A stretch of DNA of 64,000 nucleotides from positions 5,769,042 through 5,833,041 of the forward strand of contig JAPNXP010000010.1 in assembly GCA_028753945.1 (NCBI GenBank). The letters run 5' to 3'. The notes beneath the pieces were generated by a model that ran no database searches, was not told the origin of the DNA, and worked only from the letters and a program-made list of their open reading frames with translations. Source of the DNA: Hexactinellida sp. DTS-2022. Its lineage: Eukaryota; Porifera; Hexactinellida. Positions 1 to 64,000 of this stretch are shown piece by piece. The translations under genes were made by a program, and so were the position numbers. Each line of letters opens with the position of its first letter. Position 1 is the first letter of the stretch.

Positions 1-52
1 CAAACACCAGTAAATATATGTAAACAGTAAAGACAAACTTGGGAAAACAGGA

Positions 53-126
53 ATACAGGTAAACCTCCGAGAAGCGGCACAAAATCATTCTCCCGATGGG
101 CGCCGCTTTGGGAGGTTTACCTGTAT
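53..126. repeat. short perfect-arm hairpin
   Basis: A 16-base arm (ATACAGGTAAACCTCC) is followed about 40 bases later by its exact reverse complement, with an inner AAGCGGC/GCCGCTT pairing as well. This is a fold-back sequence, probably a small non-autonomous element. I see no coding content around it. Confidence 0.75.
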
Positions 127-1050
127 AGTATTTTCTTGAACAAGCGCTGGGTCAATATAATGACATTTGTATGAAAAAATCATAAAATAAATACCAATTA
201 ATAGATAATTGATGTGTAATTAAAGGAATCCATGCAATGTTGGTATGTTTATTGTTTAGTGAGAACCATTTATAATCCACCTAAATACTATTTCTGGATT
301 TTTCAACAAAAATTGAGGCTAAATTTGGCCACGAAAAACCACAAATGCTTACTTTGGAAATATCAACAGTGTCGGAATTTTGTGTAAAATCAGAGCTAAT
401 TTTTCCAATCAACTAGAACGACCAAAGTAATTATAATTATTAATATAATTATTAATATAATTATTAATATATGCAAGGTCAGTTCTACTCTATTGTCCTA
501 GCATGATAAAATTTGTGTTCAAATAATGAGCTCATTATTAATTAACGAATGCATACCATTACACACAAGGGGAGATCCAGTCATCCAGGCAAATTTTCTG
601 CGCGCCTAGATTTAGTTTGAGCTCGCTCACACGCGGAAAAATAATCAATTTGCATACTTGTATGGGAGCATCTCTCGATTTTCGCGCACCCCCTAACTAT
701 TCTTGAGATTGGACTCAAAGACTGTCACAATTCACAGATAGCTATTACGCGCCTGGATGAAGCCCTGGTAGCTATATACTAAACCTTTCTATCAATCAAT
801 TAATGAACTTATTATTAACGAATGCATACACTATACACAGGGAGACTTAATAGATCAGGGTTCCGCGAATTCCGCAGACTAGGGTTTGCAGGCCACATGT
901 GGCCTGAAAGAACCTTATGTGTGGCCTGATAGCCCAATGGTAATTTGTATTATGCAGTTGAGTTAAAGAATGTATACCATTATACACAGGAGAGTTTCAA
1001 TAGGTAGCTAATACTAGCTATATACAAACCCTTTTATGCAGTTGAGTTAA
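127..1050. other. intergenic, dispersed and tandem repeats
   Basis: No gene is visible. An AT-rich tandem run of TAATTATTAATA type lies near 430-472. From about 952 to 1107 a segment containing ATGCAGTTGAGTTAA and TTTCAATAGGTAGCT recurs two to three times, and related pieces (AATGCATACCATTA, AATGCATACACTATAC) occur near 548 and 820. The rest shows no recognisable function. Confidence 0.6.
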
Positions 1051-1307
1051 CTAATGCATACGGGGTTTCAATAGGTAGCTATATACAAACCCTTTTATGC
1101 AGTTGAGTCTGGGGAGAGAGGAGTTGGAGCTGAATTGACTCAGAGGGAGACTGACGACGCTGGCGGGATGGTCCCCTAGCCAGGGCCGGAAGCTGGAGTG
1201 GGAGACAGAGGAGGAGGAGAGAGAGGGACTGTTGTCCCGTGTCCACTGTTTGTCGGGCGTATTCTCCGGGCTGTCCGGGGTATTGTCAGACTCCGCATTA
1301 GGCACAC
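1051..1307 (-). other. GC-rich island, possible exon of unknown gene
   Basis: The stretch is clearly richer in G and C than its surroundings, as are many exons here. It follows a plausible acceptor (GGACACAG at 1315-1308, minus strand). Two minus-strand frames stay open: one gives an acidic Ser/Pro/Asp-rich peptide beginning PNAESDNTPDSPENTP and ending at 1051; the other, in phase with a possible donor at 1852 of the neighbouring coiled-coil gene, stops at 1176. The acidic frame looks more protein-like but its phase does not match that donor. Either it is a terminal exon of the coiled-coil gene or an orphan. Low certainty. Confidence 0.25.
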
Positions 1308-1331
1308 CTGTGTCCTATATATATAGGGTGT

Positions 1332-1414
1332 ATAGTGGATGCAGGTTATAAGAACATCGTCGGGAACTGTATATAAAGGCCTTATAACAGGTGTCTTATA
1401 TCCGGCATCTATTG
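1332..1414. mobile_element. MITE, family J (CAGTGGATGCCGGTTATAAG type)
   Basis: Degenerate copy of the element at 15132-15288: it starts AGTGGATGCAGGTTATAAG, contains the shared ACATCGTCGGGAACTG core and ends in TATCCGGCATCTATTG. TA flanks are present. Confidence 0.6.
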
Positions 1415-1520
1415 TACAGGATATACAGTCGTGTTTGCATAATAGCAATTACTCTATTAGCAAGTTATATTCAGTATATAAGGGAGTATTTAATGTTAAT
1501 TCTGTTCGTCTATTAGCAAA

Positions 1521-1695
1521 CAAGCAAAAAACCTCGTTAGTACAACACGGTTAATACGAAATTCCGGTTAGTACGAACACAATTTCAGTTCCCTTCAAAG
1601 CCTTTTCAATGTAATTTATATTGGTAAACGAATTCCGGATAAGTAAACACATTTTGATGGTCCCCTGGTGTTCGTACTAACGAGGTTCCACTGTA
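1521..1695. mobile_element. MITE, family A (GAACCTCGTTAGTACGAAC type)
   Basis: Contains the family hallmarks: CCTCGTTAGTAC at the left, a TTCAAAGCCTTTTCAAT interior, GGTCCCCTGGTGTTCG, and CGTACTAACGAGGTTCCACTG at the right followed by TA. Further solo fragments of the same end (ACTAACGAGGTT) follow at about 1717 and 1770. Confidence 0.7.
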
Positions 1696-1840
1696 GTATA
1701 ATGGTACAAACTAATACTAACGAGGTTTTACTGTATATTGGTACAAACTAATAGTACTAATTAGTATTACCGAGGTTCTACTGTATATTGTTATAACTAA
1801 TACTAACGAGTACTAAGGAGTTTGTATAGTTAATATTATT

Positions 1841-4329
1841 CTAGTTATGAACCTTGTTATCATCCGCATTAGACCTGAGAGAGGCCAGCTGAGAAGCTAT
1901 GTTGTCGATGCGAACAGCTCTGAGCTTCCGCTTCAGCATTTGCTCTGCCCTGGTACCCAGGTTAGTGAACCTCTCGTCAGATATACGATCCAGTTCCTCG
2001 AGGAAATGCTGCTTCAAAACCTACACAGAAATACCATTCAATAAAGAGCATCCTTATATGTAGACGGTCTATTTCCCATACAAATAAGCCCATACAAATA
2101 AGCCAAAAATTTGTAGACCGTCTATAAATTCTGTAGACCACTTGCCCTGCTTTTTATGGGTAATACTAATGTATATGTAAGAAAACCTGGTCTAGAAATA
2201 GACGGTCTACATATAAGATATCTCTTCATTAAATAGATTACCTTGACAGTGTCTACAAATTATATACTATAAGTAAATCAATTAATTTAACACTGATTTA
2301 AAAGTACAGTGGAATTGCTTTATTAGCAACTCGCATTTTGCATGAAATTTGGTTGCTAATAGGGGAGTTGCTAATAAAGAAATTCCAATGTATATTGTCA
2401 CATATTGTAAAGCGCTTAATTAAACAGAAAATATAGAGGTTCTACACTGAATCTACAGTATTAGACTATTACATCGAGCTTCCTATTATGTAGACGGTCT
2501 ATAAAACAAACAAACTACAGTAGAATTCGGTTATAACGTGCCTGGGTTAGTACCATTACCATTAATTTATGTACTATATTATCGAGCTAATTATCGTATT
2601 AACAACTTACATAGGGTTTGTATTAAGTTGAGTCACTTATTATGAAGTCTCTCTATTATGAACACAATTTTTTTGTCCCTTTAATGTTCATAATAAACCT
2701 GATAGAATTATCCTTAGGGAGAAATCTAGATTAGTTTATTTCTGAGCAAATTTTCTCAAATAAGACTATGTAACAGTAAACATTGAGTCACAATATTAAT
2801 AAACTCATTATTATATACTATTTAGTGTCATGTAATTATATCTATTCTTTTGCACTGCTTTGTAATAATAATGAACTTCTCCACTTACTATAACTGTAAT
2901 CATATAATGTGTTGGTTAATTAATTAACACTACGTACACTACATATACTAATACAATGTATTTTCAGCAATATATTTGTCATGCAGTTTTCTCGATTGTT
3001 CTACAAAACAATCTACAAATTTTTAGTTTACAGTAGAACTCGGTTATAATTACCCCCTCGGGAAAGGAAATTAAGTACGTATTATCCGCGTGTACGTACT
3101 AACTGAGTTTACCCCACATAGAAATACATACTGCTTTATAAACTTGTTACAATTAGTAGTTCGTACTAACCCAGGTACGTTATAACCGAGTTCTACTGTA
3201 GTTTGTTTGTTTTATAGACCGTCTACATAATAGGAAGCTCGATTGAATAATATAATACGTATTTATATATTTATAGTTACGACATCATGTAAATTAAGTT
3301 GTTTTTTTTAAGCTATTTACAACTATCTGTAATAAGCTATTGATATCACAGTCAAAGAACATCGTTACTGTTTTAATAGTACGAAATTCCAGTTAAATTG
3401 GGACCATATGGCTTGTTCATAATAAAAAATCTTCATAATAAGCAGACAAAAATTGCTCATAATAAGCAGACCTGACTGTATTGGGGAAAACTCATATTGC
3501 ATTCTATAATTACTTACTTCAGCTTTTGGATTAGGGAAGTTTGCTTGTTCGAGTTTAGCAAGTTCGCCGCGGTAATGTCGCTCTTGGGAATCGTAGAATT
3601 CTGAATTACTTTGCTCCACTTCAGTTTCCTTGACAATTCGTTTTATTTCTTTGTCATAGGAAATTATTTTTTCTTCCCTAGATCTAAAGAAATACAATAA
3701 ACTGTAATTTTTGTTTAGGCGAATGTTTGTACAAATTGTATCAAAATATGAATTATTGCAATATAACTTTATACTAAGATATTTCAAGGAAATTTGAAAT
3801 TATTCAGCAAACAATGAAAATATAATCAGTTTACAATGAAATTCAAGCCCAATTGTTATACAAATACCTTTCAAATACTGTGTAATAGCTAGTATATCAA
3901 TTTTCTAGCAGCAAGTGAGTTTATAATATTATGAAGCACTCAGGAAGAAAATTGTACAGTTGAAACCGTTTTTTTCTAACACCAGTTTTTTTCTAACTAA
4001 CTATTTATTCTAAATGTGTAAGAAATTACAATTTTGTTTTATTTTCAATCGGTTTATTCTATAAACTATCGGGTTTTCTTACTTTATTTCCATGCAAAGA
4101 ATTGGTTAGAAAAACCCGGTTTCGACTATCAGTTATTAGAAATAGCATACCTTGGGCCCATTCTGGGTAAAACCGATTGATTTTCAGTGTCTTCCTTCTT
4201 ATCATCTGTAAGTAAAACTGTTGTATTTAGCTGTTTTAGGAATTGATTTTCTTTTTTGAGATTTTCTAATTCTCCCATCAGTTGTTCGATTTTATCAGAG
4301 ACAGAGGAAGATTGATCTGCTTCAAACAT
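1841..4329 (-). CDS. coiled-coil protein, unrecognised family (three exons)
   Basis: Three exons join in phase: 4329-4151 (ATG at 4329), 3683-3518 and 2020-1841 (TAG). Donors GTATGC and GTAAGT and acceptors TTTAG and GTGTAG fit. The product is about 174 residues. It opens with an acidic segment and a heptad-like stretch (IEQLMGELENLKKENQFLKQL), continues through a charged linker, and ends with a second helical region (HFLEELDRISDERFTNLG). No catalytic motif or membrane segment is visible. Such profiles are typical of centrosomal or ciliary structural proteins, but I do not recognise the family. The last exon contains an internal potential donor (AACAAG|GTTCAT at 1852), so a longer splice form using the GC-rich island near 1.2 kb is possible. 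Its introns are full of small DNA elements. Confidence 0.65.
2051..2221. mobile_element. fold-back element with TAGACGGTCTA ends
   Basis: The left end CTTATATGTAGACGGTCTAT is matched in inverted orientation by ATAGACGGTCTACATATAAG at the right, and two further copies of the AGACCGTCTA motif lie inside. It sits in the second intron of the coiled-coil gene. The same motif forms the outer arms of the large inverted repeat at 2473-3242. Confidence 0.7.
2307..2390. mobile_element. MITE, family I (CAGTGGAATTGCTTTATTAGC)
   Basis: An 84-base element flanked by TA on both sides. Left end CAGTGGAATTGC and right end AAATTCCAATG are imperfect inverted repeats, and GTTGCTAATA-type motifs fill the centre. 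A related 156-base copy lies at 52735-52890. Confidence 0.7.
2473..3242. repeat. large inverted repeat with 80-base arms around a family D end
   Basis: The left arm (2473-2552) and right arm (3163-3242) are reverse complements over 80 bases with two mismatches by eye. Each arm holds a TAGACGGTCTATAAAAC segment joined to one end of a family D element (CAGTAGAAYTCGGTTATAACG). About 610 bases separate the arms and include fragments of family E (near 2620-2700). It lies in the second intron of the coiled-coil gene. Confidence 0.75.
3031..3198. mobile_element. MITE, family D (CAGTAGAACTCGGTTATAA)
   Basis: Complete 168-base copy flanked by TA. Left end CAGTAGAACTCGGTTATAAT; right end TTATAACCGAGTTCTACTG. 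Other copies are at 19252-19421 and 31817-31975. Confidence 0.8.
3390..3478. mobile_element. MITE fragment, family E (CAGTCAGGTCTGCTTATTATGAAC)
   Basis: Ends in AATAAGCAGACCTGACTG followed by TA and contains the shared AATTGGGACCATATGGCTTG segment. The other end is missing. It ends 40 bases 3' of exon 2 of the coiled-coil gene. Confidence 0.65.
3957..4128. mobile_element. MITE, family K (CAGTTGAAACCGGTTTTTCTAAC type)
   Basis: Left end CAGTTGAAACCG, right end AAACCCGGTTTCGACT, with TTTTTCTAACTAACTATTTA and AATGTGTAAGAAATT inside. It lies immediately behind exon 1 of the coiled-coil gene, about 20 bases past the donor. A second copy runs off the window at 63900. Confidence 0.7.
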
Positions 4330-5132
4330 ATTTACGTTTAGAAAGACAATATTCCGAATATTCACTTAGACAAAAGAAATGCAACTTGGTATGCATATAA
4401 ATGATCAGCTATTATATACGTATTGGAAGAATTCGCAACGGAATTTGTGAAAAAATGCAAACTATTGATGGTATGTATTGTATAAATACCAAGGACTGTT
4501 CAATAGAAAACATTTCAGTTATTCCTATAAACAAAATGATGCATATTGAGAATAATCTAAATTCCTAATTAGTTTGGAAAATGCAAATAGAGCAATTCAT
4601 AAATAGAATGGTAATCGATAGTCAATCCAATGCTAATTATAATTATGCTAAATTAAAATAAAATTACCTAAGTTTCTAGTAGTTGCAATTTGTATTAAAA
4701 ACCACCAGGAATTTTGCGAGTTTTTTATATAGTGCATTACAACTAAAACGCTGTATAAAGAACTAAATAAATGGAAATTATAACAAATATACAGTTTACT
4801 ACCAAGATTAACTTGCAACTAATAACAAAATCATTAACAAATCTATTAAAAATAGCAATTATCAAGCCAATTCTAAAACGGTAGGAAAATCAAATTGAAA
4901 GTAAATTACTTAAAGTATCTAGTGTAGAAAATACTATATAAATAAATCTAGGGGGAATTTTTAAATTTTTTGTATAGTCACACTTATCAGAGCATTTAAT
5001 TTATATAAAAGAACAAAAAATCCTGTTTGATAATTAACAAGAAACAGTTATAGTTAACTAAAATATCAACTTGCAACTAAATTTAAAAACAAATCGATTT
5101 CTTACAACCATCAAAACTTCCAAACTGATACA
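4330..5132. other. AT-rich intergenic, divergent gene spacer
   Basis: Spacer between the minus-strand coiled-coil gene and the plus-strand ankyrin gene. It is very AT-rich with loose internal similarity between about 4660-4790 and 4910-5010 (both carry TTACCTAAGTTTCTAGTAG- or TTACTTAAAGTATCTAGTG-like stretches followed by a poly-T/TATAGT segment). The two genes may share promoter sequence here; no defined motif can be named. Confidence 0.4.
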
Positions 5133-6017
5133 ATGACCGATAATCATATCTTGAAAATCCATAAATTCATCAACGATGAACAAAATCATGCCCTTATTTC
5201 CAAAACTCCTAACATTCAAATGATTCTATCAACACTTGATCAAAAGGGAAATACTCCTCTAATGCAATGTATCATACACGAACATCAGCAATCGTTTAAT
5301 TCCATTCTTCAGCAAATAAAAACCGTAGATTTAGAAGAAAAAAATGCATTTCTGAATAAGAGAAATTCTAATGGACATACAGCCTTACATTTATCGCTCA
5401 TATTTAGGAATCAAAATATGCTACAAAAATTAATCGAAATAGGGTGTAATCTCCTAACAACAGATGATGAGCTAAAGAATGTATACCATTACATAGCATA
5501 TGATAATATACTAGGATTCACAAAGGTCATAAATGAATCGCTGCTCACTAAATACGGAAATACTTCAGGAAGTGAGATACAAGGAAACCTACTTTCATCG
5601 AAAGATAGTAACGGGTTTACTCCTTTACATGCGGCAATAGAACGACATGCAAATGTAAAGCTTTTTTCAGAGTTGTTTGACCCTGTAATAAATGGAAGAG
5701 GAATTGAATGCATATTCATTCTAACTGGAAAATGCTTGTCAACAGTATTACACTTAGCAACAAACACACGAAATGTACAGTTAATAGAATTCATTTTGCT
5801 AAGAGTAGCAAACTACAAGAAAAGCGATTTTATAAATGAACAAAGTGGTCTAGGCCACACAGCGCTACATATTGCCGTATCAACTAACAATCTGGAAACA
5901 GTAACAACGCTATTAAAATATGGAGCATCTTTAGAAATTGAAAATGCGGAAGAAGAACTTCCAATCGACTATTGTGATTCTGAAGAAATGAGACAGTTAC
6001 TATTATCACATAGTTAA
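5133..6017 (+). CDS. ankyrin-repeat protein
   Basis: Single-exon gene of 294 residues starting at ATG 5133. At least five ankyrin units are recognisable from their TPLH/TALH cores: about residues 38-66 (GNTPLMQC), 80-112 (GHTALHLSL), 160-190 (GFTPLHAAI), 203-230 (STVLHLAT) and 240-270 (GHTALHIAV), followed by a half unit (LPIDYCDSEEMRQLL). No signal peptide, death domain or kinase domain is visible, so it is a small soluble ankyrin protein. The arrangement of irregular repeats with insertions resembles IkappaB/BCL3-type inhibitors of Rel factors, but there is no clear degron (DSGxxS), so that assignment is only a suggestion. Nothing downstream is co-oriented closely enough to imply a shared role. 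Confidence 0.75.
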   Translation: MTDNHILKIHKFINDEQNHALISKTPNIQMILSTLDQKGNTPLMQCIIHEHQQSFNSILQQIKTVDLEEKNAFLNKRNSNGHTALHLSLIFRNQNMLQKLIEIGCNLLTTDDELKNVYHYIAYDNILGFTKVINESLLTKYGNTSGSEIQGNLLSSKDSNGFTPLHAAIERHANVKLFSELFDPVINGRGIECIFILTGKCLSTVLHLATNTRNVQLIEFILLRVANYKKSDFINEQSGLGHTALHIAVSTNNLETVTTLLKYGASLEIENAEEELPIDYCDSEEMRQLLLSHS

Positions 6018-6279
6018 TCCAATAATTAAGTCAAATAAAGAATTTAAAGAAAAAAATAGCTTAATAGCTAAACAACGTCACATTAAAGGGAAGAAAAAAG
6101 AATTTACGTCATTTTTGTATTGAGCTTAAAATGTATTATTAACTAATCTATAATTGGAATAATTTATCATAATTATATTAATGGTATATATTATTAAATA
6201 AAATATATGTAAAACTGTTGAAATTTTCTTATATTGTATAATTGATATAAAAATATTTTATTAAAATAAAATATATGTA

Positions 6280-6780
6280 CAGTGCAACCTCTATAAGTGG
6301 GGTCTCTATAAATGGGGAACCTCCATAAGTGGGGAATTTTTTTACCATATTCGTTTATATCCATACAAATGAACCTCTATAAGCGGGGAAGTGGGGAATG
6401 GGGGACCATAAATTTCAAGGAGTTTTTATCTCCATACAAAACAACCTCCATAAATGGGGGGAATGGACAAATCCTAACATGATTCTTATAAAATAATACA
6501 ATATTTCCAATAAATCGACTCAAAAGTTCTACAGAAAAAATATTTTCGATTGATCTACTCTGATGTTTTTAGAAGAAATCACCTAGTGTAGATCAGCAGT
6601 TAACTAAATTGACATAATATACAAATAAGAACTAGAACGTGCATTAATGTGTGTGTTATATGAATATTTTGTATAATATAGCATATGTAATGTTTTTCCA
6701 ATTGAATTTTATAACCGGGGAATGGGGGGGCAATTGAAATTTTCCCCGTCCCAGCTCCCCCACTTATAGAGGTTCCACTG
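6280..6780. mobile_element. MITE, family H (CAGTGCAACCTCTATAAGTGGGG), 501 bases
   Basis: Flanked by TA. The left end CAGTGCAACCTCTATAAGTG pairs with CACTTATAGAGGTTCCACTG at the right. Inside the left third, variants of CTCCATAAGTGGGGAA recur four to five times as direct subrepeats. The centre holds no transposase-like frame. It is the longest uninterrupted element of this type in the window. Confidence 0.85.
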
Positions 6781-7504
6781 TACATGTATTAACTGTTTAA
6801 ATAATCCTATATTGGATAATACTATATATAAAATTTTTATTCAAATAAATATATAATGTATTAATACTGTTAAAATCATCCTATATTATAAGATTTAAAA
6901 TATATACGTAATTAATTATTAAAATAAGATACAAATTTAATAACTGTTGGAATCATCGTATATTGTAAGACTTCAAACATTAAATTACTTTTATAAGTTA
7001 AATATAGTATCTTATATGACTTAATTAAATTAAAATTTATCGGAATTTATATCGATATGGTCTCTAACCAAGAAACATAGGTTTAATTCAATTTAATAGG
7101 AGCATACAGTGAAATCAAGCGTTATAGTCTTTAGTGCAAATCCACATGTTTCTTAATATAATGAATTTAGTGGTGAAAATTTAGGATTTGGTTAAGCAAG
7201 TCATACCGATAATAAAACTCATCATACGACAAACAATAAATTATTGAGTTTAAGGTCACTGTGATTAATTAAACCATAGCTATACGTATGGTACTTAAAC
7301 ACTTGTTATGTAAATATAATTATTCTAATCGGTTATGATAGGCACAGATCAAACGTTATTCTAGTGACTCTAGTCAGCATTAGGTTAAGAAAAGTTATTA
7401 TAATTGTATTTAAATCATTACAAAATACGTAATTTTTCTATAAAAGTAAACTATATTTCTATTTATTCATTAATGGTAGATATTCTTGTTGCTTTCTAGA
7501 TAAA
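6781..7504. other. AT-rich intergenic, upstream of ORAI
   Basis: Contains several near-repeats of the type TATTAAATAAAATATATGT / ACTGTT(A/G)AAATCATCCTATATT (about 6180-6240 and 6790-6990), that is, a loose tandem array into which the family H element inserted. No gene and no clear promoter motif is seen. Confidence 0.4.
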
Positions 7505-8317
7505 ATGCAGTCGAAAAATTCAGATTATTACTACGTACAAGGAAAGAGGGCAAATAACTTTGATCAAAAACTCGAGTTTTCAATTCCGCCAAATTCAAGC
7601 CATGCATTTGTACCTCCGAATTCGTGTGACTTTCCACCACACTACCACGGGAACAATGAATTTAAATTTGAGAGAACTGTCAGAGCTTCGCCTGAATTGC
7701 TATCTGCATGGACAGAACTCAAATTAGCCAAATCCAAACTACAAACTTCAGCGAAAATCTCATCTCTCATGGCCGGGTTTGCAATGGTAGCAATGATAGA
7801 AATACAATTTGAGAGAAACGAAACACCAACCCCATTATTAGTCGCATTTTGTGTTGTGACTACCATACTTATATTCTCACATTTGACCTCATTAGCGATT
7901 ACATCTTCAATCCTACCAACCCTAGATACAATTTCAGAAACGTACGTACCAGAAATTATTTACCAATCACCGCATCGCCGGCTGAATTTCTTCATTCAAC
8001 TCTCATGGTTCATTTCTAATATGTGGGGTAATTTCTTAATGGTTATTCTAGTAACACTTGTACTATGGATAAAGTTTGCAAGATATGATGCTATAATTGG
8101 AAATGCGACTGTAACAAATCAAATAGATAGAATACTCGCTCCTATAGTAGGAACTACTCTTGTTGTCCCGATACTATTCGTACTTATAATGGTGTCGTTT
8201 TATATCTATGCTACAATGAATAAACACAAGCTGAATATTCAGAGGAATAATTTGAAAGATTTAGAAGCTCAAGTTGAAAGTCTGAAATTCACGGGTAATA
8301 ATCTACAGCCAGTTTAA
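7505..8317 (+). CDS. ORAI: ORAI store-operated calcium channel
   Basis: Single-exon gene, 270 residues, ATG at 7505. ORAI proteins form the hexameric calcium-release-activated channel of the plasma membrane and are opened by STIM. The four transmembrane helices are visible at about 84-102, 108-130, 160-188 and 213-236. The pore helix keeps the family signature (GFAMVAMIEIQ): the selectivity-filter glutamate is E99 and the hydrophobic gate valine is V95. The gating histidine of TM2 is present (H126). The C-terminal helix (HKLNIQRNNLKDLEAQVESL) can serve as the STIM-binding coiled coil. Differences: the basic gate residue equivalent to human Arg91 is a lysine, and the conserved TM3 glutamate (human Glu190) is a leucine (L182). 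A Pro/Asn-rich N-terminus of about 60 residues precedes the channel. Confidence 0.93.
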   Translation: MQSKNSDYYYVQGKRANNFDQKLEFSIPPNSSHAFVPPNSCDFPPHYHGNNEFKFERTVRASPELLSAWTELKLAKSKLQTSAKISSLMAGFAMVAMIEIQFERNETPTPLLVAFCVVTTILIFSHLTSLAITSSILPTLDTISETYVPEIIYQSPHRRLNFFIQLSWFISNMWGNFLMVILVTLVLWIKFARYDAIIGNATVTNQIDRILAPIVGTTLVVPILFVLIMVSFYIYATMNKHKLNIQRNNLKDLEAQVESLKFTGNNLQPV

Positions 8318-8439
8318 TTAATTAATTATTAACATTTGTTTATTTCCCTTTTTGAGTAATGAATTAAACAACCCTCTTCAATATTAACAGATACAAACTG
8401 TATAAATTAAAAAAACTTTTCTTATTGGGTTTTTCAATA

Positions 8440-8520
8440 GGGCTTACATATATAGCGGCCAACACTTTAAATATAAAACCTGGTATAAAGTAAATATGAA
8501 AGGGCCGATATAGTACGAAA
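8440..8520. mobile_element. small inverted-repeat element, family G (CGGCCAACAC)
   Basis: Left side TATAGCGGCCAACACTTT and right side GGGCCGATATAGTA; related copies elsewhere read TATATCGGCCAACACCTTTT ... GGTGTTGGCCGATATAGTATAAG. Degenerate here. The remainder of 8318-9011 is AT-rich spacer without recognisable genes. Confidence 0.5.
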
Positions 8521-9011
8521 TAAATATTCCCTGTTTATAGTAATGGTCAACGGTAGAAGTAAATACAGTTTAAGCAAATTGTTAATGTTTGGTATACTTT
8601 TATACTAAATGGTTGATTGGTTGATCCATACTGAAACAGCCTATAATTTGTTGAGTTTTATACCAATTTTATAATACAAGCGATATTACAGATCTAAATA
8701 ATAGTATATTCAACCTCAAAGAAATACAAAATGACTTCCTATATGACTCTGTTAACAAAATCATAGACGAATAAAACCCCTCTAATGCATCGACATGTGG
8801 GCAATCTTTATACTGTAGATGGTATACAACATTAAATAATAATCTAATAAATTATTTGCAATTGGAAATATTTGCCTCGATTCTTATAAAAAAACTAATA
8901 AGAATACTAATTTAATTCGATAAATGATATATAAATGAAATAATAATTAAGAGTGAAAAACGGGAGTTAGCCAATAATATTAACGAAAAGTAATAACAGT
9001 GATGCATTAGA

Positions 9012-10496
9012 TTAATCGTGTTGAATACAAACGGTCTTTTCTTCAGTGAAAAACTCGTACGAATATTTCAATCCCTCTCTTCCCAAACCAGATTGCTTGA
9101 CACCTCCAAACGGCATATTTAGAGTCCTCACGAGCCAACAATTAACCCACACAGTTCCAACCTCTAAATCCCGAGCTACTCTATGTGCCCTACCTACATT
9201 CTCTGTCCAAACTGATGCGCACAGCCCATATTTCACATTATTCGTGCGTTCAATAACTTCTTGTTCTGTTTTAAACGAATTAATGCATACAACTGGCCCG
9301 AATATTTCCTCCTGCATTAATTGACTGTTATCTGTAACTCCAGTTATAACAGTTGGCAACATAAAATAACCTTTACGGTTTTTTTCAGGCAAAATAGGGA
9401 GCGAATCTTTTGTATGTCCACATAGAATATTAGCCCCTTCTTTTCGCGCTAATTCAATATACCCGGACACTTTATCCAAATGCTGCTGGCTTATAAGAGC
9501 GCCTAGAATGCTATTAGAATCCTCAGGAGCTCCTACAACTAACTTCTTAACACAATCTACGAATTTGGTAATGAAACTATCGAATATTTCCTCCTGCACG
9601 AATATACGACTTGTACACAGACAAACTTCTCCTTGATTAGCATAGGAAGATCTCATCATTATTTGCAGGCACTTTTCAATGTTTACGTCACTGAATACAA
9701 TCCCTGCATTTTTCCCACCTAATTCAAGAGAGAGTTTGCGATAGAAAGGCGCACTTTCCTTGGAAACTATTTCCCCAGTCAAAGTACTACCTGTGAATGA
9801 AATTGCCCTAATATCCGGATTCCGTAGAATAGCCATTCCCGTAGTTAACCCTCGACCGAACACAAAGTTACAGACACCAGAAGGAAGACCAGAGGCCGAC
9901 ATTAGTTTCGCCAAAAGCCAGGCTGTCCATGACGTCATTTCGCTCGGTTTAGCTACTACAGTGCAGCCAGCGGCTAATGCAGGGGCTATTTTGAATGTTA
10001 GGAGGTATAACGGGAGATTCCAAGGGGATATTAGTGCTACTACGCCTATAGGAGATCTTATTGTATAATTTATAGAGTTTGACTCAGGTTGTTGGAATGA
10101 AGTACCTATATTGTCTGGGGTATAAGATGCAAATGCACGGAAATTAAGTATTGCACGTGGTATGTCGATTAGCTTAGCTGTGGCTATTGTTTTGCCTTGA
10201 TCCTGGGATTCTGCTAGCGCCAGAATATCAAAGTTTGATTCTATAAGGTCGGCAATTTTCATTAAGTATTTGGACCTATTTTGTGGAGGGAGTTTTGACC
10301 AATTCGGGAATGCATTTTTCGCAGCGTCGGTTGCAGCTTTAACTTCTTTATCGCTCGAATCGGGAACTTGAAATAATATTTCTGTCGTTGCCGGATTCTC
10401 GCTATCGATGTAATTCTCAGTCGTACAGAATTCCCCGTTTATATAATTGGAGAGTTTATTGTCTGGTACAGTTAGATCTAGTTTGTAACTTGCCAT
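9012..10496 (-). CDS. ALDH8A1: aldehyde dehydrogenase, ALDH8A1-like
   Basis: Intronless gene of 494 residues (human ALDH8A1 is 487). ALDH8A1 is the cytosolic 2-aminomuconic semialdehyde dehydrogenase of the kynurenine branch of tryptophan breakdown and also oxidises 9-cis-retinal. The whole ALDH fold is present: the NAD-binding motif SPWNLPLY with catalytic-site asparagine N160, the FTGST turn, the general-base glutamate E258 in LELGGKN, and the nucleophile C292 in NQGEVCLCTSR, which is the form typical of this subfamily. EEIFGPV and the C-terminal PFGGVKQSGLGREG are also intact. No targeting signal is seen, which fits a cytosolic enzyme. All catalytic residues are kept, so it should be active; the exact substrate is inferred from family. 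Confidence 0.92.
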   Translation of the reverse strand: MASYKLDLTVPDNKLSNYINGEFCTTENYIDSENPATTEILFQVPDSSDKEVKAATDAAKNAFPNWSKLPPQNRSKYLMKIADLIESNFDILALAESQDQGKTIATAKLIDIPRAILNFRAFASYTPDNIGTSFQQPESNSINYTIRSPIGVVALISPWNLPLYLLTFKIAPALAAGCTVVAKPSEMTSWTAWLLAKLMSASGLPSGVCNFVFGRGLTTGMAILRNPDIRAISFTGSTLTGEIVSKESAPFYRKLSLELGGKNAGIVFSDVNIEKCLQIMMRSSYANQGEVCLCTSRIFVQEEIFDSFITKFVDCVKKLVVGAPEDSNSILGALISQQHLDKVSGYIELARKEGANILCGHTKDSLPILPEKNRKGYFMLPTVITGVTDNSQLMQEEIFGPVVCINSFKTEQEVIERTNNVKYGLCASVWTENVGRAHRVARDLEVGTVWVNCWLVRTLNMPFGGVKQSGLGREGLKYSYEFFTEEKTVCIQHD

Positions 10497-11080
10497 CTGC
10501 TAAGGTATTATCTATAGCTTATTAGATTATTAGATTATTAGATATCTCAAGCTAGTCATTAATCGCACAAGCAAAATTTGTGCTTATTGGTGCACAATCT
10601 ATTTTATCAGCTGCATATACATAAAAGGCTTTCTTATACATCGGAAAAGAACTTTTTTATAAAATCAATTATTAATGAATGACCTTGCAGTGCCCTAAAA
10701 ATTCATTATAAATGTGACGTAAATAATTCCTTATATTACAGTTTAAGTGATTCGCAGGAAGCAAAAATTGAAAGTAAAAGATAAGTTTGCTATAAGCTGT
10801 AAATACATAAAAATAGAGCAATACTTCGAACTTAATTAAATATGGATATGTAAAATTAAACAGGCTGATTTTACATCCGTTTTGAAGGTAATTTTCGAAC
10901 TATAATATTAACCACATTTACAAGATGTAATACCTTAACGGATGTAAATTGGAAGTTCAAAACTATGCAATTATGGACGTTTAAATGTTCTTGTAAGATA
11001 TACGTATATACAAATGCAGATAAGTAACCAGTTTCATTTCTAACCTCATAATAATTATAAATTAAATTCGCATATTGTAA
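10497..11080. other. intergenic spacer, no feature seen
   Basis: AT-rich spacer between the 5' end of the ALDH8A1-like gene and the 3' end of the TACC gene. About 10850-10990 carries a weak fold-back (TTTACATCCGTTTTGAA ... and later GGATGTAAATTGG), probably an old element. No gene recognised. Confidence 0.4.
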
Positions 11081-13309
11081 TTATGAGTTGAAAGCACCCA
11101 TTAGTTCCTGGCAAATGTTGTTCAATTCTTGATTTTGTTGTTTTCTTACGTCAAGAGTTTCCATTGCAGAACTTATTTGTAAATCAATGGTTTTCTTCTC
11201 ATTATCTGCTATAACTTTATCATGCTCGTGACTCTTCAACATAGATTCAAATACAGTGTTGGCTTTTAGAATCTCTTGATCGACTACATCCTTTAAGTGA
11301 GTGTACCTATAAATAGATATATGCTGTCAATTTAAGCGTTCCAATTGGTAAACTTGGTATCTATGAATGAGAGAGGTATGCATATTAGATTAATTGATGT
11401 TTATAGGACTTATGGAAATGGGAATATAAATTTAATTTGTGAGAAAGTTTCAAAACTATAGTATACTCTCGCATAGAATTCTATACATAAGGCAATGGCA
11501 CTCACTCAAAATACTGGACCAGGGATTGGTTAGTACAGTCAATTAAATATATGTTTTTTTACGCTCCTTTGGGAGTATGATTTATGTTAAATTATAATTA
11601 GGAGCGAGAAAATTTGGAATCTTCTCCTATACCGTAACATTAATTTATGATTTAAGCGTATGAGAATTGGATCAGACCAGGATTAGGAGCGTATTTACAA
11701 ATGGCTGTATAATACAATGATTAGGAGCATATTCACAATGGCTGTATAATGCACTATATATAATCACACCTGTTATTCCACACATGCAGATTATGTTCCT
11801 GTGCCTTTAATTCCCTCAGCAGCTCATCCTCTGACCCCTGAATGTGCGCAGATACTTTCTTAAGTTCGTTATACTGTGCGTGTAGCTCAGCGAATGTACC
11901 TGTTAGTGGTGTAAAGTTTCCAAAAATTTGTTTTCCATGGAAATTTCCGGAAATTTCTGGAAAGATTACATATTTCAAATTATGCTTAGGATTTTTATTT
12001 GAAATTGCCAAAATTTTTGTGCTACTTAAGTTAATTAATTCCGAGGAAAAATAACAAGCGCACAGTAACAACTCTACATTATAGATATGGTTTACCAAAA
12101 TTTCAAAACTAGGTATACAGTCAACTCCGCTTAATAGAGCCACCGGTTAATCGGTTTCTCCGCTTAATCGGGTCAAAATTTCAGACGATTTATAGGACAG
12201 ATTACAGTTTGGCTTACAATATTTTCGGTTAATCGGTTTCTCCGCTTAATCGGGTCAAAACAACCTGGTCCCGAGGTGGCTCTATTAAGCGGAGTCGACT
12301 GTATATAATAATTTTTCCATGTAAATTTCCGGAAATTTGGAAATTTACCGACCTTACACACTAGTACCTGTTACAGACTCGTAATCCTTGGTAGCTAGGT
12401 CATACTCCCGTTTGTACTGGTCATGCTGGAGTTGCTTTAGGGAATAGCAATCCATATGATCTGATGCCAGGGTGTGTTTGTCTACCACTTCCGAGCGAAT
12501 CCTGTCTACTTCCTACAGAATAGTTAACTGTTATAACCTATTGATAACTAGCTGTAATAGGCTATTGATAATACCGTAAGCTCGTACTGTTAATACGAAT
12601 ACTATAGTAGAACCTCGTTAGTACGAACAACAGGGGACCGTCAAAATACGTTCGCCTTATCCCGAATTACTATTAACCCGTGTCATTTGTATTAAAAAGG
12701 CTTTGAAGGGGACTGAAATAATGTCGTATTAACGAGGTTCTGTTGTTTGTACATTCAAATTCAAGGGATTACTTATATATCGGCCAATACATTTTCAATA
12801 TAAAACCGGTGCCTGAAATTACATAAGGAAAGGTGTTGGCCGAAATGTAAGTAATTCTTAATTTTTGTAGATTTTTAGACCTGTTTTATGATAGCTGCTT
12901 CCTGGATTATACTTTGAAGATTAACATTTGTGTTTTCCATTTCTTCCTGAAATTTCACACTTTGTGAAACTGAATTTTCTTGAATTGAACTAATTTCGTT
13001 TTCAATTTCAATAATGTTTTCTTCAGTAGTTCTCTTGTTTGTACGCATTTCAGCTTCAAACCATTTTTGTAGCTCACTTTTCTCAACCAAATAGTCTTGT
13101 TCTGAAATAGCTAATTTCTCTTTCTCTTCCAAAATAGCTTCATCTCTCAACTTGTCCAAATCATCCTCAGAATATTTCAAAACATCGACTAGGTTTGCTT
13201 CTTCGGATAAGGTAGATTCTGGGAAATAATTCCCCTCTTGATAGCTCGTATCTTGACTCACTTGATATTCAGGGGAATACGGCAAATCTTCCAAATCTGC
13301 ATTACTCAT
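11081..13309 (-). CDS. TACC: TACC-domain (transforming acidic coiled-coil) protein
   Basis: Four exons join in phase: 13309-12881, 12512-12368, 11899-11770 and 11306-11081 (TAA). All sites are GT-AG. The product is 309 residues. TACC proteins bind XMAP215/ch-TOG and stabilise microtubule ends at centrosomes and spindles. The N-terminal 60 residues are acidic and Ser/Pro-containing; from about 65 to the end the chain is almost continuous coiled coil. The C-terminal part, with NEL..V......EDELLRELK, RYTHLKDVVDQEILKAN and the closing KQQNQELNNICQELMGAF, follows the TACC domain plan (compare the family's ending KENEELTRICDDLISKM). It is shorter than bilaterian TACCs because the long disordered N-terminus is missing. 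Start chosen at 13309 because the upstream in-frame codon is TTG. Introns contain a family C element, a family A element and a family G element. Confidence 0.72.
11560..11760. repeat. dispersed repeat shared with 33829-33945
   Basis: The part at about 11611-11735 (AATTTGGAATCTTCTCCTAT ... AGGAGCGTATTTACAAATGG) has a close counterpart at 33829-33945 inside a KCC intron. A tail segment (GGAGCRTATTYACAATGGCTG) is repeated locally at 11725-11752. It lies in the third TACC intron. Confidence 0.65.
12118..12301. mobile_element. MITE, family C (CAGTCGACTCCGCTTAATAGAGCC)
   Basis: Full 184-base copy flanked by TA, inside TACC intron 2. Left end CAGTCAACTCCGCTTAATAG pairs with CTATTAAGCGGAGTCGACTG. 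The family also carries internal repeats of the motif CGCTTAATCGGGTCAAA in both orientations. Confidence 0.85.
12604..12746. mobile_element. MITE, family A copy
   Basis: AGTAGAACCTCGTTAGTACG at the left, GGGGACCGTCAAAATACGTT inside, AACGAGGTTCTGTTGT at the right. It lies in TACC intron 1. Confidence 0.75.
12764..12858. mobile_element. family G inverted-repeat element
   Basis: ATTACTTATATATCGGCC at the left and GGCCGAAATGTAAGTAAT at the right are near-perfect inverted repeats. It lies in TACC intron 1 next to the family A copy. Confidence 0.75.
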
Positions 13310-13335
13310 ATTACTAAATATAACCTGGAAATTCA

Positions 13336-13465
13336 ACTATTCCACCATAATTAATTAAAGCAAATTGAAATATGATATTAATTAAGGTAGATTTTATATT
13401 ACTATTCCACCATAATTAATTAAAGTAAATTGAAATATGATATTAATTAAGGTAGATTTTATATT
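13336..13465. repeat. 65-base tandem duplication upstream of TACC
   Basis: Two adjacent copies of a 65-base unit beginning ACTATTCCACCATAATTAAT (13336-13400 and 13401-13465) differ at one position. The array begins 27 bases upstream of the TACC start codon, so it duplicates the proximal promoter or 5' leader. Confidence 0.85.
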
Positions 13466-13833
13466 AGTTATAAAAATTTTCTATAATATTTTAAGACTCA
13501 GTCAAAATGATTTACAAGCTTGTTGATCTTAAACTTATGTTTTTTCCGGTACAAATAAATTAAGAAATTAAAGATTACCTTTAGAAAAGTCCCTCATTGT
13601 TACTATTAAACTTTAATGCTAATATTATTTGTAATACCTTATAATATAGGGAAATTATGTTCACTTAAAAACCCTTATTTCAATTAAAAAATGAATTTTG
13701 AATCTATTGACAATTATTAATTGTAATAGACAATTTAAAAATATTTTGCATAATTTTCATTGTTTTAACTTATTTACTTAACTTAACTTGAGGGATTGTT
13801 GTCGACAAAAAAACTACAAATTTATATAAAGTG

Positions 13834-14006
13834 CAGTAGACTCTCGTTAGTACGAACACCAGGGGACCGTCATAATGTGTTCACCTTATCCGGAATTCGA
13901 ATAACCGGTGTCATTTGTATTGGAAAGGCTTTGAAGGGGAATGAAATAGTGTTCGCATTAACCGGAGTTTCATATTAACCGTGTTCGTACCAACGAGGTT
14001 CTACTG
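13834..14006. mobile_element. MITE, family A/B copy
   Basis: CAGTAGACTCTCGTTAGTACG at the left (a family B-like first half) and GTACCAACGAGGTTCTACTG then TA at the right (family A-like). The interior has the family A segment AAAGGCTTTGAAGGGGAATG. The mix of ends suggests a recombinant copy. Confidence 0.75.
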
Positions 14007-14084
14007 TAATTGATAAATAACTATATCACATAATATTCAAGCAATAACTAACCAAGTCTAGCAGCAAATAACGTAAACTAACAA

Positions 14085-14825
14085 TTAAATTTTACTCAAA
14101 AGCCAGTCTACAATGTGTTCTACTCCTGGTATATTGTCATGATTCTCATTAGCTATACTCGATGGGACAAAACTAATTATATTCGCAATTTGTTTAAATG
14201 AAAACTCTTTACTAACATCGCCAATAATTTGAGGTTTTAACTTTGCATCAAGTGCATCAGGGGAAAATGTTTGCGTTGATCTCTTCACTTGAATTTCTTT
14301 TTCTAATTTATCCTTTATATTTTCACATGTATCTTTTGGAAATAAATCTTGTTTATTGCAAACAAATAAAATAGGTGTCTTATTAAATTGTTTCAGGCTT
14401 AACAGTTCAAATAATACATCAGCAACTTCAGGTTCACAACCATCAAACCCTACACTATCAATCAGAAACATGATACCAACTATTCGCCGAGATTTATGTT
14501 CATTTAAATATTTAGTTCTAACCCTCCCATCACCCGGGATATCAATTAGAAATACCGAACGCTTCTTATTACGGGAGTGTGTGTATTCTAGTGTAGTAGG
14601 CTGTATAGAAGTTACTGTTATAGGACATGAATTGGAACAGAGTTTGCAAAGTAAACGTGTTTTACCAGCGCCGGAACAACCAACTAGAAGTATAGTTCGA
14701 TGTTTCGATTTCCGTGAAATAATATAGTAAAGTGTGGGAATTAAAACAAATATGGAAATTAGGATTATATAGAGATTGGAAGTAGTGAACTGTAGTAATT
14801 CAGTGAAATTATATTCGAAATCCAT
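14085..14825 (-). CDS. SRPRB: signal recognition particle receptor subunit beta
   Basis: Intronless, 246 residues from ATG 14825 (the frame continues nine codons further upstream but only to a TTG). SRPRB is the ER-membrane GTPase that anchors SRP receptor alpha. A single N-terminal membrane helix (about 17-38, NLYIILISIFVLIPTLYYII) is followed by an Arf-like GTPase domain: P-loop GCSGAGKT at 49-56, a threonine-containing switch I (TTLEYT), switch II DIPGDGRVR and the guanine-specifying NKQD. The C-terminal GVEHIVDWLLSKI is the usual closing helix. Length and order match animal SRPRB. SRPR alpha is not in this window. Confidence 0.93.
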   Translation of the reverse strand: MDFEYNFTELLQFTTSNLYIILISIFVLIPTLYYIISRKSKHRTILLVGCSGAGKTRLLCKLCSNSCPITVTSIQPTTLEYTHSRNKKRSVFLIDIPGDGRVRTKYLNEHKSRRIVGIMFLIDSVGFDGCEPEVADVLFELLSLKQFNKTPILFVCNKQDLFPKDTCENIKDKLEKEIQVKRSTQTFSPDALDAKLKPQIIGDVSKEFSFKQIANIISFVPSSIANENHDNIPGVEHIVDWLLSKI

Positions 14826-14904
14826 TCTACAGTTGTATCTATATTCTAGCAAGAAATAAAAGTGTAAAAATAATAGTTATATAATTAAGTTATTTTAGTT
14901 TCTA

Positions 14905-15062
14905 TAGACAGTTAGTGGTTCCCAAAGTTTAACTTATTACAGGGGTTCAAACGTTACGTACTCTTTACCAATGTGTGACAAAACATGCTTTTGTATTACA
15001 AAATGATCCAAAAAGCGTGATAATGAATGTAATGTATAATTACGTAACGTTTGAATATCGCC
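14905..15062. mobile_element. AACGTTACGTAA-type element next to hAT-like end
   Basis: Begins near a hAT-like CAGTTAGTGGTTCCCAAAG sequence, then TTCAAACGTTACGTACTC, ACCAATGTGTGACAAAAC, GTATTACAAAATGATCC, AAAAAGCGTGATAA and closes with TTACGTAACGTTTGAAT. Inverted ends are TTCAAACGTTACGTA/TACGTAACGTTTGAA. Related copies: about 50943-51045, 52945-53060 and 58813-58980. Confidence 0.7.
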
Positions 15063-15131
15063 TGAAAAATAAAAAAGAATTAACTAAACCAGACCACCCA
15101 TCCCATTAGAACCCCTGCCATATAATTTATA

Positions 15132-15288
15132 CAGTGGATGCCGGTTATAAGCACATCGTCGGGAACTGCACTTAATGTTCTTATAACCGACATAAATAAT
15201 ATAGGGTATATGGCAACCGTTTTCCAACATAGTGTTCTTATAACCGATATGTTCTTATAACCGGTGTGCTTATATCCGACATCTACTG
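15132..15288. mobile_element. MITE, family J (CAGTGGATGCCGGTTATAAGCAC)
   Basis: 157 bases, flanked by TA. Left CAGTGGATGCCGGTTATAAG; right CTTATATCCGACATCTACTG. The motif TTCTTATAACCG recurs inside. It is intergenic, between SRPRB and the small coiled-coil gene. Confidence 0.8.
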
Positions 15289-15397
15289 TATATCAATACT
15301 GCTTATTTTATTCATTATTCAATAAAATAACATGTAGCAAGCGCAATAATCGGATGCAGTTAATAATATACACAAATGCTTTAGTATAGTGACACAG

Positions 15398-15904
15398 TTA
15401 ATCACATTCTGCTAAATAGTCCGCTTGTATTAGTCTCTCTTGATAAGTTCGGGATGCGTCCGCTTTTCTCAATTCCTTTGTAAAACTAATCTCCGGAGTA
15501 GAATACACACTTCTAACATTTGTAGAGTTTGAATAGTTCTGAGATTTTAGGTGGGAATTGTCTTGTAGTAGATTCTCAATTATTACACTTTGAGATTTCC
15601 ACTTTTCTTTTAAACTTTGGTTTTCATTTTCTAATTCCCGGATTTTGACTTTATCCGAATGGGTTTGTTTTTTATATTTTGTAATTGTATCCTGGACTTC
15701 CGTAGCTATTAATTTATTTTCTCCTTGAAAAGCGGTTAAATTTTCCTTCACACTCAACACTCCATTTAAAATTCTTAACAAACTTTGCTTCATTTCATTA
15801 TCATTAACTTCATTTTTTACAAATTTTGTGAGAATTGATAATTCTGGATCTGTGACATCTAGCCCACAAACTTGTTTGTATTTATCTTGTCGATCAGTAC
15901 ACAT
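15398..15904 (-). CDS. small coiled-coil protein, unrecognised
   Basis: Intronless frame of 168 residues from ATG 15904 to TGA/TAA at 15398. The N-terminal third is mixed helical (ELSILTKFVKNEVNDNEMKQ); residues about 45-120 have strong heptad character (IRELENENQSLKEKWKSQ). A Ser/Thr/Asn-rich linker (SNSTNVRSVYSTPEISF) leads to a basic C-terminus. No enzyme motif, signal peptide or membrane helix. Codon and base composition resemble the neighbouring real genes, and the frame is uninterrupted, which supports coding status; the family is unknown to me. A structural or adaptor role is only a guess from the coiled coil. Confidence 0.6.
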   Translation of the reverse strand: MCTDRQDKYKQVCGLDVTDPELSILTKFVKNEVNDNEMKQSLLRILNGVLSVKENLTAFQGENKLIATEVQDTITKYKKQTHSDKVKIRELENENQSLKEKWKSQSVIIENLLQDNSHLKSQNYSNSTNVRSVYSTPEISFTKELRKADASRTYQERLIQADYLAECD

Positions 15905-16241
15905 TGTGGTGATATATATTGTTTTAATTTAAATAATTGTGTTCGAACTTATATATATACAACATAATGAAAGTGATACAAAATTCCTTAAAATTACCTT
16001 AATTTTAAAACTATAATATAAATCATTGTTAAATTATTAATTTGTAAACACAGTTCCACAATATTAGCACATCATGAAATAATAAATTGTGTTTTTAATA
16101 ATTTAATAATTAACAGATGATGTCTACAATAAAGTGAGATTATATTTACAAAGAATATATATATTTAGAATTGTATTTTATATTAGCAATTGTTGAATAA
16201 TCCAATTCATTAAAACAATACATAACCAATAACTATAAGTA
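15905..16241. other. AT-rich spacer, no feature seen
   Basis: Upstream spacer of the small coiled-coil gene. Simple TATATATA-rich stretches only. Confidence 0.4.
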
Positions 16242-16424
16242 CAGTATACTCCGCTTAAAAGAGCCACCGGTTAAAGATTTCTCAGCTTAATGAGGTCAAA
16301 ATTTTACAGGAATTATAGGACGGAATTACAGTTTGACTCAAAATATTTTCGGTTATTAAATTTCTCGGCTTAATCGGATCAAACTACCCTGGAACAAAAT
16401 GACCCTATTAAGCGGAGTCAACTG
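16242..16424. mobile_element. MITE, family C copy
   Basis: CAGTATACTCCGCTTAAAAG at the left, TATTAAGCGGAGTCAACTG at the right, TA on both sides, 183 bases. Intergenic upstream of the bHLH gene. Confidence 0.8.
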
Positions 16425-16834
16425 TAATTTCCAATAAATATTTTTGAAGTATAGTATAAGCGAGGGCGGTGAATCCTAGTGTAAGAAATGAAAACGTCCG
16501 TAGCGCGAAACGAATAGTTGTAAATAATCGATAAATCGAGTAAATGTTTAAAGGAACAAAAGCATTGAATTGCTGAAATGTAATAAAGTAAAATCAAATT
16601 GATAACTTTGTGATGAAAATCAACAATTAAAATAGGAAAAATAATAATAATCTCAGAGATTATAACAATAAAATGCATAATCTCAATTATTACTAAATTA
16701 TAATTGAGCATACATAATACATTTAGGAATTAATAAAAGAATACGTAATTATTAAGAATAAAATAGAAGGTTTGTACGTAAAGGGAATTGGCGCACTCTA
16801 AATATACGCGGGATTTAGGCTTCTAAAGGGAACC

Positions 16835-16842
16835 TATATAAA
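16835..16842 (+). promoter_or_regulatory. TATA box of the bHLH gene
   Basis: TATATAAA lies 47 bases upstream of the bHLH start codon, in a short stretch that is less AT-rich than its surroundings (GCGCACTCTAAATATACGCG upstream). Its position implies a very short leader. Inference from spacing. Confidence 0.45.
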
Positions 16843-16888
16843 TTCGTTAATTATTATGAATTGACGTTAGTAATAATTTGTACGAATA

Positions 16889-17593
16889 ATGTTGAAGCGA
16901 AATGTAAATACAAAACACGAAGTTAATAACAACACTAAAGGAAAACGGCAATTAAATAATGCATCGTTACAACAACACACTCAAGTTATGCGCGAAGCAA
17001 AGCGATTGAGAGAACAAATACGCGTAAGAGCAGTTAACGACGAATACACACATCTAAATCAAACTCTTGGACTCAAAAAACAATCAAGATATCTCCCAAA
17101 AATTTCGAAACAACAGACCTTAAAAACATGCATTGAACATATAAAACTTTTGAGGACCGAACTCAGTGAAATAAGAGACTCGTCTCCGATCGAAAATGAT
17201 CCATTTAGCGATTTAAAAGATACCCCTTCAATTCCCATTTTACAGAGGCAACTTTATATACCGAATTACTTCCCATTACAGGGTACAAACTCTGAAACTG
17301 ACAGCTATACAGAGACTGGAGATGAGACAGCATTATACCCGCATTACCCGTATATTCTGCCTTATAATACGGACAGCGATTTCGATACGTTTATGATTCC
17401 GAGACAAGAAGATAATAGTCCTATTTCAGACAATTATAATTCTACAGAAACATTCGATTCCGATTTTTCAGTAGATTTTCCGAATTATACAGATAGTTTT
17501 TGCTCCACCCCTGAATCGAGTTCTTCAAATTTTTCCTGGTTGATGTCTTCAGATTGGGCGAACTTAGGTGACAATTTAGATGACAATTTCTAA
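16889..17593 (+). CDS. basic helix-loop-helix transcription factor
   Basis: Intronless, 234 residues. The bHLH domain spans about 34-92: a basic region (REAKRLREQIRVRAVN), helix 1 (DEYTHLNQTLGL), a loop with KKQSRYLPK and helix 2 (SKQQTLKTCIEHIKLLRTEL). The E-box-contacting glutamate (E42) and the arginine three further on (R45) are kept, while the arginine usually next to that glutamate is glutamine (Q43). The form is class A (Achaete-scute/Atonal/MyoD-like) rather than Myc/MAX, since no leucine zipper follows. The remaining 140 residues are acidic, rich in Asp/Ser/Tyr/Pro, a possible activation domain. The exact subfamily cannot be fixed. Family members normally pair with an E-protein on E-box DNA. 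Confidence 0.85.
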   Translation: MLKRNVNTKHEVNNNTKGKRQLNNASLQQHTQVMREAKRLREQIRVRAVNDEYTHLNQTLGLKKQSRYLPKISKQQTLKTCIEHIKLLRTELSEIRDSSPIENDPFSDLKDTPSIPILQRQLYIPNYFPLQGTNSETDSYTETGDETALYPHYPYILPYNTDSDFDTFMIPRQEDNSPISDNYNSTETFDSDFSVDFPNYTDSFCSTPESSSSNFSWLMSSDWANLGDNLDDNF

Positions 17594-17998
17594 TACATTG
17601 TGAAGTAAAGTGTAAAGTACAGCACATTCAAATCACATGAGAATTGTACATTATCACAAATAGTGCAATTAATTATTACCTTTAAGAGGTTGGTATTCAA
17701 CAGTGCTTGCTTCTAGAATTTCAAATTTTATGTATATTTCATCTGCTGATTGTCAACAACATCAACAACAACAACAAGAGTAAGAATAAGAATAACCAAC
17801 AGAGTAATCAACTATCATTTTAATATACTGTCATTATCATAGTAAATGCAATGATTAAATTGAACTATCAATTATCCTTTAATAATACTTTTGAATCTGG
17901 ACCTGAATGATTAAAATATTGTGGGTGTATAAGAGAATAAGTAAAACAACAACAACAACAACAGGGATAAATAATAACAACAATATTAGCTCAAATTA
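17594..17998. other. convergent 3' spacer with CAA-type microsatellites
   Basis: Spacer between the 3' ends of the bHLH (+) and NHL (-) genes. It holds two short (CAA)n runs, near 17754-17778 and 17944-17962. Nothing else seen. Confidence 0.6.
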
Positions 17999-19210
17999 TC
18001 AAAATATCTGTATTGGGGAGTCAGCATTGAAAGAAGCAACAATAATATTCATTTCGTTATCAACATAAATAGCGGACGCAGATTCCAATTCACCTGTCCC
18101 GTCTCCTTGGTTACTGAAAATATGCAGTAGTTGTCCAGAGGGTGAATAAATCTGAATATTGTTTGATTTACCATCAACAAATATGAAATTACCTTTGATA
18201 TCCAATGTAAAATTCGGGGCAAATTGTATGCTGAATTCGATGCCAGTTGAAATAATTGATTTTGTAAGTTCCCTTGTTTCTTTATTGAGGATGTGTATGC
18301 AAGGATTTTGACAGTCTAATACGAATATATTTTCAATGGTTACGACTACTAATTGAGGAAATTTAAACAGACCAGATATTTTTTCTGTTACAACTAAATC
18401 TTGGCTAAATACCACAAGAAGATGGTGTAGCGAAAATGTGGCATAAATAAGGTTAGAATTCGTGTCATAGTCAATAGACGTTACATAAGGACATTTGTGT
18501 TTAGCGCAGGTTAAATATTCAGCTTTTTGACTGTAGTTGTTGGGATTAATAGCGAACTTGAAAATATTCTGTTTAACTAAATCAGATACAAGTATTACAT
18601 TCTGATTCATGAACTTAACGGCGTATGGTTCTTTCAAATGTTCTTTCCCAATTTTGTTAAGGCAATCCCCATTCATTGTGTACAAATATACTAATTTTGT
18701 AGATTCTTCTGTAACTGCTATTACGCCGCTAAATTCATCGACTGAAATACGAAGATAATTCGCAGGGGTTTTAGAATTAGGTAATTCTCCAAATGCATAT
18801 TTAGGGACTCCTTTATTGAGATAATGTATGGGGGATTTCTCAATACTACCTAGGTTAGTTAGTGCTTTGTTGATCTCGTTTGTATCACAACTGAAAATAT
18901 AATCCTTACTCGCTTCTTTGTAAAGAGATTCTAATCTTTCAGTAAGTATACTGACCGTATCAACTTGTAAGTCTAGAATAATGTTATCGTTTAATTCATC
19001 TTGTAGGAAGTCCCGAGTTTTCTTAACCTTCTCAATAGTTTTGAAAATATGTTCATTTTTAAAGTTTTTTTCTTCCCTGATTTGAGCAAGTACAATTTGT
19101 CTACGAACATTAATCTTTTCTACAATATCATCAAATGTCTTGTTAGCTAATATTTCCAACTCCTCCCAATCCAAGGTATTAGCATGGGAATTAACGCGAA
19201 TTGTTGCCAT
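17999..19210 (-). CDS. coiled-coil NHL-repeat propeller protein
   Basis: Intronless, 403 residues. Residues about 10-120 form an amphipathic helical region like the B-box C-terminal coiled coil of TRIM proteins (IVEKINVRRQIVLAQIREEK). From about 140 to the end there are five to six beta-propeller blades of NHL type, seen as repeating hydrophobic strands followed by D-x-x-G/N turns (DVKGNFIFVDGKSNNIQIYS-like ending, ISVDEFSGVIAVTEES near the start). There is no RING finger and no zinc B-box, so it is not an E3 ligase by itself. Such trimmed TRIM/NHL proteins are known in sponges and other invertebrates; function unknown, probably a protein- or RNA-binding scaffold. A family D element ends 41 bases upstream of its start codon. 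Confidence 0.75.
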   Translation of the reverse strand: MATIRVNSHANTLDWEELEILANKTFDDIVEKINVRRQIVLAQIREEKNFKNEHIFKTIEKVKKTRDFLQDELNDNIILDLQVDTVSILTERLESLYKEASKDYIFSCDTNEINKALTNLGSIEKSPIHYLNKGVPKYAFGELPNSKTPANYLRISVDEFSGVIAVTEESTKLVYLYTMNGDCLNKIGKEHLKEPYAVKFMNQNVILVSDLVKQNIFKFAINPNNYSQKAEYLTCAKHKCPYVTSIDYDTNSNLIYATFSLHHLLVVFSQDLVVTEKISGLFKFPQLVVVTIENIFVLDCQNPCIHILNKETRELTKSIISTGIEFSIQFAPNFTLDIKGNFIFVDGKSNNIQIYSPSGQLLHIFSNQGDGTGELESASAIYVDNEMNIIVASFNADSPIQIF

Positions 19211-19251
19211 AATCTAATATTCTAATTGATAAAAGCTAAGGGCAGGATAAT

Positions 19252-19421
19252 CAGTAGAATTCGGTTATAATAACGTACCTGGGTTAGTACGTACTACTAT
19301 TGATAACAAGTTTATAAAACAGTATGTAATCCTATGTAGGGTAAACTCGGTTAGTACGTACACTCGGATATTACGTACTTATTTTCTATTCCCGTGGGAG
19401 TAAGATAACATAGTTCTACTG
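19252..19421. mobile_element. MITE, family D, at NHL gene start
   Basis: CAGTAGAATTCGGTTATAAT at the left, TAACATAGTTCTACTG then TA at the right, 170 bases. Its near edge is 41 bases upstream of the ATG at 19210. Confidence 0.8.
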
Positions 19422-19555
19422 TATAAGATATAAAAACAGTTAGTAATCTATTTTGAGTAGAAATAGTTAACATATGCCAACGAACAAACGATTACTTAAC
19501 TGAAATAATATTGTTGTTACTAGGTACGCCCAGTTTATAGAAAATTGAAGTAATA

Positions 19556-19651
19556 CAGTAGATTCCGCATAATTAAGATACTTTGAACTGAGTGTGTTTT
19601 GACCCAATTAAACCGCTTGAAATCCTATCAAATAAGTGGAGTTTATTGTAA
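19556..19651. mobile_element. degenerate family C-like element
   Basis: CAGTAGATTCCGCATAATTAAG at the left and AAATAAGTGGAGTTTATTG at the right with TTTGACCCAATTAAACCG inside, a decayed and shortened family C relative. Confidence 0.55.
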
Positions 19652-19675
19652 TTCTTACAGTTATTGGAAAATAAA

Positions 19676-19855
19676 TACTTATACTTTGTATATCGGCCAA
19701 ACATTTTGCAATGTAATTTTTGAAATTACATTGCAAAAGGTGTAATGTAATTTTTGAAATGTAATTTTTGAAAACAATTTTAAACATCAAGAATTACCTT
19801 GAAAGCTAATTTTATATTGAAAAGGTGTTGGCCGATATAGTATAAGTTTCCCTTT
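19676..19855. mobile_element. family G element with internal duplications
   Basis: TATACTTTGTATATCGGCCA at the left and GGTGTTGGCCGATATAGTAT at the right. The interior repeats TGTAATTTTTGAAA three times. Confidence 0.7.
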
Positions 19856-20016
19856 TGGAATTATAAGTAAAGTTTACCATAAAACAAGATAGAATAATCG
19901 ATTCGTCAATAAACTAATCAAATAAATACTATACGAAATGTCCTTTGATAGAAAAGCTATGAAAAGCGGATCGAACAGTAGGTATGGGAACTATAACCTA
20001 GATATCCGATGATGAC

Positions 20017-21195
20017 TTAGGGATGTTTAAACTTAGTCTTACTCGATATCATGCAACTAATGTTCCAAAATAGTTTGGTCACGTAGCTAGTAATAACATG
20101 GCCAACTATGCAGTAGAAAGCATAGAACATAAAGATTTTGATAATATTCAGTCCAGTGATGGCGAAACCTAGAGAATATCGAGTAATATCTTGATCTTTC
20201 CCAGTATATACTTTTGATAATTTTTCCCAGATATCCCTATCTTCTGCAATCCAATCTAAGTGATTTTCACAAGATTTTGGGCTTCGCTGTATTAACATTA
20301 CCATGTCCCAACTTGGTGCTATATACAGAGTATTTGTGCATTCCAACGACCCGATTGTGTCACCAGGAGCAAAGTTAATGAGGTTAGAATTGTCCCCTTG
20401 ATATGACGCGCCGTTTATCCACCAACCAAATTTAAATTCTTTAAATGTTCTTTCCAAATCCTCGCTTTGGAGAGGAAAAAGTGAATACACAGATGAGAAA
20501 TTAGAAAATTCAGATTTCATGATTGCGGATACAATATTACCCATTCTAAGCACGTCTTTTGTTGTAGAACGTAATAACTTACTTCCGTCGTTAGTTTGGT
20601 CAAGACGGAAAGTTTCCAAACCTAATACATTACCAGTTTTCTGTACCAAATGCCTTAAACTGTCACCTAAATATTCCTCTAAGAATCGTTCGATGATAGG
20701 AAATGCTTTTCGTGCCAACTCAACAGTAATATTAGGTCCATACCAGTATTGGTCATTAAGCGGGTCGAATATCTGTAGAGACAGAATGTCACATAGGTAT
20801 GTGTCTAAGGGTACAGAATCTAACTGTAGGGAAGGAGTTAATCTAATCAGGGAACTCGAAAAGGCATCAACTGCAGAATGTGAAGAATCAGAAAGCAAAA
20901 TCGAGGCAAGTGAAAGCAGGAACGTTTGCCTGAGTGAAACTATTGAGTTTAGATGGGAAGTTACACCAGTTGAAATAATTAATGTGTTTTGGTAAAGCAA
21001 ATGGAAGCTAGATACGGAAGAGGTAGAAAGGAACGATTTGAAATTCTCTAACTCAACTTGGTCTATATGAGTGTGGTTATACTGTGATACTGTAGCATCA
21101 CAATTATTGGGTCGGGTTATTGGATCGAAATATTCACACTCTAAGGCAAACGATACGGATAGAAGGGAAAGGAGAAATAACAAAATGGAGCTCAT
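20017..21195 (-). CDS. secreted/membrane beta-lactamase-like protein, probably inactive
   Basis: Intronless, 392 residues. An N-terminal signal peptide (MSSILLFLLSLLSVSFALEC) precedes a luminal domain with several N-glycosylation sites, then a membrane helix at about 352-374 and a short basic tail. The C-terminal half has the pattern of class C-type serine hydrolases of the beta-lactamase-related family: FGWWING, then APGD and NTLYIAPSWDMVMLIQR, the usual last strands of that fold. The segment aligning with the nucleophile helix reads SLRQTFLLSLASILL (S87-Q90), where active members have S-x-x-K; the lysine is glutamine. No KTG-like motif precedes FGWWING. I infer a catalytically dead paralogue that is type I membrane-anchored. 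The family call is from pattern only. Confidence 0.6.
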   Translation of the reverse strand: MSSILLFLLSLLSVSFALECEYFDPITRPNNCDATVSQYNHTHIDQVELENFKSFLSTSSVSSFHLLYQNTLIISTGVTSHLNSIVSLRQTFLLSLASILLSDSSHSAVDAFSSSLIRLTPSLQLDSVPLDTYLCDILSLQIFDPLNDQYWYGPNITVELARKAFPIIERFLEEYLGDSLRHLVQKTGNVLGLETFRLDQTNDGSKLLRSTTKDVLRMGNIVSAIMKSEFSNFSSVYSLFPLQSEDLERTFKEFKFGWWINGASYQGDNSNLINFAPGDTIGSLECTNTLYIAPSWDMVMLIQRSPKSCENHLDWIAEDRDIWEKLSKVYTGKDQDITRYSLGFAITGLNIIKIFMFYAFYCIVGHVITSYVTKLFWNISCMISSKTKFKHP

Positions 21196-21851
21196 CTTGA
21201 AATCAAATATTTCTAGCTAATTTATCTGATCAATAAGTAATTCATATGTATATTAATCAACAACTTATCATTACAATTCCCGGCTTCGCAAAGGTGAAAT
21301 TTTGACTGCAAATTATATAAGTAAATCCATTAATTTAATACTGATTTAAAAGTATATGGTCACATATTGTAAATTGTTTAAGCAGGTAATATAATTTGAG
21401 ATGAATTTGTATAAATTTAGAAGAGAAAAACTATTGAAAAATTCATAGAGGGATACTAAAATAAATTGTAAAATTAAGAGTTATTGAGTTGTAAAATTAA
21501 CCTTTCTTTCCAACTTAGAAACAATATAGGAGCCGTACACGGGATTCTGTGGGGTATAAAAGAAAATACGTAATACCTACTCATAAAGTATCAATTTTCA
21601 TGCAAGTTATACAATACGTAAATTAATGACATAGCAACTTATTAAAGGGGCAAGTTCAGTAAAATTCTGGACATTCTATTTCAGATATTTCAAAGGTTTG
21701 GCCTTGTGTTAGTAGGGATTTATCTAATATATAGTAAACCCCTGGTGTTAGTATAATATATAAATAAAGAAAATAATAACAAAAATAAGTGAATAACAGT
21801 GAAAAAGCAAAAAGAAAAAAATGTTTCAAACTAAAAAACTAAAAACTAAAG
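21196..21851. other. intergenic spacer
   Basis: AT-rich spacer upstream of the beta-lactamase-like gene and downstream of the Mieap-like gene. A stretch near 21300-21365 (ATTAATTTAACACTGATTTA AAAGTA type) is also found at 2276-2306, suggesting a dispersed repeat. No gene seen. Confidence 0.4.
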
Positions 21852-24800
21852 TCAAGTAACAACAACACCCTGACAAACAGTACGTTTTGTATCAGATTCT
21901 AATAAAGTCGGCCAAGCGTAATAACGAATTATATCAGACTTTTCATCTGAAATAAACAATCTTTTATGGTTAATAGCATTGAATTTAGTATTTGTATAAT
22001 CCAAATATAACTTAGGAGTTTGTATTAGAATACTCCACGCAAGTTCAATACAATTTCCAGTAAAATCCCGTAAAAACTTTGTATCATATATTTCTACCAA
22101 ATCATCAAACTCACAGGAAACAGCACACAATGTGCTATTCGTTAACATTGGTATTAGTTTGGGGAGAATAACATTTTCCTTACGTAAATACGAATACACA
22201 GATTCCTGTATAGATATAGAACTAACCGGATTATTTGGGATATGTAATAGTATCCGCAATTGTTGAGTTATTTTACGGTCTTCCAATTGAGTGAGCTCAT
22301 AAGATATTTTATGAATACTGAATAGGATATTGGTCGATATTTGTGTAGAAAGACCGTGAAATCTAAGGTTTTCCAAACAATCCAATCGTTCTTGCATAAA
22401 CAAATCTGAAAAACGTTGTATCACCTCGCTACGCCGATATTGAGGAAGATATATTTCTTCTAAATAACTATCTTGTAATACTTGTTTCTTAGTTATAACC
22501 GAGACACGCTTCAAAAGAGTTTTCTCTTTTTGTTGTACGTCAAGTAGATTCCTTTTTGATCTACTCAACTTCCCTTCCTATAGGATAGTAGTAAATTAAA
22601 TTAAACCTAACTTATTATTCACTTTAATTAACGATTATAAATATAGTAGACTCTCGCTAATAAGAATACGGATAAGGCGTATTAGTTAATGGAGTACAAG
22701 GTTTAATTCCCCTAGCCTATACAAGTGTATGCAAGTGACTCCGGTTAAAATACAAATTCCGGATAATATGAACATATTTCGACGGTCCCCTGTTGTTCCT
22801 ATTAACGAGAGTCTACTGTACATACTTAATTTTATGCAATTTGTAACTCACGTACCAGAATCAGTATTCTATTCTTAAGTCTTGTAATCTCAGCCTCAGC
22901 TTGCTGTGTATTATCGCTATCCAATACTGACGGAGAGTTTGGCACTGACTGTACCAGAATAGCTATTTGTGTCTCGGGCGTATGTACCACTCTAATCTCA
23001 TCAGAGGAAGGGAGTATGGAATAGGGCTTGTATAGGGGGGTGCTATGAGTGATCGGGTTAATGGTGGGATCTACGTTATCGATATCAGATGTGGGGATTG
23101 AGTAGAATGCTTCCGTGTGTGACTCCAGTTTAGGGAACACCAAGCAACCTGGTTCTACAATAAATATAATTGTATTACATATAACTCCAGTGATATATTC
23201 AAAGTGTTTAAATACAATCAACACCCGTTATAACGAAATGCAAGGGATATTTAGTTTACTTCGATATAAACAGGTATTTCGTTATATCCGACTTCCTAAT
23301 AACGGGAATTTAGTCAGTTTACTGTATATAAAGCCAGGTATGAAATACAAAACCTTAATGTATAATTTTGGGATATCTTAATAGAACAAATTTTGGCTGA
23401 ATTCTTGTAAAATTTATTATTTATGATAAAAATCATTATCAATATGACCGATTTTGACACATTTTTGGTAAATTTCCACAATTCTTTATACAAAATACAT
23501 ACATAAACATAACATACCTTTGCTAATTATGTTCTCATATTCGTACTTGTATATCCCCTCTGTATCTGTGATAGAGAGTAGCATCTCTATACCGTGTAGG
23601 TACCGCACTAGTATAGAGTCAATAGGCTCGTCCTGCACTAATGTGTCAAACGAATGTGTTGAGAGCTTATCTATCAGAGCTACTGTAGATCTAAAGCAAA
23701 GAGGGTATGTGAACCCTATTTGTAAACCAATACTAATTACACTATATTAACAACCAAAGTCACGATATATTCATGTAATTCCAATAGAACCTCGTTAGTA
23801 TTAGTTTGTACCAATATACTGTAGAACCTCGTTAGTACGTACACCAGGGGACCGTCAAATGTGTACTCCTTATCCGAATTCGTATTAAGTTAACCGGTGT
23901 CAATTGTATTAAAAAGGCTTTGAAAGGGACTGAAATAGTGAATTCATTTATATATATATAGTAAAACCTGTCTAATCCGACGCTCATTTGGATAAGGGAA
24001 AGTGTCGGTTCTGCTGAATTCCGGATTATAGAGGGTTGAATTTTGCAGGTTCTACCAGTGTATTATATTAACCGTATTTATATAAACAAATTTCTATTGG
24101 GTTATAATGACAGAAGTGTAATTTGTTGATATTTATTGATTTGTGAGAGAGACTAACTTTCGTAGTAGAAATAATTGGCTACCATTTATGGTCGACTTTG
24201 TAGAATTTTGAACGAAAGCAAATAATTGAGATTAGACAATAATTTGGATGAATTGCGAGCAATCACATTCCTATGTGGATATGTGGTTGCTATATAACAC
24301 TTAGTTCCAATAAGGGATTAGAACTAGAAGTACAGAAATTTCGAAAATAATCCAAAAATCATTTAAACTAATTAAATACTGTATTTGGCTTATTGGTTTC
24401 TATTGTGACCTGATCAAACCAAAATATTTGTTGTAGCATAAGTGTAAGTACTGAATTTAAATTCTTTATTGCATTAGTTTTCGACGGAATGCGTGGTAAG
24501 ATACTGTATTAGAAAAACTGAGTTATGTAATAATACAGTCGACTCTGCTTAATAGAGTCACCTCGGGACCAGGTTGCTTCGACCCAATTAAGCGGAGAAA
24601 TCGATTAACCGAAAATATTTTAAGCCAAAATGAATTCCGTCCTATAAATCCTGTGAAATTTTGACCCGATTAAGCGGAGAAACCGATTAACCGGTGGCTC
24701 TATTAAGCGGAGCATACTGTATAGTCCATTTTATTGAATTATTGTTATTAACCGTAGTATACTGTATCTCATAATTGCTGACTGTGTTACTATACAAGTT

Positions 24801-26546
24801 ATTTCTACATTTATTACTGTACTAACTTGTCAGATTCTATTCTCTTCTCCAGTGAGTCGGCCAGACTACAGAGGTCGTCCTCTCTCTGCACCGGCCTAAC
24901 CGCAGCTAGCAACTCTATGCTGAGACTAATCCTCTCTTCTAGCTGAGTGTAGCTCAATGGGGGGTCTATAAAGGAATCGAAATCCTCTATATTTAATCCG
25001 GAGTCCCTTTGCCCCTCATGCAGCATTTGGCCGATTGAGATTATCTCTCTTTGTGAGAGCAAACCGAGTTTGTTAGATACCGTGTTCAGTAACTCTAGTC
25101 TCCCTTGGACCTAATGAGTAGAAATCATAAATAATACTTTCTTATACTTATATATCGGCCCAACATTAAATAGTAAACTTGGCTTCGCAAATGTAAACTT
25201 TTGATGTCAAAAAATGAAATTGTCAGTATACTCAAAAATTAAATTAGAAAAGTGCTGATCGATATAGTATATAGTATAAGTAATTCCTTATGCAGTAGAT
25301 TCTCGTTAATACGAACACTGATAAGGCGAAATATCGGTTAAGGAGCATAAAGTTTAATTCCCCTAGCCTATACAAGTTACTCCGGTTAATACGAATTTCC
25401 GGATAAGACGAATGCATTTAGACGGTCCCCTGGTGTTCCTATTAACGAGAGTCTACTGTATTAACAATTGGATATTGTGACAACCAGTGTATATGTACAA
25501 AACCGTTATTTCGCCTTATCCGTGTCTTACTAAGAGAGTCTACAGTATTCAAATTACTCTATTCTTAATGGTATCCTCTATAAGAGTAGATCTGTATGGA
25601 TGTGTGGCTAGAGAATCCAGTATGAAATTAATCTCTCTTCTGTTCCTCATTACTCGCTCCATCAAGTTAGGTTCCAGCTGCTCTATAGATCTCAGACATT
25701 CCTTTATACCCTTTATGTAGTGAGAGTAATCCTAGGGGAAAATATAAGTACACAACAAAGAAGTCAGGTATTATTGTTAATATTAAAAGGACCAAAAATT
25801 GTGTTTCATAATAGAGAGACTTCATAATAAGCGAACTTAACTTTATATAAACCCTATGTAAGTTGTTAAATTGGGACCATAGTGCTTGTTCATAATAATA
25901 AAATTCATATTAAGCAAACGAAAACGGTTTACGATAAGCAGACCTGACTGTAAATGTATATTTACAAACTAACTTGTTCTTGTAGAGTAGATTTGAATAA
26001 CCATAAGCAAAGCTGATATAAGAGTGTGTCTATAACTGGTATTGGCAATTTCTGTCTCTGTTTAATTTGATAGAATCTGTTTATAAGACTTGAACACATA
26101 TACAGTGTAGTAGGGAAATGGTAGGTTAATTCAACGTAGGAAAGATTTGGCATACAAGTTGCAAATATCTACAAAATAAAATAGGAAATAAAATATCTAT
26201 AATAACAATGTAGTATTCAGTACAATGCATTTGTTAATTTAGTTCCTATAATAAAAGTTGGCTAATTAGCAAACATAACAAATACCTGATCTGGTAACTC
26301 GGTTAGTGCTTCATTAAGTTCAAACAATCTTCCTTCCCTAGTTAACTGGTGAACACATCTCATAACCAATTCTTCTATTCTATGGTATTTCAGTACAAGC
26401 GCACTTGTGTTCATATTCTTGTCTTTGAATATTTCCTTCACTTCTTCCACCATTCTCTTGCATTCGCTTGTTAAAGTTATTTTAGCAAACTTTTCAAGCC
26501 ATTTTATAAGCACTGGTTCTACCAACTTAAGTGTACTCCATTCCAT
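21852..26546 (-). CDS. SPATA18: Mieap/SPATA18-like mitochondria-eating protein
   Basis: Seven exons join in phase: 26546-26286, 26168-25974, 25731-25558, 25110-24827, 23690-23518, 23154-22856, 22577-21852. Every intron is GT-AG; the product is 703 residues. Mieap controls mitochondrial quality, forming cardiolipin-rich condensates. The C-terminal 100 residues carry the Mieap C-terminal domain pattern: a Cys/Trp-containing helix (GNCIELAWSILIQTPKLYLDY), a conserved His-Lys-Arg (NHKRLF) and the closing I-R-Y-Y-A-W-P-x-L ... CQGVVV. Before it lies a coiled coil (EAEITRLKNRILILEGKLSR) formed across the exon 6/7 junction, and an N-terminal helical region of about 400 residues that I cannot assign. 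Human Mieap is 538 residues, so this version is longer in the N-terminus. The stretch upstream of exon 7 has no ATG, which confirms that the last exon is internal. Confidence 0.68.
22644..22818. mobile_element. MITE, family B (CAGTAGACTCTCGTTAATAGGAAC)
   Basis: TAGTAGACTCTCGCTAATAAG ... TATTAACGAGAGTCTACTG then TA, with CCCCTAGCCTATACAAG and GACGGTCCCCTGTTG inside. It lies in the sixth Mieap intron. Confidence 0.8.
23222..23332. mobile_element. degenerate family L element (GTTATAACGAAGTCGGATATAAC)
   Basis: CCCGTTATAACGAAATGC at the left and TTTCGTTATATCCGACTTCC ... TTTACTG at the right. It lies in the fifth Mieap intron. Confidence 0.5.
23818..24060. mobile_element. truncated family A copy followed by a CAG(T)AAAACCTGTCTAATCC element
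   Basis: The first part (to about 23950) is GTAGAACCTCGTTAGTACG with GGGGACCGTCAAATGTG, lacking its right end. It is followed from about 23961 by AGTAAAACCTGTCTAATCCG ... GATTATAGAGGGTTGAATTTTGCAGG with a TTCTACCAGTG end, a separate short element. Both are in Mieap intron 4. Confidence 0.55.
24536..24719. mobile_element. MITE, family C copy
   Basis: 184 bases, TA on both sides, CAGTCGACTCTGCTTAATAG ... TATTAAGCGGAGCATACTG. It lies in Mieap intron 4. Confidence 0.85.
25138..25285. mobile_element. family G element
   Basis: CTTATACTTATATATCGGCC at the left, GTGCTGATCGATATAGTATA ... TAAGTAATTCC at the right. It lies in the third Mieap intron. Confidence 0.65.
25293..25458. mobile_element. MITE, family B copy
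   Basis: CAGTAGATTCTCGTTAATACG ... TATTAACGAGAGTCTACTG then TA. It lies in the third Mieap intron directly next to a family G element. Confidence 0.8.
25790..25950. mobile_element. MITE, family E copy
   Basis: TGTTTCATAATAGAGAGACT at the left, GATAAGCAGACCTGACTG then TA at the right. It lies in the second Mieap intron. Confidence 0.75.
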
Positions 26547-26580
26547 AGCTAACTAACTAACAGAAATATTATACAAACTA

Positions 26581-26746
26581 CAGTAGACTCCATTAATAAC
26601 ACGGGTATGGCGAAATAATGATAAGGAGCATCAAGGTTAATTCCCCTATATAAATGCATGCAAGTGACTCCCGTTAATACGAATTTCTGGATGATAAGAA
26701 CAAATTTCGACGGTCCCCTGGTGTTCCTATTAACGAGAGTCTATTG
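26581..26746. mobile_element. MITE, family B, at Mieap gene start
   Basis: CAGTAGACTCCATTAATAAC ... CTATTAACGAGAGTCTATTG, 166 bases, TA on both sides. Its near edge is 34 bases upstream of the ATG at 26546, between KCC (3' end 26942) and the Mieap-like gene. Confidence 0.85.
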
Positions 26747-26941
26747 TAAATTAAACTCTGAAATTTGCATTGAAGGATAGATATAAGAACTCATTGAATA
26801 TGATACAAATGTTGTAGAAAACGGAATCAAACATATAAATACAAACAGACTAAATGTAAGTGGATTCATTGAGTAATAAGACTTCAACTAAGAAGTTGAT
26901 TAAAACAAATCCCAGATAAGAAATTAAAAATAAATTAAAAC

Positions 26942-29900
26942 TTAAAAAATGGAGACAACTTCCCTTCCACCGCCTCTAATCATAAGAACACGATCTAAAC
27001 CTTCGGTTAACACCTCTAAAAACGCCATATAACTATCTTCCTCATGATGACTATCAGGTGGAGAAGGAAGGTTAATAACCACTAATGCGGCATCATGTGA
27101 CCTCTCTATAATCAGTTCATTCAATTGAACGGAAGTATTCATATATCTCAAATTATGTTGCGTCGGCTCAGGTAATTCATCTGTTGTGAATGTAACTCTC
27201 TTATCCCTTGGATTTGGAGAGACAGAATCAGGGGCGAGGGGATTACTTTCATCAGCTGATTGCACCTCAAATCGAGGAATCTTTTTACTCGGAGTTGCAT
27301 CAATGGTGTTAGGAGATATATTCGAATCGGTCACACCCTGAATTTCAGGTTTATTGATATGAGAAGCGAGTATATTAGACCAAGAGGGCCGGTATGCAAT
27401 ATTATCACGGGTTGGGGGTGAATGGGATGAACCGCGACGATGTGACGAATCTACTATGCCCTGAATTAACCTTCTTCTTTGCCTGCGAGAAAGTTTTATT
27501 TGCTCCAACATTTGTTGTCGCTCTTCCATTAGAAATGTTCGCTCATGTGTGTAAGCGGAAATATCACAGTCGGGCAACTCTATAATGACCACTTCGGCGT
27601 TTATACGTACCTGGTATAAGAACTGAATTAGGTCCTTCTTCATTTGGATACTGTTGTCTTCTTCCTGAAATGAAATACTATTCGTAAAATAAACGACTTA
27701 TTCGTAGTAGTTATTTCATTAAATGATACGATGTTAAATTCGAATATGGTATTTATAAATGTATAAATGTATAAATGTATAATATGAATATTAAGTGTTA
27801 ATTGTTGTTGTTAAAAAATGGTTAAACAATTGTGGAAAATAAAATGAATCTAGAAATAAATTTAAATATCTAAGGAAAATATTAAAATATTCCCTCCCAA
27901 AAGGTGTCAAAACCTTCAATCTTTGTCACCATTTTGGAGAGGAAGATTTGAAAATTTTCATAGATAATTGAACTTGTTCCTAGATACAGTATTCCTTACC
28001 CCATTCCCAATTTAAGTTAATAGTTTTTACCAGTTCATCAATTTGAACAAACAAACAAACATAAACGCGTTTAAAAATGGTAATATTGATAGTAACCTGT
28101 GCGACTGAAAATATTCTGAGTTTGCATTGCTTCCAAACTTTATTTTTCCTCAATAAGAAAGGCATCAGCATTAGCAGCCCCCCGTCATGCACGATCCACC
28201 AAATATCAATATTGCCTCTCACCTTAGTATTGTTATCAGGAAACTGACTAGAATGAGAAATAAAGGGTATTGCAAATTGTCACAGGGGCTTAGAATTACA
28301 ATTGGTAGGAATAAGTAAGTGTGTGCACAAGTTATAACATAATTAATTGCATTTAGGTTATAGACTCGCTCAAAACGACTAAACGTCTATGGGAGCACAA
28401 GCGTTTTGGAGATTTTTCTTATAAATTTGTAACGTCATCATCATCATCAAACATAAAAGCCATATACTATAAACTTTAACGCCCCCAAGCGTTTTTTGTA
28501 ATCAATAACCAGGGTTTGATCCAGGCGCGTAAATATAGAAGGAAACTTTTCTAGGCACGCGAAAATCGAAAGATTACAAAAATGAATCATCAAAAAATGC
28601 TTTTTCGAAGCTTACACTTTCTAAACCAGTGGTTCCCAACCTGGGGTCCACAGAATGACTATAGTGGGGTCCAGGTTGAAAAAGTTTGGGAATCGCTGTT
28701 CTAACATTCCAATTACCTGATTCTCTTGGTAACCATGAGAGCTATCCTTGAAACAGCTGCCATTCTAATAGCGTTAATAAACTGTTTGTAAGTCTCCTTA
28801 TTTTTCCAAGATTCGGGCCATGCCAACAACACAGTGTTATGTTTCAGACCTCCTAAGCCGCTACCTTGTAGCAGATACGAAATCCCTTCATCGACTTCCC
28901 TGGAAGCGATTACCTGACTAAACCCTTGTATCCTATTCTCTGTCATAAGCCGCTTAAGTGTTTGCGTAGCGGCGAGAACCTCTGCTACGTGGTCCTTATA
29001 CTCTCCAAGTATAACACTCGAGACCATTATCAAACCTAATTAATATACTGCATATAAAGACTACTTATACATCGGATAACACCTTTCTAATGGAATTTCA
29101 GGCACTGGAAATGTTAAAATTTGTTTTCTTTAACCTATATTTCGCCTTATCCGTGTTCCTATAAACGAGAATCTACTCTTTTTCCCCCAGAAATAGGGTA
29201 CAAATATTGTGTAAGTTTAACCTTTCCCTGCCTTTAGCTGGCTAGTGAATGCCAGCAGGTTGCTCTCCTTAGGCATATACTCCTCGTCCGGACTGATGAG
29301 CACCAGGATCTGAGGTCTCCAGTTCTTGCTGTGAGGCTCTCCCTCCGTGAGTCTAAGCAGAGAGAGTCGAGCCGCCTCTCGAGATAGACTCCTCATACCG
29401 TCCCCCCATTCCTTCTCCGCGCCGCGGAACTCTATGTACTTATAGATACCCAGGGCAAGCACCATAGTCACCTATAGAGATACTTATAGATACCCAGGGC
29501 AAGTACCATAGTCACCTATAGAAATACTTATAGATACCCAGGGCAAGCACCATAGTCACCTATAGAGATACTTATAGATACCCAGGGCAAGCACCATAGT
29601 CACCTATAGAGATACTTATAGATACCCAGGGCAAGTACCATAGTCACCTATAGAAATACTTATAGATACCCAGGGCAAGCACCATAGTCACCTATAGAGA
29701 TACTTATAGATACCCAGGGCAAGCACCATAGTCACCTATAGAAATACCGGCATATATATAGTGGTGTTCGCCTAAATGCTCTAATAGCGACTCTCTGAAA
29801 CTACAGTCGACTCCGCTTAATAGAGTCACCTCGGGACCAGGTTACTTTGACCCTATTAAGCGGAGAAATCTATTAACCAAATATTTTAAGCAAAACTGTC

Positions 29901-31158
29901 ATTCCGTCCTATAAATCCTGTGATATTTTGACCCCATTAATCGGAGAATTTATTAACCGAACCGGTTGCTCTATTAAGCGGAGTCGATTGTATACTGTAG
30001 TATAATGTCTGGAGTTCTTAACTTATAAGTTATAATACCTATAATTTTTACTGTGCCGTATTGGGCACAGTTGTAATTTTTGATTTTTCGGTTATTGAAA
30101 TTTCAAATACTCTATAGTATACACCGCATATGTACTTATAGATACCCAGGGCAAGCACCATAGTCACCTATAGAGATACCGGTGTATATACTGTAGTATA
30201 ATGACTGGAGTTATTAGCTCATAAGTTATAATATCTATAATTTTTACTGTGCCATATTGGGCACAGCTGTAATTTTAGATTTTTCGGTTTAGAAATTTCA
30301 AATATAGTATTCTCCGCTTAATTCTACTAGGAAACGGTTGCCATATACCCCTATATAATTCATACCGGTTATAAGAACATTATATGCAGTTCCCGACGAT
30401 GTTCTTATAACCGGTATCCACTATACCATAGTTATAACTGGGGTTACTGTATGACAGTATGAACTCACAATAGCGTAGTACCATGCTGATATGAACATAA
30501 GGATGAGACATAGCACTGCGCCCAAAGTAGACAGTATCCAGTGATAGTATCGGAACCTAGGCCTCCAGTTAGGAGCCTTAAGTAGCGACTGTAGACTGCA
30601 CGCTATGTTAACGAACATGTAGCACATTAGGAAGAACATTGTTATTATAGGCGCAACGTAGTCTAGACTAGCTATTAGGATCCCGATCTCTGCTATTACT
30701 GCTGTGAGTATTAGAGCCCTGGTGGGCTCGCCTCCTATGGTGGATTTGAAGAATCCGACTAGTGGAAGTAAATCGTCCTTTGCGATGGCCTGTAAGAGAC
30801 GAGGGGCTCCTAAGGGTAATTAATGGCAATTAAACAGGTTTGTAAATATGTAGTAGACTCTCGTTAAGAGGAACACCAGGGGACCGTCGAAATACGTTCG
30901 TATTATACGGAATTCATAATAACCGGAGTCACTTGCATGCAATAATATAGGCTAGGGGATTAAATTTTGTACTCCTTAACCGATATTTCCATTTATCCGT
31001 GTTCGTATTAACGAGAGTCTACTGTATACTCACTCAACGATCAACAACAACTTAACTTAACTTAACTATACGTATAACTTAACTTAACATTAGCTCTACT
31101 GTATACTAGTTCAACGATGAAATAAACAAACAACAACAACAACAACAGCAACAACAAT

Positions 31159-31196
<38 letters not shown>

Positions 31197-34100
31197 CTAC
31201 ACCTAACTTACCGACACAACTCACCAGTTAGACTCTGCAGACCAGCTCCTATGGTAGACAGCATGCCCCCCACAAGTATAATCCAGGGTGTGGGCCAGGA
31301 TAACTCGGCTACCACCAACCTCCCTCCAATGCTATCTCCGAACTTATCTCGCAACAGAAACCCTTCCACCGAGGCTCCGAAACACACCACACAACTCAGG
31401 TATATAGCTGTAGTGGTTAGGATGGCAGATATGGTGCCGAGAGGAATAGACTTCTGGGGGTCCTTAAGGTCTCCTGACCTATAGGGAGGTAGTACAGGAT
31501 TAGTGGGGAACTGGTAAGAGCTATATACATACTTTAATTGAGTAGGATAGAAAGAAATAGTAGTATATCTAGGAATCTTCTATCATTCAATTAATGTAGA
31601 CTCTCGTTAATCGGGACATGGATAAGGTGAAATACTATACAAATGCATTCAAATGGCTCCGTTAATACGAATTTCTGGATGATACGAAAATATTTCTACG
31701 GTCCCCTGGTGTTCGTATTAATGAGAGTCAATTGTATTAACACCTTCCGAATTAACAAATCAGATTTGAGAGTTGTTCTATCATTCAGTTAAGACAGTTG
31801 CTACATAATACTCATACAGTAGAACTCGGTTAGTACGTACCCCTTCGGGAGAGAAAATTAGAATGTATTATGTAAGTATGTATAACCGAGTTGACATTAC
31901 ATAGAGATACACAAAAATAGACAAACTTTGTTTATGTAAGTTAATATGTACTAAACCATGTACGTACTAACAGCATTACTACCACACCCCATACCTGTTA
32001 GACCCTGCCATTATGCCTGTAACAGACGGGAAGAATATGGCCAGCAGTACGGTTAGCGAGGTGGCTATATCCGCCGGCACCTGTGGAGGCACGGCCGCCT
32101 CTCCGGGGGCACCCTCTCCGGCGGCCCTGTAGTAGTCCAACAGATTCCCTGCTACGACCCCTGACAGGACCCCGGGTATGCCCAGCTTGCAAACGGGCTC
32201 TGTACTCCACTGAGCAGGGGAGGGGGAATAGGGGAGATAGCGGGTTCCGTTAAAGAGAGAGGAGAGACTCCTGTCTGATGCGCTGCAGTGGGAGAGGTTG
32301 CTGGGAGGGGGACTGTAGTGGGAGCTCGTGTTAGACGGACACAGGTAGCTACCTACAGCATGCGTGCGGTAACAACTTAATAGCTGACTGAATAGCTAGA
32401 TAACTGACTGAATAGCTGACTAGCTAGTTAACTAGTTAACTAACTAATTGTCTAACTAAATAACTAGCTAGCTAATTAGTTAACTTGCTAGCCAACTAAT
32501 TGAATAACTAACTAGTGAACTCCCATTATAATAAAGTCGGATAAAACGAAATAACCGTTATAACAAAGGAATTTACAGGTCCCAAGCACTTCGTTATAAC
32601 GAGAGTTCACTGCAAGTAATTGAATAGTTAACTAACTACTAACTAACTAACTAACTAACTAACTAATTAACTAACTAGCTAGCTAAATAATTAATTAGCT
32701 AAATAAATAAATAACTAACTAGCTAACTAGCTAGCTAGCTAACTAACTAGCTACTAACGGCTTACCTTTGAGAGCTACATTACCGACGGTACATACAGAG
32801 AGGATCGGAAAGAATGAGTGCACTATGACTCCCAGGTAGATGGAGACAATGGAGATAACAACACAACCGAGACAGAACAGAGCGAAGTAGTTAACGACTC
32901 TAACTCCAATCAGCACCAACACAGACAGCAGCAGCAGTAGAATAGTGCCGTACACCCGCATGTTGTTATACAGCACCTACAGTAGTAGACTCGTAAATAA
33001 ATATGCTTTGTGCTATGCTTTAAATATGGCTATTCTTTTGTGAAGAATAAAATAATTTGTATTTAAACATTGGATTTAACTACACTCGTTTGGACAAGTA
33101 AAAATGATAAGAAGGTCGTTATTAGCGATTTGTCGTTAAAGCCAATGCTTACTGTATTTACAAAGTCAGTTTGTTATGTCAAACTGTTAAACAAAAGCTT
33201 GACAAAAGGAATATACAATAGACTCTCGTTAATAGGAACACCGTAATTTTGTTCATATTATCCGGAATTCGTACTTGCATGTATGGGTATAAGCTAAGGG
33301 AATTAAACTTTTTACTCCTTATCTGATATTTCTATAATTATATCTGTGTTCATACTAACGGGAGTCTACTGTAAACATAAAACTTGGTTAATTAAGTTAA
33401 TCCTATAACAAATCTTACCGTTGGATTCCCTAATATTTCCCCAAACAGAGACGCCTGCGGCACAACATACGTCAGCAGAATCTCTATGGCTCCGATTATG
33501 TACATAGAAGCGGCGAAGGTTGTTCCCAGATAGAACAGGACTCCTACCGCCCCCCCGAACTCCGGACCCAGAGCTCTGCTTATCATGTAGTAGCTCCCGC
33601 CGGCCGGTACCACGCCGTTAGTGGCGATGGCACTCATGCTAATGGCGGTCAGGAGCGTGCAGACACAGGATATGCTGATTATCAGGAGAGCCTAGGGGCA
33701 GTTAGATAGAGCCACCGGTTAATAGATATATCCGCTTAATAGAGCCACCGGTTAATAGATTCCTCCGCTTAATCGGGTAAAAATATCACAGGATTTATAG
33801 GTCGGAATTACAGTTGGATATTTTTTTTGGAAAATTTGGAATCCTCTCCTATACCGTAACATTAATTTATGATTTAGGCGTATGAAAATTGCATCATACC
33901 AGGATTAGGAGCGTATTTACAAATGGCTGTATAACACACTGATTCCATGTCCAAAGTACTCATCAATATATAATGTATGTCTACTAACCTGAATAATGCC
34001 CGCAGATCCTACTATCCAGGTTAATCTGAGGAAGAGAATGACTCCCAGGATATTCTGTAGACAGGGCAGATACACTCCTATGACTGTACCCATCTTGCTT

Positions 34101-35221
34101 CTGCTCTCGAGTCTCCTCTTGACCCGGTGCAGCCTACCGGAGTCTCCGGTGGAACCGGCATCGGGATGGAGAGCAGCTGTCTCAGAGGCAGGGTCTGTTT
34201 TGGAGCTCTTGCGCTTCTTAAGGAATGCGGATATCTAATGGGATAGAGAACTATTGTATTATGTTATCCCGTTATAAGAAGTATAATCAAGGAATTATCC
34301 AGGAGCGCGAGACGCTCCTTTCTACTGTATTGGATATACAGTCGACTCCGCTTAATAGAGCCACCTCGGGACCAGGTTGTTTTGACCCCATTAAGCGGAG
34401 AAACCGATTAACCGGTGGCTCTATTAAGCGGAGTTGACTGTAGTATACTCTCGTTAGTTGGAACACCTGGGGACCGTTTAAATATATTCCCTTTATCCGA
34501 CATTCGTATTAACAATTGTCCTTAATATATGAGGCTTTGAAGTTTGAAGGGACTTAAAAAGTGTTCTTATTAACTGTGTTCTTACTGACGAGTATAATAC
34601 AGGAAACTTTTCATTCATAACGAAGTCGGATATAACGTATTACCCGCTTTGAATGAAGTTATATATTTCCCAGACGGATAAAGAGTTCATTTTAATTAAA
34701 CAAAGGGTTGTCTTGGGTTTCATTATAACGAGGCTTCACAGTGTTATCATATTAGGAATATATATATAACTTAATTTAAACGGATTCGATAATTTTCGTT
34801 TGATATTTGATATTCTTTAGCTAAAAGAGTATTTCATATCATTATACCAACCTAGTTATAACGTGAGTTTACTGTATCACATTGCACTATACGTATCACA
34901 TTGCACTATACCATATAATACTATACAAACATTAAACTGGCACATATAATATCAAACCTTAGGTCTCATTCGCATATCCTGCTCGAACAAAGCTAAACTA
35001 TTCAGTTTGTTGCCATCAGAATCCTTGCGTTTGTAGCTAGCCTTACAAGTCTCTCCGACCTCTAAATTAACACTATCTGAGTCTTGCGAGTCATAGAGAT
35101 GCAGGGTGTCAATAGGAATGTGAGATGACACATTAGTTTGCTCTTGTCCGGTTAGTACAGGCGTAGTCTCTGTATGCTCCGGAGAATCGAATGATTCTGA
35201 GATTATAAATTTACTGGACAT
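26942..35221 (-). CDS. SLC12A: K-Cl cotransporter (KCC, SLC12A4-7 group)
   Basis: Eleven exons join in phase: 35221-34958, 34234-33989, 33691-33419, 32976-32766, 32352-31995, 31478-31225, 30809-30469, 29471-29222, 29035-28717, 28247-28097, 27664-26942. The product is 1129 residues. KCCs export K+ with Cl- and set cell volume. Family landmarks appear in order: [20 protein letters not shown] (TM1), [37 protein letters not shown], a long extracellular loop with cysteines and N-glycosylation sites, [51 protein letters not shown], then the cytosolic domain ([31 protein letters not shown], ending [17 protein letters not shown]). Both threonines that WNK-SPAK kinases phosphorylate in vertebrate KCCs have counterparts (RVTFT and [10 protein letters not shown]). 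Exons 2-8 are distinctly GC-rich compared with exons 1, 10 and 11. A family E element ends 42 bases upstream of the ATG. Confidence 0.95.
28627..28698. mobile_element. hAT-like MITE
   Basis: CAGTGGTTCCCAACCTGGGG at the left and TTTGGGAATCGCTG at the right are hAT-type inverted ends. Flanks TTCTAAAC and TTCTAACA look like an 8-base target duplication with decay. It lies in KCC intron 9. Confidence 0.7.
29060..29180. mobile_element. decayed family G and family B ends
   Basis: CTTATACATCGGATAACACC (family G left part) followed by TATTTCGCCTTATCCGTGTTCC TATAAACGAGAATCTACT pieces (family B right end). Remnants in KCC intron 8. Confidence 0.5.
29438..29745. repeat. seven 44-base tandem copies of the KCC exon 8 acceptor
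   Basis: Seven head-to-tail copies of one 44-base unit start at 29438, 29482, 29526, 29570, 29614, 29658 and 29702. On the minus strand each unit contains CTATAG followed by GTGACTATGGTGCTTGCCC, that is, the exon 8 splice acceptor and its first coding bases. Copies differ only at two positions (CTC/TTC and GC/GT variants). The first copy forms the real exon start. An eighth, solitary copy lies at 30134-30177. Confidence 0.92.
29804..29990. mobile_element. MITE, family C copy
   Basis: CAGTCGACTCCGCTTAATAG ... TATTAAGCGGAGTCGATTG, TA on both sides, 187 bases. It lies in KCC intron 7 and splits a larger local duplication. Confidence 0.85.
29991..30300. repeat. local duplication with solitary acceptor unit
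   Basis: The block TACTGTAGTATAATGTCTGG ... TTTACTGTGCCGTATTGGGC (about 29991-30100) is repeated at about 30188-30298 after a solitary copy of the 44-base acceptor unit (30134-30177). Both blocks contain CTGTGCC-type hairpin sequences related to family F. Confidence 0.75.
30326..30421. mobile_element. family J remnant (reverse orientation)
   Basis: Right part CCCGACGATGTTCTTATAACCG GTATCCACTATA is the reverse complement of the family J left end. It abuts the family of duplications in KCC intron 7. Confidence 0.55.
30851..31024. mobile_element. MITE, family B copy
   Basis: TAGTAGACTCTCGTTAAGAGG ... TATTAACGAGAGTCTACTG then TA. It lies in KCC intron 6. Confidence 0.8.
31131..31197. repeat. 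(CAA)n microsatellite
   Basis: About 22 trinucleotides of CAA with single CAG and TAA interruptions, in KCC intron 6 close to exon 6. Preceded by TTAACTTAAC repeats near 31050. Confidence 0.9.
31595..31734. mobile_element. MITE, family B copy, shortened
   Basis: GTAGACTCTCGTTAATCGGG ... GTATTAATGAGAGTCAATTG. It lies in KCC intron 5. Confidence 0.7.
31817..31975. mobile_element. MITE, family D copy
   Basis: CAGTAGAACTCGGTTAGTACG with CCCCTTCGGGAGAGAAAATT inside; the right end is decayed (GTACGTACTAACAGC). It lies in KCC intron 5. Confidence 0.65.
32370..32756. repeat. TAACTAGC-type satellite in KCC intron 4
   Basis: Long run of degenerate CTAACTAG/CTAGCTAA/AACTAACT units on both sides of a family L element (32514-32612). 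The array reaches to within ten bases of the exon 4 donor at 32765. Confidence 0.85.
32514..32612. mobile_element. MITE, family L (CAGTGAACTCCCGTTATAACGAAGTC)
   Basis: AGTGAACTCCCATTATAATA at the left and GTTATAACGAGAGTTCACTG at the right, 99 bases, inserted in the TAACTAGC satellite. Confidence 0.75.
33076..33160. mobile_element. family P element (related to 56667-56761)
   Basis: TACACTCGTTTGGACAAGTA ... GTCGTTATTAGCGATTTGTCG ... ATGCTTACTG then TA, in KCC intron 3. It shares order and motifs with the element upstream of SMARCAL1. Confidence 0.6.
33216..33371. mobile_element. MITE, family B copy
   Basis: CAATAGACTCTCGTTAATAGG ... CTAACGGGAGTCTACTG then TA. It lies in KCC intron 3, just downstream (minus sense upstream) of the exon 3 donor. 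Confidence 0.75.
33707..33945. repeat. partial family C element and dispersed repeat
   Basis: 33707-33812 holds tandemly repeated family C pieces (GAGCCACCGGTTAATAGAT twice). 33829-33945 is the counterpart of the repeat at 11611-11735. Both are in KCC intron 2. Confidence 0.65.
34339..34440. mobile_element. MITE, family C, internally deleted
   Basis: CAGTCGACTCCGCTTAATAG ... TATTAAGCGGAGTTGACTG, 102 bases, TA on both sides. The middle third of the full-length family C element is missing. KCC intron 1. Confidence 0.85.
34441..34760. mobile_element. adjoining decayed family B and family L elements
   Basis: From 34441 TAGTATACTCTCGTTAGTTGG with GGGGACCGTTTAAAT (family B/A type) up to about 34600, then AACGAAGTCGGATATAACG ... 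TCATTATAACGAGGCTTCAC (family L) to about 34742. They share a TA with the family C copy before them, so three elements sit head to tail. Confidence 0.6.
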
Positions 35222-35263
35222 GAGAGAACTAATGTTCTCTACAGAATAAACAATTTATATATA

Positions 35264-35543
35264 CAGTCAGGTTCTTGTATTATTATGAACATTCAAGGGA
35301 CCTGTTCATAATAGAGAGACTTCATAATAAGCGAACTCAACTTAATAGAAACTATATGTAATTTGTTAAATTGGGACCATAGGGCTTGTTCATAATTTAA
35401 AAAAAAAACTTAATATTAACTTCACTAACAAATGAAAAATCTAAAATTACAGCTGTGCCGATTTTCTTTTGGAGGCACTACATTTGGTGGTTGGGTGCCT
35501 CCATTAGAAAATGCTGCCAGCACAGGTGTAATTTTAGATTTTT
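35264..35543. mobile_element. family E element joined to family F hairpin, at KCC gene start
   Basis: CAGTCAGGTTCTTGTATTAT begins 42 bases upstream of the KCC ATG and carries AATTGGGACCATAGGGCTTG; at 35412-35430 it passes via AATATTAACTTCACTAAC into a 109-base hairpin (35435-35543) with arms AAAAATCTAAAATTACAGCT / GTAATTTTAGATTTTT. A copy near 53707-53970 has the same E-spacer-F order. Confidence 0.75.
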
Positions 35544-36502
35544 CCTCATGCCATCATCAAGGTGTTAATAAAATCATATTAGCACCCTTTGAATGGTTGA
35601 ATAATTCAATTTCGGTGGTTATTTCGGTCGAATGGAAATCTAAGTAATAAGTTCAAGAAGTTACTTATACATCGACCAACACCTTTTCTAGTGCAATTCT
35701 CAGGCACTGGAAAGTTCATAAAGGTCAAAGTTAACATATTGTGTTCTCAAACAAACGGACCGAGAAAAAGATTTTAGATATAAAATACTGAAAAATGCAA
35801 TGTTTGCAAATTTATTGTGATACAGCAAATTGCAGTGCAGTAAATTCTTTTCTATAATGCAAGATATGTAATTCATGTAATCTAAAATCAAATATTTAAA
35901 TAATGTAATGTGAGTCTCTGATATAATTAGATAATAGGCAATTAACTACATATGCAATTAAAGATCATAAAGTGAGATTTATTTGATTCGTTTTGAGTTA
36001 GAACAAGTATGAAATAAAATAGATATATAATGACTACTTTACAAATATCAAAATTATTATTATTATTCTAATAATTAATTTTTTTTATCATCCCTGCCCC
36101 ATACTCTTCTTTCCAATTACTTAATGTACTCTACTAGAGTCTACACCATTGAACTTAATCTTATTATACTGTATATAAACTGAATATTTTAAATTATTTT
36201 TATGTACAAAATTGTAAGCGCATTGAGACATTTGTATAATGCATTAAATGGTGTATTAATTTATAATTAATATAATTATTATAACTGGCCTTTATATTCT
36301 AAATACTAGTGTGAGATACAAAATTTTACGTTGCAAAAAGTTCAATTGTTATGGAAATTGATAAAATATATTCATTAGGAGGACCTTTTATGTTATAACG
36401 TTCGTCAGCTATACATATACTATAGAGCTTTAAAATTCGTATAAAAAATAATTACAATTTTATAGTAAAAACCTTTATAGTTAATGTTACATTAAAAATT
36501 CG
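35544..36502. other. divergent spacer between KCC and SLC17
   Basis: A family G half (CTTATACATCGACCAACACC) lies near 35664. The rest is AT-rich with no recognised element or promoter motif. It separates the divergently transcribed KCC and SLC17 genes. Confidence 0.45.
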
Positions 36503-39500
36503 ATGGAAAGTGAGAACTTATTGGGAGAAAAACAGTCTACAGACTACACGAATAGTGGACAAACAGGAATATGGAATCCATCTGAAGGAAATGACAATTG
36601 GAATATGAATTGCTTTTACAGATTATTTCCCAAACTCCTGCCTTGTATCCCAGAGAGATATATCCTCGCATTTCTATTCAGCAGCGGTTTGTGTGTTGTG
36701 TATGCGTTGAGGGTTAATCTCAGTATAGCACTCGTGGAGATGGTTAATCACACCGTAGGAGAATACCCCAATGTGACATACGAAGTGAGTTAAGTGCGTT
36801 AATATGTATGTGTTATTCTACTTGTGTGTACTGTTATAAAGTGGTTATAGTTACGATGGCATGCATACTTAAGCCATACAAAAAAATTCGTAAAATTTGA
36901 ATAAGGCTAAAATCCTTGAATTTCTAGGATTCTATTTGGATTTGTGGATTTTCTTTGTATTTCTATGGGACTTATATTGATTAAATTTTTTTATACAATA
37001 ATTTGTTCAGGACGAACATTTCCGGGCTTTTTAAGGACACAAATATACTTAAAATAACCAAAGTACGTAGTGATAAATTTAGCTGGGATAATTTGTGAAT
37101 AAGGATCCACAAAATTAGAGTTTTAAATTCCAACACAAATATTGATATTCGAGAGATCATAATACGTATCACTCAACAACAAGAGAGTAAATAATAAACA
37201 TACACAAATTAACAATAAATATTTAATTAGTTACTCGAGTAAATAGGTATCATAGTCCAATTGTGTATATTAACTAATCGCTGAGTTGAGTGAGTAAGGC
37301 CGCCCCCCTTGATATCCAAAAGGAACTTTCTCTATCTGCAGGCAGGTTAACTGCTACAACAAAGTTAGTAGAATGTCCTGTAGTAGACAGTACACCAGCC
37401 CTCGCAGCCGTTTTATAAAGCGGCGCAGAATAAAAATTTGGGTCTTTAACAAAGTTCCTTCGCGGCTCCATATGCATAACTGGCAATGGAGGATTCATTT
37501 CACGGAAATTCTGATTAGACAGCAGCATTGTATCAAAATCCCATCGACATGCATCCAAGAAAAGACCATGTACAATAACACCGTCTTTTGGGACATCGAT
37601 TTCGATGTCCATTTTGAGCGATTCCCCCGGTGCAGTGACCATAGATTGTTCGTACACATCTTTTTGGTGTCTGCAATTAGGCTTAACTTGGTAGTGAAAT
37701 GAAAGCTCATCGATAGGCTCGTGATATTTACGCGCGTGATTTTGTAGCGTACCTGTAAGGAATCCTTGTGGGAAATAGAAACCGGACATCCAGTAGGAAC
37801 AAGGATTTCCGTATTTCATCCAACTTGAAATGAAATGTATTCTGTAGACTAAATCTTGTATCCAAGAGCCAAGAGGTTTCATTGATGGGTAAGCAGCCGT
37901 TTCCCACAAAGCAGGCACTTGACTGTTAATAAAACTTGTGTACACTTTCTCAAGTTGTTCTGACATAACAACAAAACCTTTGATAGCTTTTTGTATTGTT
38001 CGCATGCTATTCTTAACCACTTTCAATAACCCATTGTATCTGTCCACCTCTTGGCTTAACACAGTAGAGAGAGAGTTAATCTGTCCTTCTTCATTCTGTT
38101 CGAACAGTTCAGGTAGGGCATTATCCAAATCTAGTGATTCAGGGAATTTGCTGAGTATACTCTCGGCTAATTCGTATACGATGTCATCACTGGTTTTACC
38201 ACCGCCACCGGTTGAGGTCCTAGGTTGTACCGAAAGCACAGTCTTTATAAGAGCATCTCCTTCTTCCATTTGGTATGTGATATTCGCATTATCGTGCATA
38301 CCGAATATTTCCGGGTCATCTGTCATTGGGAAACCGTCGATATATTCGCGATAATCAGTAATGTATGGGGCTTCGGGAGCGTAGTATATACCCGATTCTG
38401 AGAATATGTAGCCAGGTTCGAGTGTTTCAGGTGCGAAAAAGCGCGCTAGGATGGTTCTAAGACACCTCTGATCCCAATCATCTGTGACCCTTCCTCCATA
38501 AGTTATTTCTCCTGATATAAAGGTTAGAGCGTCCCAGGGTATGTCGTCACCGGTTAGGAACATTTTTAGATTAAGCAGAGCAGTTTCTCGATCAGAATCT
38601 GTGAATTCGTAGCGGATATTCCAGCCTAGAGGACCGAACTTCTTCCGTTCAAGAATAACCGCGTGGAATAGGCAAATCCCAAACAGCATTTTTCTCCATG
38701 TAAGGTCTAAATAGTGATCCTCAAAAAATGACGGTTTTAATTCTGCGAACGAACGTTTTAAGTTGGCCCTTAATCCCTTCGGAGGTTCGTTAGTTACCTT
38801 AACTGAGTTCTGTAATACGGAAACAGGGAAAGTAGCAGTTGGTAGCGAGCTTAAATACAAACGGAAATTTTCATTAATTTCAGCATCCGGTGACTGAAAA
38901 CCTTTCACTATTATCTCAAGGTCAGGCATCCATGATGCGGCCAAATGACAATTCTGTAGAAAAACCCAATCACCAGAAACCTTTGCTTTCGCAATCATGT
39001 TTTCAGCAACAGGTCCTTGGCCTTGTCCAAGGGAAATTGAATTGAATCTCTCGTTATAATTCATATCTTCTGCAAAACGTAGGAACGAAGACATTGGATC
39101 TGAACCAGTTGAGAGGATGAAAATAAGCGGAGTTGTATTGTTAACATCTTGGTAGAGTAAACTCAGTTCTATCGAGGGACTTTCCACAAATATCTGTCCT
39201 AAGTTTCGTGTAACGAAAAGGGAAGCCGCATGTATTATGTTTTCCTCACTGAATGATTTTATTAGGATTATCTTCTGAAATTCACTCAACCTAACGTTCC
39301 AATGACCAATAATGGTATCTGGGTTATGTGTCCGGAATTCTTCAATATTTTCGGGCAAAGGACCTACATCAACGTAGTCACTAGATGCTGTTGGGTTTAA
39401 CCCAATATCGATTTCCCCAAAAGTTATGCGAATATGTGTAGAAAGCATTTCTTTACATAAACCCTTGAATTCAGGAAGATTCTCTTCCAAATCTAAACAC

Positions 39501-42500
39501 TGAATCCAAACTTCATTCGTTAGCCATGAAACGGGCGGTTTTTCTTCCCTCTCTTTTTCAACAGCAGCTGCTCCTCTCAAGAAAAAATTCCAATCTTCCT
39601 CAATCACTTCCTTACTTTCCCTCAAAATGTTACAACAGAGCATAAATGAGAACACAAGTTTATGTTGTTCGAATAATCCCCTTGAAACGTTCGTATACGA
39701 TACCTGTGTAGTATTTTTAAGCAGAGTTTTGAGCCTCGTTTCTAAAACAGTACTTTTCTCGCTAGCCTCAATACAAGCATTGAAGAACTGTTGGAAATAC
39801 TTTAACGAGAATTGGTACATTGGATCTATGTCAGGCAGAGTCGCTATTACGAAGTATATAAGCGAGCCTCGGGTGGCCACAGGTCGATATTTCTCCCTCG
39901 CAGCTAGAATATCCATTTCTGTTAACTCAGCTTGAGCAATACGTTCTGATATTTCCTCTGCAGTGTGTTTACTGGCTCCCAAAGCACTCACTAACGCTTC
40001 GTTATCAAGTACATTACCCTCGGCATGGAATAGCATTTTAAGGATTTTATCCTCGATACCCTTTAACTGGTGCTTGTCATGATTAATGGCTACAACCAAC
40101 TCATTTCTCTTCTCTTCTAATTCAGGTCTCTCTAAACGAACAACGTCACTCAATAGCTGATCCTCTAGCCCTGATAGTGTAACTGTAAAGTTTATAATCG
40201 TAACCTTAATACAAACCTCAGGGAGATAATGAGGGTTTGACATTTTTGAGGTCATATAAAACCTGAAATTTTTATCATAATCAACATCAGAATCCCCAAG
40301 GCGAATAAGCATTCGCCCACCCTTTGTGAAGATCTGTTTCAACAGAATTGGCTCTAACGAGGGGTCCAAACTCTCCTCAACTTCTTCCAATAAAACAGGG
40401 GTTCCCATACGAATCGCATTTTCTAGCGTTCGTAAGTAGTTACCATCGGTAAGTTTGATTACTTTAAGTCCGTTTTTAGATTCCATCATTTTAACCCATC
40501 GATTTGCCTGGTCTTGAGGGTCGATCATAAGTGGCCAGCGACGTGATCGAGTGCACAGAATTGCATTCTCAGTGGAAACTGCGTCTCTAGGCAACCCATT
40601 GGAATTCCATTGACGGATTTCATAAGGATCAGCAAGCACTTTATTCAACGACAAATTATCCGAAACTGAAATTCCTAACTCTTTACATTTTGTGATCCAT
40701 GAAGCTACCAATTCTATTCTGTAGGAAGCAGTGAATGCCCCGAAATAAGCCACGCACGCGGCTGCTATAAACACATCTCCAACCACATTGCCTAACTCCG
40801 CATTATACTGAGTCACATTTTCGTCCCAACGGATTTGTTCATCAGCCAGGGCTGTTGTCAAACGGCCGGCACGTTCTAACCGAGCTGCAGTTTGCGCCAT
40901 TGTAAACTCAAGTCTCTCTTTCTCAGCCAAACTGTCATTGAAAGCTGCCTTTAATCGATCGATTTTATCCTCTACATTCCTAAGTTCTTCCTCCTTCTTC
41001 TGAAGCTCACTCGTGACGATGGCGAGTTCGCTTTGAGCAGCCTCAAGTCGCTGTCTCTTAGGCTCAACTTCCTTGAATACCTTAGCGTAAATATCAACTG
41101 CTATAACCCACATTACAATTGACTTGCAAGCTCTGCTAGTCTTGTTCACTTCCTCAGCGTTAAAACTAGGATTTTCAATGTATTTCTTTAGTTTCCGAAG
41201 ATAATTCTCTGATATATTATCCTTGTCGTAATCGAAAAGACGTTTAATAAAATTAGGATCACCGAGTAGGATTTTGGAGGTAGCCCAATCAGGTCTTTGC
41301 CCGAACAGAATGCAAACTGATTCCATAACCGTTAGTACCATAGTTGGAGGTTTCGCGAAAGTTCTAACTTCCGAAATATCGCTTTTATCCAACGAATTAA
41401 GTGCTATGTTAGCATTTTCTAACGCTGGTAGTGCGATATCTAAATCTTTCTGAGCATCAGTTTCTATAGCCTGCGTTTCCTCTGTCTTTACCTGGGCACT
41501 GGCCTGATCTTTAACTACAATTTTACGAACGCGATCCGCCTCTTTCTGATCAGCTTCGAGGTTAGCCATAAGCGCAGCTGTCTCTTCAGATTGCTTTTGA
41601 AGCAGTGGTTCTAGTGCGGTTAATTCTATCTGCATTTCATCTACAAGAGCATTCGTTTCCTCCAATTTCTTAAGACCGTTCGCAACCCGATCTCTGTTTA
41701 CAGTTAACTGTTTACGCTTTTCGTCTAACATTTGTAAATAGAGAGTTATCAGCTCGAGATATGAGGTTGGTGTTGTGTAGTAATGACGACGAAGTTCTGC
41801 GAAAAATCTTACAGCCATTAAACTAACGCTTGTATGGATTTCAACACACATTCGTGCTATCTTACCTTTCAAACCTTCTTCAATAGTTTCAACTTCTTCA
41901 AATAAATTCTTTGCGACAGAAAGCAATGCTTCTCTTGGCCATTCCGTGAACCAATCTATTGTACAGCAGTTGACTAATGATGGGAACATACGGCATCTAG
42001 AACGAAACATGTCCCCAACTGGGCTCATACAAATAACGATATGCAAACGATCTTGTACTCTACTTATGAAATAATTAAAGATCCCATCTCTGTCCCCTTC
42101 AAGTATTCCGGCCTCTTTCGCACTGGGTCGTGTCGCGTTGATTATTTTCTCGTATTCCTCTGCTTCGAATAAATTCGGTACTTCGCCCGAATTTAGCATA
42201 TTGTTGATATCCTCAAGAAATTCCTCTACAACAATCTGGGTGTCTGTAAACAGGAATACTGTATCTTGATTCTCAATTCCAGCCATATTATAGAGCCGTC
42301 TTAAATCCTCGCGAAAAGATTCGTAGTTATAGCCTCGATTTAATTCTATTTGGAAACAGTTATATCCGTTCATATGAGAAGCGAGTCTTGTCAGACTCTG
42401 TTTACCAGTGCCCCCTACACCGACTAAAAGGGCATTGCCCCTTGGCTGTCTAACCATACGGGCTATCCTAGAAACGTGCTCAATTGCATCCAAGAAAAAT

Positions 42501-45500
42501 ACTAAGTTCATTTCCTTTGTACTGTTCATATTGAAATCATCTAGATAGTCACCTAATACATTTCGTACTTTCTTTAAATCCATGAGATCATCGTAAATTC
42601 GATCAGAAGGGGGCGCTCCCATTTTCATAAAATCTCCGAAAATGATTGGGTTGCTTTCAAGTTTTTCTGGAGGCATATCTTTACTGAAGTATTTAATACT
42701 AATCTCAGATAGAATGTTATAGAAATAACCTTTATCAGTTGTATTGATAAGTCGGTCATGAAAAGCTCGCATTGATTCATGCAGGAATAGACGAAACATT
42801 TGGTTTTTATCCCGGATAATACTTGGGTCAGCTTGCAATACACCTTGTATGCACTTTGAGAGATCGCGTAAGTTGAATATATAATGGCTCTTATCCGGTG
42901 TAGGAAGGAGATCAGTACTAATCCTACCGTAAATATCTACCGCAGCATTCACTATTGAATCCGAAAGCTCTTTCACTTCAGCAGTGAAATCTGCTAAAAA
43001 CCCGGTGACAATTGCATTGAATATTCCTTTCAGAGATATAGTGGATGGACTAGGAAGTGCGAACATTGTGAAATGCCGCATAATTCGCGGCGTAACCGGA
43101 TTACGGCCACCGCTAGGAGGGCCACAAGCTGCTGAAATTGTGACGTCACGAATTTCCTTCCAAAATAACTTTTCTCGGTCATAGAATCCACTGAAATCCA
43201 TGTACTGTCTGAGTAGCTCTATGGGAGGCTGCGACCCGTAGCGATCTAACTTTGGCATATTGAGATCGTCAACGAATATAACAATATGTTTCCCAGCAGG
43301 TGCACCTAGAATAGTTTTACGTTTTTTCTCAAGTTTGCTTTCGATAATTTCCTGTGTTCGTTTTGAGGATGTTTGAGCAGAGAAGTTTAACGTTACAGGA
43401 ATATAAAAGCCTTTATCTTGCATGGATAACAATTGTCCCTTGGCTATAACACTTTTCCCAACTCCTGTTTCGCCTGTGAATAAAACAGCACGTCGTTGGC
43501 CCAACAATTTCTCCATTAAAAACCCATAACGGACCGTATCTACTGTTGGGACTAAAATATCGAAATAAGGAACCTCGCTATTGTACTTGAATTCGGGGAG
43601 AATGTGATCCCATTTTTCAAACCGTCTCGATTCAATGTCAACAAAATACTCGAACATATCTCCTGAGGGTGGCAAACGTGCTTCGGTTAAATCTGAGAAA
43701 TTCTCACGCAGGAATCCATCCCAATTCTCCATTGTGCGTTGTGTTACGTTTCCAGATATATTCCAAGTGTAGCTGAAAATGAATAGCGAAGCGATAAAGG
43801 GATGTAGTTTTACTGGATCCTCAGAAAAATCGATACCTGGTTTTGTTTTCTTATCTTTCGCAACTTCTCTAGCTTCAATTGTATCAAACAGCAAAACCTC
43901 CAAAAGAGCACATAAACCGGTGACCCTACCCATATCAACCTGATCTATAACCTGTATACACATCTTACGAACAAACTTCAGACCAGAATCGATATAATGA
44001 TCGAAGAGATTATAAAGATAATCTTTTGTAGCTTCCTTCATTGTTGTAGGGAGTTTTTCCATAATCCAGGATTTAACGAAAGGTCGCCAACCTAATTCTT
44101 CTGGATCAATATATACCATTCCACATCTACTAACAGTTGATGGACTTGCTACTGCCAAATCTTGTACCTCGAATAACAAATGGATAGTTGGGTTTAGCTT
44201 GATTCGCTCTGAATTAGCTAAACACAACATTTTGTTATCATCCAACACTGTATTCATGTTTTCTATCCATAGGGCATCAACAGGGCCATCGCATACAATC
44301 CATTTAATATCGTCGCTTGTGTCTCTAACCGCTTCTCTCATACAAACAGCCATTAATCCATCTTGCCATTCTAAAGTTAGTTTATTAAACTCCCCGTATA
44401 ACTCTCCCATTCCTACTGATTTAGGATTCAATATATTTGTACGAACCTTCTGGTAATACTGACTAACTTCAATCTCTTTCATTTTTGCAAGTGTTTCTTT
44501 AAGAATTCGATAGCATGTGGTTTTCCCACCTCCAGTAGGGCCAATTAACATCACACCATGACGCACTATCATTGTTTCGTGCAACTGAATTACCTTTTTA
44601 ATTAAGTTATCCTGTACTTGGAACCCGTTTAGTTTCAAACAATCTTGTATAACAGTTTGGAACTTCCCGTAATCATGTTCAGGAAGCACTATACCAGGAA
44701 ATAAATCCTGGAGAATTGCTTTGAATAAAATCGTGTCTTGTTTCAAAAATTTTGGAATATTCGAATCTCGCAAAGCTCGTATCAAAACCACATCTTCGTA
44801 TTTGTCCGGATTTTCTCTTTTCAGAGCACCGGCCATCACCAACACAGATTTAACGGCTCTCATACCGAAATCGTAGTGATACGCTTGGGACAATTGTTCG
44901 GAACAAAGTTTGTACATTTGTACCATTTTTTGAGCTAGACCTTTGCTAGAAACGAACCCTTCGGAATATAGAATCACCTCTGCGATTAGTGCATAATCAG
45001 GCACCATCATCGCGAATGGACGGAAAAGCGCTTTCAAATTATCCGGTAATTCGGTTCGACCGGCATAACCCGGATTCATAGTCACGAACACAGAGCAAGT
45101 ACGATTCAATTTAATCTCCCTTCCTTCAAACAAGAATTTCTCAAGCTTATGTGCCTTCGCATTTCGTATTGTAAGAATCTGTTGCGCAATCACAGACAAC
45201 ACCTCTATATCAATCCTATTAAACTCATCAAAGCAACACCAAGCGCCTGACTGAGCTAATCCAGAGAAGAACCGACCCATCATCTTAAAATCTAGGCCCT
45301 CAGAGCAGTTGAATACCACACACTGTTTAGCTAAACCCTTCGCGAGATCTTTAACCGTCTCGGTTTTACCCGTACCGGCAGGCCCTGCGGGGGCACCGCC
45401 TAAATCTAACTGCAGAGCTCCCATTAAACACAGGTAGCACCTGTCGGTTAGTGGTGTAACTACTAGCCTAGAGCACGCACCTAGATACTCGTAACCATAT

Positions 45501-48500
45501 AGGTAGTTCGAGTTTGACATTCTAACTATACAATCATCTTCTTCTGTATCCCAATAGTAACGAAGGTTTTTAAGCCATCCGAAATCAGATACCCCTCTTA
45601 TCTCATTAACTCGCATTTCCGTTACAATATCACGTGAATGTACATCAAGTGTAATGAGTGTAGTGATCAGGTTACGACTTAGTTTAGAGAGATTCCCTCT
45701 CACCATAGAGGCTAGTTTGTTAAGATTTGCATAGCATTGTTCCTCACATAGCTTTACCATGCCTAGAGGATCGACTTCGTGTAGTAGAGCATCGCTTATG
45801 TCCTTTGCCCACATAATCTGTGATACGGTTAACACTATTTGGCTAGGGTGCAGGATACACCAATCATGTCGTGGTTTTTGTTCGAAATCAAGCAGAGCTG
45901 CCTTTGTGATTCTATAAAGAGACTTCATCATGCTTTCTTCTACATGGTTTAGCCAACTTTCTACATTTCCCCTAGCCTTTAAGCCTTTCGTTAGTGGCAC
46001 CCTTTCCCCTTCAGGTGAAAGCATGGCTAGAATGTCTGTGGTGAATACCTCTTCGCCTAACTCATTCTTTGTCTTTGCGAAATCGAGTTTTGAGATCGCA
46101 TCAAAGCATTTCCGTAAGTGGGGTTGCACTGCTTGTGGATTCCTGGTTTGGGAAAGAATTTCTAGGAGCTCGTCATTCGATAGGAAATAGAAACGTGAGA
46201 AAGATAATCGTTTCGTCTCCAAATATTCTTCTAAACATTTCTGTATTTTCTCGAGCAGGCTATTATTCTGTTGGAAAGCCTCAAGCCTTCCAGGTGCTGT
46301 ACAAGCTCTCAGAGCTTTCGGTGATTTCTTAACGTCCCTCATAATTTCCTTCCAAGACTTGTCAACAATCGCGAAATCCTTTGCCTCTTCTGGCAACTGT
46401 CTCTGAATGTCCGGCGCGGTGAAAATACTCTCAAGATACAACCATTGATGCTGGCAATCTAACCACGCATCAAGCATTTCTGAGAATAGAATTAACTGTT
46501 TATGCATATCCTCAACTTTCGGTCTAATTGGGCCAACATGCCTTGAACCCAATATTGTACTAATCTGCACTAAACTATCGTCTAATGCAATCTGTACATC
46601 TTCAGTTCCACCGAGGATAAAAACATCTTTTGTGTCACGATGATTCAAAACGAAAAACTCAGTTTTCTTCCAAGTATCCTCAACCATTTGTAGCATATTT
46701 GATAGATTTGCTTCTGAAGAAGCTTGTCCTGAAATCTCTTGAATTTGTTCCGCTATTTCGTATATTTCCATTTCATCTAAATCCCCAACAGTTAAATTAT
46801 CCGGTTTCATTTCCCTTTTTACTAAAGCTGATAATTGACTCCAATGTCTCGGCTTTAAATTCGGATTGCACAAGTCAGTAATTGTCGGCATTTTTTCCTT
46901 CATTTGGCCAACTTTTGCTTTGAGTTGAGGGACGATTAAATTGGGGGGCAACCCTTTGTCAAGTTGGAATGTTGTCTTGACATACCTTGTAACTTGAGAG
47001 CTCATGGAGTCAGGTTGAATCTCAGATAATAAGGTTTGTGCCCACTCTTGACTGATCTGATCAAATTCCCCTTGTACGTTCCAAAGTGTATGTTTCAGTT
47101 TAAGTTCTGCATGCGTTTCTTCAAGTTCATCAAACCTTGTCAATTCCATTTGGAACTTTTTCTGGTATCCACGGTATTCTTGTGCTTTGTCATTCAAATT
47201 ATCCATTGTTTGTTGCAACCCAGTTAATAGACCGGTTACTTCTGAAGATTCAGACGCAGGGTCGAGGATGATTGGTTGATCAGCTCTCTCTTTAACTTCC
47301 CTAACTTCCTTACCAAGTTCTGTGATATCATTTTCGAGACAATTACGAAATTCATTCTTCTTCTTTTCAAGCTCACTCACTGACTTATCGATTGTAGTTC
47401 TAAGGCTACTCATCCCTGGTTCGAGTGTCATGTAAGTCGCCATATCTTCCGCATCACAAGGTACAACGTATTTCTGTATTAAATCGTACATTTCTCGCAC
47501 AATTAATTTATCATCATCAACCGAAGGCATTTGGTCTTGTACACTATTTATGAATGAAATATTCTCAACGTACTCCCTAGTTGTAGAAGGGATATACCCT
47601 AATCGAGTGTTCGCATCTTGTGCAAATTCTATTAGTTTATCAAGTCTTTCTTTTGCCATTTTTGGTAGTATTTTGTGTATAACTTCGAGACACCGCATTG
47701 TAGATGGTTTCAACTGTTTTTTAAGTTCGGCTGTATCAACCATAAATGCCCCTACATTCATTTTTTCCGGGCACTGTTCAGCTAAGTAATACTGTCGATC
47801 GTATTTCTCAAGCGAAGTTTGGAAAAACTCAACATCGTGTTCCTCCTGCATTAACTGATTCAAATCCATTTCTTGATTTTCTTGAAAATAGGCTCTAAAA
47901 GGTTCCCACATCCTAGCATATTCGTGTACTTTCTCAAAAGCCTCACCCATTGTACTTTCCATTCGCACCATTAGTTTCTCAATAGTCGGGTCATCTTCTA
48001 GGATAATCTCAAGACTAGGGGGGTCAGGTATCCCTTCCTCCCTTCGTTTGTTTATCATTGGTCTAGCGTACGAAACGAATATTTTATCGATTATAAGTCG
48101 AGGCATTGCCAACACGCAATCTTTGAATCTCTGTCCAATTTCATCCATTAGGCTTTGGAAATCTTCAACTTTTGGATCTGAGAATAAAGTGGATCCTTCA
48201 AGCCTAAGAGAGGTTTTGAAAACAGGTTTTACATTTGTGTCCGTTTCGATTATTTCTTCTTCTTCCTCCGTTTCTCCCATTTCCCTGCGCTCCCTTACGC
48301 GCATAAGTTTCAATGTTAATTCCGCCATTAAGTCCTTAGGTGTGAAAGATAGCTTAACACAGTCATTAAGCATCCCAAGTAGGTTATTCAATGAGTTGAA
48401 TGATAAGCCGTGTAAGGAGCTTAGAATCATATAATCAGTCAATCGAATGAAACGTGATAAGCGATGGCAAATGTCTCGTTTGGAAGCTTGTTCGGTATAA

Positions 48501-51500
48501 GAACTCTTGTCTAAGGTGTCAAGTGGGGAAGTTCTCTCCTCCAAAGGACCGCAATATTCTTGTTTCTGTAATCCTATCTCAAACAGGTTTACAACCTCTT
48601 CTGATAATCCTATTAATTCCATTTGTGTGACACGAAACACCTCATCTGGTATGAACATATTTCTAAGCAGAACTCGCTGACAAGCTTTGATGACAAAGAA
48701 TTTAATCGCTTCGCGGAATTTAGCAAGCGTGAATGAAACTCTACTCATTTGTTGGTATTGTTCGTCTAAGAACGCTTGTTTGGAATATATTTTCGAGGTT
48801 TGCCAACAACAGAGTTGTTGAGTTTCACAAATCGCGTGACATTCCTTTGACACAGTTAGTAACGCAGGAGATAAATCACTGTTTAGTATAAATAGCTTTT
48901 CTTGAAGGTTTTTCCCTCTGGCACTCAAAATATCGCGACGCACATTCCTACGCCAGGTGCTAAAAGCTTTCCAAAGTTTGAATTTCGCGAATATTTTTAT
49001 TTTTATGAGATGATGATAATTAAAGAATTCACGCTTCCAATCATTTAGTGGTGTAAAATCCATTTCTTCGCCATCGCGAAAATGTGTAACACCTTTTGAG
49101 CTTATGGTTCTATAGTCACTTCTGTCCACATTTTCCCACGAAACAATCCGTAGATTGTACGGGTTATAGTTCACATTCCTACCTCTCATCTTGGTTGCCA
49201 TGTAGAAGAACCCTAAGTCTTCCCTTCCGGCTAGTAGCTCTACTATTTTGAGAGTATCCTCTGTCTGTGTGATCTGTTCTACGTAGCTGTTGATTGGAGG
49301 GTCAGTTGTTGTTGTCTCTTCTCGCTTTCTGCCACGACTACCTGTAATGTTAGGGATGGAAAATCTAAAATTAGAGCTGTACCGACAGCATGTTCCTTAG
49401 ATGGAAAAATCTAAAATTACAGCTGTGCCGACAGCATGCTCCTTGGAGTCGGGTCAGTAAAATTAAGTTGTATTTAAATTAAATCGTTATAAGCGGTTAT
49501 TTCGTTATATCTAACTTCGTTATAACGGGAGTTCACTGTATATTTACTATTCAAATATAAATTGTTTTATATAATTTCAATTATGATTATGCCCATTCCA
49601 AGATTTCAAATTTCTTGAATTTTTTTTTATTTTTTCGATAAATTTGAATAAATCATTATATACAATATGATTTATTCAAACCTGTTTTCCTCCTTGACTG
49701 AGACTGCAGTTTCCGCGATACGGGTGGGGAGGGTATCTTGCTTGAGAAGTTCCTCTGCTGTAGGATTAGTGTGGGAGGCAGGTTTGGTAGGTTGGAGGGA
49801 TGCGATGTCTTGGGAAGAGGCGCCACTTGAATAGGCTTAGAAGCCTGAGGTATTATTGGCTGACGCGTGGAGACAGAATCCTGAGATTTAACTACACAAA
49901 TGAGAAAATTATTAAAGATTCTTTAAATTCTAAATCCCCTCCTCATAAATTTCAGAAAATATAATAGATATTTCGCTATTATTTTTGGAAAAACTCAAGT
50001 TTTCGTAATTATTTTAATTCAATCAATTATTCTCAATAAATTCAAGGAATATTTGTAAAACAAATTTTTGAGATTTCATATGATAAATACTGTACAAGAA
50101 TTGAAATAAAACTAAAGGAAACACTATAAATAACATAGAATAATAAAACTGAACAAGCTATAGAAGGGAACTCACTAGAACTCTTCTTATTCACTCTCTG
50201 ATAAGCAGCCAGGGCTGGAATCGGATCTCCCGTATGAATACGAGAAGTCACTATCCCTCCATTACCGGTATTCACATTAAGTCCCACGGGAGAGAAGTCC
50301 ATATAGGATCCGGGTTCTAACGTGTATATACCGGGAGTGGGATAGTTCTTAGCTCTTAGAGCCTCTGGATCTATCTTAGGGAGAGAGTCAGGCGAACCGA
50401 TTCCGGGCAGAAGAGAGGCCTGCGCCTTCCTTATAGGCCTGGGGTCTGTTGACATACTAGTGTGCTAATTGTACTATAAATAGATCTACAGTAGAACCTC
50501 GTTAGTACGAACACGGTTAATACGAAACTCTGGTAAATACAAACACTATTTCAGTCACCTTCAAAGCCTTTTCAATACAAACGACACAGGTTAAAACGAA
50601 TTTCGATTTCAGATTTATAATAGTATGAATTTCGGTTCTACTGTATAGTATATACTATAAATAGATCTCCAGTAGAACTCGGTTATAATTGATGGGCTGA
50701 AAATTGGCATATAGGAGTGACAGCCTAATTTCCACCTGTGGTTACGATTATTGATTAACATATTTTGGACACATTTTTAACATCTGTAAAAATTTGTCTG
50801 ATCCATAATAACTTGAAAAATTTATACTCAAAATCTAAAATTACAGCTGTGCCGACAGTATTTTCTTTTGGAGGCACTACCAACCACCAAAATATAGTTC
50901 TTCCAAAGGACATGACATGCTGTCGGCACAGCTGTAATTTTAGATTTTTGTTATATAAAATGGTCCAAAAAGCGTGACATAAGGAGGGTGTCTAATTTCC
51001 CTATAATTTAGTGTTAAATATTATGTAACGTTTGAAAGGCTCCTAATGATAATTTGAGAGTTATATTTATTGAATTTTGTCGGCTTACTAGCAGTATTAA
51101 AAGTATTGGTATAATTCATTTGTTCATGAAAATATTTGTAATTATGACAATTATTTCAATAGGGAGAGTTCAATTGGAGTGACGAAGAACAAGGTACTAT
51201 ACTGTAACAATAGTGTAATAATAGCGAGAAAATCAAGTCCAAGGGACCTTTCGTTTAGTTCGCTATAAGTGGAGTAAAAGTGGAGTAAAATAAATCTACT
51301 GTATTGTGTAGGTTGGGTGTTGGCAGCGTTTTTCTACGGGTATCTGTTCACACAGATTCCGGGAGGCTGGCTTGCAACTTATTTCGGAGGGAAATGGGTG
51401 TTCGGAATCGGAGTGTTTGTTACAGTGCTGCTTACATTTATAACGCCTATTGTGGCGCGTGTTAGTGTGTGGACGCTGATAGCTGTGAGAGTATTGGAGG

Positions 51501-54500
51501 GAGTGGGAGAGGTGAGAGTTTAGTTATTATGTGTACAGTAAAGTATGTTATTGTTGTTGTTGGTCATTGAATAGTAGAGTCTCATAATAGGAACCGGATA
51601 AGGGAAATATATGTTATGGAGTACAAGGTTTAATTCCCCTAGCCTATATAAATGCATGCAAGTGACTCCGAATAATACAATTTCTGGTTAATACGAATAA
51701 GTTCGACGGTCCCCGGGTGTTCCTATTAACGAGAGTCTACTGCATTCTGTAAATACAGTTACTGATAGACTAATATCGAATTTGAATATATATTGAGAAT
51801 TCATTATGGGGATAAGGGTTAACAATATGATTAATTATATGAATGTTCATATTGCATACTTTATATGAATAACATACTCTAATAATGGTATTGTATCACA
51901 AAGTTGTTTGTTTGTCTTTTTATTATAAAACAATACAATAGTAGCATCGGATTACAAAAACAAAATAGCAATTAAAGTTGTAAAGAAATACTTCTAATTT
52001 ATTTAATTAATTAATTAACATTGAGAGTCCCAAAAGCAATAGAGTTTCTAATAAGCGAATAAGAATCATAAATATAGTGCGAAAAGTTATTAATTAAAGT
52101 TAATTAAGTGACAAGTTGAATGAATACTTAACTAGTTAGCTATCTAGTTAGTTAGTTAGTAAGTTGATTAGTGCAAGCTAAACATGTATGTTTTCCATCT
52201 TTCTTTTGTTCCACGGTCTTATTTGAAGGAGCATCATCTTCTGTTTCACTACTGGAACCATCACTCTCACTACAAGAACTACATTCACTGCTATCAGACT
52301 CACTACTCTCATTATCCTCATTACTATCCTCCATATTTTTCTCTATCAATTCTGCTATTACTTTCAATAGATTATCCGCTAACTCATGATCAGGCTTCAA
52401 AACCGAAATCGCTTTACATAGAATTAAAGCGGGCCATAGGCTATTAGCACACAAACATTGTACACACTCCATTAGGAGCTCTAAAGGTACACTGCCATCC
52501 TGGGTTAATTGTAGGTCGGATAGCTGAATGGTACACCCTGCTTTATCTAATATTTCCTGTGGATCATTTGTCATGTCATCATCATCACTATTTTCTGAAG
52601 AAGAGTAATCACTACTCACTTCTGCTATATGATTATCTAACTCTGAAGTTTGATTGGTTGCTTCGTGCAACAGAATTTCCTCACCGTTTGTGTCCATTAT
52701 AATTCCAGCTAACAGAGCTATAAACTTAATGCTACAGTGGTGTTAGCGTAATAGCAAGTCGCATTTTATACGAATTTGCTTGCTAATAGGCGAACTTGCT
52801 ATTAGGGGAACAAAATTAACGTTAAATGTTCGCTTGGGGACTGTAATAACTTGCTAATAGAGCAATATTGCTATTAGGCGAACACCACTGTATTTAATAA
52901 AATTTCAACGCAAAAATTTAGTCAATAATTTTGGAATTTGCACTTCAATGTGTGATAGACCATACTTTTAGTAATACAAAATTGCCCAAAAACGTGAAAT
53001 AGGGAAAGGGCGATGTCTAATTTTCCCCGGAATTTTGCGTAACGTAACGTTTGACCGGCTTCACGTATATATAAATTAGCCCGTTTAACTTCATAAGAGG
53101 AATCAGTTAATTACTTATTATGTTGCTTATGTGTATCCTATGGTAGGGCGTAACCTTTCCCTCAATGCTAGCTGTATGGGGCCCGTGGGCACCTCCCAAG
53201 GAGCGCAGCAGATTACTCACTATAGCATGGACAGGTTAGTTAGTCAGGAATATAGCTAGCTAGCTTCCCAACCTTGTTCAACCGTGGAATATGTACACAG
53301 TTTTAACGTTTTGTTTACTTCGGATAAGCGAATATATTTATACTGCCCATGGATTCTTATTTGTCCCCACAAGTATATTTGAATCCGTAGACTCTAGAGC
53401 TGTAGAAACATGCCCCTTACAGTTCAAACATTTCAATTCTCCCCTCCCAAATATTCCTAAAAAACACCGTCCATTAATGTTTTCTAACGAGGTACTAACG
53501 AGAGTTTATTCTACTTATCTGTAAAAGTTTGTTAACAAGATGCAACATAGTATATATTATAATACTCTTGTAGGTGTATTCTTGGGGAACATAATATCGT
53601 TCCCAATATCAGGGATAATATGCCAGTATTTGGGATGGAGTTGGGTATTCTACATATTTGGTAAGTAAAGTTGTAATAGATTTGTATAGATTTGTTTATA
53701 TCAATACAGTCAGGTCTGCTTATTGTGAACAGTTTTTCTTAATGAGCTTTTTATTAGGAACAAGTAGTGCCTGCAAAACAAAATCGGCACAGCTGTAATT
53801 TTAGATTTTTGTTAGTGAAGTTAATATAAAGATTTTTTTAATTTTGAACAAGCCCTATGGTCCCGATTTAACAACTTTTTGTATTAAGTTGAGTTCGCTT
53901 ATTATGAAGTCTCTCTATTATGAACACAATTTTTGGTCCCTTGAATGTCATAATAAAAGAACCTGACTATATATTTTTTCAATTTTTTTGTAACATTGTA
54001 TATAACGTATTATATATACAGGTATAGGGGGCACAATATGGTTTGTTTTCTGGACGATATATGCGTCAGATCGTCCATCAAGCAACACTAGAATAACAGA
54101 GGAAGAGAGACTGTATATCGAGGATAGTCTTAAAAGCGAGTATAAACAAGGGAACGTAAGAATGAGTAGTATTATAATACAATACAATGAAATCTTGCTA
54201 TAACGAAGTCGGATATAAATAAATAAACAACCGCTTATGATGAAGTTATATATAATAAGGATAAAAAAGTATTTTGCTCCGCTTAAAACTAAGTATACGA
54301 AGGGCCCCTTGGACTTCATTATAACGGGAGTTCACTGATATTAAATTAATAATAAGGAAAGATATAGTAAAACAATTTCGAATAAAAAAGTTAAAAATCG
54401 AAAAAATGAACTTGAGAAAAACTAAGGGTTAATTTTTACCATTTTTTATAGTATAAATTTGTCGGAATATTAACATAATTAATCACTCCAATCACCATTA

Positions 54501-57500
54501 AAAATGTCATCAACCTCTACATTATCAAAATTTTCTATGGAATTACTTTGAGGCTGACTTCCAATACTTTCTTGAGAATCTTGAGAAAGTCCAATTCTCA
54601 TTCGTTTTGGAGAAGGCACGAAAAATTCTTGTATTGTTCTTTGTTGTGAGTTAGTAGCTTGTTGTTGTTGTTGTTGTTGTTGCTGTAGTGGTGGTGGTTG
54701 TGGTTGTGAGGTGAAAAGTTCACTCATTACAGAGTTCGTATCGAAACAATCAGTTTTAGTATTATTCGCAAGACCAGCTTGACTAAGCACATCAATTTTC
54801 TTCTGCAAAAGTGGCCAAATTCTATCATCAATCGTACCACGCGCTATCAAATACTGAATTTCAACATTTTCATTTTGTCCTATTCTATGAGCCCTGTCCT
54901 CTGCTTGTCTAAGGTCGCCTGGGTTCCAAAATAACTCCGCAAATACTACAGTCCTTGCGGCGGTTAAAGTTAGACCGGTGCCAGCGGCTTTTAACGAGAG
55001 AAGAGCAACAATTGGGTCACCATGCTGAAATGAATCACAGGCACTTTGTCTAGCTATTGGAGGCGTAGCACCTACTATCTTAACAAATCCTATTTTATTT
55101 GTTTGTAAAACCTGCTCTAATTCAGCTCCCATTGTTTTATGATGGAAAAATACGATAACTTTAAAAGGCATGCTTTTCCTTTCCTGACTACAAGAACTCT
55201 GGAAAGAGTGTTCTGATTCATCTTCAAAATCTGTTTTATTTTCAAGTTCGGTGTTATCTTTAATTAATCGGATTAAATAGCTACAAACTGATTCAGCTTT
55301 TGCGTGTGCTGTTTTTGCGAATAATTCTAGCATACAACCATACCTGTCTTGTTTGGGAATAAAACTCAACTCACTAATGCCTTGTCTTAACTCTTTCAGT
55401 TTTGAATCTTCAAGTTTTATAATTATCGTTTTACGAGTTTTTGTAGGTAAACATGGTAGAACTTCATTTTTATTCCTACGTATCATTATACGTTTGTTTA
55501 AATAGATTTGTAATTCGGCAAGTCGGCTCGCCCCTGAATAATCCCAACCCCATAAAGTCTCTTTCGCATCACAGTAACGCTTCGCAAATTGGAAATTCGA
55601 TATTTTGAATTTCTTGTCTACAGCTGTGATCTGAGGGTACAGTTCCATTGGTCTACTCAGTGCCGGGGTGCCTGTTAATAGCAGAACATGATCAGCTGAT
55701 TTTAAAAGCGGAAGTGCGGCTTTTGTTCGTTCGCTTTTAGAGTTTTTCAAGAAATGAGATTCGTCAGCTATTAGGATAGCATATTTCAAAACCTCTCGTT
55801 TCATTTTAATTTTAGTTAGCTTGACAACCAGATCGTACGATAGGATTGTGATCGGTAGCGACATTAAATCTTCCGCAAATTCACCAGAAGAGAATGGAAT
55901 GTGGATGGAATCTTCATTCAACCAATGTACCCATTTAATCAGCTGTTCTTTCCAACTTAGCCTTAACGAACTCGGACACATTATCAATAACGGCCATTTC
56001 AACTGAAAATAACATGCAACGGCTATTGCCTGTATTGTTTTGCCTAAACCCATTTCATCTGCGATTATTGTCCGACCATTTCTAGCAATGCAGAATTTAA
56101 CGCCCTCAACTTGATAAGGTAATAAAGAGGTTATTAAATCCTGTGGTATATCAGAACCTTCTAGTATTATTTTATCATCAAACTTCTCAATTAAAACTGT
56201 TAAAATTGTCGGTGGGATTAACTCTAATTTCAAATCAGGGCAATTTATTTCAATTTGAGCTACCAAAGATTTGTAATCTGAAATAGGAAACGACCAATTC
56301 TTAGTTTTCGGGTCATAACTCCAAACTGGAGACCGTTTGAAAACGCTAATTAAATCCTTGTTGTGTTGTGTTTCGACAATAAAATGGTTATCATCTTTCA
56401 ATGAGAATACTACTACGTTGGGTTCAGTAGGCTTGTTAGTTTTCCAGTTTTGTTTAGGAGATTTATTGGAAGACGGATTATGTTTCGTAGGATTGTTAAT
56501 ATAATTGTTGAATTTAGAAGGGGAAGCGTGAGGGGAAATAGTAACTGTTGAAAGTTTGCTTTTGGATTTTAACTCCAGAGCTTTCTGTCGATTCTCCGCA
56601 ATGCGTTTTAGCTGCTCTGACGTCATTACACTGAATGAATTCCAAACTTTGGGAAAACGAATTGTACAGTAAACCTAGTACACTCGTTTGAAAAGGTCAC
56701 TAAATCCGAAAAAGTCGTTATTATCGATTTTTATCTAAAACAGATGTCCAAATGTTTACTGTAATTTCACAACCTACGAATTTGAATATAGAATATAGCG
56801 GAACAATTTCAATTATTCGAACAAACCTTGCTAGTCCCAATGTTATCCAATAAATTAATTCAGCCTTAAATTATCGGAACTGTTACACTATAGCTCATTA
56901 TTTTCAGCCAATTTTCCCGTTTTTCTAAAAATGCAATTTTTTCGTACTAATGTATTCTTATAATTATTAAGTATTCGCACACAATAATTGAATAATGCAC
57001 ATGATGCAAACAATAAATACACTACAGAGTAGTGATAGAGTCAATAGAACCTAATCAACAACAACAACAACAATCATAATAACGCTATATAGAGTATTCA
57101 CCTAAGTTTACACAAGATATTACTTGCCTTTTTTCGCTTCGAGTTTGCGTCTCAAACTTTCCGGCATAGTTGGTGGGGGCGGTCGTGGCAATCTAAAATA
57201 GACTTTTACAGAATCATAAATGAACCATTGCAAAGCAGTGAGAGTTCCAATCATAATAATTCTCAAACCAAGTCCTTTCCAAAGCCCTCGCATTCCCAAT
57301 TTCTTAGCTGCCTCCATTGCAGTAGACCCTTTGTCCGAATTAAGTTTAGAAACAACTGTGTCGGCAGGATGCGACACAATAGCACAGAAAACACCAGCTA
57401 TATATCCGGCTGCAAATGTTACAACTAACTGCTCTGGTTTGCTACACTCAGACCTAGGCTTAGGAACGACATACTGGTATAAGAACTCAACTGTTCTCTC

Positions 57501-60500
57501 AAATGCAGCGAACTTCATCATGGTGTACGGTATTTGTCGCATCCATAGGGGCACAAGGCCTTTATAGAACCCCCATAGACCCTCCTCTCGGAACAACTTT
57601 GGTACCCCTTCGCGTAAAGTGTTGGCCCAGCCAGGCTGAGTCTGGATTCTAACTTTCACGGCTTCCATCGGTGACAAAGCAATATCGGCGAAAAATTCCG
57701 CACTCGCGCTCGCGGCTAAATAAAGTGATGTGCGCCAAAGATACGAATTCTCTTCTCCCAACAAGTTAGAGTAGAATATCTTGAAAACCTCGTAAAACCC
57801 GAACTTACAAAGCCCCTGCATTGAATACCCGATTAAAGTCGGCGCCCAACCTTTGCCTAGCGCTCGCATACCACCCTCACTAGTCGTGACAACGAACCCT
57901 CTGAAAATACCCGGATATTTAACCGGGTCAACCTGAATGCGGCATTTCACGAGGTCTAACGGTACAACGGCTGTGTGCGTCAAACCGCAGCTAAGAATTC
58001 CGCCGAAACCGCAAAGCGCGTAGAACTTAGAGGAACCGTATGTACAACTGTAGGTATCGGGACTAGCGGCCAAAATGCGTTGTTTTAGGAGCGGATTTGT
58101 GAGCTGTGTGCCTATTGGGAATTTCTTTGAAAGATCAGAATTCATTGGTTGTCGGTGGGAGATAGGATATTAGTGTGTAATGTGATTGGTTAGGAATCCT
58201 AAGGTATGTCTTATGGTTTGCTAAGATTGATAAAAAGTAATTCTATTCGCCTGTTATAATATTACTGGACTATGGACACTGATTAATTAAATGCAATTAA
58301 AAAACACATTAGAACCTTTGCACGTATTTAGGTTTCTTATGCAGGCAAGGAATTATTTATGATTGGGCATAAAATTGTGAAAAAACTATTGTTTTAGGTG
58401 TCATACCCCCCATTTACCTATTTATATAAAATATCCGTTTTCCTTACAACGTATATTTCTAGGTGAGTACCCCTTGGTTCGAGATATGGACCTCGCTCCC
58501 TGTGTGGGCCATAAGCATAGCTTCGTTCTGCAACAATTGGGGATTCTACACACTGCTTACCTGCATGCCCACCTTTCTAGAGGAAACAATTGGCCTCAGT
58601 ATTAGAAACGTAAGTTGTATATAATCTAAATCAGGGTTTCATACAGGTTGTTGTAGGGGGGGTATTTGCCCCCCCCCCCCCCCCCTTAAGAACATACATA
58701 ACCCAGATTGCCCCCCTTGTATGAAACACTGTAAACGTACACTGTACGTAAGTTATATAAAAGCTAGATGTACTTCCATGTTGGTAAGTTTTATGTAGTA
58801 TGTGTTTTAAGAGACCATTCAAACGTTACATAACACTTTCTAGGGGGGGGGGGGGGTTACCAATGTGTGACAAACCATTTTTGTATTACAAAATTGTCAA
58901 AGCGTGATATAAAAGGGGATTTCTAATATTCGGAAATTCGAAAAAAATTCGTGAAAAAACACGTTTGAACTTCCCTTAAATGAGCATATTTTTTTATGTA
59001 TAAAATTCACTTGTTGTTTGGTGAGCCACATTCTATAGTAAAACTTTGCTAAGGTGTCCATTTTAACAATAACAAGTACTTAATTAACATATGTATATTC
59101 GTAACAACAACACAACAACAACAACAACATAAACAAGCCCTCAATACACTAATTCATCCATCCCCATTTCTTCCTATAAGACTGATAATAAGAGAAATAA
59201 AGTGTGTTTATTTTCCTACATCGCCTGGCTGAATTAACCGTCTCTCTCAAATTGCAAACATACAATTTAGCTTCGATCATTCGTAGAACCTTCAAGTCTA
59301 CGGCTCTATCGAAATCTTTGGCTCTTTGTTTCCTGAAATTCTCAAGCGGGTCTTGGTCGAGATAGGCGTATCTCTTTTTTTGTTCGTCAGTCAAATCCAT
59401 TTCCTAGCTACAGCTAGGGTAAATAGGAATTTACAATTAATTCAGTAGACTTAAGTTAGGTTGGGGGAGTAATATTTGCAAGCATATTTTATGTAAAATG
59501 TAATTTGCTAATTGGGGAAATGTGATCTCAAATCACCATTTTATCCTCATCTGAGATTAAATTATCCTTTATTCTAAAATTTCCTGTGACATTATGTGGA
59601 CCCTCCCATAGTCCGTAATACAAATTATGAGATATTGTGGAATCCAGGTTGGGAACCACTGACTTAGAAGGGACATATACAGTAGAACCTCGTTAGTAGA
59701 ACCAGGGCCGTATTAGCCTATACGCCAATTACGCCTGGGCGTAGGGGAACGTACACTTGGGACCACTTCAAATATCGTGGGACCTAACTCGATGCAAGTA
59801 TATACTGAGCACCGATAATATTTTGTTGACACAAATTGAACAATAAAAATCCAAAATTGCAGCCTGTGCCGAGGAATTTCGGTTTGGAGGCACTACATTT
59901 TGATGTTGGGTAACTTGTAGTGCCTCCAAAGGGAAATACTTTCGGCACAGGCTGCAATTTTGGATTTTTATCGCCATGTCATGAACAACTCATGGTGTTT
60001 AGACCCATTTATCAAGTTGTTACGGGACAAAGGACTCTTAGTCAAGACGAACGCTCATTTTCTAAATTGACACTCATCAAAAGTGATTCGTCTTATCCGG
60101 AAATTCGTATTAATTAACCGTGTTCGTACTAACGAGGTTCTACTGTAATTCAATTACTATAATATTCTCATAGAACGGATTGGTATCAGCTATTCCCTAT
60201 ATCCTGAATCTACTTGTTAACTTGGTCACCGGAGTAATTGCGGATTTCGTAAGGAAAAGATGGATTAGCACGGGTTTAACAAGAAAAATATTTACAGCCG
60301 GAGGTAAGTTAAATGCTAAGATATAATCTGCCTCATTAATACAGCTAATTATAGTGTAACCAACTAGTAAGATATAAAGCTGTTTCATCAAATGTTACAA
60401 ATTCCCTTTTAAATGTACAAAATAAGTGCTTACTTTTAAATATATGGGCCATAACTTTTCAATATAAAAACTCTTTTTTGTAAAAAATGACCTTGTCTAA

Positions 60501-61419
60501 ATCGAAAATCAAAAATTATACTAGAAATGGTGTTGTCCGATATATAGGTAATTCCAAGTATGAAATATAAGCTTTATAAAGCCATTTTTCTAGCCCTATT
60601 CTTCATGGGATTCTTTCTACTCATCTGCGGCTATTTCGGCAATACCCCCGAGCTATCAATTCTATTCCTAACGTTGGGAGTAGGACTACAAGGAATGGTC
60701 ATTTCTGGGCAAAACGCTAACAACCTAGATATAGCCCCTAGATACTCCGGTATTATTATGGGAATAACTAACATGTTTGCCACTATACCCGGTGTGTTAG
60801 GGCCACAGCTAGCTAAATCATTAGCCAAGGCGGTGAGTATTAATTATTTGTGTCTCATTATTGTGTTATAGTACTGTAGTTGTTAATGCCTTGAATATAG
60901 TGTTTTAGTTAAATAATTACAGTAGACTCTTGTTAATAGGAATACGGATAAGGGAAATATCAGTTAAGGAGTACAAGGTTTAATTAATTCCCCTAGCCTA
61001 TACAAATGCATGCAAGTGACTACGGTTAATACGAATTCCGGATAATACGAACAAATTTCGATGGTCCCCTGGTGTTCCTATTAACGAGTCTACTGTATAT
61101 ATAATATTTATAAAAGGTGCAATTTCATTTGTTGATAAAAATACCCATTTATATTAAAACTTTTAAAAAATTCCTTTTTATAAAATTAAAACTTTTCTAG
61201 CCACCCTCTACAATAGAAGTTAGGAGCAAGCCCTACATTGCGATATACCGAAAGGAATGGATAAATGTGTTCTGGGTGACAGCAGAAGTTTGCATATTTG
61301 GTATAATCGCTTACTCACTTCTGGGATCCGGGGAAATACAACCCTGGGCAAAAGATAAAACAGAAAATGATGAAAATATTGAAAGGAACAAAGATGATAT
61401 TGAAAATAATATTAATTGA
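36503..61419 (+). CDS. SLC17A5: sialin-like SLC17 anion transporter hosting five antisense genes
   Basis: Ten exons join in phase: 36503-36784, 51163-51193, 51312-51511, 53147-53234, 53574-53660, 54022-54155, 58463-58609, 60174-60303, 60594-60832, 61201-61419. The product is 518 residues. SLC17 carriers move organic anions (sialic acid, glutamate, phosphate) across lysosomal or vesicle membranes. Landmarks follow sialin in order: [14 protein letters not shown] (TM1) with an N-glycosylated loop, [95 protein letters not shown] and [12 protein letters not shown] ... GSGEIQPWA. Sialin's proton-linked histidine (PAMHAMW) is leucine here (PSMLAVW). Exon 2 is only 31 bases. Intron 1 (14.4 kb) holds the dynein gene; introns 3, 6 and 7 hold four more genes, all on the other strand. 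Substrate is inferred. Confidence 0.9.
37274..50455 (-). CDS. DNAH6: axonemal dynein heavy chain, DNAH6 type
   Basis: Exons 50455-50176, 49891-49682 and 49341-37274 join in phase to 4185 residues (human DNAH6: 4158). The last exon alone is 12,068 bases. The protein is the motor of a single-headed inner arm in motile cilia. The N-terminus [13 protein letters not shown] ... [18 protein letters not shown] is the DNAH6 pattern. After the linker come the AAA+ modules: P-loops GPAGTGKT (AAA1, about residue 1480), GPTGGGKT (AAA2, about 1760), GETGVGKS (AAA3, about 2115) and GVGGTGKQ (AAA4, about 2470). The stalk coiled coil with microtubule-binding tip spans about 2690-2985, and the C-terminal domain ends [17 protein letters not shown]. 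The in-frame ATG at 49201 is not the real start: the frame runs on upstream through conserved GREDLGFFY. The gene lies wholly inside SLC17 intron 1, antisense. A family A element ends 33 bases upstream of the ATG. Confidence 0.93.
49354..49540. mobile_element. two family F half-elements and a family L remnant in DNAH6 intron 2
   Basis: GGAAAATCTAAAATTAGAGC and GGAAAAATCTAAAATTACAG are two direct copies of one family F arm, each ending GCCGACAGCATG-like. From about 49478 CGTTATAAGCGGTTATTTCG ... TTATAACGGGAGTTCACTG is family L. The intron is only 340 bases, so it is mostly transposon sequence. Confidence 0.65.
50489..50643. mobile_element. MITE, family A, at DNAH6 gene start
   Basis: CAGTAGAACCTCGTTAGTACG ... 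GAATTTCGGTTCTACTG, 155 bases, TA on both sides. Its near edge is 33 bases upstream of the DNAH6 ATG. Confidence 0.85.
50830..50948. mobile_element. family F hairpin element
   Basis: AAAATCTAAAATTACAGCTG TGCCGACAG and CTGTCGGCACAGCTGTAATT TTAGATTTTT form nearly perfect arms around a GGAGGCACTACCAACCACC centre. SLC17 intron 1. Confidence 0.8.
50949..51045. mobile_element. AACGTTACGT-type element remnant
   Basis: ATGGTCCAAAAAGCGTGACAT, GGTGTCTAATTTCCCT and TATGTAACGTTTGAAAGG match the family at 14905-15062, left half missing. Confidence 0.6.
51572..51742. mobile_element. MITE, family B copy
   Basis: TAGTAGAGTCTCATAATAGG ... CCTATTAACGAGAGTCTACTG, in SLC17 intron 3. Confidence 0.75.
52152..52697 (-). 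CDS. ERICH2-like acidic protein
   Basis: Intronless, 181 residues, antisense within SLC17 intron 3. The central part ([43 protein letters not shown], residues about 68-112) follows the conserved core of glutamate-rich protein 2: a PLEL start, an Ala/Leu/Cys-rich helix and a P-x-x-x-x-A turn, similar to a single TPR-like pair of helices. ERICH2 is linked with sperm and cilia in vertebrates. It is flanked by acidic, Ser-rich tracts ([31 protein letters not shown]), probably disordered and phosphorylated by CK2-like kinases. No membrane helix. Family assignment rests on this one core and is tentative. A family I element ends 37 bases upstream of its ATG. Confidence 0.5.
   Translation of the reverse strand: MDTNGEEILLHEATNQTSELDNHIAEVSSDYSSSENSDDDDMTNDPQEILDKAGCTIQLSDLQLTQDGSVPLELLMECVQCLCANSLWPALILCKAISVLKPDHELADNLLKVIAELIEKNMEDSNEDNESSESDSSECSSCSESDGSSSETEDDAPSNKTVEQKKDGKHTCLACTNQLTN
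52735..52890. mobile_element. MITE, family I, at ERICH2-like gene start
   Basis: CAGTGGTGTTAGCGTAATAG ... CTATTAGGCGAACACCACTG, 156 bases, TA on both sides. Near edge 37 bases upstream of the ATG at 52697. Confidence 0.85.
52945..53060. mobile_element. AACGTTACGTAA-type element remnant
   Basis: TAGTAATACAAAATTGCCC, AAAACGTGAAATAGGG, GATGTCTAATTTTCCC and GTAACGTAACGTTTGACC match the family at 14905-15062. SLC17 intron 3. Confidence 0.65.
53707..53968. mobile_element. family E element with family F segment inside
   Basis: CAGTCAGGTCTGCTTATTGTG at the left, then a family F arm (GGCACAGCTGTAATTTTAGA), then GTTAGTGAAGTTAATAT, AAGCCCTATGGTCCCG and GTCATAATAAAAGAACCTGAC at the right. SLC17 intron 5. 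Confidence 0.75.
54184..54337. mobile_element. MITE, family L copy
   Basis: CAATGAAATCTTGCTATAACG AAGTCGG at the left and CATTATAACGGGAGTTCACTG at the right. SLC17 intron 6, between exon 6 and the 3' end of SMARCAL1. Confidence 0.65.
54479..56626 (-). CDS. SMARCAL1: SMARCAL1 annealing helicase with a PIP box
   Basis: Intronless, 715 residues, antisense in SLC17 intron 6. SMARCAL1 (HARP) rewinds RPA-coated DNA and remodels stalled forks. The N-terminus [19 protein letters not shown] is the RPA32-binding helix of the family. One HARP domain (about 70-125, [17 protein letters not shown]) is visible where human has two. The SNF2 motor is complete: DEMGLGKT (190-197), DESH box (288-291), [19 protein letters not shown] (SMARCAL1 signature), [19 protein letters not shown] and [10 protein letters not shown]. 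After the motor comes a polyglutamine run and then QRTIQEFF (662-669), a textbook PCNA-interacting motif followed by VPSPKR. SMARCAL1 is not known for this motif; its paralogue ZRANB3 has one. No NZF or HNH domain follows. A small element ends 40 bases upstream of the ATG. Confidence 0.92.
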   Translation of the reverse strand: MTSEQLKRIAENRQKALELKSKSKLSTVTISPHASPSKFNNYINNPTKHNPSSNKSPKQNWKTNKPTEPNVVVFSLKDDNHFIVETQHNKDLISVFKRSPVWSYDPKTKNWSFPISDYKSLVAQIEINCPDLKLELIPPTILTVLIEKFDDKIILEGSDIPQDLITSLLPYQVEGVKFCIARNGRTIIADEMGLGKTIQAIAVACYFQLKWPLLIMCPSSLRLSWKEQLIKWVHWLNEDSIHIPFSSGEFAEDLMSLPITILSYDLVVKLTKIKMKREVLKYAILIADESHFLKNSKSERTKAALPLLKSADHVLLLTGTPALSRPMELYPQITAVDKKFKISNFQFAKRYCDAKETLWGWDYSGASRLAELQIYLNKRIMIRRNKNEVLPCLPTKTRKTIIIKLEDSKLKELRQGISELSFIPKQDRYGCMLELFAKTAHAKAESVCSYLIRLIKDNTELENKTDFEDESEHSFQSSCSQERKSMPFKVIVFFHHKTMGAELEQVLQTNKIGFVKIVGATPPIARQSACDSFQHGDPIVALLSLKAAGTGLTLTAARTVVFAELFWNPGDLRQAEDRAHRIGQNENVEIQYLIARGTIDDRIWPLLQKKIDVLSQAGLANNTKTDCFDTNSVMSELFTSQPQPPPLQQQQQQQQQATNSQQRTIQEFFVPSPKRMRIGLSQDSQESIGSQPQSNSIENFDNVEVDDIFNGDWSD
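56667..56761. mobile_element. MITE, family P, at SMARCAL1 gene start
   Basis: CAGTAAACCTAGTACACTCG ... CAGATGTCCAAATGTTTACTG, 95 bases, TA on both sides. Near edge 40 bases upstream of the ATG at 56626. Related copy at 33076-33160. Confidence 0.75.
56762..57119. other. spacer between SMARCAL1 and phosphate carrier
   Basis: AT-rich. It ends with a (CAA)n run near 57056-57072. No gene seen. Confidence 0.5.
57120..58145 (-). CDS. SLC25A3: mitochondrial phosphate carrier
   Basis: Intronless, 341 residues, antisense in SLC17 intron 6. It imports inorganic phosphate with a proton across the inner mitochondrial membrane for ATP synthesis. The three carrier repeats each show their signature: [13 protein letters not shown] (first), [15 protein letters not shown] (second) and [15 protein letters not shown] (third). 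The last is the hallmark of phosphate carriers within SLC25. [24 protein letters not shown] and [21 protein letters not shown] are also highly characteristic. Six membrane helices are expected. An N-terminal extension of about 35 residues, basic and Ser/Thr-containing, may be a short presequence. All key residues seen are intact. Confidence 0.96.
   Translation of the reverse strand: MNSDLSKKFPIGTQLTNPLLKQRILAASPDTYSCTYGSSKFYALCGFGGILSCGLTHTAVVPLDLVKCRIQVDPVKYPGIFRGFVVTTSEGGMRALGKGWAPTLIGYSMQGLCKFGFYEVFKIFYSNLLGEENSYLWRTSLYLAASASAEFFADIALSPMEAVKVRIQTQPGWANTLREGVPKLFREEGLWGFYKGLVPLWMRQIPYTMMKFAAFERTVEFLYQYVVPKPRSECSKPEQLVVTFAAGYIAGVFCAIVSHPADTVVSKLNSDKGSTAMEAAKKLGMRGLWKGLGLRIIMIGTLTALQWFIYDSVKVYFRLPRPPPPTMPESLRRKLEAKKGK
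58632..58731. mobile_element. hAT-like MITE with poly(C) centre
   Basis: CAGGGTTTCATACAGG at the left and CCTTGTATGAAACACTG at the right are inverted repeats around GGGGGGG and an 18-base poly(C) run. SLC17 intron 7, immediately behind exon 7. Confidence 0.7.
58813..58980. mobile_element. AACGTTACGT-type element with poly(G) insertion
   Basis: ATTCAAACGTTACATAACAC, a 14-base poly(G) run, TACCAATGTGTGACAAACC, AAAGCGTGATATAAAAGGG and AAAAACACGTTTGAACTTCC. SLC17 intron 7. Confidence 0.7.
59149..59400 (-). CDS. NDUFB10: NDUFB10-like complex I subunit
   Basis: A frame of 83 residues from ATG 59400, antisense within SLC17 intron 7. NDUFB10 (PDSW) is a membrane-arm subunit of mitochondrial complex I on the intermembrane-space side, stabilised by disulphides. 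The match lies in [24 protein letters not shown] followed by [12 protein letters not shown]: an Arg-Asp-x-x-x-D helix and two cysteines with exactly eleven residues between them, next to an R-E pair, as in the animal protein. It is about half the usual length: the N-terminal half is missing or lies on an unseen upstream exon (an AG sits just before the ATG), and the usual basic C-terminal tail is short. Intron position and size could not be confirmed. Treat as probable. Confidence 0.5.
   Translation of the reverse strand: MDLTDEQKKRYAYLDQDPLENFRKQRAKDFDRAVDLKVLRMIEAKLYVCNLRETVNSARRCRKINTLYFSYYQSYRKKWGWMN
59590..59663. mobile_element. hAT-like end (reverse orientation)
   Basis: AATCCAGGTTGGGAACCACTG at the right is the reverse of the hAT-like left end at 28627. 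Left part TGTGGACCCTCCCATAGTCC corresponds to its GGACC/ATAGT interior. SLC17 intron 7. Confidence 0.55.
59680..60145. mobile_element. family A element with nested family F hairpin
   Basis: CAGTAGAACCTCGTTAGTAG at the left and GTACTAACGAGGTTCTACTG at the right, TA on both sides. Inside, 59843-59971 is a hairpin with 28- to 30-base arms (AAAATCCAAAATTGCAGCCT / AGGCTGCAATTTTGGATTTT) around two GGAGGCACTAC cores, a family F relative inserted in the family A copy. A stretch at 59701-59760 resembles a third insert. SLC17 intron 7, 28 bases before exon 8. Confidence 0.8.
60425..60556. mobile_element. family G element
   Basis: AAGTGCTTACTTTTAAATATATGGGCC-like left half and GGTGTTGTCCGATATATAGG right half with AATATAAAAACTC inside. 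It lies in SLC17 intron 8. Confidence 0.55.
60920..61095. mobile_element. MITE, family B copy
   Basis: CAGTAGACTCTTGTTAATAGG ... CCTATTAACGAGTCTACTG, TA on both sides, 176 bases. SLC17 intron 9. Confidence 0.85.
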
Positions 61420-61854
61420 CGTGTTGTTAAAAAATTCGAACTATATTTATTTACCGTATTTATTAATCTTGCATGCACTTTTTGAAATAATAAATTCGTA
61501 AATAAAAATTATTAATAATTTCTGTTTAAAAAGTTTAATACGTATACAAAGTTAGTATACTGCCCCCAAATTCCTGAATTATTAGACAATCCAATTTAGA
61601 GAATAGTTATACCTCCTTGCTCAATTAATTAAATTAATTATCAATCAACATTATATAATATTATCTCAACAAAATGTGAAATAATTGCATGGAGATAATA
61701 AGAGAGCTCGAGAAATTGATACGCACCTGTTGAAATCCTATCTCAAATGGTGCAATTAGCTCGTGAGTATAATATTACAAATAGTCCTTTCACTCATTTC
61801 ATGCATAAAAAGGATAATTTGTATAAACTAGTTTAGTTCTGCACAAACATACAA
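61420..61854. other. spacer after SLC17, no feature seen
   Basis: AT-rich sequence between SLC17 and the next plus-strand gene. AATAAA occurs shortly after the SLC17 stop (about 61487), a plausible poly(A) signal. Confidence 0.4.
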
Positions 61855-62469
61855 ATGCCATTTGAATATTCACTTTTCAACGTTTTACCGAAATGGTACT
61901 ATTATTTGGCTATATTTCTGTACCTAATATATTGGCCAATGGGAATCATGATTTCATTAATAGGCTCATACGATGTCGATTATGCGAATTACTACCAAAT
62001 TCGTTCTGGACATAACTTAACAATTAATAATATGGAAAACTGTTTCGAATATTTACAACTTGATGTACAAACGAATAATGGCATTGATTTACAATTAACC
62101 ATGAGTGATGGAATAACTTGCATTGCTGGGTATATGAGTGGATGTGTGGTAAGGGAGTTTTCCAGTGGCCCTATTACAATAATTAGCGGAAAAGGTGAAA
62201 TTGAAACTGTGACGAGATTTTCATTACTTTGCAATACAAACTTTCAAGAGACTTTCCAATTCTACACAAACGCACTTGGGATTTTCTGCAGTCTTCTAGC
62301 ATTCGTATTACTCGCAAATTGTGTGCTAATAACTGGCTTACATAATTTCCTTGTTTGTATATGCAAAGCATTTCGTAAGCCGAATCGAGAAGTGGAAAGT
62401 TTAACTGCCAGAAGAACGTTCGCCCCACCAACCTACACGAAGCAACAAGAGTATCAATCCATTCAATAA
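61855..62469 (+). CDS. two-pass membrane protein, unrecognised
   Basis: Intronless, 204 residues. A first membrane helix lies at about 18-38 (YLAIFLYLIYWPMGIMISLIG) and a second at about 140-162 (ALGIFCSLLAFVLLANCVL). Between them is a domain of roughly 100 residues with cysteines (ENCFEYL, GITCIAGYMSGCV, LLCNTNF) and one N-glycosylation site (NLT), so probably luminal or extracellular with disulphides. The C-terminal tail of about 40 residues is cytosolic, basic then Tyr/Gln-rich (PPTYTKQQEYQ contains a PPxY-like motif variant). No family recognised; topology resembles small tetraspan-related or claudin-like fragments only superficially. Confidence 0.6.
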   Translation: MPFEYSLFNVLPKWYYYLAIFLYLIYWPMGIMISLIGSYDVDYANYYQIRSGHNLTINNMENCFEYLQLDVQTNNGIDLQLTMSDGITCIAGYMSGCVVREFSSGPITIISGKGEIETVTRFSLLCNTNFQETFQFYTNALGIFCSLLAFVLLANCVLITGLHNFLVCICKAFRKPNREVESLTARRTFAPPTYTKQQEYQSIQ

Positions 62470-62945
62470 ATGAAGATATGCATACTCATTAGTATAGTCC
62501 CCTATTCGTGTGTGTGTTAACTTAGAACATAAATATTTGTATAATCTGTATACTACGTATTTTTTTTCTGTATATTTTCGTATTATTTTTATAAATTAAA
62601 TGGTGTGTTTTGAATATAAATTAAAAACAACAATATATAAATGTAGAAATTTAATTTTTAATAAAATTGGCCAACACCATGTACGTATAATATAAATTTC
62701 AGGCAATGGCAAAGTCATTTAAATAAATAGAAATTTCACCTTTGTGAAGTCGGGTTTCCCATTGAAAATGTGTTGGCCAATAAAAAGTAAGGCCATAAAT
62801 AAATAGGTGAGAATAAACCCAATTATAAATGTGAAAAATATTTTACTGAAATTGCTGTGAATTGGATTTTACCAAACAAACTGAATAATTATTTGTATAC
62901 AAACTATAAATATATTCTTTTGACTATGAAACACAATGGATCTAG

Positions 62946-62987
<42 letters not shown>

Positions 62988-62994
62988 CCAACAA
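62470..62994. other. convergent 3' spacer with family G element and (CAA)n
   Basis: A family G copy at about 62664-62788 (AATTGGCCAACACCATGTAC ... AAATGTGTTGGCCAATAAAA). A (CAA)n microsatellite of about 14 units occupies 62948-62990 and stops directly at the PDCL3 stop codon. No gene seen. Confidence 0.65.
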
Positions 62995-63311
62995 CTAATC
63001 ATCATCATCGGATAATTCAGCTAAGGCTATCTTCATGACGTCTCTAATTTCCCTTTTTTTCCTAGGATCTGATTCCAGCTCTGATTTAAAAGCTCCTTTC
63101 TCAGATAACATCCATTCCAGATCTGAAATTATAAATAGTATTTATAATTTTAAATATCAAGAAGGAATTATAATAGAAAATGTTATCAATATTTAAAATT
63201 TTTAGAATTTGTTTTGCTTGTTTTTTATTAGTTAGTTAGTTAGTTTATTTGTTTGTTTGTGTTTGTATGTTTGTTTGTTTGTTTGTTTGTTTGTTAGTTT
63301 GTTTGTTTTTT

Positions 63312-63347
<36 letters not shown>

Positions 63348-63640
63348 TTTGTTTGTTTGTTTGTTTGTTTGTTTGTTTGTGTATTTATACCTTGTATTCT
63401 AAGATTCATTCCATCAAACGTGTGCGGACCAATCAACTGTGCCTTGAGGTCTCCCTCTAGGTATATAAATAGAGTAGGCAGGTTCTTGTCCGGATAGTTC
63501 TGTATACAATCAGTTGAAATAGAACGGATGAACTTAGTGTGCTGGAATTTAACTGCCAATTCTCCCAAATGTTTGTTTATCAAGTTACACAATGGGATAG
63601 TACAAGAGTTAAGGAAAACAAACAATAACAATAATAAAAC
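62995..63640 (-). CDS. PDCL3: phosducin-like protein 3, 3' part
   Basis: Two exons are visible: the last, 63122-62995 (TAG), and one ending at 63391, joined in phase (CAAG|ATCTGG). PDCL3 is a thioredoxin-fold co-chaperone of the CCT chaperonin in the folding of actin and tubulin. The visible protein runs [74 protein letters not shown] and the acidic ending ELSDDDD, all typical. The upstream boundary of the 63391 exon is unclear: the frame is open up to about 63660, where the sequence enters a family E element whose AAGCAG could serve as acceptor. The 5' exons lie outside the window. The intron is filled by a GTTT/GTTA microsatellite. Confidence 0.88.
63228..63380. repeat. (GTTT)n/(GTTA)n microsatellite
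   Basis: Alternating blocks of GTTT and GTTA tetranucleotides fill most of the last PDCL3 intron and reach to ten bases from the exon donor. Confidence 0.9.
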
Positions 63641-63646
63641 AATATA

Positions 63647-63815
63647 ATTAGGTCTGCTTATTGTGAACAATTATTCGTCTGCTTTATAATAAAACTTAGT
63701 ATTATGAACAAGCCCTATGGTCCAAATTTAAAAACTTACATAGGGTTTGTATTACGTTGAGTTCGCATATTATGAAGTCTCTCTATTATGAACACAATTT
63801 TTGGTTTAATAAAAG
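63647..63815. mobile_element. MITE, family E copy
   Basis: AGGTCTGCTTATTGTGAACA ... AACAAGCCCTATGGTCC ... AAGTCTCTCTATTATGAACA. It abuts the partial PDCL3 exon. Confidence 0.7.
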
Positions 63816-63899
63816 AAATATTTTCTGTTGGGATTAATTTTAAAACCTAAAACCTGGAAATAAATTGCGAATTCGTCATTGTAGAATCAGGTACATGTA

Positions 63900-64000
63900 C
63901 AGTCGAAACCGGGTTTTTCTAACTAATCGGTTTTTTCTAACTAACTATTTATTCTAAATGTGTAAGAAATTCCAACTTAGTTTTATTTTCAATCGGTTTA
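63900..64000. mobile_element. MITE, family K, cut by window end
   Basis: CAGTCGAAACCGGGTTTTTC, TCTAACTAACTATTTATTC and AAATGTGTAAGAAATTCC repeat the first half of the element at 3957-4128. The right end lies beyond the window. Confidence 0.7.

Follow-up and report, generated by a model that had tools for sequence, protein, structure and literature searches.

Short non-autonomous DNA transposons (MITEs) have been described next to gene starts with quite different consequences. In C. elegans, about one-third of the germline-specific promoters are stated to be derived from two MITE families in the available passages of the respective study (PMC9757741); in Fusarium, according to the accessible part of another, mimp MITEs located in promoters are deletable without loss of expression (PMC3599309). 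A precedent for a preference of transposition for open promoter DNA is the Drosophila P element, which inserts at heat-shock promoters, as given in the excerpt of that work considered here (PMC2793543). For the glass sponge Aphrocallistes vastus, the passages at hand report a trans-spliced leader of approximately 37 bp, predicted on only 4% of the long reads, together with 2432 nested genes and many genes of a single exon, one exon measuring 147 kb (PMC10282587); in Oopsacas minuta, the corresponding excerpt attributes 15.4% of the genome to DNA transposons (PMC10280926). A search for literature on sponge MITEs returned nothing to the point, and a distance register of 33–42 nt before the ATG that is common to several MITE families was not found in the titles, abstract beginnings and passages that were searched.

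In this study, we describe such a register in a 64-kb window, i.e., the whole stretch of DNA that was analysed, which is animal DNA of about 35% GC. At six of the 19 coding starts of the window, the near edge of a short inverted-repeat element lies 33–42 nt 5' of the ATG. The distances, which had been claimed in a preceding sequence-only reading and were reproduced on recount, are 33 nt for DNAH6 (near edge at 50489), 34 nt for a Mieap/SPATA18-like gene (26581), 37 nt for an ERICH2-like ORF (52735), 40 nt for a SMARCAL1-type gene (56667), 41 nt for an NHL-type gene (19252), and 42 nt for a KCC gene (35264). In none of the six reading frames does an in-frame ATG precede the one used here, and the near ends of all six elements start with CAGT. 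The near flank, for which TA had been claimed, less perfectly at KCC and NHL, is TA at five edges including that of KCC, while it is AT at the NHL-type gene. The observation of six edges in the 33–42 nt band is confirmed, and the register, formed 5' of start codons by ordinary mini-transposons, is both real and unusual.

The coding starts, 14 on the minus and five on the plus strand, were defined from reading frames, from Pfam searches with 40 selected ORFs and from matches to solved structures. Less certain are those of a coiled-coil ORF (4329), a TACC-like ORF (13309), an NDUFB10-like gene (59400), and a membrane ORF (61855). DNAH6 is composed of a presumed first coding exon (50186–50455, minus strand; ATG at 50455, exon end approximate) and a main exon of about 12 kb in one reading frame (37274–49340, minus strand), with a 3' splice site placed by eye at about 49340. 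The large ORF matches three solved DNAH6 chains at >5200 bits, and its residue 18 aligns with residue 155 of the solved chain 9fqr_Xz; exons 1 and 2 would together amount to about 161 codons. No relative of exon 1 was found in the comparison with solved structures. In DNAH6 (37274–49340, minus strand), about 12 kb of coding sequence is contained in a single exon, and introns are seen at the 5' end; introns confined to the 5' end are the pattern expected of cDNA-mediated intron loss.

The Mieap/SPATA18-like gene has a presumed first coding exon at 26279–26546 (minus strand, ATG at 26546), which would form one gene with the last exon, where the MIEAP domain is located (21855–22577). The SMARCAL1-type gene (54479–56626, minus strand, ATG at 56626) shows Pfam matches to HARP, SNF2 and helicase C; the solved structures matched by its protein are those of other SNF2-family remodellers, and the name was chosen because of the HARP domain. 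Candidate names only are attached to the ERICH2-like ORF (52152–52697, minus strand), for which the sole Pfam match, BUD22, is far below the cut-off, and to the single-exon NHL-type gene (17999–19210, minus strand), with a sole SdiA-regulated match just below the cut-off. The KCC gene, of the SLC12A4-7 type, extends over 26942–35221 on the minus strand (ATG at 35221); at its exon 8, seven 44-bp tandem copies (29437–29747) span the acceptor and the first codons and repeat the splice site. A plus-strand MFS transporter gene, presumably of the SLC17 type, apparently has its exons spread over 25 kb (36503–61390), with exons placed by eye at 36503, 51311, 53147, 53540, 54022, 58463, 60174, 60558 and 61252. 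Inside its introns, the opposite strand carries DNAH6, the ERICH2-like ORF, the SMARCAL1-type gene, a mitochondrial carrier gene and the NDUFB10-like gene; the carrier presumably resembles SLC25A3, a likeness which, as for SLC17, adds to the Pfam match (mitochondrial carrier and MFS, respectively). The location of all six register genes on the minus strand, put forward earlier as an asymmetry, is not significant, with a probability of 0.11 for six out of six given 14 minus-strand starts among 19, and was given no weight.

The elements themselves are ordinary MITEs of several families, with CAGT ends and TA as target. The family A element at DNAH6 (50489–50643) has CAGTAGAACC ends, is TA-flanked, and matches 14008–13902 at 90% over 107 bp. 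The family B element at the Mieap-like gene (26581–26746) is matched over its full length by five copies at 78–80%, the family D element at the NHL-type gene (19252–19421) matches 3198–3029 at 86% over 173 bp, and the family E element at KCC (35264–35545, far end approximate) matches 53974–53764 at 84% over 231 bp. At the ERICH2-like ORF, the family I element (52735–52890) possesses a 25-bp terminal inverted repeat at 92%, and, in self-BLAST, its far half is matched at 80% over 99 bp and its near half at 77% over 73 bp (loci 1423–1519 and 2305–2376). The candidate element P at the SMARCAL1-type gene (56667–56761) is delimited by 10-bp TACAGTAAAC inverted ends; self-BLAST of the window gave no convincing second copy of it, only one weak 53-bp match. 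TA is present on both sides of the elements at DNAH6, Mieap, ERICH2 and SMARCAL1, on the far side of that at NHL, where the near side is AT, and on the near side of that at KCC. Inverted arms could be aligned for five of the six elements, the far end of the Mieap element beginning with CAAT. The edges are exact for B and D, based on end-to-end alignment with other copies, and for A, which aligns from its edge. Five of the six elements belong to families with further copies inside the window, and P does not; all ends share CAGT, so that, judged by their termini, the six "families" appear to be related in kind. The elements diverge from their kin by 10–23%; the insertions are not fresh, and the position has, therefore, been tolerated.

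Ends of the CAGT type are abundant in the window, with 82 matches to an end matrix at scores of at least 9 versus 4.8 in shuffled sequence. A transposase domain was not detected among the 40 selected ORFs (Pfam, E 0.01), the exact or degenerate end patterns had no match in collections of viral contigs and genome contigs, and Rfam and tRNA scans of the window gave no matches. Several further arrangements were observed. A 26-bp direct repeat (96%; 50472–50497 and 50653–50678) brackets the DNAH6 element and exceeds a TA duplication; it takes in the first bases of the terminal inverted repeat, and its outer copy merges into a family D end at 50670. A second, distinct MITE family with AAATTACAGCTGTGCC ends is found at 35434–35544, 49355–49444, 50838–50940 and 59846–59968 and in pieces at 30064–30285, and two family E elements (at 35264 and at 53707) contain stretches of it. 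Three family A ends occur in tandem and in like orientation at 1675–1802, about 40–50 bp apart. The acceptor of KCC exon 4 (32976–33000, TCTACTACTGTAG) resembles a family B end by eye and is possibly an element-derived splice site. Finally, an unvalidated seventh candidate end (59443–59460, plus strand) lies 42 nt 5' of the NDUFB10-like ATG at 59400, with a matrix score of 8.3 and the flank TT; self-BLAST of the window revealed no second end, copies or family for it.

For statistical evaluation, the distances between the 19 starts and the ends facing them were compared with those of ends that had been rotated or placed at random in noncoding DNA. The end matrix was trained on 43 ends, which comprise none of the six near ends but do contain two far ends, those at Mieap and ERICH2. 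When the nearest end per gene is considered, three genes fall in the band at scores of at least 9 (p 0.051–0.055 for the best 10-nt range), four at scores of at least 8 (p 0.002–0.004), and five at scores of at least 7 (p between 0 of 20,000 and 2 × 10^-4), the latter with NDUFB10 and without KCC and SMARCAL1. When every facing end at a distance of up to 300 nt is counted, there are three in the band at scores of at least 9 (p 0.13), five at scores of at least 5, six at scores of at least 4, and seven at scores of at least 3 (p 0 of 6000 for each of these three thresholds), and few other ends are near genes, namely at 4, 114, 122, 124, 214 and 279 nt. When the Mieap and ERICH2 far ends are dropped from the training set, the matrix places four genes in the band at scores of at least 7 (p 0.012), five at scores of at least 5 (p 0.0005) and six at scores of at least 4 (p 0 of 6000). 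For the ten-base band, where well below one gene had been anticipated earlier, the matrix gives 0.26–0.38 genes expected versus three to seven observed. A second approach, the uniform homology rule, treated all 146 TA/AT-CAGT sites alike and kept 54 ends. An ATG is faced at up to 300 nt by just four of these, at DNAH6, Mieap, NHL and KCC, and all four are in the band (0.16 expected; p 0.0028 for the best 10-nt range). The near edges at SMARCAL1 and at the ERICH2-like ORF are not retained by this rule, the latter being based on the 25-bp inverted repeat and weaker family matches.

These data bear on the view that there are just a few real near-gene insertions, with a band chosen post hoc and weak ends accepted for falling in it. 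In its favour, the ends scoring at least 9 put only three genes in the band (p 0.05 for the nearest end to 0.13 for all facing ends), the near ends at KCC and SMARCAL1 score low (3.2 and 4.1), and the sample is a single 64-kb window with only 19 starts, of which several are uncertain. However, admitting weak ends everywhere (scores of at least 3) yields one end at 4 nt, seven at 33–42 nt and five at 114–279 nt, and the uniform homology rule keeps its p of 0.0028. Furthermore, five elements with TA-flanked, perfect 8-bp inverted CAGT ends 60–300 bp apart are present versus 0.025 per shuffle, and three of the five are those at DNAH6, ERICH2 and SMARCAL1, albeit by a post hoc criterion, which was picked after the ends at these three genes had been viewed; the DNAH6 element is found both in this way and by the homology rule. 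We regard chance combined with selective reading as improbable. A further test, in which weak ends were rescued by homology near genes only, gave five genes (p 5 × 10^-5 to 1.75 × 10^-4), but is biased in favour of the register and carries no weight in this verdict.

The pattern is one of register, not of attraction of edges to starts: genes having an edge within 150 nt are not significantly more numerous than expected (p 0.11–0.69), and the zone of 43–278 nt, with three ends versus 6.7 expected, is not significantly depleted (p 0.08). Within 50 nt, the count is raised for the sets with weaker thresholds (p 0.11, 0.03–0.04, 0.007–0.008 and 0.001–0.002). At stop codons, edges within 50 nt are absent (0 of 17), but with 1.0–1.2 expected this control has little power. 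A bias in TA supply was rejected, the TA dinucleotide frequency being about even over the first 90 nt (0.13–0.17); five TA sites drawn at random within 150 nt cluster in a 10-nt range with p 1.9 × 10^-4, in a test for which the AT site of NHL was added by hand and the far end of KCC was assumed. Packing into the upstream room was likewise rejected, given that random placement at the six genes, with two block lengths set by hand, puts 0.16 genes in the band. An additional search for TA-flanked inverted repeats covered all 19 starts and placed none in the band at the 13 starts outside the register; this search is insensitive and recovered two of the six known elements (DNAH6 and ERICH2).

We lean, tentatively and at somewhat less than even confidence, towards insertion at the open DNA of transcription starts combined with survival where the leader was spared. 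Repeated insertion would have occurred at one structural spot, the border between the promoter/start region and a short leader beside the ATG. We infer that transposition prefers the accessible DNA of transcription start regions and that only those insertions would survive which spare the last 30-odd bases, be it the leader or the leader together with a splice acceptor. The elements would, thus, mark the 5' edge of an essential leader without necessarily having a role for the gene. That several families are found at one spot suggests that the choice is position-driven rather than sequence-driven. This reading is favoured by the four out of four homology-rule ends within the band among those facing an ATG within 300 nt (p 0.0028), by the five to seven band genes obtained when the matrix is applied uniformly at thresholds of 5 to 3 versus 0.32–0.39 expected (p of at most 0.0005), and by the failure of even TA supply (p 1.9 × 10^-4 for random TA sites) and of random element placement (0.16 genes) to produce the band. 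On the other hand, a simple preference for open chromatin predicts an enrichment within 150 nt of ATGs, which is not significant (p 0.11–0.69); the 10-nt spread in ATG distance requires equally uniform leader lengths; the three strongest ends alone give p 0.05–0.13; and the stop-codon control is of little power (0 of 17 versus 1.0–1.2). In a variant which we consider possible but unlikely, a targeting rule common to several MITE families directs them to a set position in the region where transcription starts or trans-splicing takes place, and some of the elements now serve as start or acceptor. If so, element edges would map start sites or acceptors genome-wide.

Element edges are also seen near splice sites. 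Within 25–50 nt, they are found at five of 24 5' sites and at three to four of 25 3' sites, versus about 0.9 expected for each. This excess mostly vanished when the elements were placed as blocks within their own introns (3' sites, p 0.27; 5' sites, p 0.02, which is marginal; sum, p 0.013). The block test comprised 14 introns, 13 of them with elements, excluded those SLC17 introns which hold other genes, and used hand-set block limits and several hand-set exon ends. Because the excess was mostly lost, the ATG register is not merely one case of a general exon-edge rule; a weak general effect may exist.

The gene-proximal end of the element might, alternatively, now supply the transcription start, the core promoter or a splice acceptor, a co-option which we deem rather improbable. 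A stretch of 33–42 nt would leave little room for both a leader and a native core promoter; if transcription started within this gap, the element would, therefore, have to supply the core promoter. The ERICH2 element contains TATAAA about 30 nt inside its edge, and the DNAH6 element end followed by TA and G reads TTCTACTGTAG, with an acceptor score of 7.8, while the edge acceptor of ERICH2 scores 4.9. However, a scan of the 70 nt inside the near edges for TATA[AT]A, the one core-promoter motif covered (the host's own start motifs may differ), located it at about 30 nt in ERICH2 and at 59 nt in NHL and not in the other four, so that a match near position 30 occurs in one of six elements, and none common to all six was seen. 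An edge acceptor is weak at Mieap (0.3) and absent at SMARCAL1, NHL and KCC, and MITEs in promoters can be idle, as the accessible text on the Fusarium mimps indicates (PMC3599309).

In a third scenario, the genes are trans-spliced, with the promoter 5' of the element and the element in the spliced-off outron; a minimal acceptor (branch point, pyrimidine tract and AG) and a very short leader would stay beside the ATG. This option had been missed by the sequence-only reading, which offered promoter-preferring insertion or co-option; the non-random register on which it built is real, while its two explanations are candidates. The gene layout of the window resembles the style of A. vastus, for which the passages at hand report a trans-spliced leader (PMC10282587). 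Acceptor-like scores, according to a model built from 21 internal acceptors, peak within 45 nt 5' of ATGs, with scores of at least 5 at seven of 19 starts versus 24 of 171 cases in nine bins lying farther from the ATG. Between edge and ATG, acceptors score 5.9 in KCC, 5.8 in ERICH2 and 6.7 in DNAH6 (background 90th percentile, 5.8), but lower in Mieap (4.2), NHL (2.6) and SMARCAL1 (0.7). Upstream donors are not consistent, which argues against a 5'UTR intron in most genes; 5'UTR introns as a general cause were rejected on these grounds. The acceptor peak is only suggestive of trans-splicing, because scores in sense do not exceed those in antisense orientation (p 0.22–0.33). In addition, the leader is, in the text available, predicted on just 4% of the A. 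vastus long reads (PMC10282587), packing into short introns accounts for elements lying close to internal 3' splice sites (p 0.27), and tolerance alone leaves unexplained why the edges stop at 42 nt, without spreading upstream. Overall, we judge the outron explanation to be conceivable, yet on the doubtful side.

If the register is present across the whole genome, the edges of the elements would indicate from sequence alone where transcription or trans-splicing starts in a poorly studied animal, and several unrelated mini-transposons would be directed to a single position of the gene or tolerated there.

In comparison with known systems, the elements are like the MITEs derived from pogo/Tigger or Tc1/mariner transposons (e.g., Stowaway and mimp) in being short, in their TA target and inverted ends, in comprising several families, and in lying near genes; CAGT ends together with a TA target are what we take to be the mark of pogo/Tigger kinship. 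P elements make 8-bp duplications. With the Drosophila P element, the window elements share a position that is thought to be set by promoter structure and not by sequence; the P bias, however, spans whole proximal promoters as described in the excerpt considered, whereas the elements described here keep to a 10-nt register and a TA target (PMC2793543). The C. elegans CERP2/CELE2 promoters are alike in that MITEs adjoin gene starts in an animal with trans-splicing; there, as far as the available passages go, promoter function was deduced from shared motif pairs and reporter tests, whereas the window elements have no common motif and are known from sequence alone (PMC9757741). Introners, as portrayed in the text at hand, come to mind since some element ends (DNAH6 and ERICH2) resemble 3' splice acceptors, but the window elements are not co-terminous with introns and have no consistent donor on the far side (PMC9860276). 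Near the far edges of the five elements other than that at KCC, no consistent donors were found, SMARCAL1 having one fair donor 65 nt past its far edge; because of this, introners do not fit, and an identity with them was rejected, as the element ends fail to coincide with both splice sites. Regarding gene layout, the window resembles the glass sponge A. vastus, likewise containing a large exon, that of the 12-kb dynein, and nested minus-strand genes.
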